From Polytrichum commune (taxonomy: Eukaryota > Streptophyta > Polytrichopsida > Polytrichales > Polytrichaceae), in contig OX485806.1 of the NCBI GenBank assembly GCA_950295325.1, positions 30,070,001 to 30,134,000 on the forward strand: DNA of 64,000 nucleotides. Reading direction: 5' to 3'. Every line of letters begins with the position of its first letter. Position 1 is the first letter of the stretch. This document shows positions 1 to 64,000 of this stretch, one piece after another. The notes below the pieces were generated by a model. It saw only the letters and a list, made by a program, of their open reading frames with translations, searched no databases and was not told the origin of the DNA. A program made the position numbers and the translations under genes.

Positions 1-89
1 TTTGGTTGCACTTAAAATGTCAGATTCGGGTTTCACATCGAAAATTAACGCGACACATGCATGCCAAAAAATTGATGTGCAAACCTTAC

Positions 90-404
90 CTGTGTATAGG
101 CGTTTGAATAATCGCTTCCTCTCGTGCCGTGGCTGGCCTTCCCATCCCGTCGTGGGATCCAGGTCCTTTACATACTTCTTGATGTCGGCGCACAGGACAA
201 CCTTCATGGCGCCAAAAGGCTGCCCTTGCGCATCCAGCTCCACACGTTTCTTCAAGGCAGTGCTCCCCCCTCCCTTACGTGTTGGTAGTGGATGTGATGT
301 TTCAATCCCATCACTGTTTTCCTGATCGCCGTCTGATTCCGTGCCCGAGTTGGTTGCGTATCCTCGGCTACAACAACCACATTCCACAATCAAGGAATCT
401 CCAG
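90..404 (-). CDS. Partial exon of a CACTA companion (TnpA/Transposase_24-like) protein
   Basis: The minus strand is open through this stretch and ends at a good splice donor (ACACAG|GTAAGG, exon end at 90). The translation includes KKRVELDAQGQPFG, then VLCADIKKYVKDLDP, TGWEGQPRHERKRLFKRLY. This resembles the conserved core of plant CACTA second-ORF proteins (a basic domain with a G-rich turn, then a W and a lysine/arginine helix). The upstream acceptor is not clear, so the left-hand protein end (near 404) is approximate. It would be a later exon of the gene that starts around 2907. Such proteins bind subterminal repeats in known CACTA systems; that role is family knowledge. The family assignment rests on appearance only. 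Confidence 0.4.
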
Positions 405-781
405 GTGCACACATATGCGACTACCCACTGAGCTTGAGCAGCCACATTGCAACCAGTTACTGCCCCTATGAATCATACACGCAGTCAAGAGCATGGACGA
501 GCAACTTCAGAGTTCAGGAAGATTACCAATCACGATGTTCAAGCTGTAGCTGAAGAGTACCCATCATAGATGACCTGGTTGTCCAAGAGGGTATATCCAT
601 TCGATAGGTTTAGGGTCCAGGAAGATTACCCATAGACATGAACTGGTTGAGTTTAAGAGATAACCAATTCACTGTTGAGAGGTCGAAAGCGGCCAATTAC
701 ATTGACCCGTGTGAAGGATCAACCCTAATGTCGGCTCCATCAACTAATTGGGGGTTGTGCGCCATAGGAGCTAAGCCATAA
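405..781. other. Non-coding CACTA interior with short repeated words
   Basis: No coding stretch is supported. Repeated variants of TCCAGGAAGATTACC occur near 515-530 and 615-630, followed by AACTGGTTGAG-type words, consistent with short internal repeats of the CACTA element. The last three bases (TAA, 779-781) are the target duplication of the nested Harbinger-type element. Confidence 0.4.
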
Positions 782-814
782 GAGCATCCCCACTAGACCG
801 GGCACCGCCCCGGG

Positions 815-1040
815 CATAATTGCACCGGTGGCACCCCGGGCATAGTGTGGGTTTACCCGACATATTGTTGGAGCCCACTAGCTCGGGTACATGCCCCTCT
901 TCGAGGCCGGCCCCCGCCCGGTATTACCCCCTTGCCCGATTCCATTAGCCTTGCCCGATGCCTTGCCCGGATACCGATTCCGTGCCCGATGTGTTGCCCG
1001 ATTCCCTACCCAATCCCTTTCGGTTCTCCGCCCGGAAATA
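815..1040. repeat. Short GC-rich tandem words (GCCCGG / TTGCCCGATKCC)
   Basis: Inside the Harbinger-type element, CCCGGGCA recurs near 815-845. TTGCCCGAT-like units then recur irregularly between about 925 and 1040, with TTCC, GCC or GTG between them. It is a degenerate short tandem repeat in otherwise AT-richer DNA; open frames across it are a by-product of composition. Confidence 0.55.
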
Positions 1041-1246
1041 TACTAAAATCCCTCGTTAACTAATTCACTAATTAACTAATTCACTAATCATACTAGATTT
1101 TCATCAATCACGAAATAAAACATTACACTAATATCACTATATGAGTTAATTTGAGACTTTCTATTGTCACCCATTAATATATGGACCACAACAACATGGT
1201 CTAATGTTTGAGTCGTCCTACCTAAACCATCTTGAAATGGGTTCTT

Positions 1247-1416
1247 AAAGACTGCAGATTTGTTTTCTTGGTTTCCCAGCTGCAATTTCAAGACTTTGGG
1301 GGCATGTTACATACCGCTGGAAAGATATTTTCAATACCTTTCCAACGGTATATAACATGCCCCCAAATTCTTAAAATTTCAGCTGTAAAACCCACAAAAC
1401 AAATCTGCAGTCTTTT
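1247..1416. repeat. Long inverted repeat (hairpin with arms of about 80 bp)
   Basis: The arm starting AAAGACTGCAGATTTGTTTT (1247) pairs with the arm ending AAAACAAATCTGCAGTCTTT (about 1416). The inner part, GGGGGCATGTTA(C/T)ATACCG(C/T)TGGAAAG, is nearly perfect on both arms, and the loop is only about seven bases near 1330-1336. Mismatches are scattered in the middle of the arms. A transcript would fold into a strong hairpin, like a MIRNA-type or siRNA-producing foldback. It sits in the centre of the nested Harbinger-type element. Confidence 0.8.
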
Positions 1417-2009
1417 AGTGACTGCAGATCAGGGTGGTCAAAAGCTCATGGTCCCATAACCGTCGTCAAAACCCCAAGTTGCAGGTATAAAGGAAAAAAT
1501 TCATGGAGCTCCAGGGAGCTGGAGCGTGGCGTGGTTTGTGTTTGTGTTTGTGTCTAGCATAGTGCGTTGCTACATTGATCCAAAATTGTGCATTCTTTTG
1601 CCCTATCCCTCTCCTGGCATCCGACTGGTGGACGTTAGAACTTGGCGTCCTGGGCACCGGATTTCCAGGAGTGCCGTTCAACTGACTTATACCTCTGCTG
1701 GTGGGGATGCTCTAAGGACCTACTAGAGACAACTACAGGTGACGTCTACTAATTGCGCAGACTGCAATACCGATTATGCCCACGCCCCGACTCTGATTCC
1801 AGCAGAGATCGAAATGTCACTTTTCAAATTGGACGTCCACTTGGACAACCAGATGTCTAACCGACATCCACTGTGACACATGGGCCTAGACGCGGCTCAA
1901 TTGAACTGGTCGAACAGGCGCGGACATCGCGACGATGAAGACTGGTTGTGCTCTACGCTAGCATCAACACCAGGAAGAGGTCAGGAAAGGAGGAGAAAGA
2001 CCCACTTAC

Positions 2010-2236
2010 CTCCAGGATTGCTCCGGCACGTCCTCAGCCGCATCCTCCTCCTCCGATGATACCTCGATTATGCGGCGGCGTCTTGCCGGGGGTGAGCCAC
2101 GCCTCCCAGCCACATGCCGCGGGTCCTCTCTGGCCTTGGATCGCCGCTCTCCAGCTGCGCGCTTGTGTTCTACCAATGTTGCTGGAGACATCTCCTTGCA
2201 CTTCCCAGTGCGATCCCGTGTCTGCAACATCTTGGA
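2010..2236 (-). CDS. Probable exon of the divergent CACTA companion gene
   Basis: A basic then acidic peptide is encoded on the minus strand: MLQTRDRTGKCKEMSPATL, a lysine/arginine-rich stretch, then IIEVSSEEEDAAEDVPEQSW. It ends at a strong splice donor (TGGAG|GTAAGTGGG, exon end at 2010). It lies between a possible first exon (2907-2611) and the exon at 404-90 on the same strand. Mixed basic and acidic low-complexity composition suits the N-terminal half of a DNA-binding CACTA protein, but no domain is recognised. It could also begin upstream of the Met chosen here. Confidence 0.35.
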
Positions 2237-2610
2237 CACCCAAAAGCAACACAGCGCGTCGGAAAAGCAACACAAGGGCGTGGGAAGGCAGCACAGCGCC
2301 GTAGGGAAAGCAACACATCGGCGTTGCAGCAAATACCACAATGGAGACTAGCGGACGTAGGTAAGAGGATCTATGCACCTCGGCATCAGAGAAGACCTAT
2401 GGCCGACTGTGACCCTATGCCCAACCCACTGGAGGCCGTACAGGCACCTAAAACCGGGGGCTGCCGCGTGTCCGCATGCGGGCTTCCCAGTGCCATTGTT
2501 GGAGTTTGGCTTCCAGTGGCCGAGAGCGGCGAAAAATTTCGCCGCACAGCAAAATTTGAACTTGACCGTGACCTAAATTGTGATGCATGCATATGAGATG
2601 GAAGATTTAC

Positions 2611-2907
2611 CTGTTTTGGAACTGGGTTGATAGCGATGCTCGATGACTCAGTGGGTGTTGTGAAATTTTCACTCCCAAAGAAGTTGAGCAAGCGTGAGCG
2701 GCGGCGACGGTGTGCACGTTGGGTTCTTTGAATTGTGTTGGGTTTTTGGGATGGCATCATTGCATTCTTCTCTTCGCATTCAAACACCAAAGTGGACAAC
2801 ACTGCAGCGGCCTCGGAGTCATCCGCATCCACCCTTTGCGGATGTTGTGATGTGTCTATAAAACGGACAACCCTACCAAGCTTTCGTGCTGAACGCGACA
2901 CCGCCAT
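2611..2907 (-). CDS. Possible first exon of the divergent CACTA companion gene
   Basis: The minus-strand frame starts MAVSRSARKLGRVVRFIDTS at 2907, continues through a basic RAHRRRRSRL segment and reaches a donor (CCAAAACAG|GTAAATC, exon end at 2611). It points away from the TNP2 gene that starts at 3515, leaving about 600 bp of shared upstream DNA. No domain is recognised. Start choice is by the first Met after an in-frame stop. Confidence 0.3.
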
Positions 2908-3514
2908 GCTGCTAAGGGATGTTCAAGCAATGAGCGTACAAAGGTGAAGCCGCAACACTTAGGGTTTAGAGAATGTCGGCGAGCCTTCTCAGGGTCCTCT
3001 GGGGCATCCACTACCTGGAATACCCTCTGGGACATGTGGGAAAAGGTCAGTTACATTGTTTTTTTACTGGCGTCGTAGATACCAGTGTTTTCTTGGACGT
3101 CATGTAAGACACCCAATGCGACATGTGTTTAATTCGAACATTGTGCGCTCCCCATTGTGTGCGGGAATGAAAGATCCAGGTCATCGACGTGACCATTGTG
3201 GTTTCGATGTTCTGCAGCAGTCAAATCCCTCACGTGGGTGTGTATGGAACACACTGCCGTGTAGTGTGTGACCTTCATTTTGGTGTCCAGGAAGATGTCA
3301 CAATTGACGCCGACAGATCAACAGCAATGTCCCCATGGACATTCTCAGTGACATCCACCCTGGAAGAGACACTCCGCATAGTGTCAACGAATGGTGTCCT
3401 CTGTTTATATCAATGCTCATGCGCAACACGACCACGCGGAGACCTTGCGGAAGCGCTGTAGGGTGTGTAACATCGGCCCAGTGAGGTAACATCTTCCAAT
3501 TCGGGACACGCAAC
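2908..3514. promoter_or_regulatory. Intergenic DNA between divergent CACTA genes, rich in GAYGTC words
   Basis: Between the two divergently oriented CACTA genes are many copies of GATGTC/GACGTC/GACATC-type words, for example TTGGACGTCATGTAAGACA near 3095, AGGAAGATGTCACAATTGACG near 3290 and CAGTGACATCCACCC near 3345. In characterised CACTA systems short clustered repeats are transposase-binding sites close to promoter and ends. A shared promoter here is inference; no clear TATA box was assigned. Confidence 0.35.
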
Positions 3515-5272
3515 ATGGGTTCGGCTGTGCGTCGTGGTGCAACCATTCGTTTGACGGACGATGGACGCACACTTCGTCACGTGCCAATAGGGGATTTGAT
3601 ACTTCACACGGAGATCCGCGTGGCGACAGAGAACAATGTGCACACATTTAGATGTCCTTGCAAAGACTGCAAGGGTGGACGCAGAAAAACCATACAAATT
3701 ATACGGCAACACCACGCGGCAGTTGGCCGTGATCCATTTCTAACCAAGTCTTTACTAGGCGGTGACCCCGTCGATGGATACCCACCGTCTGGAATGTGGG
3801 TGGAGGACGTCTGTTGTGACAACGACGTTGTAGAAGACATCCCTTCGAACACATTACCTGAACCCGTGGACGCCGACAACGGGGCACTTCCCCCACCCCT
3901 CCTGGATGAATTCCATGAAGTTGAACGTCAGGTGCTGGAGGCACTGGGCAGAGGGGATGCACTCCACGAAGAGGCCGTAGCTGAAGGACGTTTGCATATG
4001 GAGAACGAGGAAGACGGAGACATCGAAGATGAATTGGATGGTTTGTATACGGAAGCCACGACTCCAGTGTACCCGAGTTCAAAAATGAGTGTTGTGTCCG
4101 CCACGATCATCATAATGAACATGTGCTCGGTGTTCCGTGTGAGCAATACATTTACCGATGAGTTGTTCCGATTTTTGTCTGGAGACTTGTTACCAATGCC
4201 CAACAAGTTGCCCAAAACTCATTATGCGGCTCGGAAGAGCATCCGTCGACTTGGATTGACCTACAACAATATCCATGCATGCCCCAATGGTTGTATTCTA
4301 TATGACGAAGAATATGCAAATCATGATTTATGTCCCAAGTGCACGGCGCGACGATGGCTGGATGGCAGCAACAACATTCCCGCAAGAGTAACCCGTCACT
4401 TTTCCCTAATTCCTAGGTTGAAACGGATGTGGCGCTCGTCTGAGATAGCGCGTCTATTGACAGGTCACACCAAACACGTCAGCAGTGATGACATCATGCG
4501 TTCTGTGGTTGACAGCCCTGCATGGAAGCACATCAACAATGACGTCGCGTTTGGCAACTTTGGGCGTGACGATAAGAACATGAGACTAGCTCTCGCTTTG
4601 GACGGAGTGAATCCTTTTAAACTAAACAACACCAACTGGTCGACGTGGCCGGTATTGATTTTGATTTACAATTTCGAGCCATGGTTGGTAACTAAAAAGT
4701 TTTTTATCTCGTTGTGTATATTGATTTCCGGGAAGAAGTCGTCGTCCTCTTCAAACATTGATGTGTTTATACGACCGCTTTTGAAGGAGCTACAAGAGCT
4801 TTGGCATGGTGTTGAGGCTTTAGATTTCTCCCAACCACAAGGGAGTCGCACTTTCACTTTGCGTGCCATACTTATGTGGACCATTTCCGATTTTCCCGCT
4901 TTCAGCCTCATTTCTGGTCTTACTTGTAAGGGCTACAAGGGGTGCCCTTGTTGTGGACCAAACACCGATGCGATGATGGCAAAAACCAGAGACATGCTTC
5001 CAAATCGGAGCATTAGGGGCACCAAAATTGTTTACGGCGGCATTCGTCGTTATTTACCCCGTCACCACCCGTATCGCCGGAATAGGAGATTCAATGGGGA
5101 GGAAGAGGAACGTCCTAGGCCAAAACCGATGTCGGGGGATGATATCATTCGATACGCAGCTTGGCGCGATTCATACCTACAGATGGGCGGGAGAGAGAAC
5201 GGACCCAACGATCCTGTGCATGTCACAGGCGTCAAAAGACTTAGTGCGTTGTTCGAGCTGGAATACTGGCAG
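3515..5272 (+). CDS. TNP2-family CACTA transposase, main exon
   Basis: This is the catalytic-type transposase of CACTA elements. Features in order over 586 codons: an N-terminal RxxxRHVPIGDL region; a Cys-rich segment FRCPCKDCKG; a zinc-binding block with HACPNGCILY and HDLCPKCTARRW (about residues 250-280); the TNP2 core LALALDGVNPFKLNNTNWS followed by WPVLILIYN; then SGLTCKGYKGCPCCG and MSGDDIIRYAAWRD. The exon ends at a clean donor (TACTGGCAG|GTGATT). Joining it to the next exon at 5502 restores the expected EYWQHLLERHIL. The long uninterrupted frame shows recent activity; later exons are damaged. Start is at the first Met of the frame. Confidence 0.85.
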
Positions 5273-5501
5273 GTGATTCCCGTATAACAATTAATGTTTG
5301 CACATCCTGTCCACAGATGTTGAAGTGGACATTGCGACGTCCATCTCAGTCACGTAGTTTGTAATGATGTCCACCAAGACATCTGACCTAACGCTTCAGG
5401 CCATGATGATTACCAGCTTTGCTCATACGGATAGACGAGGCATGCATGTGTCCATGAAAGTGCTGGCAATGTGTCTGAAATTGGCCATGTGTCTTGTGCA
5501 G

Positions 5502-5850
5502 CACCTGCTAGAGCGTCACATCCTCGATGTTATGCATTGTGAGAAGAATTTGTACGAGAACTTGTTGAAGACATTATTTTGGAATGAATGATAGTCCTGG
5601 AAGCAGGGTCGACGCGGAGGACCTGGGAATACGCAAAGAGATATGGTTGCAACCCCCACGGCGGCCACAAGATGGGTACTATATGCCGCACGCTCCCTAT
5701 GTTTTTAGGCCACATGAACGCGCGGAGTTTGTTGGAATCGTCTCCAATATTCGCACCCCCACAAACTACGTGGGTAGCATTCACAAGCGCCTAGCGGATG
5801 GGAAATTGCAGTACATGAAAACGCACGACTACCATGTTCTCATGCAACAG
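5502..5850 (+). CDS. TNP2 transposase, second exon (contains a frameshift)
   Basis: The acceptor TTGTGCAG precedes 5502. The frame then reads HLLERHILDVMHCEKNLYEN, the TNP2 signature around MH-EKN. A one-base shift in the T run near 5575-5580 moves the reading to GMNDSPGSRVDAEDLGIRKE and on to KLQYMKTHDYHVLMQQ, the typical end of the TNP2 region. The exon stops at CAACAG|GCAAGT, an apparent GC-type donor, and continues at 6110. The frameshift would inactivate translation of this copy. Upstream, 5273-5501 is an intron. Confidence 0.75.
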
Positions 5851-6109
5851 GCAAGTCAAGAAGGACACCCTCGGGGATGTCAATGTTGTAATACAATGTA
5901 TCAATGTGTCATAGGAGTATAGGCACACACCGCATGATGTCTACTGAGACCTCATTCCAAACATGGTTGACGCGTCAACATCCTGGGGGACGTTATCCTC
6001 AAACTGTTTTTGCACTCCATGTTTTTCATGACGCTCCTAGATGTTCTGTCTGATGTCCAGAGGGGCGCGACACAATCGTTCTCTGACTTTCTAAATACAT
6101 GTCTTCCAG

Positions 6110-6690
6110 ATTCTTCCAGTGGCTATACGCAACCTATTGGATGAAAGCGTGCGCGTAGCTATTATCAAACTGAGTAGAGTGTTTCAGAGACTATACGCCA
6201 AGGAGGTGAAGAGAGGCGACAAGGAGGGCACAATGTTGGATGTGGTGATGGCGACGTGCGTCATGGAGAAGGAGTTCCCTCCCACATTTATGAATGTCAT
6301 GACGCATCTTCCCGTCCATTTGGTGGAGCAGTTGTACACGTGCGGTCCAGTGCATTGTCGATGGATGTATCCCATAGAACGGTACATGAAAACGTTGAAA
6401 GATTACGTTCGAACATTTGCACATCCGGAGGGTAGTATAGCGGAAGGTTATCAAATGAACGACATGCTTGGTTTTTGCACATAGTACATGCATCAGTACA
6501 GAGGAACTACACATCGTGTATGGGACGCTGAAGAGGATGCAACCATGAACGATGAGATTCTCCGTTGCAACTCACAACAAAAGCGAAAGATGTCCGACGA
6601 ATTCCGCAACTATGCGCACGCTTTTGTTTTGGACAATGCGTCGTCATTGGAGCGTTGCAGAGAGTTATTGGAACTCATACTTACTTTACT
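6110..6690 (+). CDS. DUF4218-like region of the CACTA transposase gene, with one in-frame stop
   Basis: The acceptor GTCTTCCAG precedes 6110. The frame continues the TNP2 protein as ILPVAIRNLLDESVRV, then MATCVMEKEFPPTFMNVMTH, HLPVHLVEQLY and the DUF4218-type CRWMYPIERYMKTLKDYVR. A TAG at 6482-6484 interrupts the same frame, which then continues YMHQYRGTTHRVWD to about LERCRELLEL. Both sides of the stop are in the same phase, so it is a point mutation rather than an exon end. The donor at the right edge is not resolved; 6691-6920 looks intronic and contains GATGTC-type words. Confidence 0.75.
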
Positions 6691-6920
6691 TCAAGCCTCG
6701 ATGATATATACTGTCACCCAATGCAAAATACCTGTGCCATGTCAACTGTGACATGCAGCAGTGCATGAGGATGTGTTGGACATGATGTCCCAAATGACAT
6801 TCTTTCTGAGATATACGCGTCACATGTGATATTGCAGATGATGGCCATCACACTTTTGCATCACCTTTATATACATGCAAAGGCCATTTCTAACCACAAT
6901 TTAATGGCACACAACCTTGT

Positions 6921-7771
6921 GCAGGGAGTTTATGGCAGCTAGAGTTTCGCGTTGGAAAGAGAGGGAGGCCTTTCGGAAAATGTGTCGCCGCCGGCATCCA
7001 ACTTTGGCAGTGCGGTATCCGTTGGAACTACACGATCTTCCTCCCTTTGCAACATGGTTGACGTCGCGTCTGTCACGTCAGCGTTCCTCCGGCGAAGTTG
7101 TGGACGTCGATGTTGCGCAATACGCGCAACCTCCCGAGCGATATGCAATCTCACACCGGAAAATGTATGCGTTTGGCATACACTTCCGAGTACGAGGTGC
7201 TGAGGGTGGCCTCGTCACGCGCGATTCATGTGTGGTGGCCTCATTTACACGACAAATACCATGGGGCTTGAGAAATGGGCGACCCATAGAGACAACCGAG
7301 GAGTATGTGGGCTACATCAAAGAGATCTTGGAGCTAGACTACCGAAATCATTGCACCACTGTGCTAGTGTGCGATTGGGTTCGCCCAAGTGCAGATCCTC
7401 GACACCCTAACATCACACGGGATCAATATGGTTTCACCGTTGCGAACTTCAACCGCATGGATGGCAAAGTGCACTCAAGCTCTTTTGCATTTCCATTGCA
7501 TTGTCAACAAGTTTTTTTCTCCAATGACCCGACGAGGCCAGGATGGAAGGTTGTATGTCGCACGGACGTGAGGGGTAGACGTGGGCAACTACAAACCAAC
7601 CAGACCTTACCGCGCATAATCGATGTCGGCCACGATGCTGACTTTGTGGGTTTACAACCACAAATGCAAGATGTAGAGCCCACTAGAAAGCCCGCAACGG
7701 ACGGCGGCATGCACATCCCAGCCTCGTTGGATGTTCGTGGGGAAGAAGAAAACGAAGGAACACAGTATTAG
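6921..7771 (+). CDS. DUF4216-like C-terminal part of the CACTA transposase gene
   Basis: An acceptor (CTTGTGCAG) precedes 6921. The frame encodes EFMAARVSRWKEREAFRKM at the N-terminal side, and YGFTVANFNRMDG, SFAFPLHCQQVFFSNDP and GWKVVCRTDVRGRR towards the C-terminus. The last segment matches the usual DUF4216 pattern of plant CACTA proteins (a QQVFY-DP...GW.VV core). It is uninterrupted and ends at 7771. In plant elements this domain follows TNP2 and DUF4218 in the same transcript, which fits the order here. Its biochemical role is not known to me. Confidence 0.7.
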
Positions 7772-8865
7772 TGGTTACAACCCAAAGCACCTACAGCAAC
7801 GTCACATCACACATGACATGCAATGTATAAGGTTGCGTCACAAGGGACGCCTTGCTGGAGAGGAACCGACTGTCAAGGCTGATGTCTACTCGGGTGTCCG
7901 CGGAGACGTCCTTTGTGTTCAAACAGACGGATGGTCATAATTTTCTAGGCACTAAGATTTTCCAGTAGCAGTTGCTCGTCTATATGTGGAATGTGGCCAC
8001 GAGATCCAACGTGGGCACTCCCACGTTTGGCGCATGTATTTTTGGAATTGTGAGAGCAATGAAGTGCCATATTTTGCTTGCAAAAGTCTTCCCTTGATTT
8101 CTTCGTGTCTAAATGTACAAATATATAACCTTTGAAATCCTTTGAAATCAAAATCAACATATGACAAACTAAATTATAAACAAGTGAATGAGAAAACATT
8201 CATTTTGTAGCAAAACTTGAAATTTCATAATTTTTCTATTTTAATCCAAAGGGAATTTTTCTACTTTAATTAATTATTCGGCTAACATGTGTTGAACCAG
8301 CTATATATGAACCTACGGTATGCAATTGTGGTCCCGCATGTCTACCTTATGGCAATTAGAGAATGATTCAACCACCCCCGTGTTTTTTGGCTCATCCGCT
8401 ACAAATATTTGAACGGAATTCGGGAGAATAACATGCATGCCAAGAACCATATTGATGCACCGTGAGAAATTTATGTGGCATTCCCTCAAATTTTTGGGAA
8501 CAAGTTTGTCTTTTATAGCCAACCACACATAGTTGAACATTCTCCAACCTTTTTTTCCCGAGCAACACTTTAAGTCTGCCTGCCGCAACTTTATACATGC
8601 CGTGGATAGACCTGTGGGGATGACGTGGCGTTAGCGGCCTTACAAACGGCCCGACGCAGGACGTCAGCATGTTTTAAATGACATCCACAAAAACATGGCT
8701 ATCTTTCCTGACATCGCCATGTCCTGGCCCATGATCTGTCATGTTTCACGCAACGTCCAATAAAATCTGCAATTCTGTGGGCGTTTATTGCCGAATATAG
8801 TGACATCTCGGAAGACATCACTCGTTTCCCCAAAACGACCCCAAAAACGTGGGTTTCTTATAGTG
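7772..8865. repeat. CACTA right subterminal region and terminal repeat
   Basis: No coding potential is visible. GATGTC/GACATC words cluster at 7880-7920 and again at 8650-8830 (GACGTCAGCATG, GACATCCACAAA, GACATCGCCATG, GACATCTCGGAAGACATC), consistent with subterminal transposase-binding repeats. The stretch 8200-8300 is AT-rich. The terminal motif CGTGGGTTTCTTATAGTG occupies 8848-8865. Confidence 0.6.
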
Positions 8866-10786
8866 GCAACATAGAGTGTGTCCTTCGCACTCCAAAATGT
8901 CCAAGCTCCTCGTGCACTTGCCGCACCAAAGAAGCTCTTTGATTTGGCCTTGGAACGATGCGCCTCGTTCCGTTCGGCCACACATGAAATAACAAGCTGT
9001 TTGCCCAACGAAACCTTGTTATCCGGTGACTAACTCTATCTCGCTCCATAGCAGATAGTCCAAGAGGAAATATCCCTTGCTGAAGTTTGTGCAAGACCGC
9101 CTGGTCTTCCCACACATCACTAACAACGAGAGATTTATCAACCTCCTCATCTTGTTCTTCTACAAGGATCTTAGCAGCCAATCCCGACATCATTGTGAGA
9201 TATGTGGCAGCATGCCAACCCGGCACTGCCTCACGATCACAATCTCCATGCCACCTGGCTCCAGTTAAATCCTCATCTGAAGGACTTGGATTGCGAGACA
9301 ATCCGTCTGCATCCAAGTTGGCAATTCCTGCTCGGTGAACAACTTCAAAATCATATTCCTGAAGTAACAATGCCCACCTAGCAAGTTTCCCAGTGAACTT
9401 ATCTGATTTCATAAGCCATTTTAAAGGCTGATGATCAGTCACCAAAGTAAACTTTTGCCCATACAAATAAGGTCGAAAATGTGCAATGGCCCAAACGGCC
9501 GCCAAGGCCTCGCCTTCATAAGAAGAATAATTAGATTCAACATTATTATTGCTTCTAGATGCATAAGCCACCACATATTCTTTTCCCTCTTCATCTTTCT
9601 GTATCAATACCGCTCCCAATCCCACTGCACTCCAATCCGTGTGCAATTGAAAAGCTCTAGACACATCCGGGCGTCGAAGCACTGGCGCTGAACTGAGCCT
9701 CTGCTTCAATGTATCAAATGCCTGTTGTTGTTCCCGACTCCAAATCCATGGTTGGTCTTTCCCCGTGAGAATGGTAAGAGGTTTGGCAATCAAACTAAAG
9801 TTCTTGACAAACCTCCTATAATAATTTGCCAATCCTAGAAATGCACGAAGCCGTGGTACATTACTAGGTGCGGGAATTTTGTGCAAAGCATCCACCTTCG
9901 CCTGTTGCACACCAAGACCGCCAGGAACAATCATGTGGCCTAAATAGGGCAATTGATCATGGAAAAACTTATATTTTCCATGATGTAAACGGAGTCCCCA
10001 CCGTTGAAGTCGTTCAAATACCGTTTGCAAATGTCTCACATGATCCTGTGGACTATTACTAAAAATGATAACATCATCAATGTAATATCTAGCAAACGAC
10101 AAACCAGCCAATAATTGGTCCATCACCCGCTGAAATTCAGCTGGTGCATTCTTGAGACCAAATGGCAGAAATTTCCAATGATAAAGTTGATCCTTGCCAT
10201 CTTTATCAATTCCCCAAAATGCGGTCTTCACCCGATCACCCAACAACAAAGGTAATTGGTGATAACCAGACCTCAAATCCAGAGTGCTGAAGATTCTAGA
10301 AAATCCCAGTGCATCAAACAACTTCTCCGGCATCGGCATTGGATATCGATCCGACTTGGTCTTGCGGTTGACTGGACGATAATCACCACACATCCGTTTT
10401 TCCGTCCAGTTGCCAAAGATATCCTTTTTTGAGGGTATAACCGTGGCACAAGCATACTCTCCATTGGAGAGTTCAATCAATTCTGCTGCCAATAACTCTT
10501 GACATCGAGTTTGAACACCCAACCTTTCAGAGGTACTAAGTCTGTACGGCCGTCTGAAAATAGGGTGGTCGTCCTCGAGTTGAATACGAACATGTTTACC
10601 TTTATATCCTTCAAGATCATGAAGACTAAAGGCAAAACAATTACGGTAAGAGCGAATAAATGCCCGTACCTTTCGTGTTTCGGCACCAGTAAACTTTGGC
10701 CCCACTTCAATTGGCCAATCGTCAAACTCCGTGGTTTCCTTCTTCATAGAAGGATTGCCACTTGGTGCCAGCACAGCCTGTGATTG
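8866..10786 (-). CDS. Gypsy reverse transcriptase, RNase H and truncated integrase
   Basis: About 640 codons in the polyprotein frame. RT has KRMCGDYRPVNRKTKSDRYP, FSTLDLRSGYHQ, WKFLPFGLKNAPAEFQRVMD and the catalytic YIDD (10084-10073). RNase H follows with FQLHTDWSAVGLGAVLIQKD, SSYEGEALAAVW and TLVTDHQPLKWLM. The segment ends in the integrase HHCC zinc-binding start VRQVHEELGHFGVRRTHSM, where CACTA sequence replaces the next codons, so the Cys pair and DDE core are missing here. It is separated from the methyltransferase block by a TAG at 10789-10787. The order RT-RNase H-integrase is that of Ty3/gypsy. Confidence 0.95.
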
Positions 10787-12463
10787 CTAGTCCGTGGAGA
10801 GGGCAACACCTTTGCCCCCATCATCTGCACTTGAATCCAAATGCGTATCCTCTCCACTACAATCAGTTTGTGTAGCTAAATAGCTACCCACATATGAAGT
10901 ATCACCAAGAAATAGAAGTGGAAACATTTTATGGGCCTCCAACTTCCCAAACTCTAGGGCCAAAGCCGAAAAAACATGTTGGGCTCGAAGCTCTTCCGCA
11001 ACATAAAGTTTCAAAGGAAATAATCCCTCGATGTCATTGACCTCAATGTGATCCTTGGATTGCGGCTCCATTGCCCCCTGACCATTGTTCTCTGTCCTCA
11101 GAGTAAGTAATTGGTCATCCATACGTTGTTGAGCAGCAAGACAAATTCCAATTATCCACACAATGCTATTAAGATCCATAGCTTGCCCCAATAGAAAACG
11201 TCTCTGACCTTCCTGAAGCCCGTGAGCAGCCGTGGTACCTGTAAGAAAACCCATGGCGCGTTCCCGCTCATCTGCCGTAGGCTCCTCATAAGTTTGGGAT
11301 TTTGAATCCCAAACCATGCCAGGTCCACGAGATCGAAATGCAAAAGATTGTGGATATGTCACAAAAGTAGGTAGTGCACCTCTCGGAATTCCCACCTTGT
11401 TAATTAATGCAAATGGCAAGGTGTCATCCTTGGTAACGGCCAAGGAAACACGATGATCATCTAAAATGTCATCCACCTTGCGATCCATAAGGCGGGGAAT
11501 GCGGACAATCGCCGCTGAAAGCACCCGAGGTGATACCAAGTTGGTCCAAAACCAACGAGGCCGATGAGCAAAGGATCCCAAAGATGCAGCATCCAGAAAT
11601 GTTGGAGTACCCAGAATTTGGTTAATGTACTCACCATCCTTCACCACTTTGTGCCGGGTATCACCCAATAATGGTACATTTTTGAAAATGTACCCTGACG
11701 GAGTTGATTGGTGGGTAAACCACCATTGCGTCAATCGCATCAAATCCGCAAACAAACTAGACCTAGGATCATCCAATCCCTGGCCAGTTCCTGCCCGCGA
11801 ATGGCCTTGACAAGGCCATCCTGCAATAATCAAATCCACGTGGCCCAACCTTCTCAAATCCTCATCATTAATCATAGTGACATCTTAAGGAAGTTGACCA
11901 CAACATCCATAAATGGCAGAGGCTGACAATTGTGCGGGGTATCTCAACAACAATTGTTGGATGTGGTGTCGGACGGCTCTGTTGGCTGCATACCCATTGT
12001 CCACATGAATATATCGCCAAACTGTAATTCCAGCTTCCAACACTGCCGCCAAACCTGTGCCAATGCCTCCAAAGATCTCCACAAGGACAATACCTTCATG
12101 TGATGGTTGCCAACGAATGGGTTGAGCAAAAGAAAATGAGGATGAAATTGGAGGTGCCTCTCCAAGCTCCAAATCCGCTACAATGTGTTGACAATGGTCG
12201 GATAACTCCTTAGGAGTTCGCCATGGTGGAGGTGGATCCTTGAAATGTCGAGCAGAAATTTGAAAAGATGGTAAAAATTGTTGTTCTGCCGCATTACAAG
12301 TGTAATCCATTGTTTCCTCCAATAAAACTGGAGCACAAGGCAAATCTGCAACTGAACCGCTGCAACCAAACATTGCCTCCGCAACCATAGTCATAGCAGT
12401 GGCTGCAAATGTGACGGGAATAAATACCTTCCTGCCATCTCCAGTGGACCATTCCGGTCTAAT
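10787..12463 (-). CDS. C5-cytosine DNA methyltransferase domain embedded in the gypsy polyprotein
   Basis: The fold is that of DNA_methylase (C5-MTase) enzymes, which transfer methyl from S-adenosylmethionine to cytosine. Motif I: EIFGGIGTGLAAVLEAG (FGGIGTG at 12073-12053) followed by YIHVDN. Motif IV: LIIAGWPCQGHSRAG, with the catalytic Cys at 11812-11810 in Pro-Cys-Gln. Motif VI: YIFKNVP (11686-11672), where the usual Glu of ENV is Lys. Motif VIII-like: HRPRWFW (11566-11546). C-terminal block: RERAMGF, then RRFLLGQAMDLNSIVW (about 11200-11156). A TAA at 11887-11885 falls between motifs I and IV in an otherwise continuous frame. A 120-residue linker then leads to RT. The domain lies after protease (TGA at 12466-12464) and before RT. 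This copy is almost certainly inactive (stop plus Glu-to-Lys). The closest host family (DRM, CMT, MET1 or DNMT3-like) cannot be settled by eye. Confidence 0.9.
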
Positions 12464-13543
12464 TCATGCCTCTTCCGTCCAATTATCCAAACCAAAGCCA
12501 AGTGGGTAAAGAGCTTGCTGACCAACAAGTATATCATAGTTGGTAGCATTAGTAACAACACACTTCATTGACAAATGAGTGTAAGTAGGCCCTGCCCCCA
12601 CATGAAAAATCAAACGTAGAGGTGCATTGGTGTAACCTGTTGCACGTTCAGTGTCCCCTACTAAAGTCACAATAGTGAATGGACAAGGATCCAAGCTTGC
12701 TGGCGTCAATCCAAGACTGTCAGCAAGTCCTTTGCCAATCATAACCGGTTGAGCACCGGAATCCATCATAACTCTCAGTGGTGTAGCACGGATAGTGGGC
12801 ATATCCGTGCGTGAAACGACAAACAAAGATTTGTCGTTCATCAGCCGTACAACTCCAGGTTGCAAATTATGCCGTTCGTGAACAGGCCTTGCAGAAATGT
12901 TTGCAAGATATGCCGCTCCCGACGCATAATTCGAAAATGACGTATCCACTGCTGACATTGATGCTGGAGGAATATCAGTTTGCTTACCAAAAGCAATGAT
13001 CGCCGCATCCGCAAGACTCGCTCGCAAATTGGCTAAGTCCTCCACCTCCTCAGCCACAGGTACGTCAACCACAGCTTGGGATACTTGAAGGGATGGCAAA
13101 TCCGCCTTACCTTCTAACATTCTCCCAGCTAAATGAAAAACTGCAGCAGGCTTGAAATCCGAAGCCATAAACTCCGAACCCAAGAAAATTGGCATATGGA
13201 GAATTTTATATGCCAATGTCTGCGTAACATCCTTCGAGATGGAATCCCCATCTCTCAAAGGTACAGGGTTTTTAGCCCCAACAACAGTGGTGTCTACCAA
13301 TCCAAATGAAAGAGGTAAACGTGTTTGACCAATTTGATCAGCTGGTCCGGCATGGCGAGGATGTAGCACCTCGTTGCTACCACCACTCGTGGAAGCCACC
13401 GCATCTGCCAATGTTTGTGAGCGAGTAGAAGCCGCCGCCACCACCTCTCCAGCTGCTCCAAACATATACATGTCCAAACCCGAGGTGCCACCACGCACAT
13501 GCGGCTCAGAAATTTGAGCAAAAGATGTAAAAGAGTTGAGCTT
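12464..13543 (-). CDS. Gypsy aspartic protease region
   Basis: In the polyprotein frame, a spacer of about 230 residues leads to a retropepsin-like domain with the active-site triad in LRVMMDSGAQPVMIGKGLAD (DSG near 12762). It continues through a GxxxATGYTNAPLRLIF stretch to NYDILVGQQALYPLGFGLDN near the C-terminus. A single DSG site fits a dimeric retroviral-type protease that would process the polyprotein. It is bounded by in-frame stops: TAA at 13546-13544 and TGA at 12466-12464. The next codons in frame lead directly to the methyltransferase. Confidence 0.85.
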   Translation of the reverse strand, partial: KLNSFTSFAQISEPHVRGGTSGLDMYMFGAAGEVVAAASTRSQTLADAVASTSGGSNEVLHPRHAGPADQIGQTRLPLSFGLVDTTVVGAKNPVPLRDGDSISKDVTQTLAYKILHMPIFLGSEFMASDFKPAAVFHLAGRMLEGKADLPSLQVSQAVVDVPVAEEVEDLANLRASLADAAIIAFGKQTDIPPASMSAVDTSFSNYASGAAYLANISARPVHERHNLQPGVVRLMNDKSLFVVSRTDMPTIRATPLRVMMDSGAQPVMIGKGLADSLGLTPASLDPCPFTIVTLVGDTERATGYTNAPLRLIFHVGAGPTYTHLSMKCVVTNATNYDILVGQQALYPLGFGLDNWTEEA

Positions 13544-14884
13544 TTACTCAAGCTCTGCCACCTTAGCCTCAAGACTCTGCTCCCTTGGAGACTTTCCAGT
13601 GACATAACTGGCAGGCCGCATCTCAGGATGAAGTTGGAAACAATGATCCACATCGTGATTAGTGCCACCACAATGGTTACATTTCAATTGTCTCTTCTTA
13701 GAATTGTCCCCTGCCTTTACTGGTTCCATCTTTTGTTTTAATTTTCCCAAAGGCTGAGTTTTCTTCTTCTTAGGACAATTGGGATCATTCTTCGAATGAC
13801 CAGCTTCTCCACAACCCCAACAATGCAAAATCTTTTGCTCCTTGACGGGTTGAGTCTCAACTAAACTACTAGTAGCTGTGACAATTCTTCTTGGTTTCGG
13901 ACTCTTTGTTATCCAAGATACCATATCCGTGGCATCATGTTGGCAAAGAGCCCGATCACATCTCTCAACCACGGCAAACGCTTGTGCAAGCGTAGCTCGG
14001 CCCTCGTAGTCGAGGATAATCCGAGGTGATGCCAACTCAAGTAGCCGCTTGTCAATCTTAGACAAAAAGATTTTAACAAGCTGACTCTTAGCAAAAATAC
14101 CTCCCGACTCCACAGCAAATCGCGCGAGTCGCGTATACATGGTCCGTGGAGTATCATCCTTCTCTCAGCGGAAATCCTGGATGCGCTGCATCTGGTCTCG
14201 CCGAAACCCACCATACTCCACTTCCAAATGTGCGACAAATTCAGTAAGGGGATTAAACGGAGGTGGTGGACCAACAACCGTCAATGCTGCCTGTGTAGCA
14301 CGTTCCACCCGTGAAAGGGTTGCCGTGCTACTGCTAGCCACCATTGGCCCAAGTGCCAGTTCCGTGTCCTTAGACTCCGCCGGCGATTCCTCCTCCTTTA
14401 AGGTGGGTGGAGCTAAGGTAGCAACCGCCCCATCCTTAAGGGCTGAAATGAGCTCAACCCGAGCCTCCCAATACTGCTCCACCTCCCGAAGTTGTCGCTG
14501 ATGACCCTCTATCCAGCGTTCATAAGTTTGGAGTGCCTCATACTCCAAATGTTGAGGCAGAAGTTCAAAGGCATACCAATCATTGAAATTGGAAGACCTT
14601 TGGCGTTTCTCCTTAATCCAGGTACGAAACCGGAGTTTCCAATCGGGCAAGGAAATGCCCCCAGCTCGACCTGAAAACCGATCACGCACTGAATTGTGGC
14701 GATCGTCCTCCATTTCGTCGAACGTGCCGACACTCCAAATCCGAAGCCTACTAGTAGTGTCCAACGCCGAAATAGGCTCAAAAGCCTCGTTGGTATCTAC
14801 CTCTGGCTCAAGATTTGTGGTATGCACGTCCTCCAAGTAATCTGGTGATGGAGATCGATAATATCGGCTCCTAGTTTGCACCAT
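13544..14884 (-). CDS. Gypsy Gag with two CCHC-type zinc knuckles
   Basis: The polyprotein starts MVQTRSRYYRSPSPDYLED at 14884. A long N-terminal region ends in RDQMQRIQDFR, where a TGA (14167-14165) interrupts the frame. It resumes with a Retrotrans_gag-like segment (TRLARFAVESGGIFAKSQL, then KRLLELASP). Two nucleic-acid-binding knuckles follow: CWGCGEAGHSKNDPNC and CNHCGGTNHDVDHC. A lysine-rich linker separates them. A TAA at 13546 marks the end of this block. Gag would package RNA into the particle. The ATG is chosen because it is the first in frame and follows the leader. Confidence 0.85.
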
Positions 14885-16594
14885 AAAATAATCACTTGAG
14901 TACCTGCAACTATCTACAAGGTAATGGCAACTTGCACCTGTTGCGGGCTATCTAAATGGCAATCCCTTGCCAAATGCCAAGTGTTTATGCCCCCAGAATT
15001 CCAAAATTGTGCAAAGGTTTGAGATTGGTAATTAAAATGAAAAATCAGCGTTGAAAAGGCTCATTTCCAAGGTGATTATGGACTCCAATCAACAAACCAA
15101 GTGCACCAATGGACTCCTAGGAAGATTTCACACAAATTAGGCTCAAATTTCACTTCGTTCGGAGTTAATTTGCTCCCAAAAACAAAAATCAGCGTTGAAA
15201 TTAATAATTTCAGCAATGATTTTGAATTCCAATCAACAATCCAATTACACCATTGGATTCCTTGGCAAATTTCACACAAGATAGGCTCAAATTTCACTCC
15301 AATCGGAGCTAGTATGCCCCCAAATTTGAACCTCAAAGTTTGTGAGAATTGGATGCCAAGTTTGAAAGGTGAAAGTAAAAATGTGAAACAAAACAAAATA
15401 AAATAAAATAAAAATATTTGTTTTAATTAAACAAAACAAAAACAAAAACAAAAACAACTTAATTAACTTTAATTAATTAACTTAATTAATTTAATTTAAC
15501 TCAACCTAACTTAATTAACTTAAACTAATGAACCTAACCTAATTAAGCTAACCTAATTTAATTAACTAACTTAATTAACTAATTAAGTTAACTAACTTAA
15601 TTAAATAACTAACTTAATTAACTTAATTAAGGGCTTAAAGAAGGATATCTTTGGTAATCAAGGGCTTACCTTGAAAAAAAGGGGGGGCCAGGCTGCCGCC
15701 GCCCGCCACCTGGGCCTGGCTGCCGCCCGCCTGCCCCCGACCCGGGATTTGCCACCCCCGGGATTCAGAATTGGAGCTCCAGGAGCTCCAAGAGCTCCAA
15801 GAGGGTCCGGTGAGCTCCGGATCCGTCCGGAGCTCAACCAAAATTAAAACTAAATCGGATTTTGATTGTGGTTTATGTTTGTATTTAAATTAAACTTTGC
15901 TTCACAATTTGCAAGCAAGAAAATGTGACTTGAGAATCTTGAAACTAAATGGAATCTCAAGATTCAAACATCAACAATTGAAGAAAATACAAGAGACAAC
16001 AAAAGAAAAATGGGAAGATTTCTCTCAAAATCTTCTTGAGGATTGCAAGAAATGACGAACTAAGCTTTCAAACACTTGTATCACTTATTTGCTCTCATTA
16101 CTGGGCCATTCTAGCTCAGAAATACAACCAAAAATGAAAAATTTGAATAATTGTTGTCAAGTATGAGGGTTTCTCTCTCCAAGCTTAAGAAACTAAAATG
16201 TCTCCTTACAAAGCTTAAAAAACTCTAAAATTCACACACAAGAGTCAAGCTATGTCTCACTCCACGAAGGGAGAATCCAAGAGTGCAAGTGGTGGAGAAA
16301 GAATGCAAAGGCTTTACTCATAATCTACTACACCATAGCCATGAGAAAGCAACAACAAGCTCTCTCTCTCTCAAAACACACTCACAAGACTTGACTTGAC
16401 AACAATGGCAAGTCAAGAGGCCTTCCTCTCCATACAACCCCAATCCTATGTGGAGTTCATCCATGGAGTGGATGAACAACTAACTTGGACTCCCAATGGA
16501 GTCCGTTACTCATCCCAACACACATGGACTCCTAATGGAGTTCATTTACTCCTAAATTGACGTAACTTAGCCCCCGATGTCACCTCACGTGACA
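14885..16594 (-). repeat. Probable 5' LTR and leader of the gypsy element
   Basis: The stretch between the gag ATG and the MULE coding frame has no coding support. Its outer edge reads TGTCACGTGAGGTGACATCG on the minus strand, a plausible LTR start. The inner LTR boundary and primer-binding site were not found, and the partner LTR is outside the window, so extents are uncertain. It contains a tandem duplication (about 15,041-15,330), an extremely AT-rich TTAATTAA tract (about 15,400-15,640), a GC-rich patch (15,680-15,840) and a short CT microsatellite near 16,365. Confidence 0.5.
15041..15330. repeat. Imperfect tandem duplication of about 146 bp in the leader/LTR
   Basis: Two adjacent copies each begin AATCAGCGTTGAAA (15041 and about 15187). 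Each contains CCAATCAACAA, a GGA(C/T)TCC block, ATTTCACACAA, TAGGCTCAAATTTCACT, a CGGAG word and a (T/G)CTCCC or TGCCCCCAAA end. They differ at many positions, so the duplication is old relative to the coding region or is a conserved LTR feature. Confidence 0.7.
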
Positions 16595-19390
16595 AAACCA
16601 TCACAACTAATATCAAGAATGAATTTGGCCTTACCTATCGTAGGTCCTCTTGTACTGGACACCTTGAGTGCCCAAACCAGAGTTGTGATTACATTTGCAG
16701 GAACAATGGCAAGGTAAACTGCACAGAGTGGTCTGGAGTGGCTTTGATACCATTTTCAATTGGAGGGGGTCCAAGTGAGAAATCCACATTAGCGTGTAAG
16801 GTTTGTCAAACACCTCCCATTTGCTTAGCATTATGTGATGCTAGAATCTACCATGTGTCGTCCAATGACAATGATGTCATTCGTGCTGCAATCCACTTAG
16901 GATGTCACAATCATCCAGTATCTCAAGGAACATGTCAAGATTCCATGGACATTATGTATGATTGTGTTGCCAAGGAAGTCCAGAAGACTCCTAATGCAAA
17001 GAACTCTGCTATCATCATGGCGGCAAGTAAGAACTATCTTGCGGATGCCTTGATTCGTCCAACTCCAAGCGGAAGCAACCTTCAAGGAGCATCTATGGAT
17101 GTTGTTATGGACCAGTTTGAGACGCTTACTTCACCAAACTTACGCAACTTCGTATCTGGAACAAAGAGATTCTTCCGTTAGGGGAGAGGAGTTACGGATA
17201 GCATTCTCAAACTCAAAGACTACTCCAACTTTGTTTTCATCCACCAAAATCAATTTCCAGGTCAAAACAAGGGAAAGGTATTTGTTTTTAAGATGTCCGT
17301 GGACCGTCCAGGGAGTGGTGTGGACTTGGTGAAGCGCATGCAACCTGGCGGTGACCTTCAAGATTGTTGGGTCATGTTCGACCATGTGAAGCGTGTTTCT
17401 AGTTGGACTACTATGGCATGCCATGTCTACGACAGCAAGTACTGTAAGGTAATGACCATTGCCCTTTGTGATATGCAATCTGAGGATGCAGAAGCCCAAG
17501 AGTTGTTTTGGCTTCATCTGAACGAAGTTATGCGGAAGAATGGATTAGAGACTACAAACTTCAAGGGCTTCATGGCTGATAGTGCTGGAGCCAATTGGCA
17601 CGCCGCTCGCAAAGTATATGGCAACGGAGATCCCAACAAATGCATGGAGAACCGGGAGCGGACATGTTTGTTTCACTGGACAAAGTGCCTTCAAAGAGCC
17701 ACCTCTAAAACATTCTACCGGATTTTCAAGACCAACACATCGCTATGTGCAAAGTCTGGAAGGATGCTAAGTCTCAAGAAGAAGCAGAAGCGCAGTATAA
17801 CGTCATTCGGGGTTGGTGGCTTTCATCTGGTGCTACAACAGAGGATGGAAGGCGTTCTCTAAATGACTGGATGGCATTCTGGCACTTTCGCTACAGACAG
17901 TGGGGCGGCTCTATGCAACTTGTAAGTTTGTGCATCACTTCACATGTTTTAATACACTAAACCTTCACTGTAATTCATATCGTTAGGCCATTACTCATCT
18001 TTGCATGTGGTTTCTCCAGGACCTCACTCTTGACGAGAGGGCGGACATGCCTTCTTGCAATCTAGCGGAAACTGTCCACAACAGATGGCTGCAACAGTCC
18101 GGAAACACAATGACATGTTTGTACGAGGCTACGGTGGACGATCTCGTTTGTGCTTTCATGCAGATTACAAGCTACCGATTTTGGTTGAAAGGGGGGAAGG
18201 GAGGAAAGGGACCAGACAAATCTGAACTTCGTTTACGCCATGCACAACGCTCTGGAGACCCTAAGCTAATAGCTGAGGCGGTTAACTCTTACCCTGGGGC
18301 TGCAGATCTATTGACCAAGAAAGGAGGCCTTGAGGGCGCAGAGATTTTTGGGTCCACAAAACGAAAGTTAGATTTGCCACCAGGATCAAGTCATGATTCG
18401 CATCGGTCGGATACAGTGAATTATTCTATTCCACGTGATGGTACCAGGTCCACTAAAGCACGCATTGAGGAGGAACTATCTAAACCTGACTCGGGCGTCC
18501 AACACACTACCTCCGTTTTGGAGACCAACTGCAATCCTTTGAAGTGGCACATTGCCCGTCTTTCAAGCAAATCCGCACGGAAATGCCAGGCCATGTGTGC
18601 TCATACTAATGAGAAATGCGATACCAGAGTAGGACGAGGTCCACATGGCACCCATGCCCCTACGTATGTTGGCGATAAGAAGGGGTACAAAACTCATCGA
18701 ACTATTTCTACAAAATTTTGGTTTTGTGCAGATGACATTAATCGATGTGTGAAGGGGACGAAGAAATTCTTTGTGGTAGGTTGGCCATTTGTTCCTATGA
18801 CCTGGCCTGTGAAGAAGGGTGCAAACTTAACTATGAAGGAAATCTTGGCTCTAGAAGAGGCAGGTTTCCAACTCCAACAACGTAGTGCCTTATCTCCGCG
18901 CCGTCAATTCCAGAATGCAGCAAACATGCCACTTCCAAGATCACATTTCCCAATTCCTGTGAATCCAGACTCACATCCTACAACTTGAGACGGTTTTGCC
19001 ATCAGAAGAAGCTCAGATGCACCCACTCCTGAGCATCGCAATAAGTGGAGCAGTGCAGGACTTATGAACAATTGTCATGTGACAAGCGTTACGTCCATAT
19101 CATACCCTGCATATGGGTGTGTTATATCCATGGATAGTGGTAATGGAAAGGTGTATTGTATTACCATCACCGATTTACCGGGATGTACCTGCCCCGATTT
19201 CATGAGCATGACATCAGAGACCTTAGGAAAGAAGGGTCAATGGAGGTATTGCAAGCATGTGTACTACATCTTTCGCTATTTCTGCAAAATGGATTACAAA
19301 GTGGACACTTTCATGCACGCACCCAGCTTTCGCTACAATGAGGTTATGCATATTTTAGAACTTGCTAAAGTTGCTGAACCACTTGTGTAG
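16595..19390 (+). pseudogene. MULE-like transposase gene with SWIM zinc finger, disabled
   Basis: The frame is open from the retrotransposon edge. It encodes a Cys-rich N-terminal region (SSCTGHLECPNQSCDYIC) with CKVCQTPPICLALCDARIYH, then a Mutator-type DDE core: DCWVMFDHVKRVSSWTTMAC (first Asp), FMADSAGANWHAARKVYG (second Asp) and CLFHWTKCLQ. A TAG at 17179-17181 lies in frame, and a one-base shift between about 17,690 and 17,735 moves reading to the frame with WKDAKSQEEAEAQYNVIRGW. A GT-AG intron spans 17,922-17,986. The last exon has a TGA at 18,986-18,988 before the SWIM finger LPGCTCPDFMSM...WRYCKHVYYIF (about 19,170-19,280). The N-terminus is missing because the gypsy element inserted in this coding exon. 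Confidence 0.7.
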
Positions 19391-20400
19391 TTCCTTGACT
19401 TCCTTCATGCTTCAAGGTGCTTGGTAGTGATCTTTTTAGTTGGGGAATCCCATCTTCAAATAGCGGAATTGATTTGAATTGCCTTTGATTTGTATTTGAA
19501 TCTGCACATTATTAAAAGATCATATTTATGAAACCATGAATTTTCCAATCTTGGATACAAAAGGATTGCCATGAAAATGACTATTTTTCTCTATTTTTTA
19601 TTCTCAATTGTGACTATAGAATATTCTTGTCTCGGATCCGAAAGGACATGGACAAAAAAAATTCATTTTTTTTATTATCTGTTTTTTTTTTTGAGTTTTC
19701 GTGGATAATACTTAAAATTTTAATTTACATTCTTATTCCCTTGTTTTATGTTCCCTATTATTTTGAAAGTTTTTTTTCTAAATTTTTTTTTCGTTTTCTT
19801 CCGTTTCTTTTTATGGATGGTTTTTTCAAAAGTTTATAATTTCTTCCACTCCACGGTTATAGGCACCATCCACAGTTAAACGTACCATCTACTTTTAGTC
19901 ATATTTGTAAAGAAACTATATGAAGAGTCCTACTCGGTGTAAGAATTAAGTCAAATATTCTGATTTTTTTTTTAAATTCAAATTTTCTGCTCACCGCTCG
20001 CCGCTCACTGCTCACCGCTCACAAGATAGCGTCGCTGGTTATAGTTGTTCCCTAAAATGTATTAAAAATAATCTAGTTAACTATAGTTATTTTGGCAGTT
20101 GTCCAAGGTTCGCAGTACATGCACATTGCAAAACACGTTATTCAAAAAAATCCAATTGCATCTCTCTCTCTCTCTCTCTATACTATGTATTGTCTTAACC
20201 ATAAGCGAACCAAGCTAGTAACTTATGCTAAACCCAAGGTAAAGTTACTTTAGGGTTAGGGTAGTCTCAACTAAGGAATATCCACCATAGATCAGGACAT
20301 CTGCATCTATGGCCACGATGGACTACCTAATTCTATATTAAGAGAGTGAGATCACAAGGACCTCCTTTCAAAGGTTAAAACGCGCTGACGGTTTACCCTA
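19391..20400. other. AT-rich intergenic DNA, no gene seen
   Basis: This stretch has T-homopolymer runs (19,655-19,800), a tandem GCTCACCGCTCGCCGCTCAC patch near 19,990 and a TC microsatellite at about 20,160-20,178. Open frames here are composition artefacts. It may hold the terminal part of the MULE element, but no terminal inverted repeat was identified. Confidence 0.5.
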
Positions 20401-20559
20401 AGTAACTTTTGTGTTTAGAGCAAGTGGTGCAATCTAAGTGTTTTGGGAGGTGTATGTAACTCCACTCTAACCTCGGATGCACAAGGTTCAAATGGCTAAG
20501 GAACATGTAGAGTACTCCATGAAAGTATGTGTATTCTTGGTTGCAAACGTATGTTCATG

Positions 20560-22315
20560 CTGTACTTTATTGTGTGACATAGATAACAATTGGGTTCTGT
20601 TGTTATTCACCTCGTGTACGTTACGAACCCTCTCTTTGGATTAGGTTGGTGGCATGGGCATAGGTGAGGCAGACCCTTCACAAATTTGACAGCATCTTTA
20701 GGTTTTGCATACCAACTTTTGTTAGAAAATAGTGTGTACATAGGGCTTAGACATTCTCTAATGATGAGGAATGTTAAGCAATATTTTAAGTTATGATAGG
20801 GCTTTTGAAGTGATATTGGACAAGGTTTATACTTGAAGTTGACATATTTTGGATATGAAATACATTACTTTACTTTAAGCACACAAAGGTAAAACCTTAG
20901 TAAGTTGTTTGCTTATGGTTGTTCACTTTCTTAGAGATATACCAAGAAATGACAAGGACCATGGTAGATAGTTGAATATGCAAGGGTGTAGCCATGGGAG
21001 AGGATCCCACCCACCCACCCGGGTTTTGAAAGGTACATGGATATGCAAAGGAATGGTATGGCCTCTTAATAAGAGGATGTATTGCACAAAGACTAAGCTT
21101 GAAAGTAAGCATGGTTTTAAGCAAGAAAAACCCAGCTCTCTCTCTCTCTCTCTCAGCCATGCCATTAATATTTTGATTTTAAACTCTTACGTTAATCTAC
21201 CTAGCAATGGTCCTCTTTTTTAATAGACGACTCTAGGCTCGGAAGATTTTAAGTTTACATACATGGAAACAAATCATACTTACCATGAAATGAATGTAAC
21301 AAGGATGTAAATCAATAAAGCAAAATAACCATAGTTACAAACGTGACCCATGTCTCTACTCCATGATAAAATTAGGGTTTACAAAAACTTACCATAGGTA
21401 AATACTCCAATATAAACCCTTAACCCTAAAAAGAGCCTCTTTTTACCATTCACGCATGTGTGTAGTGAGAGGTGTAGTGAGCTTTGTGTATATTCACTGG
21501 GTAGTAGATACATGCTAAAAGTAAGAGAAAGAAGGACTCATCACCAAGGGGAGTATTCTACTTGGAGTGACCCAATCATGGCCAAGGAATAGGTTTGAAC
21601 ACCCATATGTAGTTTTACAAGGAGTGTTGTAATTCGAAATACTATGATGCATTTGAAATGGACTAAGTGTGTGCAACATGGATGACAACTAGGACCTTCT
21701 GTTATTTACCACGTGTACATAACTAATCCTCAAATGTTTGTTAGTTAGTTGCATGGGCACAGGTGAGGCATGCCCTTCACAATTTCAATATAATGATATA
21801 TTGTGATTATGACATTTTATGCATATCTATTGGTTGAAGTTACTAGGAACATTTCCATTGTATGTACTCCATACATGTGGTGGATTAGCTATATATATGT
21901 GCTTTGAGGTGAAGCAAGAAGATAGGTGATTAAACTTCCAAGGTATGGGGTAGTCAAAATCAAACATTTGTTGTTGGATACCATTTGATAGCAGAAACCC
22001 TAAGTAAGGTACATATTCTTGCAAAGTAAAGGAGGTTATAACACAAAATGTCCATGTTGTACAACACATAGCTAGGCATGATTGCAAACAAGTCTATTAT
22101 GCAAAATATTATTGTGTTATCAAATAGGAAGATGTAAAAGAAATAGAAAGAGTCTTGTGGAAATTCCCACCCACCCACCCTTGTATTGCAATGAAGAAGT
22201 TGAAGGATTTGGCCTCGGAAAAGAGGAAGTTCAAACTTTGTGAAAGTTTTGAAAAGTCCTCTCTCTCTCTCTCAGACTCTCTCTCAAAAAGAGAGTTGAA
22301 AAGCAATGTGTTGGA
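20560..22315. repeat. Two diverged direct copies of a module of about 1.1 kb
   Basis: Matching landmarks occur in the same order twice. GCATGGGCA(T/C)AGGTGAGGCA lies near 20,653 and 21,752, each followed by CCCTTCACAA. CCCACCCACCCACCC lies near 21,007 and 22,167, followed by TTTGGCCTC or TATGGCCTC with AAGAGGA, and then a CT microsatellite (about 21,137 and 22,259). Sequence between landmarks is strongly diverged. It is best explained as an old tandem duplication or two copies of one repeat family. No coding function is seen. Confidence 0.5.
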
Positions 22316-22997
22316 AGCAACAATCTAGATGTGTAATTTCACAAATAACACAATATCCATGCAACAAAAAATTGTTTACACCTAGAAATGTAGTCTGCAT
22401 TTAAGCCTCCATCTATTATTGATGAAACTACATGCATACAGTTTTATTATGACATCTGAAATACATTTATATGTCTAAATATGTGTTATATGTAAGTGAT
22501 AATGCAGAATGTACAACTTACATAAAATCATATTGCTCTTTGTACTTCAACATGTATCATGCTACGAATTTCAACATTCCCAATTAAAGAACACTATTAA
22601 GCTTATAGCATGCACTCTGTTTTAGATCCCGGTGGATTTGGGTGATTTTTGGCAACGAAATAAAGCGTTTTGTTTGTCTCAAAACAAGAAAGATGACAAT
22701 GCATCCTTTTGCATGATGAATCAACCCACATCAGTGACCATAATTGAGCTGCAGACCCGAAACTCAATATCAAAACTACTGTCAAATACCATACCCAACT
22801 GGTATCGAAAAACGTAAAATCCTCATTATATATAGATACCTGAATGGTACTAAAACAATACAATATCCATACAACTTCCCTTGTCTGAGCTTGATGTATC
22901 CTACCTTTAAAGTTTAAGTGACGCTGGTTGGCAAGCTATCTGCATGGCATGTGTGAGTATGTATGAAGTAATCAGTTTCTTCTTCTGTTTGGCCTGA

Positions 22998-23558
22998 CTA
23001 GCGAGAAATTAATGGTGGCATGAATGGAGCAGGTACGAAGCAGGTGACTAGTACATCTTGGGACTTGAAAATCCTGAAAATTAGGTAAATATCACTTTTC
23101 TGCAAGCAGGCAGCCTTGAATGCAGAGACACCAGAGTCTTTGACAGTTTGATCACGTACACCTTTCGCCATTAATTCAACTGCTCTGCAATCTGATCTGA
23201 TATTCACCCAATTACAGCCCGACCAGACCAGCTGGGATGACCACATGCATGCACCATTGCTCTTGCAAATATCCGCCATTAAAAACATCCTCGTTGTTGT
23301 CACAGTTTTGTGTCTACACATGATGGTCATGGTCAACATTTAACTGCGCACTCGGAAAACTCCACTCCTGCAGCATTGATGTAATGAAAGTTGAGAATAC
23401 ATGATTGCTATCCTCTGCTTTGCTTTGAATTTCCTCAGCTTCTTCAGCAACTCTGTGCTTTCTTCTGTGAGATCCTCAGGAGTCATCAAGTGCACATGTT
23501 CAATATCATCGATCTGTTTGCCTATAGCTATATATTTATATAATACCACCAGCTTCAA
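22998..23558 (-). other. Unresolved minus-strand open stretch
   Basis: Two open segments in the same frame (23,558-23,340 and 23,339-22,998) are split by one TAA. The first part reads like protein (QIDDIEHVHLMTPEDLTEES, then LLKKLRKFKAKQRIAIMYS), the second has GACMWSSQLVWSGCNWVNI and AVELMAKGVRDQTVKDSG. No family is recognised. It lies directly divergent from the plus-strand gene at 23,564, only a few bases away, so both cannot have ordinary promoters there. It may be a decayed gene or chance. Confidence 0.2.
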
Positions 23559-23563
23559 GCATC

Positions 23564-25412
23564 ATGACTAGCAAATCCTTTTTCTATTTGGACCTTCTAA
23601 CCATCTGCTCCTCGCTTATGTGTGTTGTTCAATCTCTGCAGGTTTCAGTCTTGTCAGAGCCTAGTATTCAAGTTGAGGCAGATCAAATCTTAAGCTTGGT
23701 GAACACAAAGGAGACTACTCCACCACTTAACCCTACAGATCATCAACACTTAATGGCTGCTCATCTCAAAGACAATGTCGGAAGAGACTTGGTCGATCTG
23801 GGGGAAGAGAAAGAATTACAAGAGTCGGCTAATCAGCTGGAATACAAATCGACAAGCACCGACAAATTGCAACCAGTTATACTGAGGTATGTCATTGAAA
23901 TGAAATTGATTATATAGTCCGGGAAGCCAAAATGCTTATGGGACTTAAAGTTGTACATCAAGATGATGGTCATAAAGAGGGTAGTTCCCTGGAGTAACGG
24001 AGTGCAGGGTCCTCCGTGAGATAGAGGCTAAGTTTAATATCACCTTGCTGATCCAATTAGAAAAGACTTGAGACTGACTAGTAGTACTAATTCTTGAAAT
24101 AGGATGGAAAGCAATGAGTTCACTTCATTACAAAACGTGCCTCATTTTCAACCCAATTGTAAGAGAAAAAACGGCATAATCTTTTATCTCTAAGGATTGG
24201 GATAGTTGATCACCTACCAGTTTCAATGGCGACATTGTTTGAGGTGCGGTAAGGAAAGCAGCAATGATTTTGCGTCGTTGAGGTGGTGACAATGGTTGGC
24301 TTCAAGTACGATTCACATTCATACTTGAAAAAGTCCTTAAGGTGAAGGTATCCTAATTTGTATCCCCTAAGGTGGAAAGAAAAGAGCTCCACTCTTTAGC
24401 GCTAAAGAAAGGCTTGGTTTAATCTGATACATACGTGAAGCATCATTGAATGTGATTTAGCATTAAATCCATTACGATACATCCCATTGTGATAGATCGA
24501 TGTGCAAGGCAGATGATTTTGTTGTTTTTGCTGTTGGTGTTGTTGTCTAACCCTATGATCCTTTGATCACTACAAACTCTTTAAGGTTTTGCGGTGTCAT
24601 GCAGGTCTGAAGATGAGCTCATCGGTGAAAAAAGATATGACATTGATCTTAAAGCTGGAAATTATGGCGACAGCAATGGATTTGATGATGAGTTGAGAAA
24701 AGGATCCAAACAGCCAGGCTCCGGAACACCAAGCCACTTCCACAACAGCATCCCCACTTTGTTGCAGAGTGCTCATCATAATGATCACCAGGTTGGTCAT
24801 GTCGATGGGTCAAATGCAGATCACTCATGTCACTTGACACATCGATCACCAGATCACTCATGTGGTCATCACAGACATCACATGATGATGAGTGCCCCTG
24901 TTTCTGTAATTTCTACAAGTGTAGAATTAGCCGGTCACTTCAGAGGAGAGTTAAGTGGTAATGAATCTATGGCCTCATACAGCTGTGAGGATATTCATCA
25001 GGAACAGTCGACGGACTCGGTGATGATCTTACCGGATATGTCTCTGAAGAAGGGTAGGCCTGGTGATGGTCAAATGGCTGCTGGAAATGATCATGTTGAA
25101 AGTGAGCTAAGGAAGATCACCAAGCAGCCATTCTCTGGGGGACCGAGCCTTCAACACAACAATTTTCCAGATTCCATCGTCACCACCACCAGCCGAGCTC
25201 TCAACCGACTCGATCCTCCGATCAAAAGTGGAAGCAATCACAACACATTTACTTATTCTACTGCAGGTGGTGGCAAATCTGATCAGGTAACACACGACAA
25301 AAGTGCAGACTCGATTTATATTCAAAGTAAAGCAAAGGTTTCGGCACCACCACACTCCGGGAGCTCAAGCCATAATCACAACAGTGTTCCGAATCTGATT
25401 GCTTCGGAGTAA
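23564..25412 (+). CDS. Predicted secreted His-rich protein with three SGxPSxxHN modules (2 exons)
   Basis: Exon 1 (23,564-23,886) ends ATACTGAG|GTATGT; exon 2 (24,605-25,412) starts after GTCATGCAG. Splicing joins CTG-AG|G-TCT in frame, giving 376 aa. The N-terminus MTSKSFFYLDLLTICSSLMC with VVQSLQVS looks like a signal peptide. The body is acidic and very His-rich (DHSCHLTHRSPDHSCGHHRHH region, about residues 180-200). A module recurs three times: KQPGSGTPSHFHNSIP (about residues 143-158), KQPFSGGPSLQHNNFP (281-296) and PPHSGSSSHNHNSVP (356-370, six residues from the stop). The first two also share a preceding ELRK. The pattern recalls plant IDA/PIP-type signalling peptides (PS-x-x-HN, SGPS), so a multi-peptide precursor is suggested; this is inference. 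An upstream TATATATTTATATAAT run (about 23,528-23,544) is very close to the ATG, so an earlier 5' exon is possible. Confidence 0.6.
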
Positions 25413-25742
25413 CTTTAAGGTTAGGATTGTTGAGTAGTTAAGAGTGTGGAAGTGATCTGATTCCTGTAGTTAGCTTGAGCATTTGTCAGGAACAATACAA
25501 TGTCAGATTGTACTCATACATCGTGACAGGACATTCAACATTCATTTGATGATGTGCCTGCGGATTAGGATGCTCAATCGATCGGCTTGTCTGTTGATGA
25601 CACCAAGATCATCAGCCTTAGAATCAGGTCAACGATTAATCGGTGTCTATTTAGGGTTTGTTTGTTGTTTGTTCCCCAGCTTTTTTGAAGGTTAATGCAG
25701 ATCGGTCAAGGTTGACCTGCACGTTTGTACATAGGTACATGA

Positions 25743-26116
25743 GGTATGCAGGTGTTATTCGATTCGTTTTTCTTGTTCTCTATCTGCTTTTATTGACCTG
25801 GTTTAAGTCTCCAAATTTGTGTTGCATTAGCAAATCTATGATGAAACATTAATTGGAATCAGATTGAACATCGGACCGCTCTTAATTAAGTTATGGTTAT
25901 CGAAAGTGCAAGATTGTTGAATCCTTAACTAATGCATAGATCCTCCCAATTGTGTTCACTATTAAGTACATAGTTGTTTAAAAAATTAGACAACATAGTC
26001 CAATCTCTTTTAAATTTAATTTATCTTTATGGTGTTTGTTCTTTGATCACCTAACCATACACCAATCAAATATAGGTGTTTGATTAAGAAAAGTAACCAA
26101 ATAACACCCATATACC
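25743..26116. mobile_element. MITE copy 1 of a GGTATGNNGGTGTTATTCGG terminal-repeat family
   Basis: The left end GGTATGCAGGTGTTATTCG (25,743) and right end ATAACACCCATATACC (to 26,116) are inverted repeats. The interior shares TTGTGTTGCATTAGCAAATC, GGAAGTGCA-like words and ACACCAATCA(A/G)ATA(T/C)AGGTGT with the copies at 27,357 and 42,044. The size is 374 bp with no coding capacity. The superfamily is not assigned because the target duplication is not clear. Confidence 0.6.
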
Positions 26117-26462
26117 TTTCATTTATATATTTATATATATAGATATGCAAGTGTGTGTACTATGTAGGAACTCAAAACCACATGCATGTCTAAATTACCA
26201 TACTTGTGCACGTATGTACATAGCATTGGATTTGCTTGATTGAATTTACCTTAGTAGATTGAAAACAATGTGCAGAAATTATTTGCAAGTGAAATATGTT
26301 AGTGGATAATGGCCTTTCAACCTTTGACAAAGCTTGATCATGTCAACAATGTGTTGAATGGTCATTTTTGTAAGGTCAGTGACACCTTGACACATAGCAT
26401 TGCCTCTTTTGTCAGAGTTTCATGGGTGGACACTGCAGTAAATCAAACCACAAGGCTCCAAG

Positions 26463-26580
26463 CACTAATAGGAAAGATGGGTCTACATGACATGCCAATC
26501 TAGCATAAATTGGCCAAACTGACACCAACCAATTGTGTTAGTTTGGCGTGTCATGTAGAGCCACCTTTCCTACTAGTGGA
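26463..26580. repeat. Small inverted repeat (foldback) of about 118 bp
   Basis: The left arm AATAGGAAAGATGGGTCTAC with ATGACATGCCAA (from about 26,467) pairs with the right arm TTGGCGTGTCATGTAGAGCC with ACCTTTCCTACTA (to about 26,577). Arms are about 33 bp with few mismatches and the loop is about 40 bp. It could be a short foldback MITE or a miRNA-like hairpin; sequence alone does not decide. Confidence 0.6.
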
Positions 26581-26896
26581 ACCTTGATTGATGGAAATAA
26601 AGGATCAAATCTTGTGTCAATGAAAAGCACACAAATTGTAGGGGGAATAAATCACAATTATGTAATTTTGCAGACTGCCAGCTCAACTTGAATTCTTATG
26701 ATGAAAGCCTCAAATCAAATTACACTCCAAGGCGACTTGGCAATTCTACTGGGAAACCCACCACATAAACTTGCATGAGCTACTTAACTTGGACACTTCA
26801 GCTAATGGTCTGAAATGAATGGTCTGTTGACCTGCTATCAAAGAAAACACCAACAAAAATGAAACACTGGGACGCAGCTACTTACGCCCTAAAGTT

Positions 26897-27400
26897 GTGA
26901 ACAGCCAGCGAGCCCCTTCACAATGTGGGAGTTGTCATGTGTGCAACAGTGTAAGACTTTTTTTTCTGTTTATAATTACAACCTCAGTGATGTTGCTAAT
27001 GGTTCTTGAGAAGATGGTGTTGATCATTTATCTCCCTAAGCTTGTGAAGGGATCACTGTATGCCCAAGAGGCTGTGGATGGTGATGGCGAAGGCGATGTC
27101 CCAACAGTCTGGCAAGGTCCCAAGTTTTCGGGGTCTAATTTCCTAAATGGAGGGCCTGGCAGTGGAAGCTCACAATTGCCTTCTAGCACCTGCACAACCT
27201 GTAATTCGTGGTCCAAAACAGAGAGAAAAAATAATATTAGGCCACAACTTGAGGTTTGTCATTACTTAGAAAGAGGTGCACATTGTGAAACTTCCTCTAC
27301 ATTATGTTGTACCAAAGAGTTCACTCGTGAACCTCAACTCGATCGTGCAACCATAAGGTATGTGGGTGTTATTCGGATCATGTTCTCCAACTTCTACTGA
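26897..27400 (+). CDS. Hypothetical membrane-anchored or secreted Cys-rich protein
   Basis: The frame starts MNSQRAPSQCGSCHVCNSV and has a long hydrophobic stretch (LFFLFIITTSVMLLMVLEKM, residues about 21-40). It continues through acidic VDGDGEGDVPTVW, a Gly/Ser-rich GGPGSGSSQLPSS and a Cys-containing C-terminal part. No family is recognised. The last 14 codons run into the terminal repeat of a MITE that begins at 27,357. CATAAG|GTATGT there would be an acceptable splice donor, so the real exon may end at 27,356. It is weakly reminiscent of the neighbouring 23,564 gene in composition only. It could be non-coding. Confidence 0.3.
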   Translation: MNSQRAPSQCGSCHVCNSVRLFFLFIITTSVMLLMVLEKMVLIIYLPKLVKGSLYAQEAVDGDGEGDVPTVWQGPKFSGSNFLNGGPGSGSSQLPSSTCTTCNSWSKTERKNNIRPQLEVCHYLERGAHCETSSTLCCTKEFTREPQLDRATIRYVGVIRIMFSNFY

Positions 27401-27654
27401 TTAGATTACCTAAAAAAACTTATGTTGCATTAGCAAATCTACGATGAAGCAATAGCGAAAATCAGACCTCTTGTGGTTTAATTATGGTGATCGGAAGTGC
27501 ATGTTTGTTGATTCCTTAACTCAATAATAAAAAAAATCCAATCTCTTCTAAAAATGTGGCTTCATGGTGTTTGTTCTTTGATCCTCACCCAACCACACAC
27601 CAATCAGATACAGGTGTCTGATTAAATAAAGCAACCGAATAACACCTGCATACC
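27357..27654. mobile_element. MITE copy 2 of the GGTATGNNGGTGTTATTCGG family
   Basis: The left terminal repeat GGTATGTGGGTGTTATTCGG (27,357) pairs with CCGAATAACACCTGCATACC (to 27,654); 18 of 20 positions are complementary. The interior contains TTATGTTGCATTAGCAAATC and GGTGTTTGTTCTTTGATC as in copy 1. The size is 298 bp. Confidence 0.7.
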
Positions 27655-28323
27655 TTTAATTCATAATGTTCATATGCGTTGAGAGCTTCCAACAATTTGA
27701 CTTGACAGACCAGACATGATAGGTCAATAGGCAGAGAGCATCACTCGTCCTGACATAACTTCCCAGTCTTGCAGAAATTTCTTCCTAGGAATCTTCGCAC
27801 TGTAAAATCTTGATTCTTCTCTTGACTTGTTTTGACTTTTTTATATGAATAAGTGACTGGTTGATTACTGTATGTTCAGGTTGGCAGTAAGTCTCCCCGC
27901 AAGCTTTTTGCCTAATTTTTTAGTTTCTTGATACATGGGTGACTTAGTCAACTTGTTTAGTATATCTTTAGGATGCACGTGAACTTGGATTTATTTACTC
28001 TTGCATTTTCAGCACATTTTCAGCACTTCATGTATTAATTAAGGATGTTATAATCTTTGGATAGGATGAATATGTCCACTGGTAAGTTAGTGCGTGAATT
28101 TTTTTTAAATTAGTTGCTAATGTTATGTGACACTTTACATATCTCAGATTCCAAGTATTGTTTGATACATGTAGTCTATACTTTTTTATTTACAGAAAAT
28201 AGTGAATATTCAGGCAACTTGCTTGTTTTACAACATTAAATTGAATTCTAAACAAACAAATTGAAAGTTCCAAACAACTTCAACAAACGAGAAGTTGATT
28301 ATTTCATGCCGTGTGAGGCCAAC

Positions 28324-31300
28324 TTAGACCAAAGTGAACAAAAACAACAACAACAGCAGCAGCAGAAGCAGTAGAAAAACCTTGCTCATTGTTGGACGTT
28401 GTCCGGGGTCTTCCTGTACACAAGCCAAAGCCACTTTCGCGACCAGCATTACTTGGTCAACATTTACATCCTCGCTTAAATGCTTGTCCACAATTTCGGA
28501 GAGGTCGCTGCTCACAACCTTATCATACACCCACACATGGAAGAAACACTTTGCAGAGCTGACCTTAAAGTCGACATTCTTCCTGCCACCGATTAGCTCT
28601 AACAGAACCATCCCGTAGCTGTACACGTCACATTTTTCGGTGATGGGGGTGTTGCTAACGAACCATTCGGGAGCCAAGTAACCTCGGGTACCCCTCACGA
28701 CCGTGAATGTGTCGGGCTCCTGCCTATCGATGAGCTTTGCAAGCCCAAAGTCGGAGAGCTTTCCTGAGAAATTCTCGTCCAAAAGAATGTTCTCGGGCTT
28801 GATGTCACAATGGATGATTCTTTTCCGACACCCCTCGTGCAGGTAAGCAAGCCCACGCGCCATGTCACACGCGATCGAAAATCGTTGTGGCCAAGTTAAG
28901 TCGTTCCTCTCGGTGATTTTCTTGAACAAATACTTGTCGAGTGAGCCGTTGGGCATATACTCGTAGACAAGAAGCCGCTCGGTGCCTTCGAAGCAGTAAC
29001 CAAAAAAGCGCACAAGATTGAAGTGATGGACATTGCCAATCGTACTCACCTAGAACAAAAAGCCACCACAAAGGGATGAATAAGGTAGACATGCATTATT
29101 CTCAGTACAGGGCCATACCATGGCCAATTGAAATTGAAATTTGCATGGTCACATGCGTTCAAGTGTAGTGTAAAGTCATACGCGACCGGGCTCCCAACCA
29201 AATTCTATTTCACTACCATCCTATTCATGTAGGTTCTTTTACGCAATAATTTTCATGATTATTGCTTCCCTCAAGGGTAATGAGATTTTGAAGTGTCATG
29301 GTCTTGCGGTTTTGTGTTAAAGAAAATTCTTTGAGGTGAGCTTGATGCAAAATCTGGTACACCATGAGACCTTTGCCCATTGCATGCCATGTAGAAATCC
29401 ATGTAGGTCTGGCTTATCCATACAAACTTCCTTTGTCCCTTAGGCCCTCAATATCTAGTGTAAAGTGCCCCTTAACCACATCTATTCGGAGGGCTTGGGC
29501 CTCGGTTTTCAAATTAGCAAAAATATTTGGACCCTGAACTTAGTTGTTCAATGCTGTTTGTCTTTTCTTCAAATGGTTATAACTTATTCCAGGTTGTGTT
29601 TACGTACTTCGGCCCGAAACTGCTTTTCGCCTTGCCCAAATCCTTCGAGTTTCTTCACAGCAACCGCTTGGCCGGACGTAAGAACCCCTTTGTAAACGGC
29701 CCCAAAACCACCCTGCCCGAGCTTGATACTGAAATTCTCGGTCGCTACAAAAAGCTCCTTGTATGTAAATCTTGTGGGTGCCTCGGACACCCCATCCATC
29801 TCAAACTCGAATGCCTCGTATTCCTTGCTACTTTTCTCGAAGCTGCAGCACCGTGTCATCACAATGATGATAAATAATATTATCACGCCCACACCTCCAA
29901 TTGTCCCTGCAAAACAGAAACTAACAGTTCTTACCGGGAACAAAGTGCTTTCATCACTGGGAACACTTTGCTGGAAATAAATTATTTCATCACTGGAAAA
30001 CTTAAGTCTTTCATTTTCAAATCGAGTTACACGATTCTCAGTTTTAAGTCACCATCCTGCAATACAGAATTGGCAGCAGGCTTGGGAAATCTCCATCAAT
30101 TCGACCCTTGGGTTCTAAATGCATAAGTTTACATTACATGAGAGCATTCTGCAACTAAAACTTTTCGGATTTTGATTGAAAAACACATCGAGATATAAGA
30201 AAGCTGCAAGTACCTCCAATGATACCCCTCTTTCTGGCTTTTGAGTGCTTCGAGGATCCTGCAATAAAATAAACAATTAATTTCATATCACATTCACAAC
30301 TTCTGAGCATGTCACCTTAGGACTTTTCAACACAAGGTGTAACTTACAGGTGATACTCACCCTGGTTTTATGCATGCAATCATACTTGAGATGAAGATGC
30401 CTCTGACAAATTAATCCTTGTGGGCACCTATTTCGAAAGTAAGATCCATGCTACACAATACAGTTATCCTTCAACTCAAAGCGACTTCTTGTCGGGAGTT
30501 GGTCCCCTACGATTTTTCATAGCTTGTTTTGCATACAAAATCAACAATTTCTTTCCACTCGTGGTGCATCCTCATCGGAGGAAAATTTTGGGTTAGAGGA
30601 TCAACCTAATTCGTAAGGTTCATAGAGGGCCAAACCTATTTTTAGTACTTCTTGGAATGCCAAAATGACTCGGTTTCACCCTCAAGGAACCGATATAGAA
30701 TGATAGTTCAAAAACCTCCACACTACCTCCAAACATGCACCGAAAAACTTAGCAAACATGGAAGGAGTTCATGTATGCAAAACAACCAACTCCCCACTAA
30801 AAGTCATGCTGAGTTAGAGGATAACTCTGATGATCCATTACAGATTGTTTTGTTCATCAACATTAATTGCAGATGATGCTGGACGTACATTATGCTTACC
30901 TGGAGGGCAGACAGAAGTGGTGTTTGAGCCTCCACAAAGGCATGAGAAGCCATTTGTGGTGTTAAAACCACAGGTCCCGGAGCTATTTGAGCACAAGCCG
31001 CACTGCTTAGCCTCCGCTGCAGTTTCAGTCCACGCTAGCTCAATGAAGAAAGTGAACTTGCTGATGTCTGTGGACACCTGGTTGTAGTTGTGAAGACTTG
31101 TGTAGCCCGCGCACCTGACTTACATGATAAGTGTTTCACATGTCAGCAGGTTTTTAAAAATAAAAATAAAATAAAATCACTCTCTTCACTCCATCACCTT
31201 GCCAGCAAACTCCACTTCTGATAAGTAGTTCTACATTACAGTGCAACTTTGATTGCAGTAATGTGAACCCATTGATCATTGCATCTTAACTCTCTTAAGA

Positions 31301-33049
31301 TTAGTATATAGTGCAGACATCAAATGGCAGGCACCAGAAGGGTAACAATTGCAGCAGCAAAAGTAAACCAATTGAACCAGAGTCTCACTGAAGTTCCCTT
31401 TCAGGTTGACAAGAGTTTCACATGTCAGCAGGAGAAGAAAATTCACTCTACTCTTGACTCCATCACTTCGCCACGAATCTGCGCCTTTTGACAATTCTAC
31501 CTTACAGTGAACTTTGATTGAAGTTCTGTAAACATGTCATTGCATATTAACTTCGTGGAGATTATTAGCATTTAGTACACAATTATGCACCCCATAACTG
31601 CTCGTACTCTCTGTCTCCGGTGCTTAAGAGCCTCCTTCATGGTGCGGGTGCATACTTTGTGAATATGTGGGCTAGCAACATCATCACAAGCACAAGGAAA
31701 TGGTGCAGCGGTGAGGATGGGCATAAATTTATTTATTTTGTGCATCTGAAGTTATCATCTGTATACCGATAATTCTATCATTGACATGACCCTACATGGA
31801 GAGAGTGGTTCAGGAAAATTTAGGAAACTTCACCACCCGGAGCCCTTGATCATAACCCCCAAAAAATAGAACAAAATGTGAAATGGAGGACCATTTGTGA
31901 GCTAGAAACATCATCACAAGCTCAAGGATATGGTGTAGCAATGCAGCATGGGCATAAATGTTTTTGAGCAGCTGAAGTTGTCATCTGTCTATCGGTAATT
32001 GAGTGTTTCAGGTTGAACTCCTGATGGACATGACCCACACGGAGAGAAAAATTCGAACAAATTCAAGAAAATTAATCACCGGAGCCCTTTGATCATACCC
32101 CACAAAAAAAAAATTAGAAACAAATTATGAAATGGAGTATTTGTGGGCTACCAACATCATCACAAGACATAAGGATATGGTGCATCGGTGCAACATGGGC
32201 CATAATGTTTCTGTGCATCTGAAGTTATCATCTGGCCGCCGGTAAAATTGTAAATGACATAACCCTACATGGAGAGAATGATTCACACAAATTCAAGAAA
32301 GCTCATCGCTTGGAGCCCTTGATCATACCCCCAAAAAATGGAAAGGTTCGGACAGAATGAAGAAAACTCCCCACCCCTAGCCCTGGATTATACCAAAACA
32401 AATTCCTAAAATCGAAATGGAGGAGAAATTTTACTTACTTCAGCAGAGAAAGATCGATGGAGCTGTTAGTTTGTTGAGTAAGACCACAACAACCCGTCAC
32501 AAGCTTCGAGGCATCCGTGTTAGCATAATCCGCACAAGTCTTGAACGCACTACACGCAGGCGCCGACGTATTGCAACTAAACTCGGAAGAATGCACAAGA
32601 GTGGCATTCGTCACACAATTCAGCAACAAAAGATTCTCGTTCCCATACAGAGAGAATTTGGTGGAATTCACGGTAAAGTTCTGCCCGGTGACAAGTCCAC
32701 CGTTACATGTCGTCATGGAAGAGTCCGAAAGGGCAACAGTTTTGTTGTTGTAATCTATCGATTGCACAGCGTAGGTTCCGGACTCGGCTACAAAATTGAG
32801 AGTACTTGAGTTTTGGCACTTCAACACATTTTGAAATTCGGAGCTCCCACATCCGCTGTCGATGCCAAAGGGGTACTGTACATTGATCCCTCCACATGTT
32901 GTTCTACATGAGGAAGAATCTGCCATTGCCGTGGATGTGAACATAACCCATACCATAATCCATACAAGTGAAGCAAGCATCAAGAACTTGGGGTTATACT
33001 GCATTATTGAGACTTCTCTGCTTCTTCTCCGAATAATTAACATCCCCAT
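28324..33049 (-). CDS. LRK10L-type receptor-like kinase (5 exons, 631 aa)
   Basis: Exons, all with GT-AG borders and consistent phase: 33,049-32,439; 31,114-30,900; 30,257-30,213 (45 bp); 29,906-29,608; 29,049-28,324. A signal peptide ([14 protein letters not shown]) precedes a GUB_WAK_bind domain ([21 protein letters not shown]) and a WAK_assoc-like domain ([34 protein letters not shown]). [20 protein letters not shown] spans the membrane. The kinase has a [11 protein letters not shown] loop, VAVKKLE lysine, [13 protein letters not shown] loop (HCD, a non-RD type), SDFGLAKL and YLAPEWF. It is a plasma-membrane receptor kinase thought to sense cell-wall or pathogen signals (family knowledge). 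The end is odd: after QRPTMSKV the usual QMLEG-type ending is replaced by about ten leucines from a CTG/TTG repeat and a stop. Alternatively a last exon is spliced from AGCAAG|GTTTTT. Confidence 0.85.
29108..29475. mobile_element. MITE-like copy in receptor kinase intron 4 (GGGCC family, degenerate)
   Basis: The interior matches the element at 41,117-41,618 over several blocks: AGTGT(A/C)AAGTCATACGCGACC-like sequence, CATGTAGGTTCTTTTACG versus CATGTGGGTCCTCACAG, TGCATGCCATGTAGAAATCC, and a right end AGTGTAAAGTGCCCCTTAA. The left boundary near the GGGCC at about 29,108 is uncertain. It is in an intron and not expected to alter the protein. Confidence 0.45.
31140..31700. repeat. Imperfect tandem duplication in receptor kinase intron 1
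   Basis: CATGTCAGCAGG occurs at about 31,138 and 31,421, each followed by a CTC(T/C)ACT-CCATCAC block, CTACATTACAGTG or CTACCTTACAGTG, and AACTTTGATTG. The period is about 283 bp. Both copies lie in the first intron of the receptor kinase gene. Confidence 0.6.
31665..32345. repeat. Three tandem copies of about 240 bp in receptor kinase intron 1
   Basis: GGGCTAGCAACATCATCACAAG (about 31,669), its variants at about 31,900 and 32,145, and the downstream landmarks AAGGATATGGTG, GCATCTGAAGTTATCATCTG, ACATGGAGAGA and GGAGCCCTTGATCATACCC recur three times in the same order. Spacings are about 230 and 246 bp. The copies are separated by short A-rich tracts. Confidence 0.75.
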
Positions 33050-34640
33050 CTCTTCCTAATTCCAACCTCTACAATATTGCCTTCCTCCAGATTTGGCCTC
33101 ACGTGATTTTTGTTGTGCTACTCTCATTCGAACCTCCATAGCCATACAGCGTCATGGTTTTCAGGTGACCTAGGATTAAAGAAACCTGTACGTAGATACA
33201 TAACCTTGAATATAGAGGTAAATTGAGAGCTAGATCAATTCGTGAACCTCCGAATCGATCACCATTTCAACTGATTTTGAGGTAAAGGACCACTCTGAAT
33301 AAGGAAAGTTCTGGCCCAGAGTTTCCCAAGTAAGGCTTCTCTCAGAACCGGGATTAGCGATGACTTAACTTAATCCTCCTTGCCTTTTGCATAGATTTTA
33401 ATCTCACCACACTGCCATAAGAACATCGTAACTACTTACGTCTGGTTGTTCGGTTGATTGCACTGTTCAGAAAGTGCAAATTCAATTGCACATAGTGCTG
33501 CCTCCTAAACCCCAGAAAGAAAGTCTCGAAGTTGGTAGATCGAGCTTGCAAGTGAATATTTCCAGTTGCAAAATCCTCGAAACTTCTAGAATACCTGCAA
33601 CCCAAAAATCCTGACGCATAAGCTCTTGCTCTAAAGTATCTGAATGAGCAATCTCTGCAGATTCCAAGTCAAACTGATTTGGAAAAAATTATAGCTTTCT
33701 GGTAAGGCTTATCCTCCCAGTGTGCATAGATTGATCATCTCACACTGCCATTACTAGAAATTTGAACTAACTTACGTGAGTCTGGTTGTAGGTTCTGCAC
33801 TGTGATTTAGGAACCGCAAACTAATTGGCTCTCAAACTCCAGAAGAGTCCTCGAAGTTGGTAGGTCGAGATCCATAAATCCTGCATAAACTCTATAATCT
33901 ATGTTAGAAGTTTACCGTTCGTATCTGTACTTCCTGCATAAGCTACAATCTATATTACAGGTTTTCGTGGCTGTAATTCCTGCATATACTCTAATAATCT
34001 ATGTCAGAACTTATGTGTCTATTCTAGGTTCTACCATGTCATTTCACAGCTCTTGCCTCCCTCTCAGACAATTTAAAACGGCGGTCGACTCTCCGGATGT
34101 TCAAAGTATCAGAGTATTTTGTACCACCTATGGTGAGGTTTAGTGTGAGAATTACTCGAAGTGTAAGGATATGCCATCAACACTGAGTCTCAACCACAGG
34201 CAACAAAAAATTATACTCGCCTCGGTCACAACTTGATGTCCTTCAACTGCAAAATCAAGTGAAACTCGTCTGCAAACTCATCCCAGCTCCTAATCACATG
34301 TATAGATTCATCTCAAACTGCTACCAAAAAACCTCATTAACTACGTCTGACTGTCTCTATTTGCACAGAAACTGCAAACTAATTGCACATAGTTTTGCTG
34401 GCACCTAAACCCCAGACAGTCCTCCAAGTTGGTAGGTTGTCGAGCTTGCAAGTGTTTCTCCCAGTTACAAGAAAATCCTCAAAACTCTAACTCTCACTCT
34501 CACTCTCACTCTGGAACTGCGGCACCAAAAGATCATTCCCTCAGTGACTGTACTACTACTCACGATCACTTGAAGTTCAAAACAGAAAATGCACCTTCGA
34601 AATCAGTTCTTCAGTTCCTACAAGAATTGATCTAAAGGAT
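33050..34640. repeat. Receptor kinase upstream region with three spaced repeat copies
   Basis: AAGTTGGTAG(A/G)T(CGAG) with CGAGCTTGCAAGTG occurs near 33,530, 33,857 and 34,428. It is preceded each time by a CTTACGTCTGG or GTCTGA block, GCAAACTAATTGCACATAGT-like sequence and CTAAACCCCAGA. These copies lie 0.4-1.5 kb upstream of the receptor kinase start on its promoter side. No upstream coding exon is evident. CTCTCACTCTCACTCT at about 34,493 is a short microsatellite. Confidence 0.55.
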
Positions 34641-37089
34641 CACAAACTGGGACATCGCAAACAAATTGATGATCGAGCACATGCAGGAGCCAATTTAAGA
34701 ATTCCAAGTAATTCAGCTAACGCTCAGATTCGAAATACCGGTATCTGAATGCACTATATAGGGACTATATGCACAAGATCAGAGATTCTTCTTGGTCTGC
34801 TAACTTGCACACGGCGTTCGTAATATCATCCGTCATCCGCCTGTCTGTCTGGATGTGATCCCCTTTGACATTGATTCTAATGGTCGCGCATGATCGAGGG
34901 AATCTGCAAACCTTTCAGGAGCTGCTGATGAAACACAAAGTCTCCCTCCTCAGTCAACTGGTTGAAGTAGTGTTTGACTCGCAATTATATAATGCTTGCG
35001 GTATAAACGGGTTGATGATGATGCGAAGGAATTGATGATGTGACGGAATTGATGGTTCAAGGAATGTGGCTTTGCAAATACTTTGACAGGTGGAAAATAA
35101 TTTGAAATCATCAAACTTCACTTTTTTCCTGGAAATTATGGTCTCATGGCCTAAATGAAAGGGAAAAAAGAAATCATCAAAATGTCTAAGTATTCAGAGA
35201 TTTGGTGCCATCTCTCTCAAGTTGGGTATTCAAAACTTCGATATCACTTGCAACACTAAATAATTTCTCATCCTTGTCAACGGGATGGAACATATGATCG
35301 AATTCGCCTTTATCTCTCAGCCATGCTTGTATATTCTCAAACAAGCATGAGCACAAAACATTAGAAAACATTGTTCACAACTCTACTTAGCACACTAAGA
35401 TAATTTAACCTAAACCCCAAAGGTTAACATCATATACTTAACCATCATGAATGAATGGAAAATAAATTATAGTACATGGATTTGTATGTAGGATATGTCA
35501 TGTGCCTAAATAAAAGAATACGTGTGTACATATTTGCATGAGTCTTCATCAATGTTCTTACGGACAGCCTACGCCCTTTTTTAATATTGATTAATTATCG
35601 GGCATTTCCTACCCTAACCTACTATCAACCTACTTACTACAATAATACATGAGTACGAGGAGGTCAAGTTCAATTTAGAGTAGCAGCACCCATACCCGAT
35701 TACTCAAGAGATTATGCGCCACATCTGGAGAGGCATAAGAAGGAGCAGATTTTTCCCGTATAGGAAGATAAAAATAAGGAATGTTGCAAAAAAAAAACAT
35801 TCGGTGATAATAATTGAAACCATTGTGAACTTTGACAGTCAAAAGTCGGCCCGAACATTGTACCAAAGTCTAGAGTATGCCAGCACCGCTCATTCTAACC
35901 TCTCATTCCTCCTCGCTTTCACACTCCAAACTAGGACATGTGTCATGGCAGCACTATTGGTTCCAAATTGATCAAAACTCAGCCCCAACATGATCGAGAT
36001 TCCAGTACCCTATAGATTGCCGATGGGGTCCTGTTCTGGAGTAGCCGCCTCCACCTCTCATGTGGACCCGGCACATCACATCACATTGTTCCAATGACAT
36101 CACAACCAACATCATCTCATCCCCAATTTTGGGGGTGACGGCAGGGAATTGAGGAGCACTTTGAACACCTTGCCACGAAGGCCACGTTCCAGGCCTCTAA
36201 CTTACACATATTCCACACGAGTAATTAGCAGCACTCTCAACTGATTCATAGGTCAAACTCTTCGGAACCTCCTACCCCGCGTGCCTGTCGATTTACTCTA
36301 CATAAATCAATGCAGCCCACACTTTGATTTCTAAATAAGGTAGAAATCCCATAACCCGTGAAAACAAGGTGATTCGCATTCAAGATATGGTCTCACAATC
36401 ATGACATAATTTCCCAAGATAGACGAGAAGGATTCATGAAGATTGCAAGTTGTTTCATGTTTTTCTGCCTTGTATAAAAAATTCTACAATTTTTCAAAGT
36501 GGAAAGTTTGTCCAACCCCCTACTCGTTCACTAGATTCTCCTTGCACCGAACACGGTAATCTACATTTCCGTATAGAACGTCGTCAAAATCGGTTACCTT
36601 ATGAGTACATTAACACTTGACTCCCATTGGCTACACTAAGTGTAAGTTACACGCATTGAAGTTGCCGTCGAATCATGATCCGTTTCAGAAATGGCACTTC
36701 ACCATTATGACGGCGGTCTAGTGCACGGCTAGAGGGTGGCTAACCGCTTATGGTATTTCTACCTATCTACACTTCACATGTCATGGCAATGTCATGGCAA
36801 TGACCGGGAGGAAGTAACTAGCTACTACGCGCACAAAACGGATTTGGCAACATCCATTCAGGCACTGCTACTCGAGGAACATGGGGGTATCATTGTATTT
36901 ATTAGGACGTCTATCTGCCCATGGGTCTCACATGGACACACATATATGGATTAGGATCCACGAATATATGTATATAGTATAGGTATATGCTACTTTCCAC
37001 CTTTTGGCTCCAAAAGTTACAAATCTATAAATACATATCCTTACACTCTTCTTCTTTTTATTGAGTTTGTATGTTATCAATTTCAAGGG
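34641..37089. other. Intergenic DNA without recognisable genes
   Basis: No homologous or codon-structured open frame was found. Short open stretches are AT-rich and lack motifs. Nothing regulatory could be identified with confidence. Confidence 0.5.
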
Positions 37090-37545
37090 GAGGTTTTCTA
37101 GTACGTGATTTTAGTGCTCAAACTAGCTCTCACCAAAGATAAGACCTCCATCCTTGACAACAATGGCATCAACCTCTTAGAGGTTCCTAGACCCCATTGG
37201 TCGAGTGTTTCCAATGACATCAGTCATTACAACCCATTCGATTGACTGCTAATAAGAAATTTGTATGCCTCCGGTTTTGTGATTCTTAATGGAGTAGATA
37301 AGCAATGTCAAAATTTTGTTTGTTTCTCTGGTATGGATGGCGCTAGTGTAGTTGATTGTCTCATTGGTGATCCCAACTCCCTTTGCAACTCTATCTCTGA
37401 TTTCTCCATAGGTAATAAACAACTTGAGTCACACCACTACCCTCTCTTCTTCACAATAGGTAATAGTGTAGGTTTGAGGCCTCCAGCCCCGTCTAATCAA
37501 GGTCAGGGTCTTCGTCCCAATCCTAAGAAGGCAAACCACACTAAA
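37090..37545 (+). pseudogene. Endonuclease (EEP/APE) remnant of a LINE-like element
   Basis: Reading fragments resemble the C-terminal half of exonuclease-endonuclease-phosphatase domains used by non-LTR retrotransposons. Upstream are DKTSILDNNG and VPRPHWSSVSNDI, with a stop after HYNPFD. The following open stretch has GFVILNGVDK, then FSGMDGASVVDCLIGDP, ISDFSIG and ESHHYPLFFTI, where ESHHYPL takes the place of the usual SDHxPL. The fragment ends in a Pro-rich tail and abuts a MITE. No reverse transcriptase follows, so only a fragment remains. Confidence 0.45.
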
Positions 37546-37918
37546 TATTGTATTTAGTGTGTGGTGTTTTATGTCACTACGTAACTTTTCTAATGACAGT
37601 TCTTATGAAGAAGTTTACAAATATTGTTGCCCCAACTTACATTTCTGTAGTAAAATACTTACAAAGTTTGGTATATTCTGCATCGGAACATTTATGTAAT
37701 GAAACACTGTCATGGATGATTGAAATTTGGATGAAAAATTGCTTAGTAAGTGACAATAATAATAACATTGTAAATCTATAATTCCCAAAAATTGTGTACA
37801 AGGAATGACAAATAACATGAGGTTCACAAGTAGTGTTGGTGGCACTACACGGGCAGCTTATAATTAGTATTGAGCAAGACAAATTTAATTGATGACACTA
37901 AATACAATATTTAGTATA
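37540..37918. mobile_element. Foldback/MITE with palindromic terminal repeats
   Basis: ACTAAATATTGTATTTAGTGT near 37,542 is matched in inverted orientation by ACACTAAATACAATATTTAGT near 37,894-37,914. Each terminal repeat is itself nearly palindromic, so either end can fold on its own. The interior of about 330 bp is AT-rich and non-coding. Confidence 0.55.
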
Positions 37919-38249
37919 GTATCTCAGCCGACGATGCCCAAAATCCTCCCCCAAATGGCTCATTAGTTAAGAGTGGTTATAAACCTTCAAAATTGATTGT
38001 ATTGTCACATGGGCATCTAAAATTGACCATAGTGTAGGGTATCCTAAAAGTTCCGTTCTCAGAGGAATTTCGAGGTGTAATGGTATCATCCATGGTCCAA
38101 GATGACCATAAACTACCGGATGATAGTGGAGAGGTACCCAAACCAAATAGACTAGTTAGCCGTTCAATTCCCGGCCATGAAATTGTCTCTCTATTTGATG
38201 AGAAACTAGCCATGTGGTCAAACGCGTCCTGTGTTTCAAGAAAGAAAAA

Positions 38250-40930
38250 GAAAAAGTAATGGCATCATCCATTGGGAAGGTGAAAATGTTGCAGTGAATT
38301 AATATTCGGCCATGGATTTGCGGTGTCTTCATAAACTCATCCATTGCGTAGGAAAAAAATAAACAACAACAACAACAACAAGTGAAGTATATTTTATCAT
38401 GTACATGAGTATTTTTAGATGATGTGACTCTAGAAATGACATCAAAGATCTCAAATTAGTGTAATGGAGTCTAACTGGAATGATTCTCTCCTCAACCTTA
38501 GAGGGGACTTGTTTTTGCTAGATCGAGCCCATGCTTCATCCACAATGGATGAGTTTACACATACACCACAAGCCGCCAATTTCATAAGTAGGTCATTAAT
38601 TCTACCATGATAGTCTAAATTTCTAAGAGTCACGTGCCATGTGTCAAAGTTTCACATTAGTTAGTAGTGGTAATGAATTTTCCTATGTTGCACTTTTGAA
38701 ACCAACCGTAACGTAGGTATATTGAGAAACTTCATTTCCAGACAATTTTTCTAAGAATTTTGAGTGCTCAAGCTGAATCATGGTGTCTAAATAACACGTC
38801 CATTGGGATTCAAGAAGGTGAAAATCTTAGGTGGACTCTTCATACCACATACGAACTAACGTGAGTGTAAGAAAGGGGTGTTATTTGAGGCACTTAGTGT
38901 ACATATTATACATAACGGACATGCATTAATTAACTTGTTTTAGTGTGTACATTCAAGAAGGCTATAAAGAATTTTCAAGTAAAGGTAGATGTACAAAAGG
39001 GAGCTCTAAAATTTAGAGAAAGATTTGACATAGATGTGCTAGTTTCAACATGTTTACATTTTCATCCATTACCGTCATATGGTAATTGTCTCCAATGACA
39101 CCCTGTCCATTCTTTGCTAGAGCTTGCATTTGGGTTGTAGGAGTATACAAAGTGAAGGCTCTTGGAGCACTTGTCAGCTCACTTGATGTTTATTGTCTGG
39201 ACTGTGATTAATATGCTTTTGTCTTTATTTTTTTGATGCAATTGTTGAGTTACATCCTATGTATGAGAAATTATTCAATGACTTTCTCATTAGAAAGTGA
39301 AAATGGATTGTTAATGTAACAAAGGCCTAATTATTCCATAATTTACAAGATTTTGTATATGTAGTGGAGGCATTTATCAAATTAAATGAAGAGTCTACCA
39401 CCCCCCCCCCCAAACCCCCAAGGGGGAAATGCAATAATTGTTTGATAATGTAAAAATCCCATTTATGTACGAATTACGAGTATTAAAGCTTCATGGTGTC
39501 TATATAATAACACATCCATTGGAGAGCTTAATTTTTTCCACCCACACTAATTAGACAAACTAATGTATTGGAGTAGTTTCGTGGTATTTAGTGTGTAATC
39601 TCGTCCTTGAGAGCCTAACATTATTCAAATGAGTATGTACGTTGGGTGGGGCCGGGAATAAGCCAAATCCTATTTGGAGTTATATTATGCTTATTCTCAC
39701 ATCATAGGATTGCACTAGAAAGTTCAAGTAAAAAAAAAAGGGTGAAGCAATGTATTGATATTATTAGAATGCAATGGTTGATAACAGATGAATAATGTTA
39801 CGAGAGTGAAAACGCAAAGAAAGAGCCACTTGAAAACTCATGTTGTTGGATGTTGCCTTAGAAATTTCCATTAGGAGAGTTGGTGGCCTACACTTGAAGT
39901 TTCTTAGGTTCACATATTCACCTCACTTAAAACAAAAAGACTAAACAAACAAAACAAAACAAAATAGTCATGTGGTCCAACATAATAGAGTTGTATGTAA
40001 ACTTAAGATCTAAGGTCCAACCGTCAAGTGAGTTTGCTAGAATGTGAGTTTGAGAGCTAATCCGTAAAGTCATCCAAGTTTCCTCAAGGCTTATATTAAT
40101 GTGCTAAGAGAGCCATGAACAGGGAGAATCAACCGTTAGTTACATATGAATTGGTTGAGATTGAGAAATAATCGAGATCAAAGTTCAATACTTCATGAAA
40201 ATTACCGATCATTCTAGAGATTGAAAGAGGAGGTCCAAGAAATCTCACCGACTTGTCAAATTTAAGCTCTTACACATGAGAACTTTACGAGCTTATAATT
40301 AGTGTGGTCTAGTTGAAATGCACCGGCCCTCAACTTTATTGGGGATATGTTATCATTGTAAAGCCTTCATACATGCTAATGGAGTTCACATACACACCAT
40401 GAAGCCCCATCTGGAAACAAAGGCGCAAAGAATATTGACCACAAATTTGTGATGTCTACATAAACTCATCGTTTAGGAAGGCCAAAACACAACGAACTAA
40501 TCTATAATTTACAAATAGATAATCTCTAGACTATTCAACATTAAAAGTGGCATTAAAACCCCAAATTAATCTAGTGGGATCTAGTTGAATTAAACTAACC
40601 CTCAGCCTTAATAAAAAAATTGTCTCACTATAATCCCTTCATCAAAGATAAGTAACTTCACATAGACCCCATGGAACTCCATCCCAAAAAAAAAGGTGTG
40701 CTTGGAATATCAACCAAGAGGTCATGGTGTTTACATAAAGTCATACATCTAGAAGGTGAAACACAACAAAGCATTTTATAACTTGCAAATGGTTACTTTT
40801 AGATTAGTCAACCTTAAAAATGACATTAGATTTCCTGAATTAGTCTAGTGGGGAGTCTAGTTGAAATGAATGACCCTCAACCTTTATAGGGGCCTTGCTT
40901 TCATCTTACTCCTCCACTGTGTGCAAGTGT
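38250..40930. repeat. Tandem and scattered copies of a unit of about 270 bp
   Basis: The landmarks TCTAGTTGAA(A/T)T at about 40,309, 40,577 and 40,856 are each followed by CCCTCA(A/G)CCTT and a TTCATC-like or CATTGTAA block. Two full periods then continue with CACATA(C/G)ACC(C/A)CATG, a GGAATAT or GAATATT word, (G/T)TGATGTCTACATAAA- or ATGGTGTTTACATAAA-like sequence and AACACAACAAA. The period is 268-279 bp. More diverged pieces occur at 38,250-38,600. The array has no coding capacity. Poly-C and poly-A runs occur near 39,405 and 40,685. Confidence 0.6.
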
Positions 40931-41116
40931 TTTAAAGGTAAAATTTTACCATAAAATAATCTTCAATTTTTTTAATTAATTAATTTTAAGAAAGAGAAAT
41001 TCCATCCTCTTTTCCGATGGTCCGGATGGGTCAACAAACAACTAAGTTAGATGGGTCTTCAAATGTTTACTTTTTCCAACTAGGCCACTTTGCGTAGGAT
41101 ATGAAACACCCAATTA

Positions 41117-41618
41117 GGGCCACTTCACACACGAGCCAAAAGCCGTGACTATGAAATTGTGAGTGCCCAAAAGAAAGTGTCTAAAGGCCGTCCCACGACA
41201 CCTCCAAAATCATGTAGTGTAGTCATGGATCTTCAAAGTGTTAGTGTGAAGTCATATGTGACTAGGCCCTCAACTAAATGCTATTTTCAATGAATTTGTA
41301 TTCATGTGGGTCCTCACAGATGATAAAATAGAATAAACCAACGGTTGTGAGCGTTCGGAGTGCCATGGTCTCTCAGTTTTGTGTTAGGCCTACCTCCAAG
41401 AAGTGGTATTTGAAAATAATCCAAGTGACCATGAAACATGATCCATTTGATGCCATGTAGGAATCCATGTAGACTTCACATCCATCTTGCATTCACAAAC
41501 TACGTTGATCCCTCAAGCGTAGTGTCAAACGAACTTGGACTGGCTCCGCCTTTTTCACGAATGAGTGTGCTTGAAGTGTACTGGTCACGGGCTCTCGGTC
41601 TCGTGTGTGAAGTGGCCC
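41117..41618. mobile_element. PIF/Harbinger-type (Tourist-like) MITE, GGGCCACTTCACACACGAG ends
   Basis: The left terminal repeat GGGCCACTTCACACACGAG starts at 41,117 and the right one, CTCGTGTGTGAAGTGGCCC, ends at 41,618; they are perfectly complementary. TTA at 41,114-41,116 and 41,619-41,621 is the 3-bp target duplication typical of PIF/Harbinger. The inner sequence continues as an imperfect inverted repeat (AAAGCCGTGAC against GTCACGGGCTCTC). It is 502 bp and non-coding. Related degenerate copies are at about 29,108 and 63,570. Confidence 0.85.
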
Positions 41619-42043
41619 TTAGTACAAGATGATTAGCAAATCCAACTTGATGCCGTAGCCAATTTCCTCATAATTTTTGGAGCTCCTTTGTTTTATTTTT
41701 TACTTTATCTAAGTCAAGAGTTTCATTCTCATTGAATGGTCATATAGCTTCCCCCAAGTTTGTTGATTGTTGACCCTAGAAAGATTAGTGTATTTTGAGC
41801 ATGTCGTCTAATCTCTTCTAAACACGTGTCTTTTTGGTGTCCATTCTTAGCTCTACACCTAACCACATACCACTCAAATCCATGTTTCCAAAGTATGGCT
41901 ATGTTGGAATCATGCCCGTCTACCGTGAGATACATAACTCATGTAGATATGTTGCCTATCAAGTGCATTTCCTAGGGTAAATTAGAGCGGGATCGGGTGC
42001 CAAATTTCTCTTTCTAATCCTTGTTGATGTCTTCATTGTTTAA

Positions 42044-42405
42044 GATATGTGGGTGTAATTTGGATTTGTTTTCATGTTCTCCCACTTATACCAATCAGAT
42101 TCACACAACACAACGTGTGTTGCATTAACAAATCTACGATGAAAGTATCGTAAATCGGGTTGAAATTGAACCTCCCTTGATTCAAAATGATTGTCGGAAG
42201 TGCATGCTTGTTGATTTCTTTAAAACCAAATACACAGGTCCTCCCCAATGTGTTCAATGTTGAGTGTAGAGAAATTAGTAATATTTGAAGATGCCATAGT
42301 CCAACGTCTTTTAGACATGTGTCTTTACGGTGTTTGGTCTTTGATCCTCACCAAACCATATACCAATCAAATATAGCATGAGTTTGATTAAACAAGAAAA
42401 CGGTA
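42044..42405. mobile_element. MITE copy 3 of the GGTATGNNGGTGTTATTCGG family (degenerate)
   Basis: The left end GATATGTGGGTGTAATTTGG and interior blocks GTGTGTTGCATTAACAAATC, TCGGAAGTGCATGCTTGTTG, CAATGTGTTCAATGTTGAG and TCTTTGATCCTCACC match copies 1 and 2. The right terminus has decayed. Another partial copy of the interior lies at about 41,760-41,890. Confidence 0.5.
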
Positions 42406-44440
42406 GAACCGTGAGGCTCTGTTCTTTATTATGAAAGACTACAATTGTAGTTGTCCACTTTGCTCATGCCAATTCATGGCTATTCACTATACCAAACCTC
42501 TCTTGGATTTTGTGCACCTTCTTCTCAAATACAGGTCAACGATTGAAACTACTCATTTATCACCCGAAAATTTTAAAATAAATAATCAATAACTACCGAA
42601 ATAACTATAGTTAACTAGATTTCTTTCAATGCATTTTAGGGAGAACTTATATATAAACTACAGATAACATCCACATTAAATACAGTGGACCAAAAATAAC
42701 AAGAACAAGTAACGTCCAAGTGTGAACACAAAGTGGTTAGGAGATTTGCTCTTGAAACGAAGAAGTTGATGCATAGGCTTTGTCCTACAGACAGAGCCAA
42801 TAAAGTGACTAAAGAATACCCGCCTACCTTACTTGCCGTGTTTTGTCCGTAATCATTGATTTAAGCGAGTCCTGATAAGAAACTTAAAAGAATGGTTCTC
42901 AAATGACTTGTATATTGATGAATACTATAATATATCAGGTGAAATGAATTGAACTGAAAGCAAATAAATGGCGTCCGAGACATGTCATGACTCATGTTGT
43001 AAACGGACGCATGGACACGCTACCTATATGTAAGATAACGAAGATAACTCGAGTCTTAACCTCTTTAAAGTTACAAAGAAACATACACCGAAAGGTGCAC
43101 TTGTTATAGATATATAACTCGTCTAATATAAGTCTTGGAATTTTGGATCGGTGAGGACGCATGGACATTGACACGGTTGTCAATTCAAAATCTCAAAAAC
43201 AACTGATAGTGGACAACAACAAGGGCATGTTGAGTAGATGGTGCAAAGATGGCTGTGTAATATGGGTCTCAAATGGTTACTTGTTGAAAGTCTAACTACT
43301 TTGATTATCCCAATTAATGAGTGTTACTATTCAGAATTACGTAGTGCACTAACGCCGTACTCAAGAGCTCAATTTTTAGTAACAAAAGTTCAATAACTTG
43401 TTCGGACATTATAAAACATAAATGACTTTGCTTGGTATAATATTACATTCTCATGAAATAGCCGTAGCATTGTGTAACTCCGAACAGTAACACACACTAA
43501 TTGGGGTAATCGGTGTAGTCGTGTGGTTATATGAAAAACAAACCCCAATTATCATATCGTCCTTAATTAAGTTATGCATAAATCGTGTGGGTCAAACTCC
43601 AAGTGGGTTGGCTAAAAGGTGGGTTCAGGAGCGTCTAGTATTACTCAAGTTTATTAATGCTAATGAGTGGGGCCAGGTTTATTCATAAAGTAGCTTTATA
43701 GTTTGTCAACCTAGCCTTGAAGTAGGATGGGATAGGGGTTTAGGATGTCAATGTTCACATGTCATACCCTATTTTAGATCCTATAATATTCTCACATTTT
43801 TATGCTTTAGAAAAACATGTCCCAAGAGTTTTCCTCATGTTTGAAATCAAGGGCCGCGTCACACCATGGCCGTCCAAGTCGAGAGGCGGTGGGATTGAAT
43901 GGCCAAACTTTGTTGAGAGTCCAAAGAAATGGGATGGAAAAAACCAATAAAATATAGGAATTGGAGCCTTTGGCCGGGCACAGTGTGAAGCTTCCAAAGG
44001 CCAAGCCCAAAGTCCAAAGGAAGAAGGAGCTTCCCACTTTCTTCCCTGCCCAAAACATCCCCTCCACTCTAACATCTTGTCAGTTTGTTTTGTTTTTTCT
44101 ATAAAAAAAAAGAAAAGAAGAAATTGACGACCTCTTGACATAGTTTGGAGGGAGTGTGGGAGGATCTTTCCATTTTTAAGCAAGATTTGGTGCACTCCCT
44201 CTAAATTTTGAAAATGTGGTGTTTTCAATGAGGGATTTCACCTACGTCAAATTTTTACAATTCTTTTTTCTTGAGAAATATCTCACATTTATTTAGGTGT
44301 GCTTCTAATGATGGTGATTTCAGTTTCTAATTTTAGGTCAGTCAAAAGATAGGTTTTGGTTTGCAGTGAGCTTTACCTAGATCCACTGGCGATGCCCTTA
44401 GAGCTATGACACAAGAAGCTCTAACATGCTCTTCATAGGA
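42406..44440. other. Intergenic DNA without recognisable genes
   Basis: No coding evidence was found. A minus-strand open frame near 43,800-44,228 is composition-driven and has no motif. An A-run occurs near 44,100. Confidence 0.5.
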
Positions 44441-44690
44441 AAGTCCTTCAAAGAAGGCATCCAACTCCTTGTTTATTAGAGCCTCTTTGAAGTACTTTGA
44501 GCACAACTATAATAAGAAGTTCAGTGGTTGACTTTATGGCATTTTAGTCAATGTCTAGTTTCAACCTTTACCTATGATACAAGAAGGCATCAAACTCCTT
44601 GTTTGGTGCCTCTTTGAAAAACTTTGCACATAATTGTAACAAGTGTCATCGGTTGACACTATGCCATGTGAGTCATTGCGAAGTTACATG
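44440..44690. repeat. Imperfect tandem duplication of about 129 bp
   Basis: AAGAAGGCATC(C/A)AACTCCTTGTTT occurs at about 44,453 and 44,582. Each copy is followed by a GCCTCTTTGAA block, TTTG(A)GCACA, TAACAAGT or TAAGAAGT, and GGTTGAC. The unit recurs twice and has no coding support. Confidence 0.65.
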
Positions 44691-47600
44691 TTTTTGGGTT
44701 CTTACATGGAAACATCCAACACTTGAAATTGTTTATCTCACCGTATTGTACATTAAAACCCCCTAAACTAGGGTCAAAGTCTACAGTCACAAATACATGT
44801 CTCACACCACTTAATTTGGCCACTATGATTTTGACTTACCACAATAATATTGGTCAATGTAACTTTTTTTGTCCCACAACATTTTTTAGTCCACATGAAC
44901 ATATGTTTATCATTTTTCCAATTTCAATATTTTATAAGTCATAGGCCACCCTAATTTTCCACCTACACTTATAATATGGTGAGTTGTTGTATGTTCTACC
45001 CACTCTACCTTTCAACCCAGAGTAATAAATGTGAAAGGTGTAGTAAGGAAGAATCGATGACCTATAGATGACTCACAAAATATGCAAAATTCTTAACATA
45101 ATTGATATTCAATGAGCCACTTGTTGGTGATAACCATGATCTGTGGAGTGTGACACACAATAGTGTGAATCCAAAACCCATAAGGGCAATTTTGTCCATT
45201 AAATTTTGACCATGCATAACTTCTATGATGTTTGGAGCTTTATGATTTTGTAAAGTGGACCTTAGCTTAGGTTGATGCGATTCTCACACATGTACGTTTT
45301 ATTTTTTTATTTTATTTTAAGGATTTAAAATTATGCATGTGGGCCTAAGATTGGCACACTAGTAGGACTATTTAAAATATTTATAGATGAACCAATTAAG
45401 TTTGAGAAATAATCGGTTCAAGTTCAAGACTTTAGGCACACCACCAATTGTTCTAGACGAATCTACAAAATACCTTGAATTAATAAAGAAATACCAAACA
45501 ACATCAAGATGTAGCATCCTGGATTTAGATATACTAGGATCTTGAGCAATTTTGCCCAAAAGCTTCCCGCTCATTGATGGGATTGTCATACTTACATGGG
45601 CAAAGCATAAAAAATGAATGGAATAAATTGTTATCCGCATTCCACAAAGGTGGCATAACATTACTCAACTCCTTGGATACATTCCGTGAGACCAAGTACT
45701 AGGCGAGTTATATATTATTAAACCTTTTTTTAATCGCAACCTCTTAATTTTGGAAAAAAAAATACCATCATATAGTCACTTGCTAATGTTATAGGATGAT
45801 GTATTTTGATGAAAATCATTGAAAATGGATGCTAGAGTTGTGAAAGTGGATGTCAATTATTTTCAAGGCTCAAATTGAGGTCCACCGTTCCATGTAGCAA
45901 ACTCAAACCCCTCCATCAATTTAGTCTTCAAGCTTGGCAACTGAAATCACGGACAAGAAAATCATATCAATATGGCATCGCTTTGAGTTTGAAAATCATT
46001 AAACCCTCTTTCACATGTTCGACATGAAGAGGGGGTTGTATACTATATTGCAAGAAAATAAAAGATGTGATAATTATCTCCTCAGTTTCTAGGGATGATG
46101 TGCATATTTTGACGTGGTTAAGGGTTTGAAGTGTATGATCCTCTTTTCTTTTCATTGCCTACCTCACATGTATAGCTCCGATTTTGTTTGGCCTTGAACA
46201 TGGATCCCAACTCATCAAATTTCATGTTCATGTTTCCCAATGGGATATTTCCACCTTTGAAGGCAAACAAACGAATTAGGGAATGAACACGCAATTTAAC
46301 AAGGCATCTATCTATCTATATTAACAAGGCATGTGTACATGTTCGTCATTAAGCAAGTGTTTGTATTGTTCCCATGTTTGCCTATACATGTACCTATATG
46401 TGATAACTTTCTTCTAAACAACATTTTTGGATTTGCCAAACCTCCTCCAAATGTATTCATAAGTATTCCAAAGGACCCTGTGGACTTTGCAATCCATAGA
46501 GCAATGCTTACATGGCCCTCGATGTCAAGCCTTTTAAGGTTGATGAGGCTAATTCGGTTAGCTTCCTCAATCAAACACTTACTTTTTGTAACTCGTTGGG
46601 AGTATAGTCACTCTTATTCAGTGGGTGAGTACTACATGCTTATTTAGTTGTCACCTTGATGATGTATGGGTTAGGGTGAGTTTTCAATGTAGGCCACTCG
46701 CCCATTAGGTTCTGAATAATAATGGATCAGAGGTGTTCACATGTAGTTAACCACAAGCCGCCATCCAACCATATTATGGCGGTTTGTTAGAATGTGGAGG
46801 GTTGTGGACACATGTTGCTAGAATTCCATGCTTTCACTAAGGAATCTTTATCCTACAAGTGCCGGTCTCTAAAGGAGTAAGACCAATTGAAAACCCAAGG
46901 GAACCAATGATGGTCTAGAATTCCATCCTTGACAACCGGGAGGAGGAGGTGAGTAGGCGGGCCTGAATTTGAGGAGATGGGAGTAGCTAGTTGGCACATA
47001 CGAACCTTACCTTGCCATATTCCCTCTATATCTGGGCATGTTTGTCCTTATTCACACTAGAATCTAGTGGGCAAGCGGTCTACATGGAAACTCACCCTTA
47101 GTCAACTTTGCAAAAATCAAACCACACCCACCATCCTCCATAAGTAGGAGTGTTATCCACCAAGTTACGACACCCTTAATTTTTTGTGGGTGAGGTGGGC
47201 AAATTAGGAGGCGGCATGTGGTTGCGAGGTGTTGACCAACTTGTATTATGGCTATTCTATAATGAACAGCCAATTCGGCAACATTTTATCCTACCCATGA
47301 CCATTTTAGAGACAAGATACAATCAATATTGGCATTAAACATTGGTTATCATTGTCAAATGACCCATGTAGAATTTGCTAGTGATGTTGTCCACTTACAC
47401 AACATTTAACGATAAAAGAGTCACCCCCCCCCCTATAACACCATATTGAGAAGCAAATAATTTTTATGTTTAGAGCTAATATCAATGCCTTCCTCAACTC
47501 CAATTTCAATGATTTCATCTTCTTTGATCCTAATTCGCAATCACTAATTTGCTCAAGCTTCTAATGCTCAAATCCATCGGCTGGATGATTTCACAAGCTT

Positions 47601-48600
47601 GGAGGTGTCCACATTGGCCTCATCTCCCTTAGTTCGGGTCTATTGTCTCATGTCCCATGCATTTGCTTGGTTGAGCCCGCATGTAAAGTATATGTCAAAG
47701 AAAGACTTTTAGTTTTTTGTTCGAGTTTCATCATGCCTAAGGAACCCGATTGCATGGTTGTATCCTTTGTCATCAAAATCAATATTTCTAACATGCTGAT
47801 AATGGCTTTGCTCTCCTTACTAGACACAAGTTATTGATACCAATGTACATGAATATCTCTATTAGTGTGAATGAAATCTAGAACTGCTTTCCATGTTGAG
47901 CGGGAATGCAAATTCTTTGAGGTGGTCATGTTGTCAGTGGTTCTTTGGTGGTCCTCGAGGTGGCATGAGCATAATGAGGCATTTGGGGTTATTTGGTGTG
48001 GGTTTGCTTTATGTAGGAATGTATGGTTTCAAGGGGAACGTGTAATTGGTTGTGAAGGGCATTATCCCTTTATTGCCCTCAAGGACCCCAGGGGCTCTTT
48101 GCAAAAATGAGGTCCCACCTTTTTGCTTGGGGCAACGGTTCTTTGCCAAAAAAAAATCGCATGGACCTCGAGGATGTCCATTGCAATCCAACCGTGGTGT
48201 TTGATTAAAGATCCACGCCTAGATGAGAAAGATGGAATTTTTGCAAGGCCATGGACCCTCCAAGCTCCTTGTACAAGCTCTCACGAAGCCTTCGCAGGCT
48301 CTTATGCCCGTTTATGCTTGTCGAGTATGAGCCCAAAATGGTTGCTCATATTCGTTTTATGTTTAAAACTTGCTTGGAGTTGCAATTGACGTCGTTATTG
48401 AAGCAACAAAAAGTATTAAAAAGAGTGAGGCTTGGTGTGGATTTATGTTTTAGGCCTTAGGCTTATTTAGTGTGGTTAATTAAAGGATTAGTGGCATTAG
48501 GGGATTGGGTGAATTAAGTTGAGAGTGTGTGTTAAGTAAGGGGAAGGGCCTTGAGGTTTAATTGTTCGAATTAAGACCTTTCCATGTTGGTTTAAGGGTT
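44691..48600. other. Intergenic DNA without recognisable genes
   Basis: No conserved protein was seen. A short hairpin-like pair (CCGCCATccaaccatattATGGCGG) lies near 46,760. A poly-C run is at about 47,423. Near 48,065-48,110 the block CCCTTTATTGCCC(T)CAAGGACCC recurs at the last bases of the window (about 63,970-64,000), which marks a dispersed repeat. Confidence 0.4.
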
Positions 48601-48699
48601 GAGGGTTTAGTGGATAGGATTGGGTTTATTTTTAGATAGAAGGGGTTTAAGGGTTGTGGTTTGTTTTGTTGAATCTATCTCCCTCTCTCTCTCGGCAGC

Positions 48700-49195
48700 A
48701 AGCCGAGGTAGCAGCTGGGTAAGGATTTCGGAGGAGGCTGCCAGTATTAGCAGCTGGGTAAGGATTTCGGAGGAGGCTGCCAACAATAGTAGTTGGGTAA
48801 GGATTTCGGAGGAGGCTACCAACATTAGCAGCTGGGTAAGGATTTCGGAGGAGGCTGCCCGCATTAGCAGCTGGGAAAGGATTATGAGGAGGCAGCAAGC
48901 CGAGGCGGCAACTGGGTAAGGATTTTGGAGCATATTGATAGCTTCGGAGCAGGCTAATAGCAATTAACAGCTGGGAAAGGATTATGAGGAGGCAGCAAGC
49001 CGAGGCGGTAGCTAGGTAAGGATTTCGGAGCATACTGGTAGCTTCGAAGCAGGCTAATAGCAATTAGCAGCTGGGAAAGGATTCTGAAGAGGCAGCAAGC
49101 CGAGGCAGTAGTTGGGTAAGGATTTCGGAGGAGGCTGCCAACATTAGCAGCTGGGTAAGGATTCGGAGGAGGCTGCCAACATTCGGCAGCTGGGC
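48700..49195. repeat. Minisatellite with a 39-bp unit
   Basis: The unit AGCAGCTGGGTAAGGATTTC plus GGAGGAGGCTGCCAACATT is repeated. Four copies in a row keep an exact 39-bp (13-codon) phase from about 48,709 to 48,865, giving SSWVRISEEA-type repeats in one plus-strand frame and SSEILTQLL-type repeats in a minus-strand frame. Further right the units vary in length and mix with GGCAGCAAGCCGAGGC(G/A)G. Expansion of a tandem repeat explains the open frames, so no protein is claimed. Confidence 0.8.
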
Positions 49196-49539
49196 CGTTA
49201 CCTAAGGGTTTAAGATTGAAGTGGTGAAAGGGGGGGGGAAATTAATAGTTTACATTAGACTATATTATAGCTTAGTTAATTAGGTTAGTACATAATATTA
49301 ATTTAAATAATTAGTTCATTAGCCAGTTAGGGGACCACGAGTCATTAGATGGTGGGATTAAGGGGTGAATTTTTATGTGAGTGATTGTGGGGTCGCAATA
49401 GGGTGTGTTAGGATTGTGATAATAGAGAAGAGCGTTTGTCAACGCTTGTACTCATGTCATGGAATAAATCGGTGTGCCAAAGTTGATGGGAGATGTAATG
49501 GATCTTTACGAAGTTGGAAAGAGGGAGTTATATGAACAT

Positions 49540-49602
49540 GAATGTGATCCCCATGCCCTCACCCGGACTAGGACGCATAAGGGTGGGTGGTTTGGCCTCA
49601 CA
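49540..49602 (+). repeat. LTR 3' end preceding the second gypsy element
   Basis: The block CCCTCACCCGGACTAGGACG, then AAGGGTGGG, then GGCCTCACA ending at 49,602, closely matches the end of the 3' LTR at 58,919-58,971. Upstream sequence does not match, so only this terminal portion is shared. It is taken as the end of the 5' LTR, or of a related LTR, before the internal region. Confidence 0.5.
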
Positions 49603-51090
49603 TCGAGACTACCTATTAGCCGACATTTAGTTCCCATTGATGTCCGCTTTAGTTTCCAATTTTGTGGGAGCCCACTTTAGTGGGTCATGGCGATAGTTAC
49701 AATGGCCACCTCGATCACACCTCCACCTAGAGTGGAGTAATTGCCTGCCCCATTCCCCCACCTCCACCTGCACTTGCAAAAATTGTAAACACATCCATTC
49801 CCGTTCCCGTTCGCCGAGGCGCTTACCTGCATGGATGTAGCGTGCAGTTGTCGACGTCCACCCAAGTCCCCAATGTCTCAGAGGCTTCGCCAACACCCTC
49901 TAAAGGTTTGCGTGCATTTCAATTTGGGACTCCCCCCCCCCCCCTTGTACAAGCTCTTCTTGCTTAATTGTTGCATTCCTCATTCTAAACCAAGCTCGCT
50001 TCAAGCTGTTGCTGCAATGTTGCCTCCTATGCCGCAAATTAGTTAGAATTTTTTAGGATCCTTGAATTTTGTGAACTTTGGACATGGTTCCACTAGTGTT
50101 ATGCACCCTCCTATAGCTCAAGCTCCGGCTGTGAATGGCCATGTTGGAAATGTTTGTATTGATTTTCCAACATTGCCTAGAAGCCATAGCTCTGAATGCA
50201 CTAATGTTTCTCGACATTCTGTCTTGATTGCGCTGCCTCAAGAATTTGAAGTGCCACAACCCTTCTCTAATGTTCATTCATCATTTGTTGTGCCCAATGT
50301 TGATTCTTCGCATGTTGCTCCTAACCCTATGCATATTATTCGATCTTTGTTGCGGCAGTCAAGAATGTGACGTCATTATGATGTTGGCTCTGCCACTACC
50401 TTGCGTGTCGAATCTCATGTTGTCCATGACCTTGTTGAAATGCCTAATGAGAATCCACATAACATTCATGACACCCCTCATGAAATTCACATGACAAATG
50501 TATCTACAAGTCCTTATCATGACAATCCTCATCAAATGTATGTGCCGATAGGATCACCGGCAATGGTTAGGAGAAGAAGCAATAGACTAAATGGTGCAGG
50601 GTTTGATGTTCAATACCATGACAATTATGACATGGGCATACTAGGGGAGGTTGTCAAAATTTTCACAAGAGATCTCCCCGAATTAGAGTATGTGAATTCA
50701 TCTATGTGCAAATTGGTCCATGTGTATGGTGTTGTGGTGTCCAAGTTTTGGAATGCAAAGGATGAAGTGCACATGTTGATCATTCAATTATTTGGTAGGG
50801 GTTAGGCATTATATTGCAGAAGTTGTGGTTGAATGGGTAAATGATGGAGACCCCAACATTTTTGACCACATAAATGTACAAATGTACGAATTGAATGAAC
50901 ACATAAATGTTAGTACATGTTCATCTTCATACAACTGTAGTTCAGCGGATATGTCATATGTGCCAATTACAAATGTATCGGAAGAGGATCATTTGGAAAG
51001 GGAGAAACTTACCCCTACATTTCGGAAATGGTCCATCAAAAATGGGTCATCAAGAAATGAGATTGGGCTAGGATATGATAACCTTGACAT
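49603..51090 (+). other. 5' internal region of the second gypsy element, Gag not recognised
   Basis: There are broken open stretches on the plus strand (for example 50,401-50,805 with GSPAMVRRRSNRLNGAGFDV and 50,792-51,139) but no zinc knuckle or Retrotrans_gag motif was seen. The position, between LTR end and protease, implies a degraded leader and Gag. Confidence 0.35.
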
Positions 51091-51093
51091 GTT

Positions 51094-52125
51094 ATGTGCT
51101 ATGAAGATGACAGGTTTGATGAGGAGGTTAAAACCCTAGCTCCAGCACTCGCAGTTACCACTAGGGCCATGCAAGGCAATTTCCAAGCCGAGAGGGAAAC
51201 GGAAGGCCAAGAGGAATATTCCTCGGATGAGGCCCCCCATCTCTTGGATGTAGAAAGAGTAGCTAGAACGGCTAGGAAGACGGCCAAGGCTTTGGAGCAA
51301 GAAAATGAGATTCTCCAAGGTAGAGAAGGGCCACCTATCATTCACGACGTAGAGGCTAGTGAGATGGGAGAGTGGGAAGGACCCGGGATCCCTTGGAAGG
51401 AGTTCAATGGATTGAGGAAGGCAAGGTCGGAGAAACAAAAGGGATATGATTTGTGGGCCGACCTTAGTTCGCTCAAGGCCGATATCACTTTTGGACAATT
51501 ATTGGAGATATCATCCATGGCTCGTAAAACTCTCAAGGAGGGAATGTCAGTAACCAGGAGAACTAGGAAGACGAAGGCTAGGGTGGCAATTACGGTGCAA
51601 TTGCCGGACAAGGGTCGTGATGTGAAGGCAATGGAGATAGAGGTCATAGTGGTGGACAAGGTGGTACCCAATGTAATGGTTGATGGGGGAAGTGGGTTAA
51701 ACATCTTGCCGGAGCACACAATGAAAAAATTTGGCCTCAGTTTGACAGGTCCATCACCATTTGTCATCAATATGACCAACCAAAGTCCCTCGATGCCTTT
51801 GGGAATGATTAAAGATTGTAGGATCAAGACATGAGGAGAAGAGTACATTGTCACATTTCATGTCATTAAGATGTATTCCAACAAGGACGCATTTCCCATT
51901 TTGTTAGGAAGGCCTTGGTTGAGAATAGCGGATGCTATAGTGGATTGGAGAGGAGTTAAGCCCTCCATCACTTATGGCCCTAAGGACCATAGAGTTAAGG
52001 TCTATATCGGGTCCTTAGGTCGCTGGATAAGGGAAGAAATCACTCCCTCTTCGGAGGAGGAGGAAGAAGAGTACGAGGGGGATAAAAAAACAAGAGACAT
52101 TGGTAGGGGTAGTCCATTCGGGTAG
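51094..52125 (+). pseudogene. Gypsy 2 Gag-protease region
   Basis: A Lys/Glu-rich region contains YDLWADLSSLKADITFGQLL and EISSMARKTLKEGM, typical of plant gypsy polyproteins ahead of protease. A retropepsin-like site follows in NVMVDGGSGLNILPEHTMKK. After a TGA at 51,832-51,834 the same frame continues HVIKMYSNKDAFPILLGRPW and LRIADAIVDWRG, the protease C-terminal part. A Glu-rich tract follows. The stop within one phase shows a point mutation. Confidence 0.7.
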
Positions 52126-52548
52126 GAAAGAGGTGCCATCTGACGCCGAGTTAATTAGTCTAGGTCCTAAATTCTACTATTGGAGTAATAACGGAGTGTA
52201 TGCCAAGTGGCTGGAGGAATATCCGGATTCAGTGTGCGATATTCGAGGGATGCCAGTGTTAGCTCAGAAAGGGAGAAATACGCCTTGTTAGAGCCATGTG
52301 AGGTACTCATAGATGATGATTGGTTACGAGGAGGATTGACTCCATGGGTCAACGTAGTAGAGGAATGTGGCGTGGGCTTGGTACATGTAGATGGGACCCA
52401 AGACATGGAGATATTAGGGGACAATGCATTGTTAGAAGCACCTCTTCACTTCAAAACCACTTCGACCGGGGTAATGGTAGGCGAATATGTCAAGGATTAT
52501 CCGAAGGTCCCTCCGGATTAGTATCGGAATACCACGGAACAGTCCCAT
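52126..52548 (+). pseudogene. Gypsy 2 protease-RT linker, frame-shifted
   Basis: Reading moves between frames: LISLGPKFYYWSNNGVYAKW in one, then EVLIDDDWLRGGLTPWVNVV and GVMVGEYVKDYPKVPPD in another, followed by a TAG at 52,519-52,521. The segment connects protease to RT; similar linkers are present in plant gypsy elements. No domain is recognised. Confidence 0.5.
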
Positions 52549-53586
52549 GTGTCCGACACTGATTGGAGATATGTAGAGGTGAGGACCAAAAACGGGAAGG
52601 TCAGACAAATGAATATGGGCTCTAGGTTAGAAGAGAGTGAGGTCAAGGAGTACAACGCTTTAGTGGACGAGTTCAGTGACACATTTGCGTGGTCGTATAA
52701 TGAGCTTAAGGGACTACCTCGTGAGATGGTGGAGCATCGTATTCTGTTGATTCTGGGTGCTAGACCGGTTAGGCAGAAGGAGAGACGAATGAACCCACAG
52801 TTGCAGTTGTTGGTAAAGGCGAGCTTGAGAGGTTGTTGTAAGCTGGATTTATCAAGCCGGTAGAGATTATAGATTGGGTGTCACATACGGTGTTGGTAAA
52901 AAAGAAGAATGGCAAGCTCAGATTATGCGTAGATTACCGGAAGTTAAATGCCAACACACAGAAAGACCACTTTTCCTTGCCGTTCATTACCCTGTTCTTG
53001 GAGGAGGTAAGTGGCCACGCTCGTTATAGCTTTATGGATAGGTATGCCAGCTACAACCAAATCACGATAGCGTTGGCAGATACTCATAAGACAGCCTTCA
53101 CGACTCTATGGGGCACATTCGTCTGGGTGGTCATGCCGTTCGGGCTCTGTAATGCCCATGTCACATTCTAAAGACTAATTATGTATATCTTCACGGACTT
53201 ATTGTTCAAGTCCATGACTGTGTTTATCGATGATTTTAGCACACAGTCTGACACTAGCCAACATTTAGGGTGTGTGAAAGAAGCGTTGGTTAGATGTAGG
53301 AAAATGCGGTTGGCATTGAATCCGGACAAGAACTTCTTAGGTGTGCAGCGAGGAATATTGCTAGGGTATGTGGTGAGCGAGAAAGGAAGAAAACCGGATC
53401 CGGAGAAAATAGCCGTGATAGACAATTTGGAAACTCCGACCAATGTTAAGGAGATAGCCAAATTGCTGGGACATGTAGGGTGGTACAGAAAGTTGATTCC
53501 AGAGTACGCTAAGATTGCCGTGCCTATCACCTAGTTGCTTAAGAAGGACTGTAAGTTTGACTGGACGGAAGCCTGCCTGCGAGCAT
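52549..53586 (+). pseudogene. Gypsy 2 reverse transcriptase (broken)
   Basis: RT motifs in order: FAWSYNELKGLPREMVEHRI; after a frameshift near 52,820, GFIKPVEIIDWVSHTVLVKK; KNGKLRLCVDYRKLNAN; HARYSFMDRYASYNQI; VMPFGLCNAHVTF; a TAA at 53,169-53,171; and the catalytic VFIDDF. The region then reaches VGWYRKLIPEYAKIAVPIT, a TAG at 53,532-53,534 and LLKKDCKFDWTEACLRA, where a 1.3-kb insertion splits the frame at about 53,586. Both stops are in phase, as expected from single point changes in glutamine codons. Confidence 0.8.
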
Positions 53587-54895
53587 TGTCGTGATGTGGG
53601 CCGACTACTAGTTAGAACTTAGGCATTTTATATGTTATTATTATTTTCAAATTGATATTTATATGATGATGTAAATTAATTGTTTAAATTGAGAACCGGT
53701 CTTAAGTTCAAAACCGGGTGACTCGGTAAATGGATGTGATAGGTAGGATTTGGAAAAGATAGGATTTACCGGCAGACCGTTACCTAACTACCTAGGGGTT
53801 CTAGAAGGCCTAGCCTTTTAGTTTCCTATTTGTTAGCGGGATAAGGTCTTTAGAAGCCTTAAACCCGAACTTTCCTATTGGCTTACCGGATTAGCCTTTA
53901 ACCCAAACCTTTCTTATTTCTAGCATGATAAAGGTTCTACAAACGTTATACCCAATAGGTCTCCTATTAGTTAGCCAGTTGGGGTTCTAGAAATCCTTAC
54001 CCCAATGGTTTTCTATTGGCCGAAGGGGGCAAGTAAGAAGAGTATTTAACGGGTGTTAGAAGTGTATTAAAGGGGAGACCGTTAGCATTTGATTAGTATT
54101 TGTGTACAGTTGAAGGAGCTTTGAGCATTTTGAAAAGAAGAAGTCTTTAGAAAACTCATCTATACAAGAGGGTGAAGGGGTGAGAATTTTAGAATCACTA
54201 GGTTGCACTAAGTGCACCATTTGTATTGTTTCATTCATTATTAAGTGAGCAGAACTTTGAAATAAACGATTTGTGAATTGTGGATAATTAGAATGTTCGA
54301 TTGTTATGAAACTTTGAAAGGATGTTCTTTATAAAATATAGAAGTTGAGGTAAAATTTTGGAAGCTTTAGTCTTTGGGCAGAAGAAGTTATAAGAAGTTG
54401 AAGTGAAAAGTGTCTAGGAACAAAGACAACTAGGATAACAAGGTTTGAAAGTATGGATCTTTTTTATTATTATAGCTATGGCTACAAAAATTTGACACTA
54501 TCTTTTGATCTTATCTATCTATTATGTGTCAAAATTTGAGATTGATTGGACTTAATGGTTAGAAGTTATTAGAGTTTTAGTGACCGGATGTTATACCACA
54601 GCATTCATGCTAGGAAGTTAGAATTAGAAAAACATGCATAACTTTTTAGTATGAGCTCTGTTTGTGCTGAAATTTGGTGTTCATACTTTTAATAAGTTAT
54701 TTAATAAGTGTATTAAGTTTCACTTGAAGAGGGTGCGTTAGATGAGAGCTATACTATTCTGAAGTTTAATATGACAACATTGAGAGGGATTTACAACAAG
54801 GGTGTAGGAGAAATGAAAGGTATTATAGATTTTAAAACACTACCATAAAAAAGAGGAGCCCCGTGCTCACCAGATAGTGCAGAGTTTTTCTTAAC
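53587..54895. mobile_element. Probable solo LTR inserted between RT and RNase H of gypsy 2
   Basis: The coding frame breaks at ACLRA and resumes at AFNELRFKL, as if nothing were missing. The inserted 1,309 bp starts TGTCGTGATGTGGGCC and ends TTCTTAACA, flanked by GCAT (53,583-53,586) and GCGT (54,896-54,899), a 4-bp duplication with one mismatch. It is non-coding. About five degenerate units of about 50 bp (TTCTAGAA..., CCTATTNGTTAGC..., AACCC) lie at 53,800-54,020, and a TATTTAA box is at about 54,043. TG...CA ends plus a target duplication without internal genes indicate a solo LTR. Confidence 0.65.
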
Positions 54896-54899
54896 AGCG

Positions 54900-55394
54900 T
54901 TCAACGAGCTGAGGTTCAAACTAAGCACTTATTAAATTCTGAGGCCTCATGACTGGGGTAAGCCGTTCCATGTATTTTGTGATGCTAGTTCGGTGGCGGT
55001 AGGCAACGCATTATTTCAATCAACGGGAGAAAACGGGAAGAATCAACCCGTGGCATACGCTAGCCGACAGTTAAATCCCGCGGGGAGGAATTACTCGACT
55101 ACCGAACGAGAATGTTTAGCGATGGTTTTCTCAGTGAAGAAGTTTCGCCACTACTTGTTGTGGAAACTAGTGGTCTTCTTTGTGGATCATATGGCGATCA
55201 AATTCTTATTAAACAAGGCAGAATTAAGTGGGAGGCTAGCTAGATGGATCCTATTGTTAGAAGAGTTCGATTATACGGTAGAGTACAAGCCGGGACGAAT
55301 GTATTTGCAAGCAGATCATTTATCCCGGTTGTCGAACGAAATGAGTTCCATTCTTGTGGACGATGGATTGAGGATGAAAATTTGTTTGTGGTAA
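54900..55394 (+). pseudogene. Gypsy 2 RNase H
   Basis: The frame resumes with AFNELRFKLSTY, a TAA, then ILRPHDWGKPFHVFCDASSV (D of the active site) and AVGNALFQSTGE. YSTTERECLAMVFSVKKFRHY and VFFVDHMAIKFLLNKAELSG follow, giving RNase H acidic residues (D, E, D) of the RT-associated type. The end reaches PGRMYLQADHLSRLS. The upstream stop and the solo LTR make it non-functional. Confidence 0.75.
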
Positions 55395-55612
55395 CTGCCC
55401 AAGCAACGTGGTACGCGAGCATAATCAAATTCTTAACCACTTAACAGCTACCCGAAGATTGGCATAAGGATATTAGGAGAAATGTGAGGGTAAATAGTAG
55501 GCATTATGCAGTAATAGGCAGTAATTGTCACTCCATGTTTCTTTACCGTTGGTCTTTTTTGAGAAATGGGGAAAAAATTACGTGGGAGAGGTCCACCCCC
55601 ATTCCTCAAAAG

Positions 55613-56418
55613 GGATGACTTACATTGTAGTGGCTACAGAATATCTGACCAAATAGGTGGACGCCAAGGCGGTGAAAATTGACACCGCCGCCAATGTGTC
55701 CGCGTTTATGTACGAGAATATCATATCGCGGTTTGGATGCCCTAGAATCTTGGTTAGCGATAGGGGAACCCATTTCTTGAATTCTTGAATTCAAAAAATA
55801 ACGGATAGGTTCCAAATTGACCATCGCAAGACAATCCCGTATCACCCTCAAACAAATGGCCAAACAAAGCAAGTGAATGGGACATTGGTAAGTATACTTC
55901 GTAAAACAATTCATGATTCTAAGAGGGACTGGGATGTCAAATTGACAACCGCCCTGTGGGCTTACCGGACTACGTTCAAGGTAATTATCCAAGCTAAACA
56001 TTTCTCACTAGTGTACGGAATTGAGGCTACTATTCCTATCGAGTTTGAGGTCGTGTCATTGAGGACCGCCATCGACTCTCGTCTCACAGATAGCCAATCA
56101 CTTAGAGATAGGTTCACAACCCTGGAGGCACTCGATGAGAGTAGGAGGGCAAACGCTCAATATATTGAAGCCATTCAGAGGCAAAGAAAGATCACATTCG
56201 ATAAAAAACACAAGAAACGCATCCTAAGGGCAAGCATGCTAATCCTACTTCAGGATGCTAGGAAGCTAGATTTTCCAGGTAAGTTCAACGCGGTGTGGCT
56301 AGGGCCATACCTCGTTAGTGAGGTGTTCCCAAACAACTCGGTACAATTAGAGACTTTGAATGGAGAAAGCTTTCCGACTCGCACATCCGGCAGTCGATGC
56401 AAGGAGTATAGGGCTTGA
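55613..56418 (+). pseudogene. Gypsy 2 integrase core and C-terminal region
   Basis: The frame reads MTYIVVATEYLTK, then a stop, VDAKAVKIDTAANVSAFMYE, RILVSDRGTHFLNS, a second stop, IPYHPQTNGQTKQVNGTLV and KRDWDVKLTTALWAYRTTFK, ending with LGPYLVSEVFPNNSVQLETL. At the catalytic triad the usual first Asp is Glu (ATEYLT), the second Asp is kept (VSDRG) and the Glu after NGQ is Lys. The HHCC zinc-binding part upstream is not recognisable. The domain is degenerate. Confidence 0.7.
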
Positions 56419-56477
56419 GGATGAGACTTGCTTGCAAGCAAGAAATTTTGAATCCATCCTCTGATGGTCGCCAATTA

Positions 56478-58971
56478 TGTGAGCCCAAGATTGTACCCAC
56501 GTGAAGACTTAACTATAAAAATCTATTAAAACCTTAATATTGTGTTTTCGGGGTTAGTAAAAAAAATAAGAAAAAAGGTGAGGAGTCAAAGTCTAGATTT
56601 CATTGAGTTAAGTGGCGAGTTAGGAACTAGGCGAGGCAAGAGGCCTAGAAGAATTAATGATGGATAAAATTAAGTAGTTAAGTGTGACTCTAGGGGGAGG
56701 AAAAGTCAATTAAGGGAGTGGGAAAGTGGAGCTTGAAAGGGTAAAGGCCAAGGGAAGAAGCTCAACCCGGTTTTCTTCTCGGGCGGCCCGAAAAATGCCG
56801 GCAACCCGGAAAAAAAGGAGAAGCTTGGAGGGGTCTCGGGAGGCAAAGGAGAGGATCCTCATTATGCACGTAGGTAGAGGGAGAAAGAGAGAGGTAGCAA
56901 GGGGGCGAAGCCCTGCCTCAACGGGGATTCATGCAAAGGAAGACGGAGGAGAAGAAGAAGGAAGGAGGATCTGCTGCTTAGGGAGGACGGTAGGAGGATT
57001 GAAGACTATGGGGGCAATCGGGAGAAAAGATGGAAACACTCCAAGCTGGGCATTGAGGGAGGGATTCGACGCATATGATCGGCACATTAGAAGCGATCGC
57101 TGAGGAGGCTCTGCAAGACGGCGAGGGAGCAGATCAAGTGACTTAGCGGATGCAGATGTTACTGCAACCGCGGAAGGAGCCGAGACCCGCACCGGGGAAG
57201 AGGGCGCGGCTCTGATGCAAGCAGCGATTAGGAGACCAAGGTCCATCTTTCGCGCACTCGCACTCAACGCTCACCCAACATAGGCAACGTACTTCCCTTG
57301 AGTTAAGATCCTTCTTACATGTTGTGCCTCTGGGCGATGAGCGGGGAGTAACAAAGTAGAGGGGATCTTACGTGGGCATCGTCAGTAGTAGGTATTTCCT
57401 CGGTCGTAGTTACGCACTTGAGCAGGGGATCCTTGAGGGTGCGCATTCTCAGGGGAAAATGCCGTTTGGCGTGGTTGGTCGGCAGATAGGTCTAGTTCTT
57501 CACATAGTCGCAGTTAAGGTAGAGGCAGCGTAGCCGTGGTCGCCAGTGGAGGTCACGTGATGGAGGATGTTGGGGCGTTGAGATTCTGTAGTCGGGTTGG
57601 GCTTAGTTGTTTTCGGTTGGCCACACCTCGGATGCTCCACTAAGACGTGGAAGGGGGCGCATAAACTACATTGACAACAATGAGGGGAATGTCATTGCAT
57701 CACTTATCAAGGAGGTGGAATTCTTCGCTCGGATTCCGCCTCGCTTCCATCAGGGGTGTTGTTAGCCCAAAGTAGTATTAGGCGAGGGAGGAAGGTAAGC
57801 GCGAGCATCGCCTGGGGTAAAATAAGTCCCAAACAGGGGACCTCTGGCATACACTTAATGCGCGGCCGAAGCACCACCGGTCGTTCGGAAGTAGTGAATT
57901 GGTTGGGCATCCTAGCACGATTCACTAAGGTGGCCAATTAGGGAAAAAGGGACACCACACTATGCTTTGATTAGGCCGGCATTCCTGGTAATGCCACATA
58001 TTCCCCGCTCAGGGTACATCGAACCGTGGCTGCTCAGTGAAAAGTGAATCAACGCTAGAACGAGTGAAGGCACCGGCATGCGTTGTTGCACAACACGTGG
58101 ATGTTATAGATTTTAACCCTCCTCGTCACGGAATCTTCACGTGACCATCAGCAACAGAACCACCCAGGGGGCACGATGGAGTTACAACAATTACTGAAAG
58201 TGCCTCCAATCCGGGAACATGATTGTGCCCTGAGAGTGTGGGTTTTGTTGGGGATCCACGTAGCACTAGAAAGCTTGTGCCCATGAATCTAATTGTGTGG
58301 GTGAATTCAGTGGATGCATGGCATTGTTTTTCTCTCCTAATGTGGGTGTACTCGTTGTGTGAAAACGACATACAGGGGCAAGGAAGCAATGGCTGTATAG
58401 GAGGAGTTGTGTTGCCGAGGACGCGTGTTCATGACGAGGGTGGTGGCTGCTAGCTCGGCACGGAGGATGACAGCGCCGAGAAGAGACCGACAACTGAAGG
58501 AAACGCAATTGCGGTACAGGGTTGGAAGCAGGGGTGCGGACTGGAGTTCTTCGACTGCTGAGGGACGCATGGCGTCAACCATCCGTAGGTTTAGTAGCTG
58601 ACTTGCAAGTAGAGAAGGTAAAGGGTCGAGTGGGAAGGCAACAATGATGCCCCAGGCTCGCACTAAGAGGCACGAATAGACCAGGGAATCCATAATAGAG
58701 CTAGTGATGGAGGTCCACATGCTAGACGTAGCAGGGAGACATAAGAGGGTAATGGGTTCTAGTAACATTGCACGGGATTCTAGTAGGTGGTGAACGGATC
58801 AAGTATTTATAAGTGCTTGCATGTTCTTAATAAAACAAAAGGGTGTTATACACACCACTTCTCCCACCTCTTTGATTATGCTTGCACAAGTGAATGATAT
58901 GCTTGCATGTGGCACATGATCCCTCACCCGGACTAGGACGCAATTGAAGGGTGGGGTGATTGGGGCTCACA
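56478..58971 (+). repeat. Candidate 3' LTR of gypsy 2 (about 2.5 kb)
   Basis: It starts TGTGAGCCC at 56,478 and ends GGGGCTCACA at 58,971, an inverted 9-bp terminal repeat with TG...CA ends. The final 53 bp match the sequence ending at 49,602. The interior is GC-rich with purine-rich stretches, and its open frames have no motif. No polypurine tract was seen just before 56,478 and no full-length 5' partner was found, so an alternative is a nested LTR of a related family. Confidence 0.5.
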
Positions 58972-61090
58972 TATGTGCTATGAAGATGACATATTTGCGG
59001 GTGGCATGTGGAATTCTCCTCTGAGTCAACTAGCCGGATTTGAATGGAAACGAGGTGCAACAAGTTTAGTTGATAACATGAAGAGGTTTATCCAACCATA
59101 TCGTTATTGTCAAAACTTTTGGACCCATGACATATTGGTACGGTTGTGTAAGTACACTAACATATATGCGTCCACGTGTCCGGTAATTAGGAAATGGACA
59201 CCTATATGTGTGGACGAGATGAGAGTTTTTTTGGGGAGTTTGTATCATGATGAGATTGAAGAAACTATCCTCGTATTGTTTGCACTAGTCCAAAAAATTA
59301 CTATGGAGTATACCGGAAATTACTAGGATCATTATATTCGTTAATTTGGGACTTTTTCGGCATTTTGAGACAGTTACAAATATAAGAACATGGATAAAAT
59401 CACACAGATATTGAAGAATGTTGTAAGATGCAAACTCGGGGGGTAGTCATTGGTTGGAGTAGCAATATACGTGCGAACAAATGATAGGGTTTTTTAAAAA
59501 CATGGGGGCTAAAAATTATAAATGGACTTAAGAGTAATATAGGGTATCAAAAATGGCATTGGACATCTTTAAAGTACTATAGGGTATGGAATAATAGGTA
59601 ATTTGGAATTATAAGTAATGCAAGCCATTTTTCTATTAACCCAAAGTAGAAATTTACATAATGATAGCATGTGAAAAAAAAATTGAAAGTAATACCCCCC
59701 TATAAAATAGTGGTTGTTCACACCTATATCCTTAACTTTTTAACACACTGCCCCCCCCCCCTCCCCCCGAGGATGCAAATACTTTGAAGCGGGTGTTCAT
59801 ATCAAGAACCCAATTAAGAATTCATATCAAGATGGTTTAGGTAGGACGACCCAAACATTAGACCATGTTGTTGTGGTCCATATATTAATTTGAGACAAGA
59901 GAAAGTCTCAAATTAACGAATATAGTGATTAGGGCAATGACAAGAAAATGATATGAAGCAATAGTTAGGTGATTGCATTTGGTTGTGACTGACTTGGTTG
60001 TGACTGACAAAACCCAACTTGGGTATAGTCCGATAGCCAAGATAGAATGGTTAGTGAATGGGCACAACTCTTTATATGCAAAATATTGGCATTTGGAGCA
60101 AAGCCTAAGTGTCGATGACATGATGGTTATGTATATGGGCAAGAGGTCTCCGATAAGACAATATTTGAAAAATAAACCTTGTCGGTATGGGCTCAAGTGT
60201 GGGGTATCGGCCAATGCCAAATCTAAGTTTGTACGAAAGTTAGAGGTTTATTGTGAAAGGGAAGAGTCATTGAATGCAAAGGAGGAAGCGCTAGTTGGCT
60301 GCAAAGTCATAATGTGTCTTCTAGAAGGGTTGGAAGATAAAGGCCATATTGTAACATGTGACAATTGTTTTACCTCACCCAAATTGTTTGGGATTTGATG
60401 TTGAAAGGGATAAGTGCAACGAGTATTACCAAGACCAATAGAAAGGGATGGCCACAAGCATTGACTTTGGCTAAGGATGGTCCGGAGAGGGGAGACATAC
60501 ATTGGAGAATGCATGCATCCAATTTACTAGCAGCAATAACTTGGTATGAGAATAAGCCAGTTAGTTTGTTGAGCACGGCGTTCTCACCTATTGACATGAA
60601 TGATCTTGTGTTTGTGAAAAGGTGGCATAAGACTAGAGAGAAGTCCATTCCTTCTTCCCCAATTCTAGTTCATTACCAAGCTCACAGAAGAGGTGTGGAT
60701 GTAGTGGATCAACTTGGAGGCTACCACATGGTTCAAACAAAGATTGTAAGTGGTGGCATCATTTATTTATGCACACTCTTGACACGTCATTGGTAAACTC
60801 ATGGGTCGTGTATAGAAGTAATATGCAACAGAAGGGTGGGGAAAAAAATTTATCCCATAGGGAATTCAATTATGCAATAGCAAAGAAATTAATGTTGTTT
60901 GCTAAACGGCCTGCAACTACATGCACAACGGAGAGTGAAGTTAGAAATGCACACATGCTTCATTTGAGCATGATGTGCAGCGGGCATAAAGAAAGGAAAA
61001 GAAGAAAATGTGGAACATGCGGTAAAAAATCAACAATATTATTGCCCTACATGTGACTACCAAGCGTGGGTCAATGTTTTGTGACATGGC
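58972..61090 (+). pseudogene. piggyBac-like transposase (DDE_Tnp_1_7), decayed
   Basis: Conserved pieces in order: LVRLCKYTNIYASTCPVIRK and WTPICVDEMRVFLGSLYH (helical region, 59,130-59,250); after about 650 bp of non-coding DNA, QSLSVDDMMVMYMGKRSPIR with QYLKNKPCRYGLKCGVSANA (DDE Asp region, 60,100-60,215); HIVTCDNCFTSPKLF (second Asp, about 60,345-60,395); then, after a frameshift, KTNRKGWPQALTLAKDG, HRRGVDVVDQLGGYHM (third Asp region), REFNYAIAKKLMLFA and a C-terminal Cys-rich KCGTCGKKST...CPTC motif near 61,010-61,065. The order matches piggyBac transposases, which cut and paste at TTAA. Several frameshifts and an insertion (59,330-59,970) disable it. TTAA ends were not identified. Confidence 0.65.
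59820..59935. repeat. Segment shared in inverted orientation with 1140-1240
   Basis: Reverse-complemented, it reads TTAATATATGGACCACAACA, then ACATGGTCTAATGTTTG(A/G), GTCGTCCTACCTAAACCATC and TTGA, nearly identical to about 1,171-1,236 inside the nested Harbinger-type element. A second block (GTTAATTTGAGACTTTCT) is also shared. It lies inside the insertion that splits the piggyBac-like pseudogene. A short palindrome (TTTGAGACaagaGAAAGTCTCAAA) lies at about 59,890. Confidence 0.7.
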
Positions 61091-63560
61091 ATGCAAAATA
61101 GTCACAAATTATATTTAAATGTTTACTACATAAGGGTGGGGAGGGGGAGGTAAGAACTAGTGCTTGTAGGGGGGTTGAAGAGGGTCAATTCCTCTCACTA
61201 GCAATTTTTCGATATATATCTATTTGTACATGAAATGAAAGAAATTATGCATAATATCATATATACGGGATGTAATATGTAAAGCAATTCGGAGATAATT
61301 ACACATGAGATGATATTTAGTTGGTATTGTAGGTAGAAAGATGAAGTATTGACGGGGCGGGTAGGAAAGTTCTGGCATTGCCCCAAAGAATCCATGCAAA
61401 TAAATGGGCATACCCAAAATTATCTTCGCACCGCCCAAGGGGATGGGAGTTTTCCACATGAGGATGACTAGGAAACGGTCAATGGACTTTGACCAACCAT
61501 AACTTTGCCAAAAATAATCTAAACCAATATTTTTAAAATGGGAGAGTGCTCTATATTAATTGGGGAATATGCGTATAGTTTTTTTTGAGGTTCCATAGTC
61601 AACTCGTCATCCAATTATAGAAAAAAAACTAGTATTTTCAAAGTTGCCCCTACATGGGTTATTGAACTTTGACACCGTTGGATTTTATGAGATTTCCATG
61701 GATTTTATATTTTCTTGGACCATAGAATGTGTGCTCAACTTATGTAACACAAGAAAAAACCCGATCGAAAAAGATGTTTATTTAAAAGGCTTGAACTTTG
61801 GGTAACAATGGAGGTGGTTTAAAATTTAAGGATCCCATGTAATGGACCCCGAGGCACGAAAGGGTTAATAGAGTGAATGTAGATGTCACCTCAACAGTAA
61901 CATTATTAAGAAGTGTGTATTCATATTGTGGGCCCAGAGAACATAATCACATGATACAAGGTTAGGGCATCCATGATTATATTCTCAAGGCCCACATAAT
62001 TAACGCACACTACTTAATAATGTTATGGCCCATTTTTAATAATATTTAAGTGAACAAGCCAACCTTCGTATTCTAGAGTGTTGATTAGGTAGTGTTCGAT
62101 ATTTCTTTTGTTTACCTCGTTAGGGTCATGTTGTGACAAATTTGATGATTTGAATGTTGGTGTTGTGGTTGAGTGGGGAGTGGAAATCTCACAATCATAT
62201 TGAACACACATGACATGGCCCATTAATTGTAGCAATTATATGCCTTTTGATGCATGGGGGAAGGGTCCCTTGACATGAAGTTGCAAAAACCAAGTGGTAT
62301 GTTCACACATGAAATGATTGTTCAAGTTTGACAATCTTGCATAGTTTTCTAATGGATGTGAATCCTCGAGATGGGGTCAAGATGGAGACTATGTCAATGC
62401 CCATGGACGCAACCATTGTTTGTTTATAGAGAGAGACAATTGCGACTGAGACAATGCTAGTTTTTGGGGTTTAGTATGAATGAGCAACGCTTCATCTCAA
62501 TCATAGTTGCGATGTCCATTTCCATATTATATAGTAGATGAGTAATGGTGGGATATAAGGGATCAAATCCCTTTTCAAATAGACAACCATTTTCTACTAA
62601 TGATAGGACAACCTTCACATCACATCTAAACTATAGTTGTCACCTACTTGGTTTGTTTCAATTGAAATTTGCACTCAAATCCTACATCATACACTTCAGT
62701 GTTGGCATGACTTGCAAGTGGCTAACATTGCCTATAGTGGCATGCAAGAATCAATCATGCCCACATTTGCAAGGTCAAATGAGTGTTTAGATTTTCCTTT
62801 ATGGACTATATGTGTTGTATATTATTTCATCACATCTATGCCATCTTTAACATTGGTCTCTAATGCTAACCATGAGGTCAAAGTTATGTTTCTCACAGTC
62901 ATTTTTCGACAATAGATGATTCATATCATTTTCACTCAACGATCGTTCATGCACTCCCTTGAGGTTTCTTAGAGGAAGATAACCGGTGTTCAACTAGGAA
63001 ACATGGTGTGATATAAGATAAGGTTTCAATTATCATTTCAAGTAAAGATTAAAAAAAATAGAAAAAATCAGGGAATTTAAAATCATTATGAGAATATGGT
63101 AGATATATTCCAATACTACACTAACTTGTTAAGTATGGTATGGACAACCCTAATATATAAATGCTACACTAGTGTTGCAGTGAATTTTAGCACAAACTAT
63201 AGATATTTTCCCTCCACACTAGTTGACAAGTCGAGATTTTAGTGTAGACCCCATCTTTTAGCTGCTAAAACTAGTGCAATAAGTATCCCAACATCCGATT
63301 CAAACATTTTGGAGGACCATGTCTCATGCCGTTTGTTATTCAACTATGAGGAAAAACGCACCAAATTCCGCTATAACATCAAAAGTCTTAAAATAGATTG
63401 TGCAATCGATGCAACACTATCATTTTGTTGTGAGCATGTACTTTCTTAAAAGTATTTTCTAAATACTTCAGACATGAAATTTTGGATGTTCAAATTGGGG
63501 CTTTGTATGAAAGCTATATGCTTTAGTCAAAAAGTGTATTTACTTGGGGAGGGGTGATTC
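61091..63560. other. Intergenic DNA without recognisable genes
   Basis: AT-rich sequence with no supported open reading frame. Open stretches on both strands lack motifs and codon structure. Some repeated words suggest old MITEs but boundaries could not be fixed. Confidence 0.5.
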
Positions 63561-63569
63561 AAGTACTGA

Positions 63570-63912
63570 GGGCCACTTCACGCATGGGATTGAAGGCCCA
63601 TGACCATTTCATTCTAAGATCTTTCATTGGTCTAGAAGGCCGAAACCATCCAAGTTCACTTCATAGTAGAAGGTGAAGGCGTACATGCCTAAAGAAATTA
63701 TCATGGATGACAATTTTACATGGATTTTTATTTGGCAGATTATAAATATCATTTAATGGTTTGCCATAAATTTTGATAAAGCCCACCTTCAAGAGGTAGG
63801 CCTGATGCAAACTTTGACATACCATATTATTAGTACAACCTTTGGATGAGAGTCAAGGGCCCTCACGATTACATGGTCATGGCCCTTAGCTCATGTGTGT
63901 TGTCACCCTAAG
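63570..63912. mobile_element. Degenerate GGGCC-family MITE copy
   Basis: The left end GGGCCACTTCACGCATGGG matches the 41,117 element, and the inner blocks (GGCCCATGACCATTTC against CATGGTCATGGCCC) form the same inner inverted repeat. The right end CTCATGTGTGTTGTCACCCTAA is a decayed form of the terminal repeat. It contains GTAGGCCTGATGCAAACTTT as in the other copies. No intact target duplication is visible. Confidence 0.55.
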
Positions 63913-64000
63913 ATTTGGCCAATTGAGACTTACAAGTGTCCCATCATTGATCATCATAGGCACTTAACCCTTTATTGCCCCCAAGGACCCTAGGGGCTCT

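Follow-up and report, generated by a model that had tools for sequence, protein, structure and literature searches.

A gypsy-like retrotransposon family of the moss Polytrichum commune with a DNMT3-like cytosine methyltransferase ahead of a predicted readthrough stop

Introduction

A family of gypsy-like retrotransposons in the moss Polytrichum commune carries a DNMT3-like cytosine methyltransferase (MTase) between its protease (PR) and its reverse transcriptase (RT), directly ahead of a conserved stop codon that is most likely programmed for readthrough. As reconstructed from the copies, an intact element would consist of a left repeat A1, a leader, ORF1 (Gag with zinc knuckles, protease and DNMT3-like MTase), the stop context UAG-CARYYA, ORF2 (RT, RNase H, DDE integrase and PHD finger) and the repeats B1-A2-B2. 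With moderate confidence, we propose that the MTase is produced in the same amounts as Gag, that its substrate is the cDNA of the element itself, and that RT, integrase and PHD finger are supplied by readthrough. The elements themselves inform us on the anatomy, the conservation of the stop and its context, copy number, recent transposition, the fold of the MTase and purifying selection.

Retrotransposons with a DNA methyltransferase seem to arm the machinery by which they are silenced. The published cases that we found are from an alga and dinoflagellates. In P. commune, a land plant, such elements are abundant, young and varied, and liverworts and Sphagnum have related ones. The predicted leaky stop would make the MTase a component of the particle, which offers a concrete and cheap test of its dose and place and makes the purpose of a DNMT in a retrotransposon directly addressable. 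Marchantia, one of the liverworts concerned, has working genetics.

Results

The window, by which we mean the whole stretch of 64,000 nucleotides that was analysed (positions 30,070,001 to 30,134,000 of P. commune contig OX485806.1, assembly GCA_950295325.1), contains a Ty3/gypsy-type element on the minus strand, at about 8866–16594. The plus strand across 10787–12463 is rich in stops; the methyltransferase coding lies on the minus strand. Translation places the parts from gag to RT in a single minus frame between 14884 and 8858, in which stops occur at 14165, 13544, 12464, 11885, 10787 and 8858. From its 5' end, the element is made up as follows (window coordinates).

16157..16594, minus strand: left terminal repeat A1, the 5' end of the element, starting TGTCACGTGA (blastn with the repeats of L037, a sister copy, and with its piece further downstream)
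14885..16156, minus strand: leader, from A1 to gag (homology to sister copies)
13544..14884, minus strand: Gag with CCHC-type zinc knuckles (one-frame translation)
12464..13543, minus strand: aspartyl protease region with DSGAQP (Pfam gag-asp_proteas)
10790..12463, minus strand: DNMT3-like C5 cytosine methyltransferase, core at about 11102–12127 (translation, Pfam, profile and structural alignments)
10781..10789, minus strand: conserved stop UAG plus CAAUCA (UAG-CARYYA context) at the MTase/RT boundary (sequence, comparison of copies)
8866..10786, minus strand: RT, RNase H and the start of the integrase zinc domain (Pfam, tblastn, blastn)

The element begins with TG at 16594, and a 144-bp tandem duplication lies inside its leader (15034–15321). 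Downstream of the MTase, Pfam identifies RT (E 3e-29) and RNase H (E 2e-38); the gag-asp_proteas match (E 1.7e-4, 22.6 bits) is under its curated cut-off of 28.2, and the zinc-knuckle matches, likewise under their cut-offs, lend weak support. An earlier note, made from the letters of the window, had placed the MTase between the protease and RT of a Ty3/gypsy element, and the one-frame translation and Pfam bear this out. The window copy is a dead element, because it has four premature stops (14165–14167 and 13544–13546 in gag, 12464–12466 at the end of the protease region and 11885–11887 inside the methyltransferase), an altered ENV motif and a break in the integrase. The break falls within the integrase zinc domain, where blastn with L037 stops at 8866 and tblastn of P0119 at 8867, and leaves this copy without an integrase core, a PHD finger or the 3' repeats B1-A2-B2. 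The stop at 10787 differs from the four premature ones in being conserved and is not counted as damage.

Several other features were seen in the window. Three plus-strand ORFs of 206–333 aa (16561–18988), with no Pfam match at E 0.001, adjoin the left end of the MTase element and are perhaps an unclassified transposon. The plus strand also bears a CACTA-type tnp2 transposase (3485–5287; PF02992, E 4e-62), an ORF with a weak DUF4216 match (6905–7771) and a second Ty3/gypsy-like element (52827–56112), split into separate pieces for RT, for RNase H and for integrase and distantly related to the MTase-bearing one (24–41% identity). Two minus-strand pieces at 28324–33055, one of a GUB_WAK-type receptor and one of a kinase, are probably one intron-bearing receptor kinase gene and fit a land-plant host; at 48863–49162 there are three 100-bp tandem units, the second 92% and the third 71% like the first.

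The minus-strand translation of 10790–12463 contains the motifs FGGIGTG, GWPCQ, (K)NVP, AHRPR, DERERAMGF and LLGQAMDLN. Pfam DNA_methylase (PF00145) matches the ORF at 10787–11875 with E 7.9e-10 and a score of 39.1 against a cut-off of 22 bits; the ORF at 11885–12394 by itself gave no Pfam match. Translation and Pfam thus confirm the C5 MTase that the earlier note had recognised by FGGIGTG, GWPCQ and LLGQAMDLN. Its description of a full domain holds for the presence of the motifs but not for the state of the window copy, which is dead, interrupted at 11885–11887 and reads FKNVP at motif VI, where 19 of 20 sister copies have FENVP. The six motifs are letter-identical in 13 of these 20 copies and show one to three departures in the other seven.

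Catalytic motifs I–X stand in unrearranged order with a DNMT3-type core, and the predicted fold is nearest to DNMT3, with profile comparison giving 1e-18 for DNMT3 and about 3e-4 for DNMT2. The nearest solved relatives by profile and fold are the catalytic domains of vertebrate DNMT3A/3B, which share the unrearranged motif order and an AHRxRxxW motif VIII, although identity in structural alignments is only 20–26%. Motif IV is WPCQ here as against the PCN of DNMT3A, PCN being the usual form among DNMT3 enzymes. Pfam found no ADD or PWWP reader domain in ORF1 of L008, a metagenome relative (a 9285-base contig binned with a cyanobacterium, eukaryotic by content), in which DNA_methylase and protease were the sole matches. 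The purifying-selection test that the earlier note had proposed gave dN/dS values of 0.49 for the MTase, 0.28 for RT and 0.22 for integrase, indicating purifying selection on the MTase, with a weaker signal than in RT and integrase. CpG observed/expected is 0.68 in one open copy, a value compatible with or without self-methylation.

The host assembly searched comprises 407.8 Mb in 64 contigs, nearly all of it in seven contigs of 42–78 Mb, a number that would suit the chromosome set of a polytrichalean moss. With the MTase ORF as query, 558 first-look candidates were obtained, and the 113 that were scored, including the window, are 86–100% identical over most of the query and are spread over all seven chromosome-sized contigs. 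With the RT ORF, the best 69 of 2855 first-look candidates were scored; scoring the best candidates alone under-samples old or truncated copies. A listed MTase match lies directly upstream of RT in 58 of the 69, at a distance of exactly 3 nt in 57 and of 6 nt in one. The 741 bases at the start of the remaining 11 were then examined, and at least the end of the MTase is present in 10; L070 keeps the last 68 MTase residues alone, and L071 has an MTase end at 70% identity. Because 68 of the 69 scored RT copies carry the MTase or its end directly upstream, the MTase is a trait of the whole family; these same counts go against the condition that the earlier note had named as refuting, sister copies that lack it. 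The sole scored RT copy of the 69 with no MTase upstream, L072 (G000 C7:30978843-30980762), nevertheless keeps TAG-CAATCA.

Twenty sister copies were retrieved whole, and the order gag-PR-MTase-RT is found in all 20, within the parts that each retains (L034 and L044 have no gag start, L043 is cut in RT and L039 has an insertion in PR). Integrase and PHD finger follow in 19, the PHD finger of L051 being shortened. From stop to stop, ORF1 has 1386 codons and ORF2 1047. The earlier note had also suggested a search for copies with the PR-MTase-RT order and an intact ENV motif, and this identified six of the 20 with both frames open and ENV in 19.

The integrase is missing from the window copy because that copy is cut, and the Ty3/gypsy domain order of Gag, PR, RT, RNase H and DDE integrase is found in L008 and the sister copies. 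Pfam resolves ORF2 of L008 into RT, RNase H, H2C2, an rve integrase and a closing PHD finger (PF00628, E 4.3e-10). By tblastn, a PHD finger ends ORF2 in 19 of the 20 whole sister copies, and many RT relatives are annotated with PF00628.

Two complete LTRs around an internal region, as expected of Ty3/gypsy elements, were not found in this family; the repeats are split instead, in the order A1-ORFs-B1-A2-B2 (L035-L067, L173-L176). A1 measures about 437 bp (567 in L045), and a second repeat of about 105 bp flanks A2, the copy of A1 near the right end, on each side, as B1 before it and B2 after it. Ty3/gypsy elements typically have TG...CA ends and short target duplications of 4–6 bp, and this family agrees with them here. 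Its outermost bases are TG, belonging to A1, and CA, belonging to B2, and a 4-bp target duplication was recognised in 11 of the 15 copies with flanks, the other four having no recognisable end. A second family has the same repeat arrangement, with 4-bp duplications, judged by eye, in two of two copies. Mismatches between A1 and A2 amount to 0–1.1% in the 11 copies to which the comparison applies (four further copies were not measurable) and to zero in six of them. The family is abundant and recently mobile. Between B1 and A2, the inner junction B1-GC-A2 (ACACGACA-GC-TGTCACG) forms a palindrome of the kind seen where a circle closes, and L008 retains this junction. The L008 contig has a 127-nt overlap with itself and was therefore assembled in circular form, perhaps representing a single A-ORFs-B unit.

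DIRS elements are not known to make target duplications. Split direct repeats characterise the PAT-type DIRS elements, with an order A1-B1-A2-B2 like that seen here (PMC4157794), but the present elements differ from these in having a DDE integrase, TG...CA ends and 4-bp target duplications. Pfam gave no tyrosine recombinase match in L008, which has the rve integrase instead. Since a DDE integrase coexists with split repeats, the sequences suggest DIRS-like restoration of the ends followed by gypsy-like integration.

In the window, the stop at 10787 reads UAG-CAA-UCA. Its conservation was assessed in 101 junctions, namely the window, the 20 whole copies and 80 of the 92 other scored matches. 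The nonamer TAGCAATCA is present in 93 of these, TAG-CARYYA in 95 and a stop of any kind in 98; one of the three without a stop has CAG, one is out of register and one differs otherwise. On average 0.67 copies differ per site in the nonamer versus 2.49 in 81 flanking sites (98 of 100 copies in register), a flank figure that drops to about 1.2 without three sites that differ in 19–67 copies. Conservation within the family is thus modest evidence, and the comparison between families is stronger. Searching the host genome with the distant homologue P0034 led to further families; of 14 of their junctions examined, 13 are TAG-CAA-TTA and one, in a third family, TAG-CAG-CCA. In L008, TAG-CAATCA stands between two long open frames. 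Across these four lineages, identity is 23–43% over the last 110 residues of ORF1, where alignable, and 49–80% over the first 120 of ORF2, yet the nonamers vary solely at the R and Y positions of UAG-CAR-YYA. This is the tobamovirus-type readthrough consensus, the pomoviruses having UAG-CAA-UYA (PMC3542737).

Other lineages have no stop between MTase and RT (fusions P0192, P0200, P0207 and P0210, of which P0207 and P0210 are from Closterium), and P0101 carries Tyr-Gln-Ser at the junction position. Among 67 MTase homologues with 85–160 residues after motif X, the commonest endings are ATK (9), GIQ (9) and STD (7), the last being also the final three residues of the window MTase. These recurrent endings hint that the stop is conserved among the database proteins too; many of the other endings may be due to contig ends.

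The position of the first AUG in ORF2 bears on how ORF2 is expressed. In L008 and in 13 of 13 TTA-family junctions there is none before residue 117, yet the residues ahead of that point are conserved, and re-initiation would leave them untranslated. In the window's family an AUG already occurs at residue 14, and in the third family at residue 5, so that re-initiation may operate in these two. The earlier note had described the MTase as encoded inside a gag-pol polyprotein. The shared frame agrees with this, but the conserved leaky-type stop splits Gag-PR-MTase from RT-RNaseH-IN-PHD, and the MTase most likely belongs to the Gag-level product.

Proteins matching the window MTase number 118 and include sequences from Calypogeia fissa, Marchantia paleacea, M. 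polymorpha and Sphagnum jensenii. In the protein sets, some of the bryophyte relatives have PR or RT attached, and in M. polymorpha Mp_2g26090 the PR, MTase and RT are collinear with the window. The L008 domain has 38 matches among longer proteins, including M. polymorpha Mp_4g09160 and Mp_6g11220. In one related lineage (P0225, P0236 and P0237), the MTase follows RT-RNase H and does not precede RT. The eukaryotic-looking retrotransposon sequences L008 and P0002 are filed under cyanobacterial and Obscuribacterales genomes, probably through contamination.

The RT proteins P0153 and P0173 of Klebsormidium nitens are 43% identical to the window RT, and Klebsormidium proteins fall among MTase-bearing lineages in an RT tree in which 50 of the 78 rows carry no label. 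MTase and RT identities correlate with r 0.77 over 14 elements, some of them close relatives. Because of this placement and this correlation, an old common possession of the MTase is favoured, though a single capture is unproven. A fuller scenario, which we put forward tentatively and regard as rather less probable than its being wrong, is that a streptophyte-wide, split-repeat, gypsy-like lineage acquired a DNMT3-type enzyme a single time, in a common ancestor of bryophytes and Closterium-type algae. The enzyme would have been turned into a Gag-level particle protein ahead of a conserved leaky UAG, where it methylates the element's own cDNA. Readthrough would provide RT, DDE integrase and PHD reader, and the ends would be rebuilt much as in DIRS elements.

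Discussion

How might such an element work? Most ribosomes would halt at the UAG, so that the MTase would be made at the same level as Gag and protease and would enter the particle in quantity, while readthrough would yield a small amount of RT-integrase-PHD. The protease would release the MTase, which would most likely methylate the cDNA of the element at CG sites while reverse transcription is under way or shortly afterwards, and the new copy would reach the nucleus already methylated. Readthrough itself, packaging, cleavage, enzymatic activity and cDNA as the target are the steps that we infer, and self-methylation of the cDNA is the likeliest role of the MTase. The roles suggested in the earlier note, such as shaping the element's own silencing or marking integration sites, are conjectural in the same way. 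Against it count the WPCQ of motif IV, the weaker selection on the MTase and the behaviour of the Klebsormidium gypsy enzyme, which showed no activity in yeast, a result its authors call inconclusive (PMC5890265).

The MTase could instead act on target chromatin, with the PHD finger reading the histone state and DNA being methylated at or near the insertion, which would steer integration or silence the locus. The PHD finger closing ORF2 in L008 and in 19 of 20 copies and the DNMT3-like fold agree with such a role, but the PHD finger is encoded in ORF2 with integrase and the MTase in ORF1 with Gag, with no known link between them after cleavage, and we consider it unlikely. It is improbable that the substrate is RNA in the particle, either genomic RNA or primer tRNA, as tRNA is for DNMT2: this would suit the inferred Gag-level dose and likely particle location, but in profile comparison the MTase stands much nearer to DNMT3 (1e-18) than to DNMT2 (about 3e-4). 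We likewise give little credence to a non-enzymatic role, for example in DNA binding or particle structure. The weaker constraint on the MTase than on RT and integrase would be in keeping with it; the exact motifs in 13 of 20 copies, ENV in 19 of 20 and catalytic residues unchanged throughout a 12-row alignment of relatives argue for catalysis.

Very improbable, too, is that the UAG reflects decay or is a plain end of ORF1, with ORF2 expressed by re-initiation, splicing or a separate promoter. The Marchantia gene models P0263 and P0267 appear spliced across the region, and the early AUGs of the window's family and the third family would allow re-initiation, but the stop is present in 98 of 101 copies and CARYYA in 95, three families and L008 vary at R/Y alone, and two lineages have no AUG before residue 117. 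The idea that a chance insertion or a chimeric assembly placed the MTase in a single element found no support and is rejected, given 113 scored copies on seven chromosome-sized contigs, sister copies with the same domain order, and relatives in metagenomes, three named liverworts and Sphagnum.

MTase-bearing gypsy elements are already known; what is new is the range in land plants, which takes in Marchantia, Calypogeia and Sphagnum, together with the predicted readthrough design and the PHD finger. As the earlier note had anticipated, the land-plant case extends the published alga and dinoflagellate cases, with related sequences also in Marchantia polymorpha, M. paleacea, Calypogeia fissa and Sphagnum jensenii. 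Methylase-encoding transposons have been stated to be absent from land plants such as tracheophytes (Morozov et al., 2019, PMC6338049), a 2025 survey repeats the streptophyte and dinoflagellate cases (PMC12344493), and our literature search, mostly of titles and abstracts, found no land-plant case of an MTase-bearing retrotransposon.

The closest known system is KnitGypsy-Dnmt3, a gypsy element with a Dnmt3-type MTase in the charophyte Klebsormidium nitens, which its authors consider to have arisen by separate acquisition within the lineage of Klebsormidium (de Mendoza et al., 2018, PMC5890265). It resembles the present family in its gypsy domain set with a Dnmt3-type MTase, its repeats structured like those of a DIRS element (Fig. 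4 legend) and purifying selection on the MTase. This likeness is by description, no protein named as the K. nitens MTase being among the MTase matches, most of which are nameless. Compared in the same way, the KnitGypsy-Dnmt3 MTase is described inside the Pol ORF, whereas here it lies in ORF1 before the stop, and the text sections of that paper mention neither a readthrough stop nor a PHD finger (PMC5890265). SymbioDIRS-Dnmt3 and SymbioLINE-Dnmt of Symbiodinium are likewise retrotransposons bearing a cytosine methyltransferase but belong to other classes, a DIRS element with tyrosine recombinase and a LINE, and two of the Symbiodinium DIRS enzymes methylate CG in yeast (PMC5890265). For the junction, the nearest parallel is the type I leaky stop of tobamoviruses and pomoviruses, with the same nonamer, a downstream ORF in the same frame and variation between lineages at R/Y alone (PMC3542737); here a predicted leaky stop of this type divides the Gag-PR-MTase ORF from the RT-IN ORF of a chromosomal retrotransposon.
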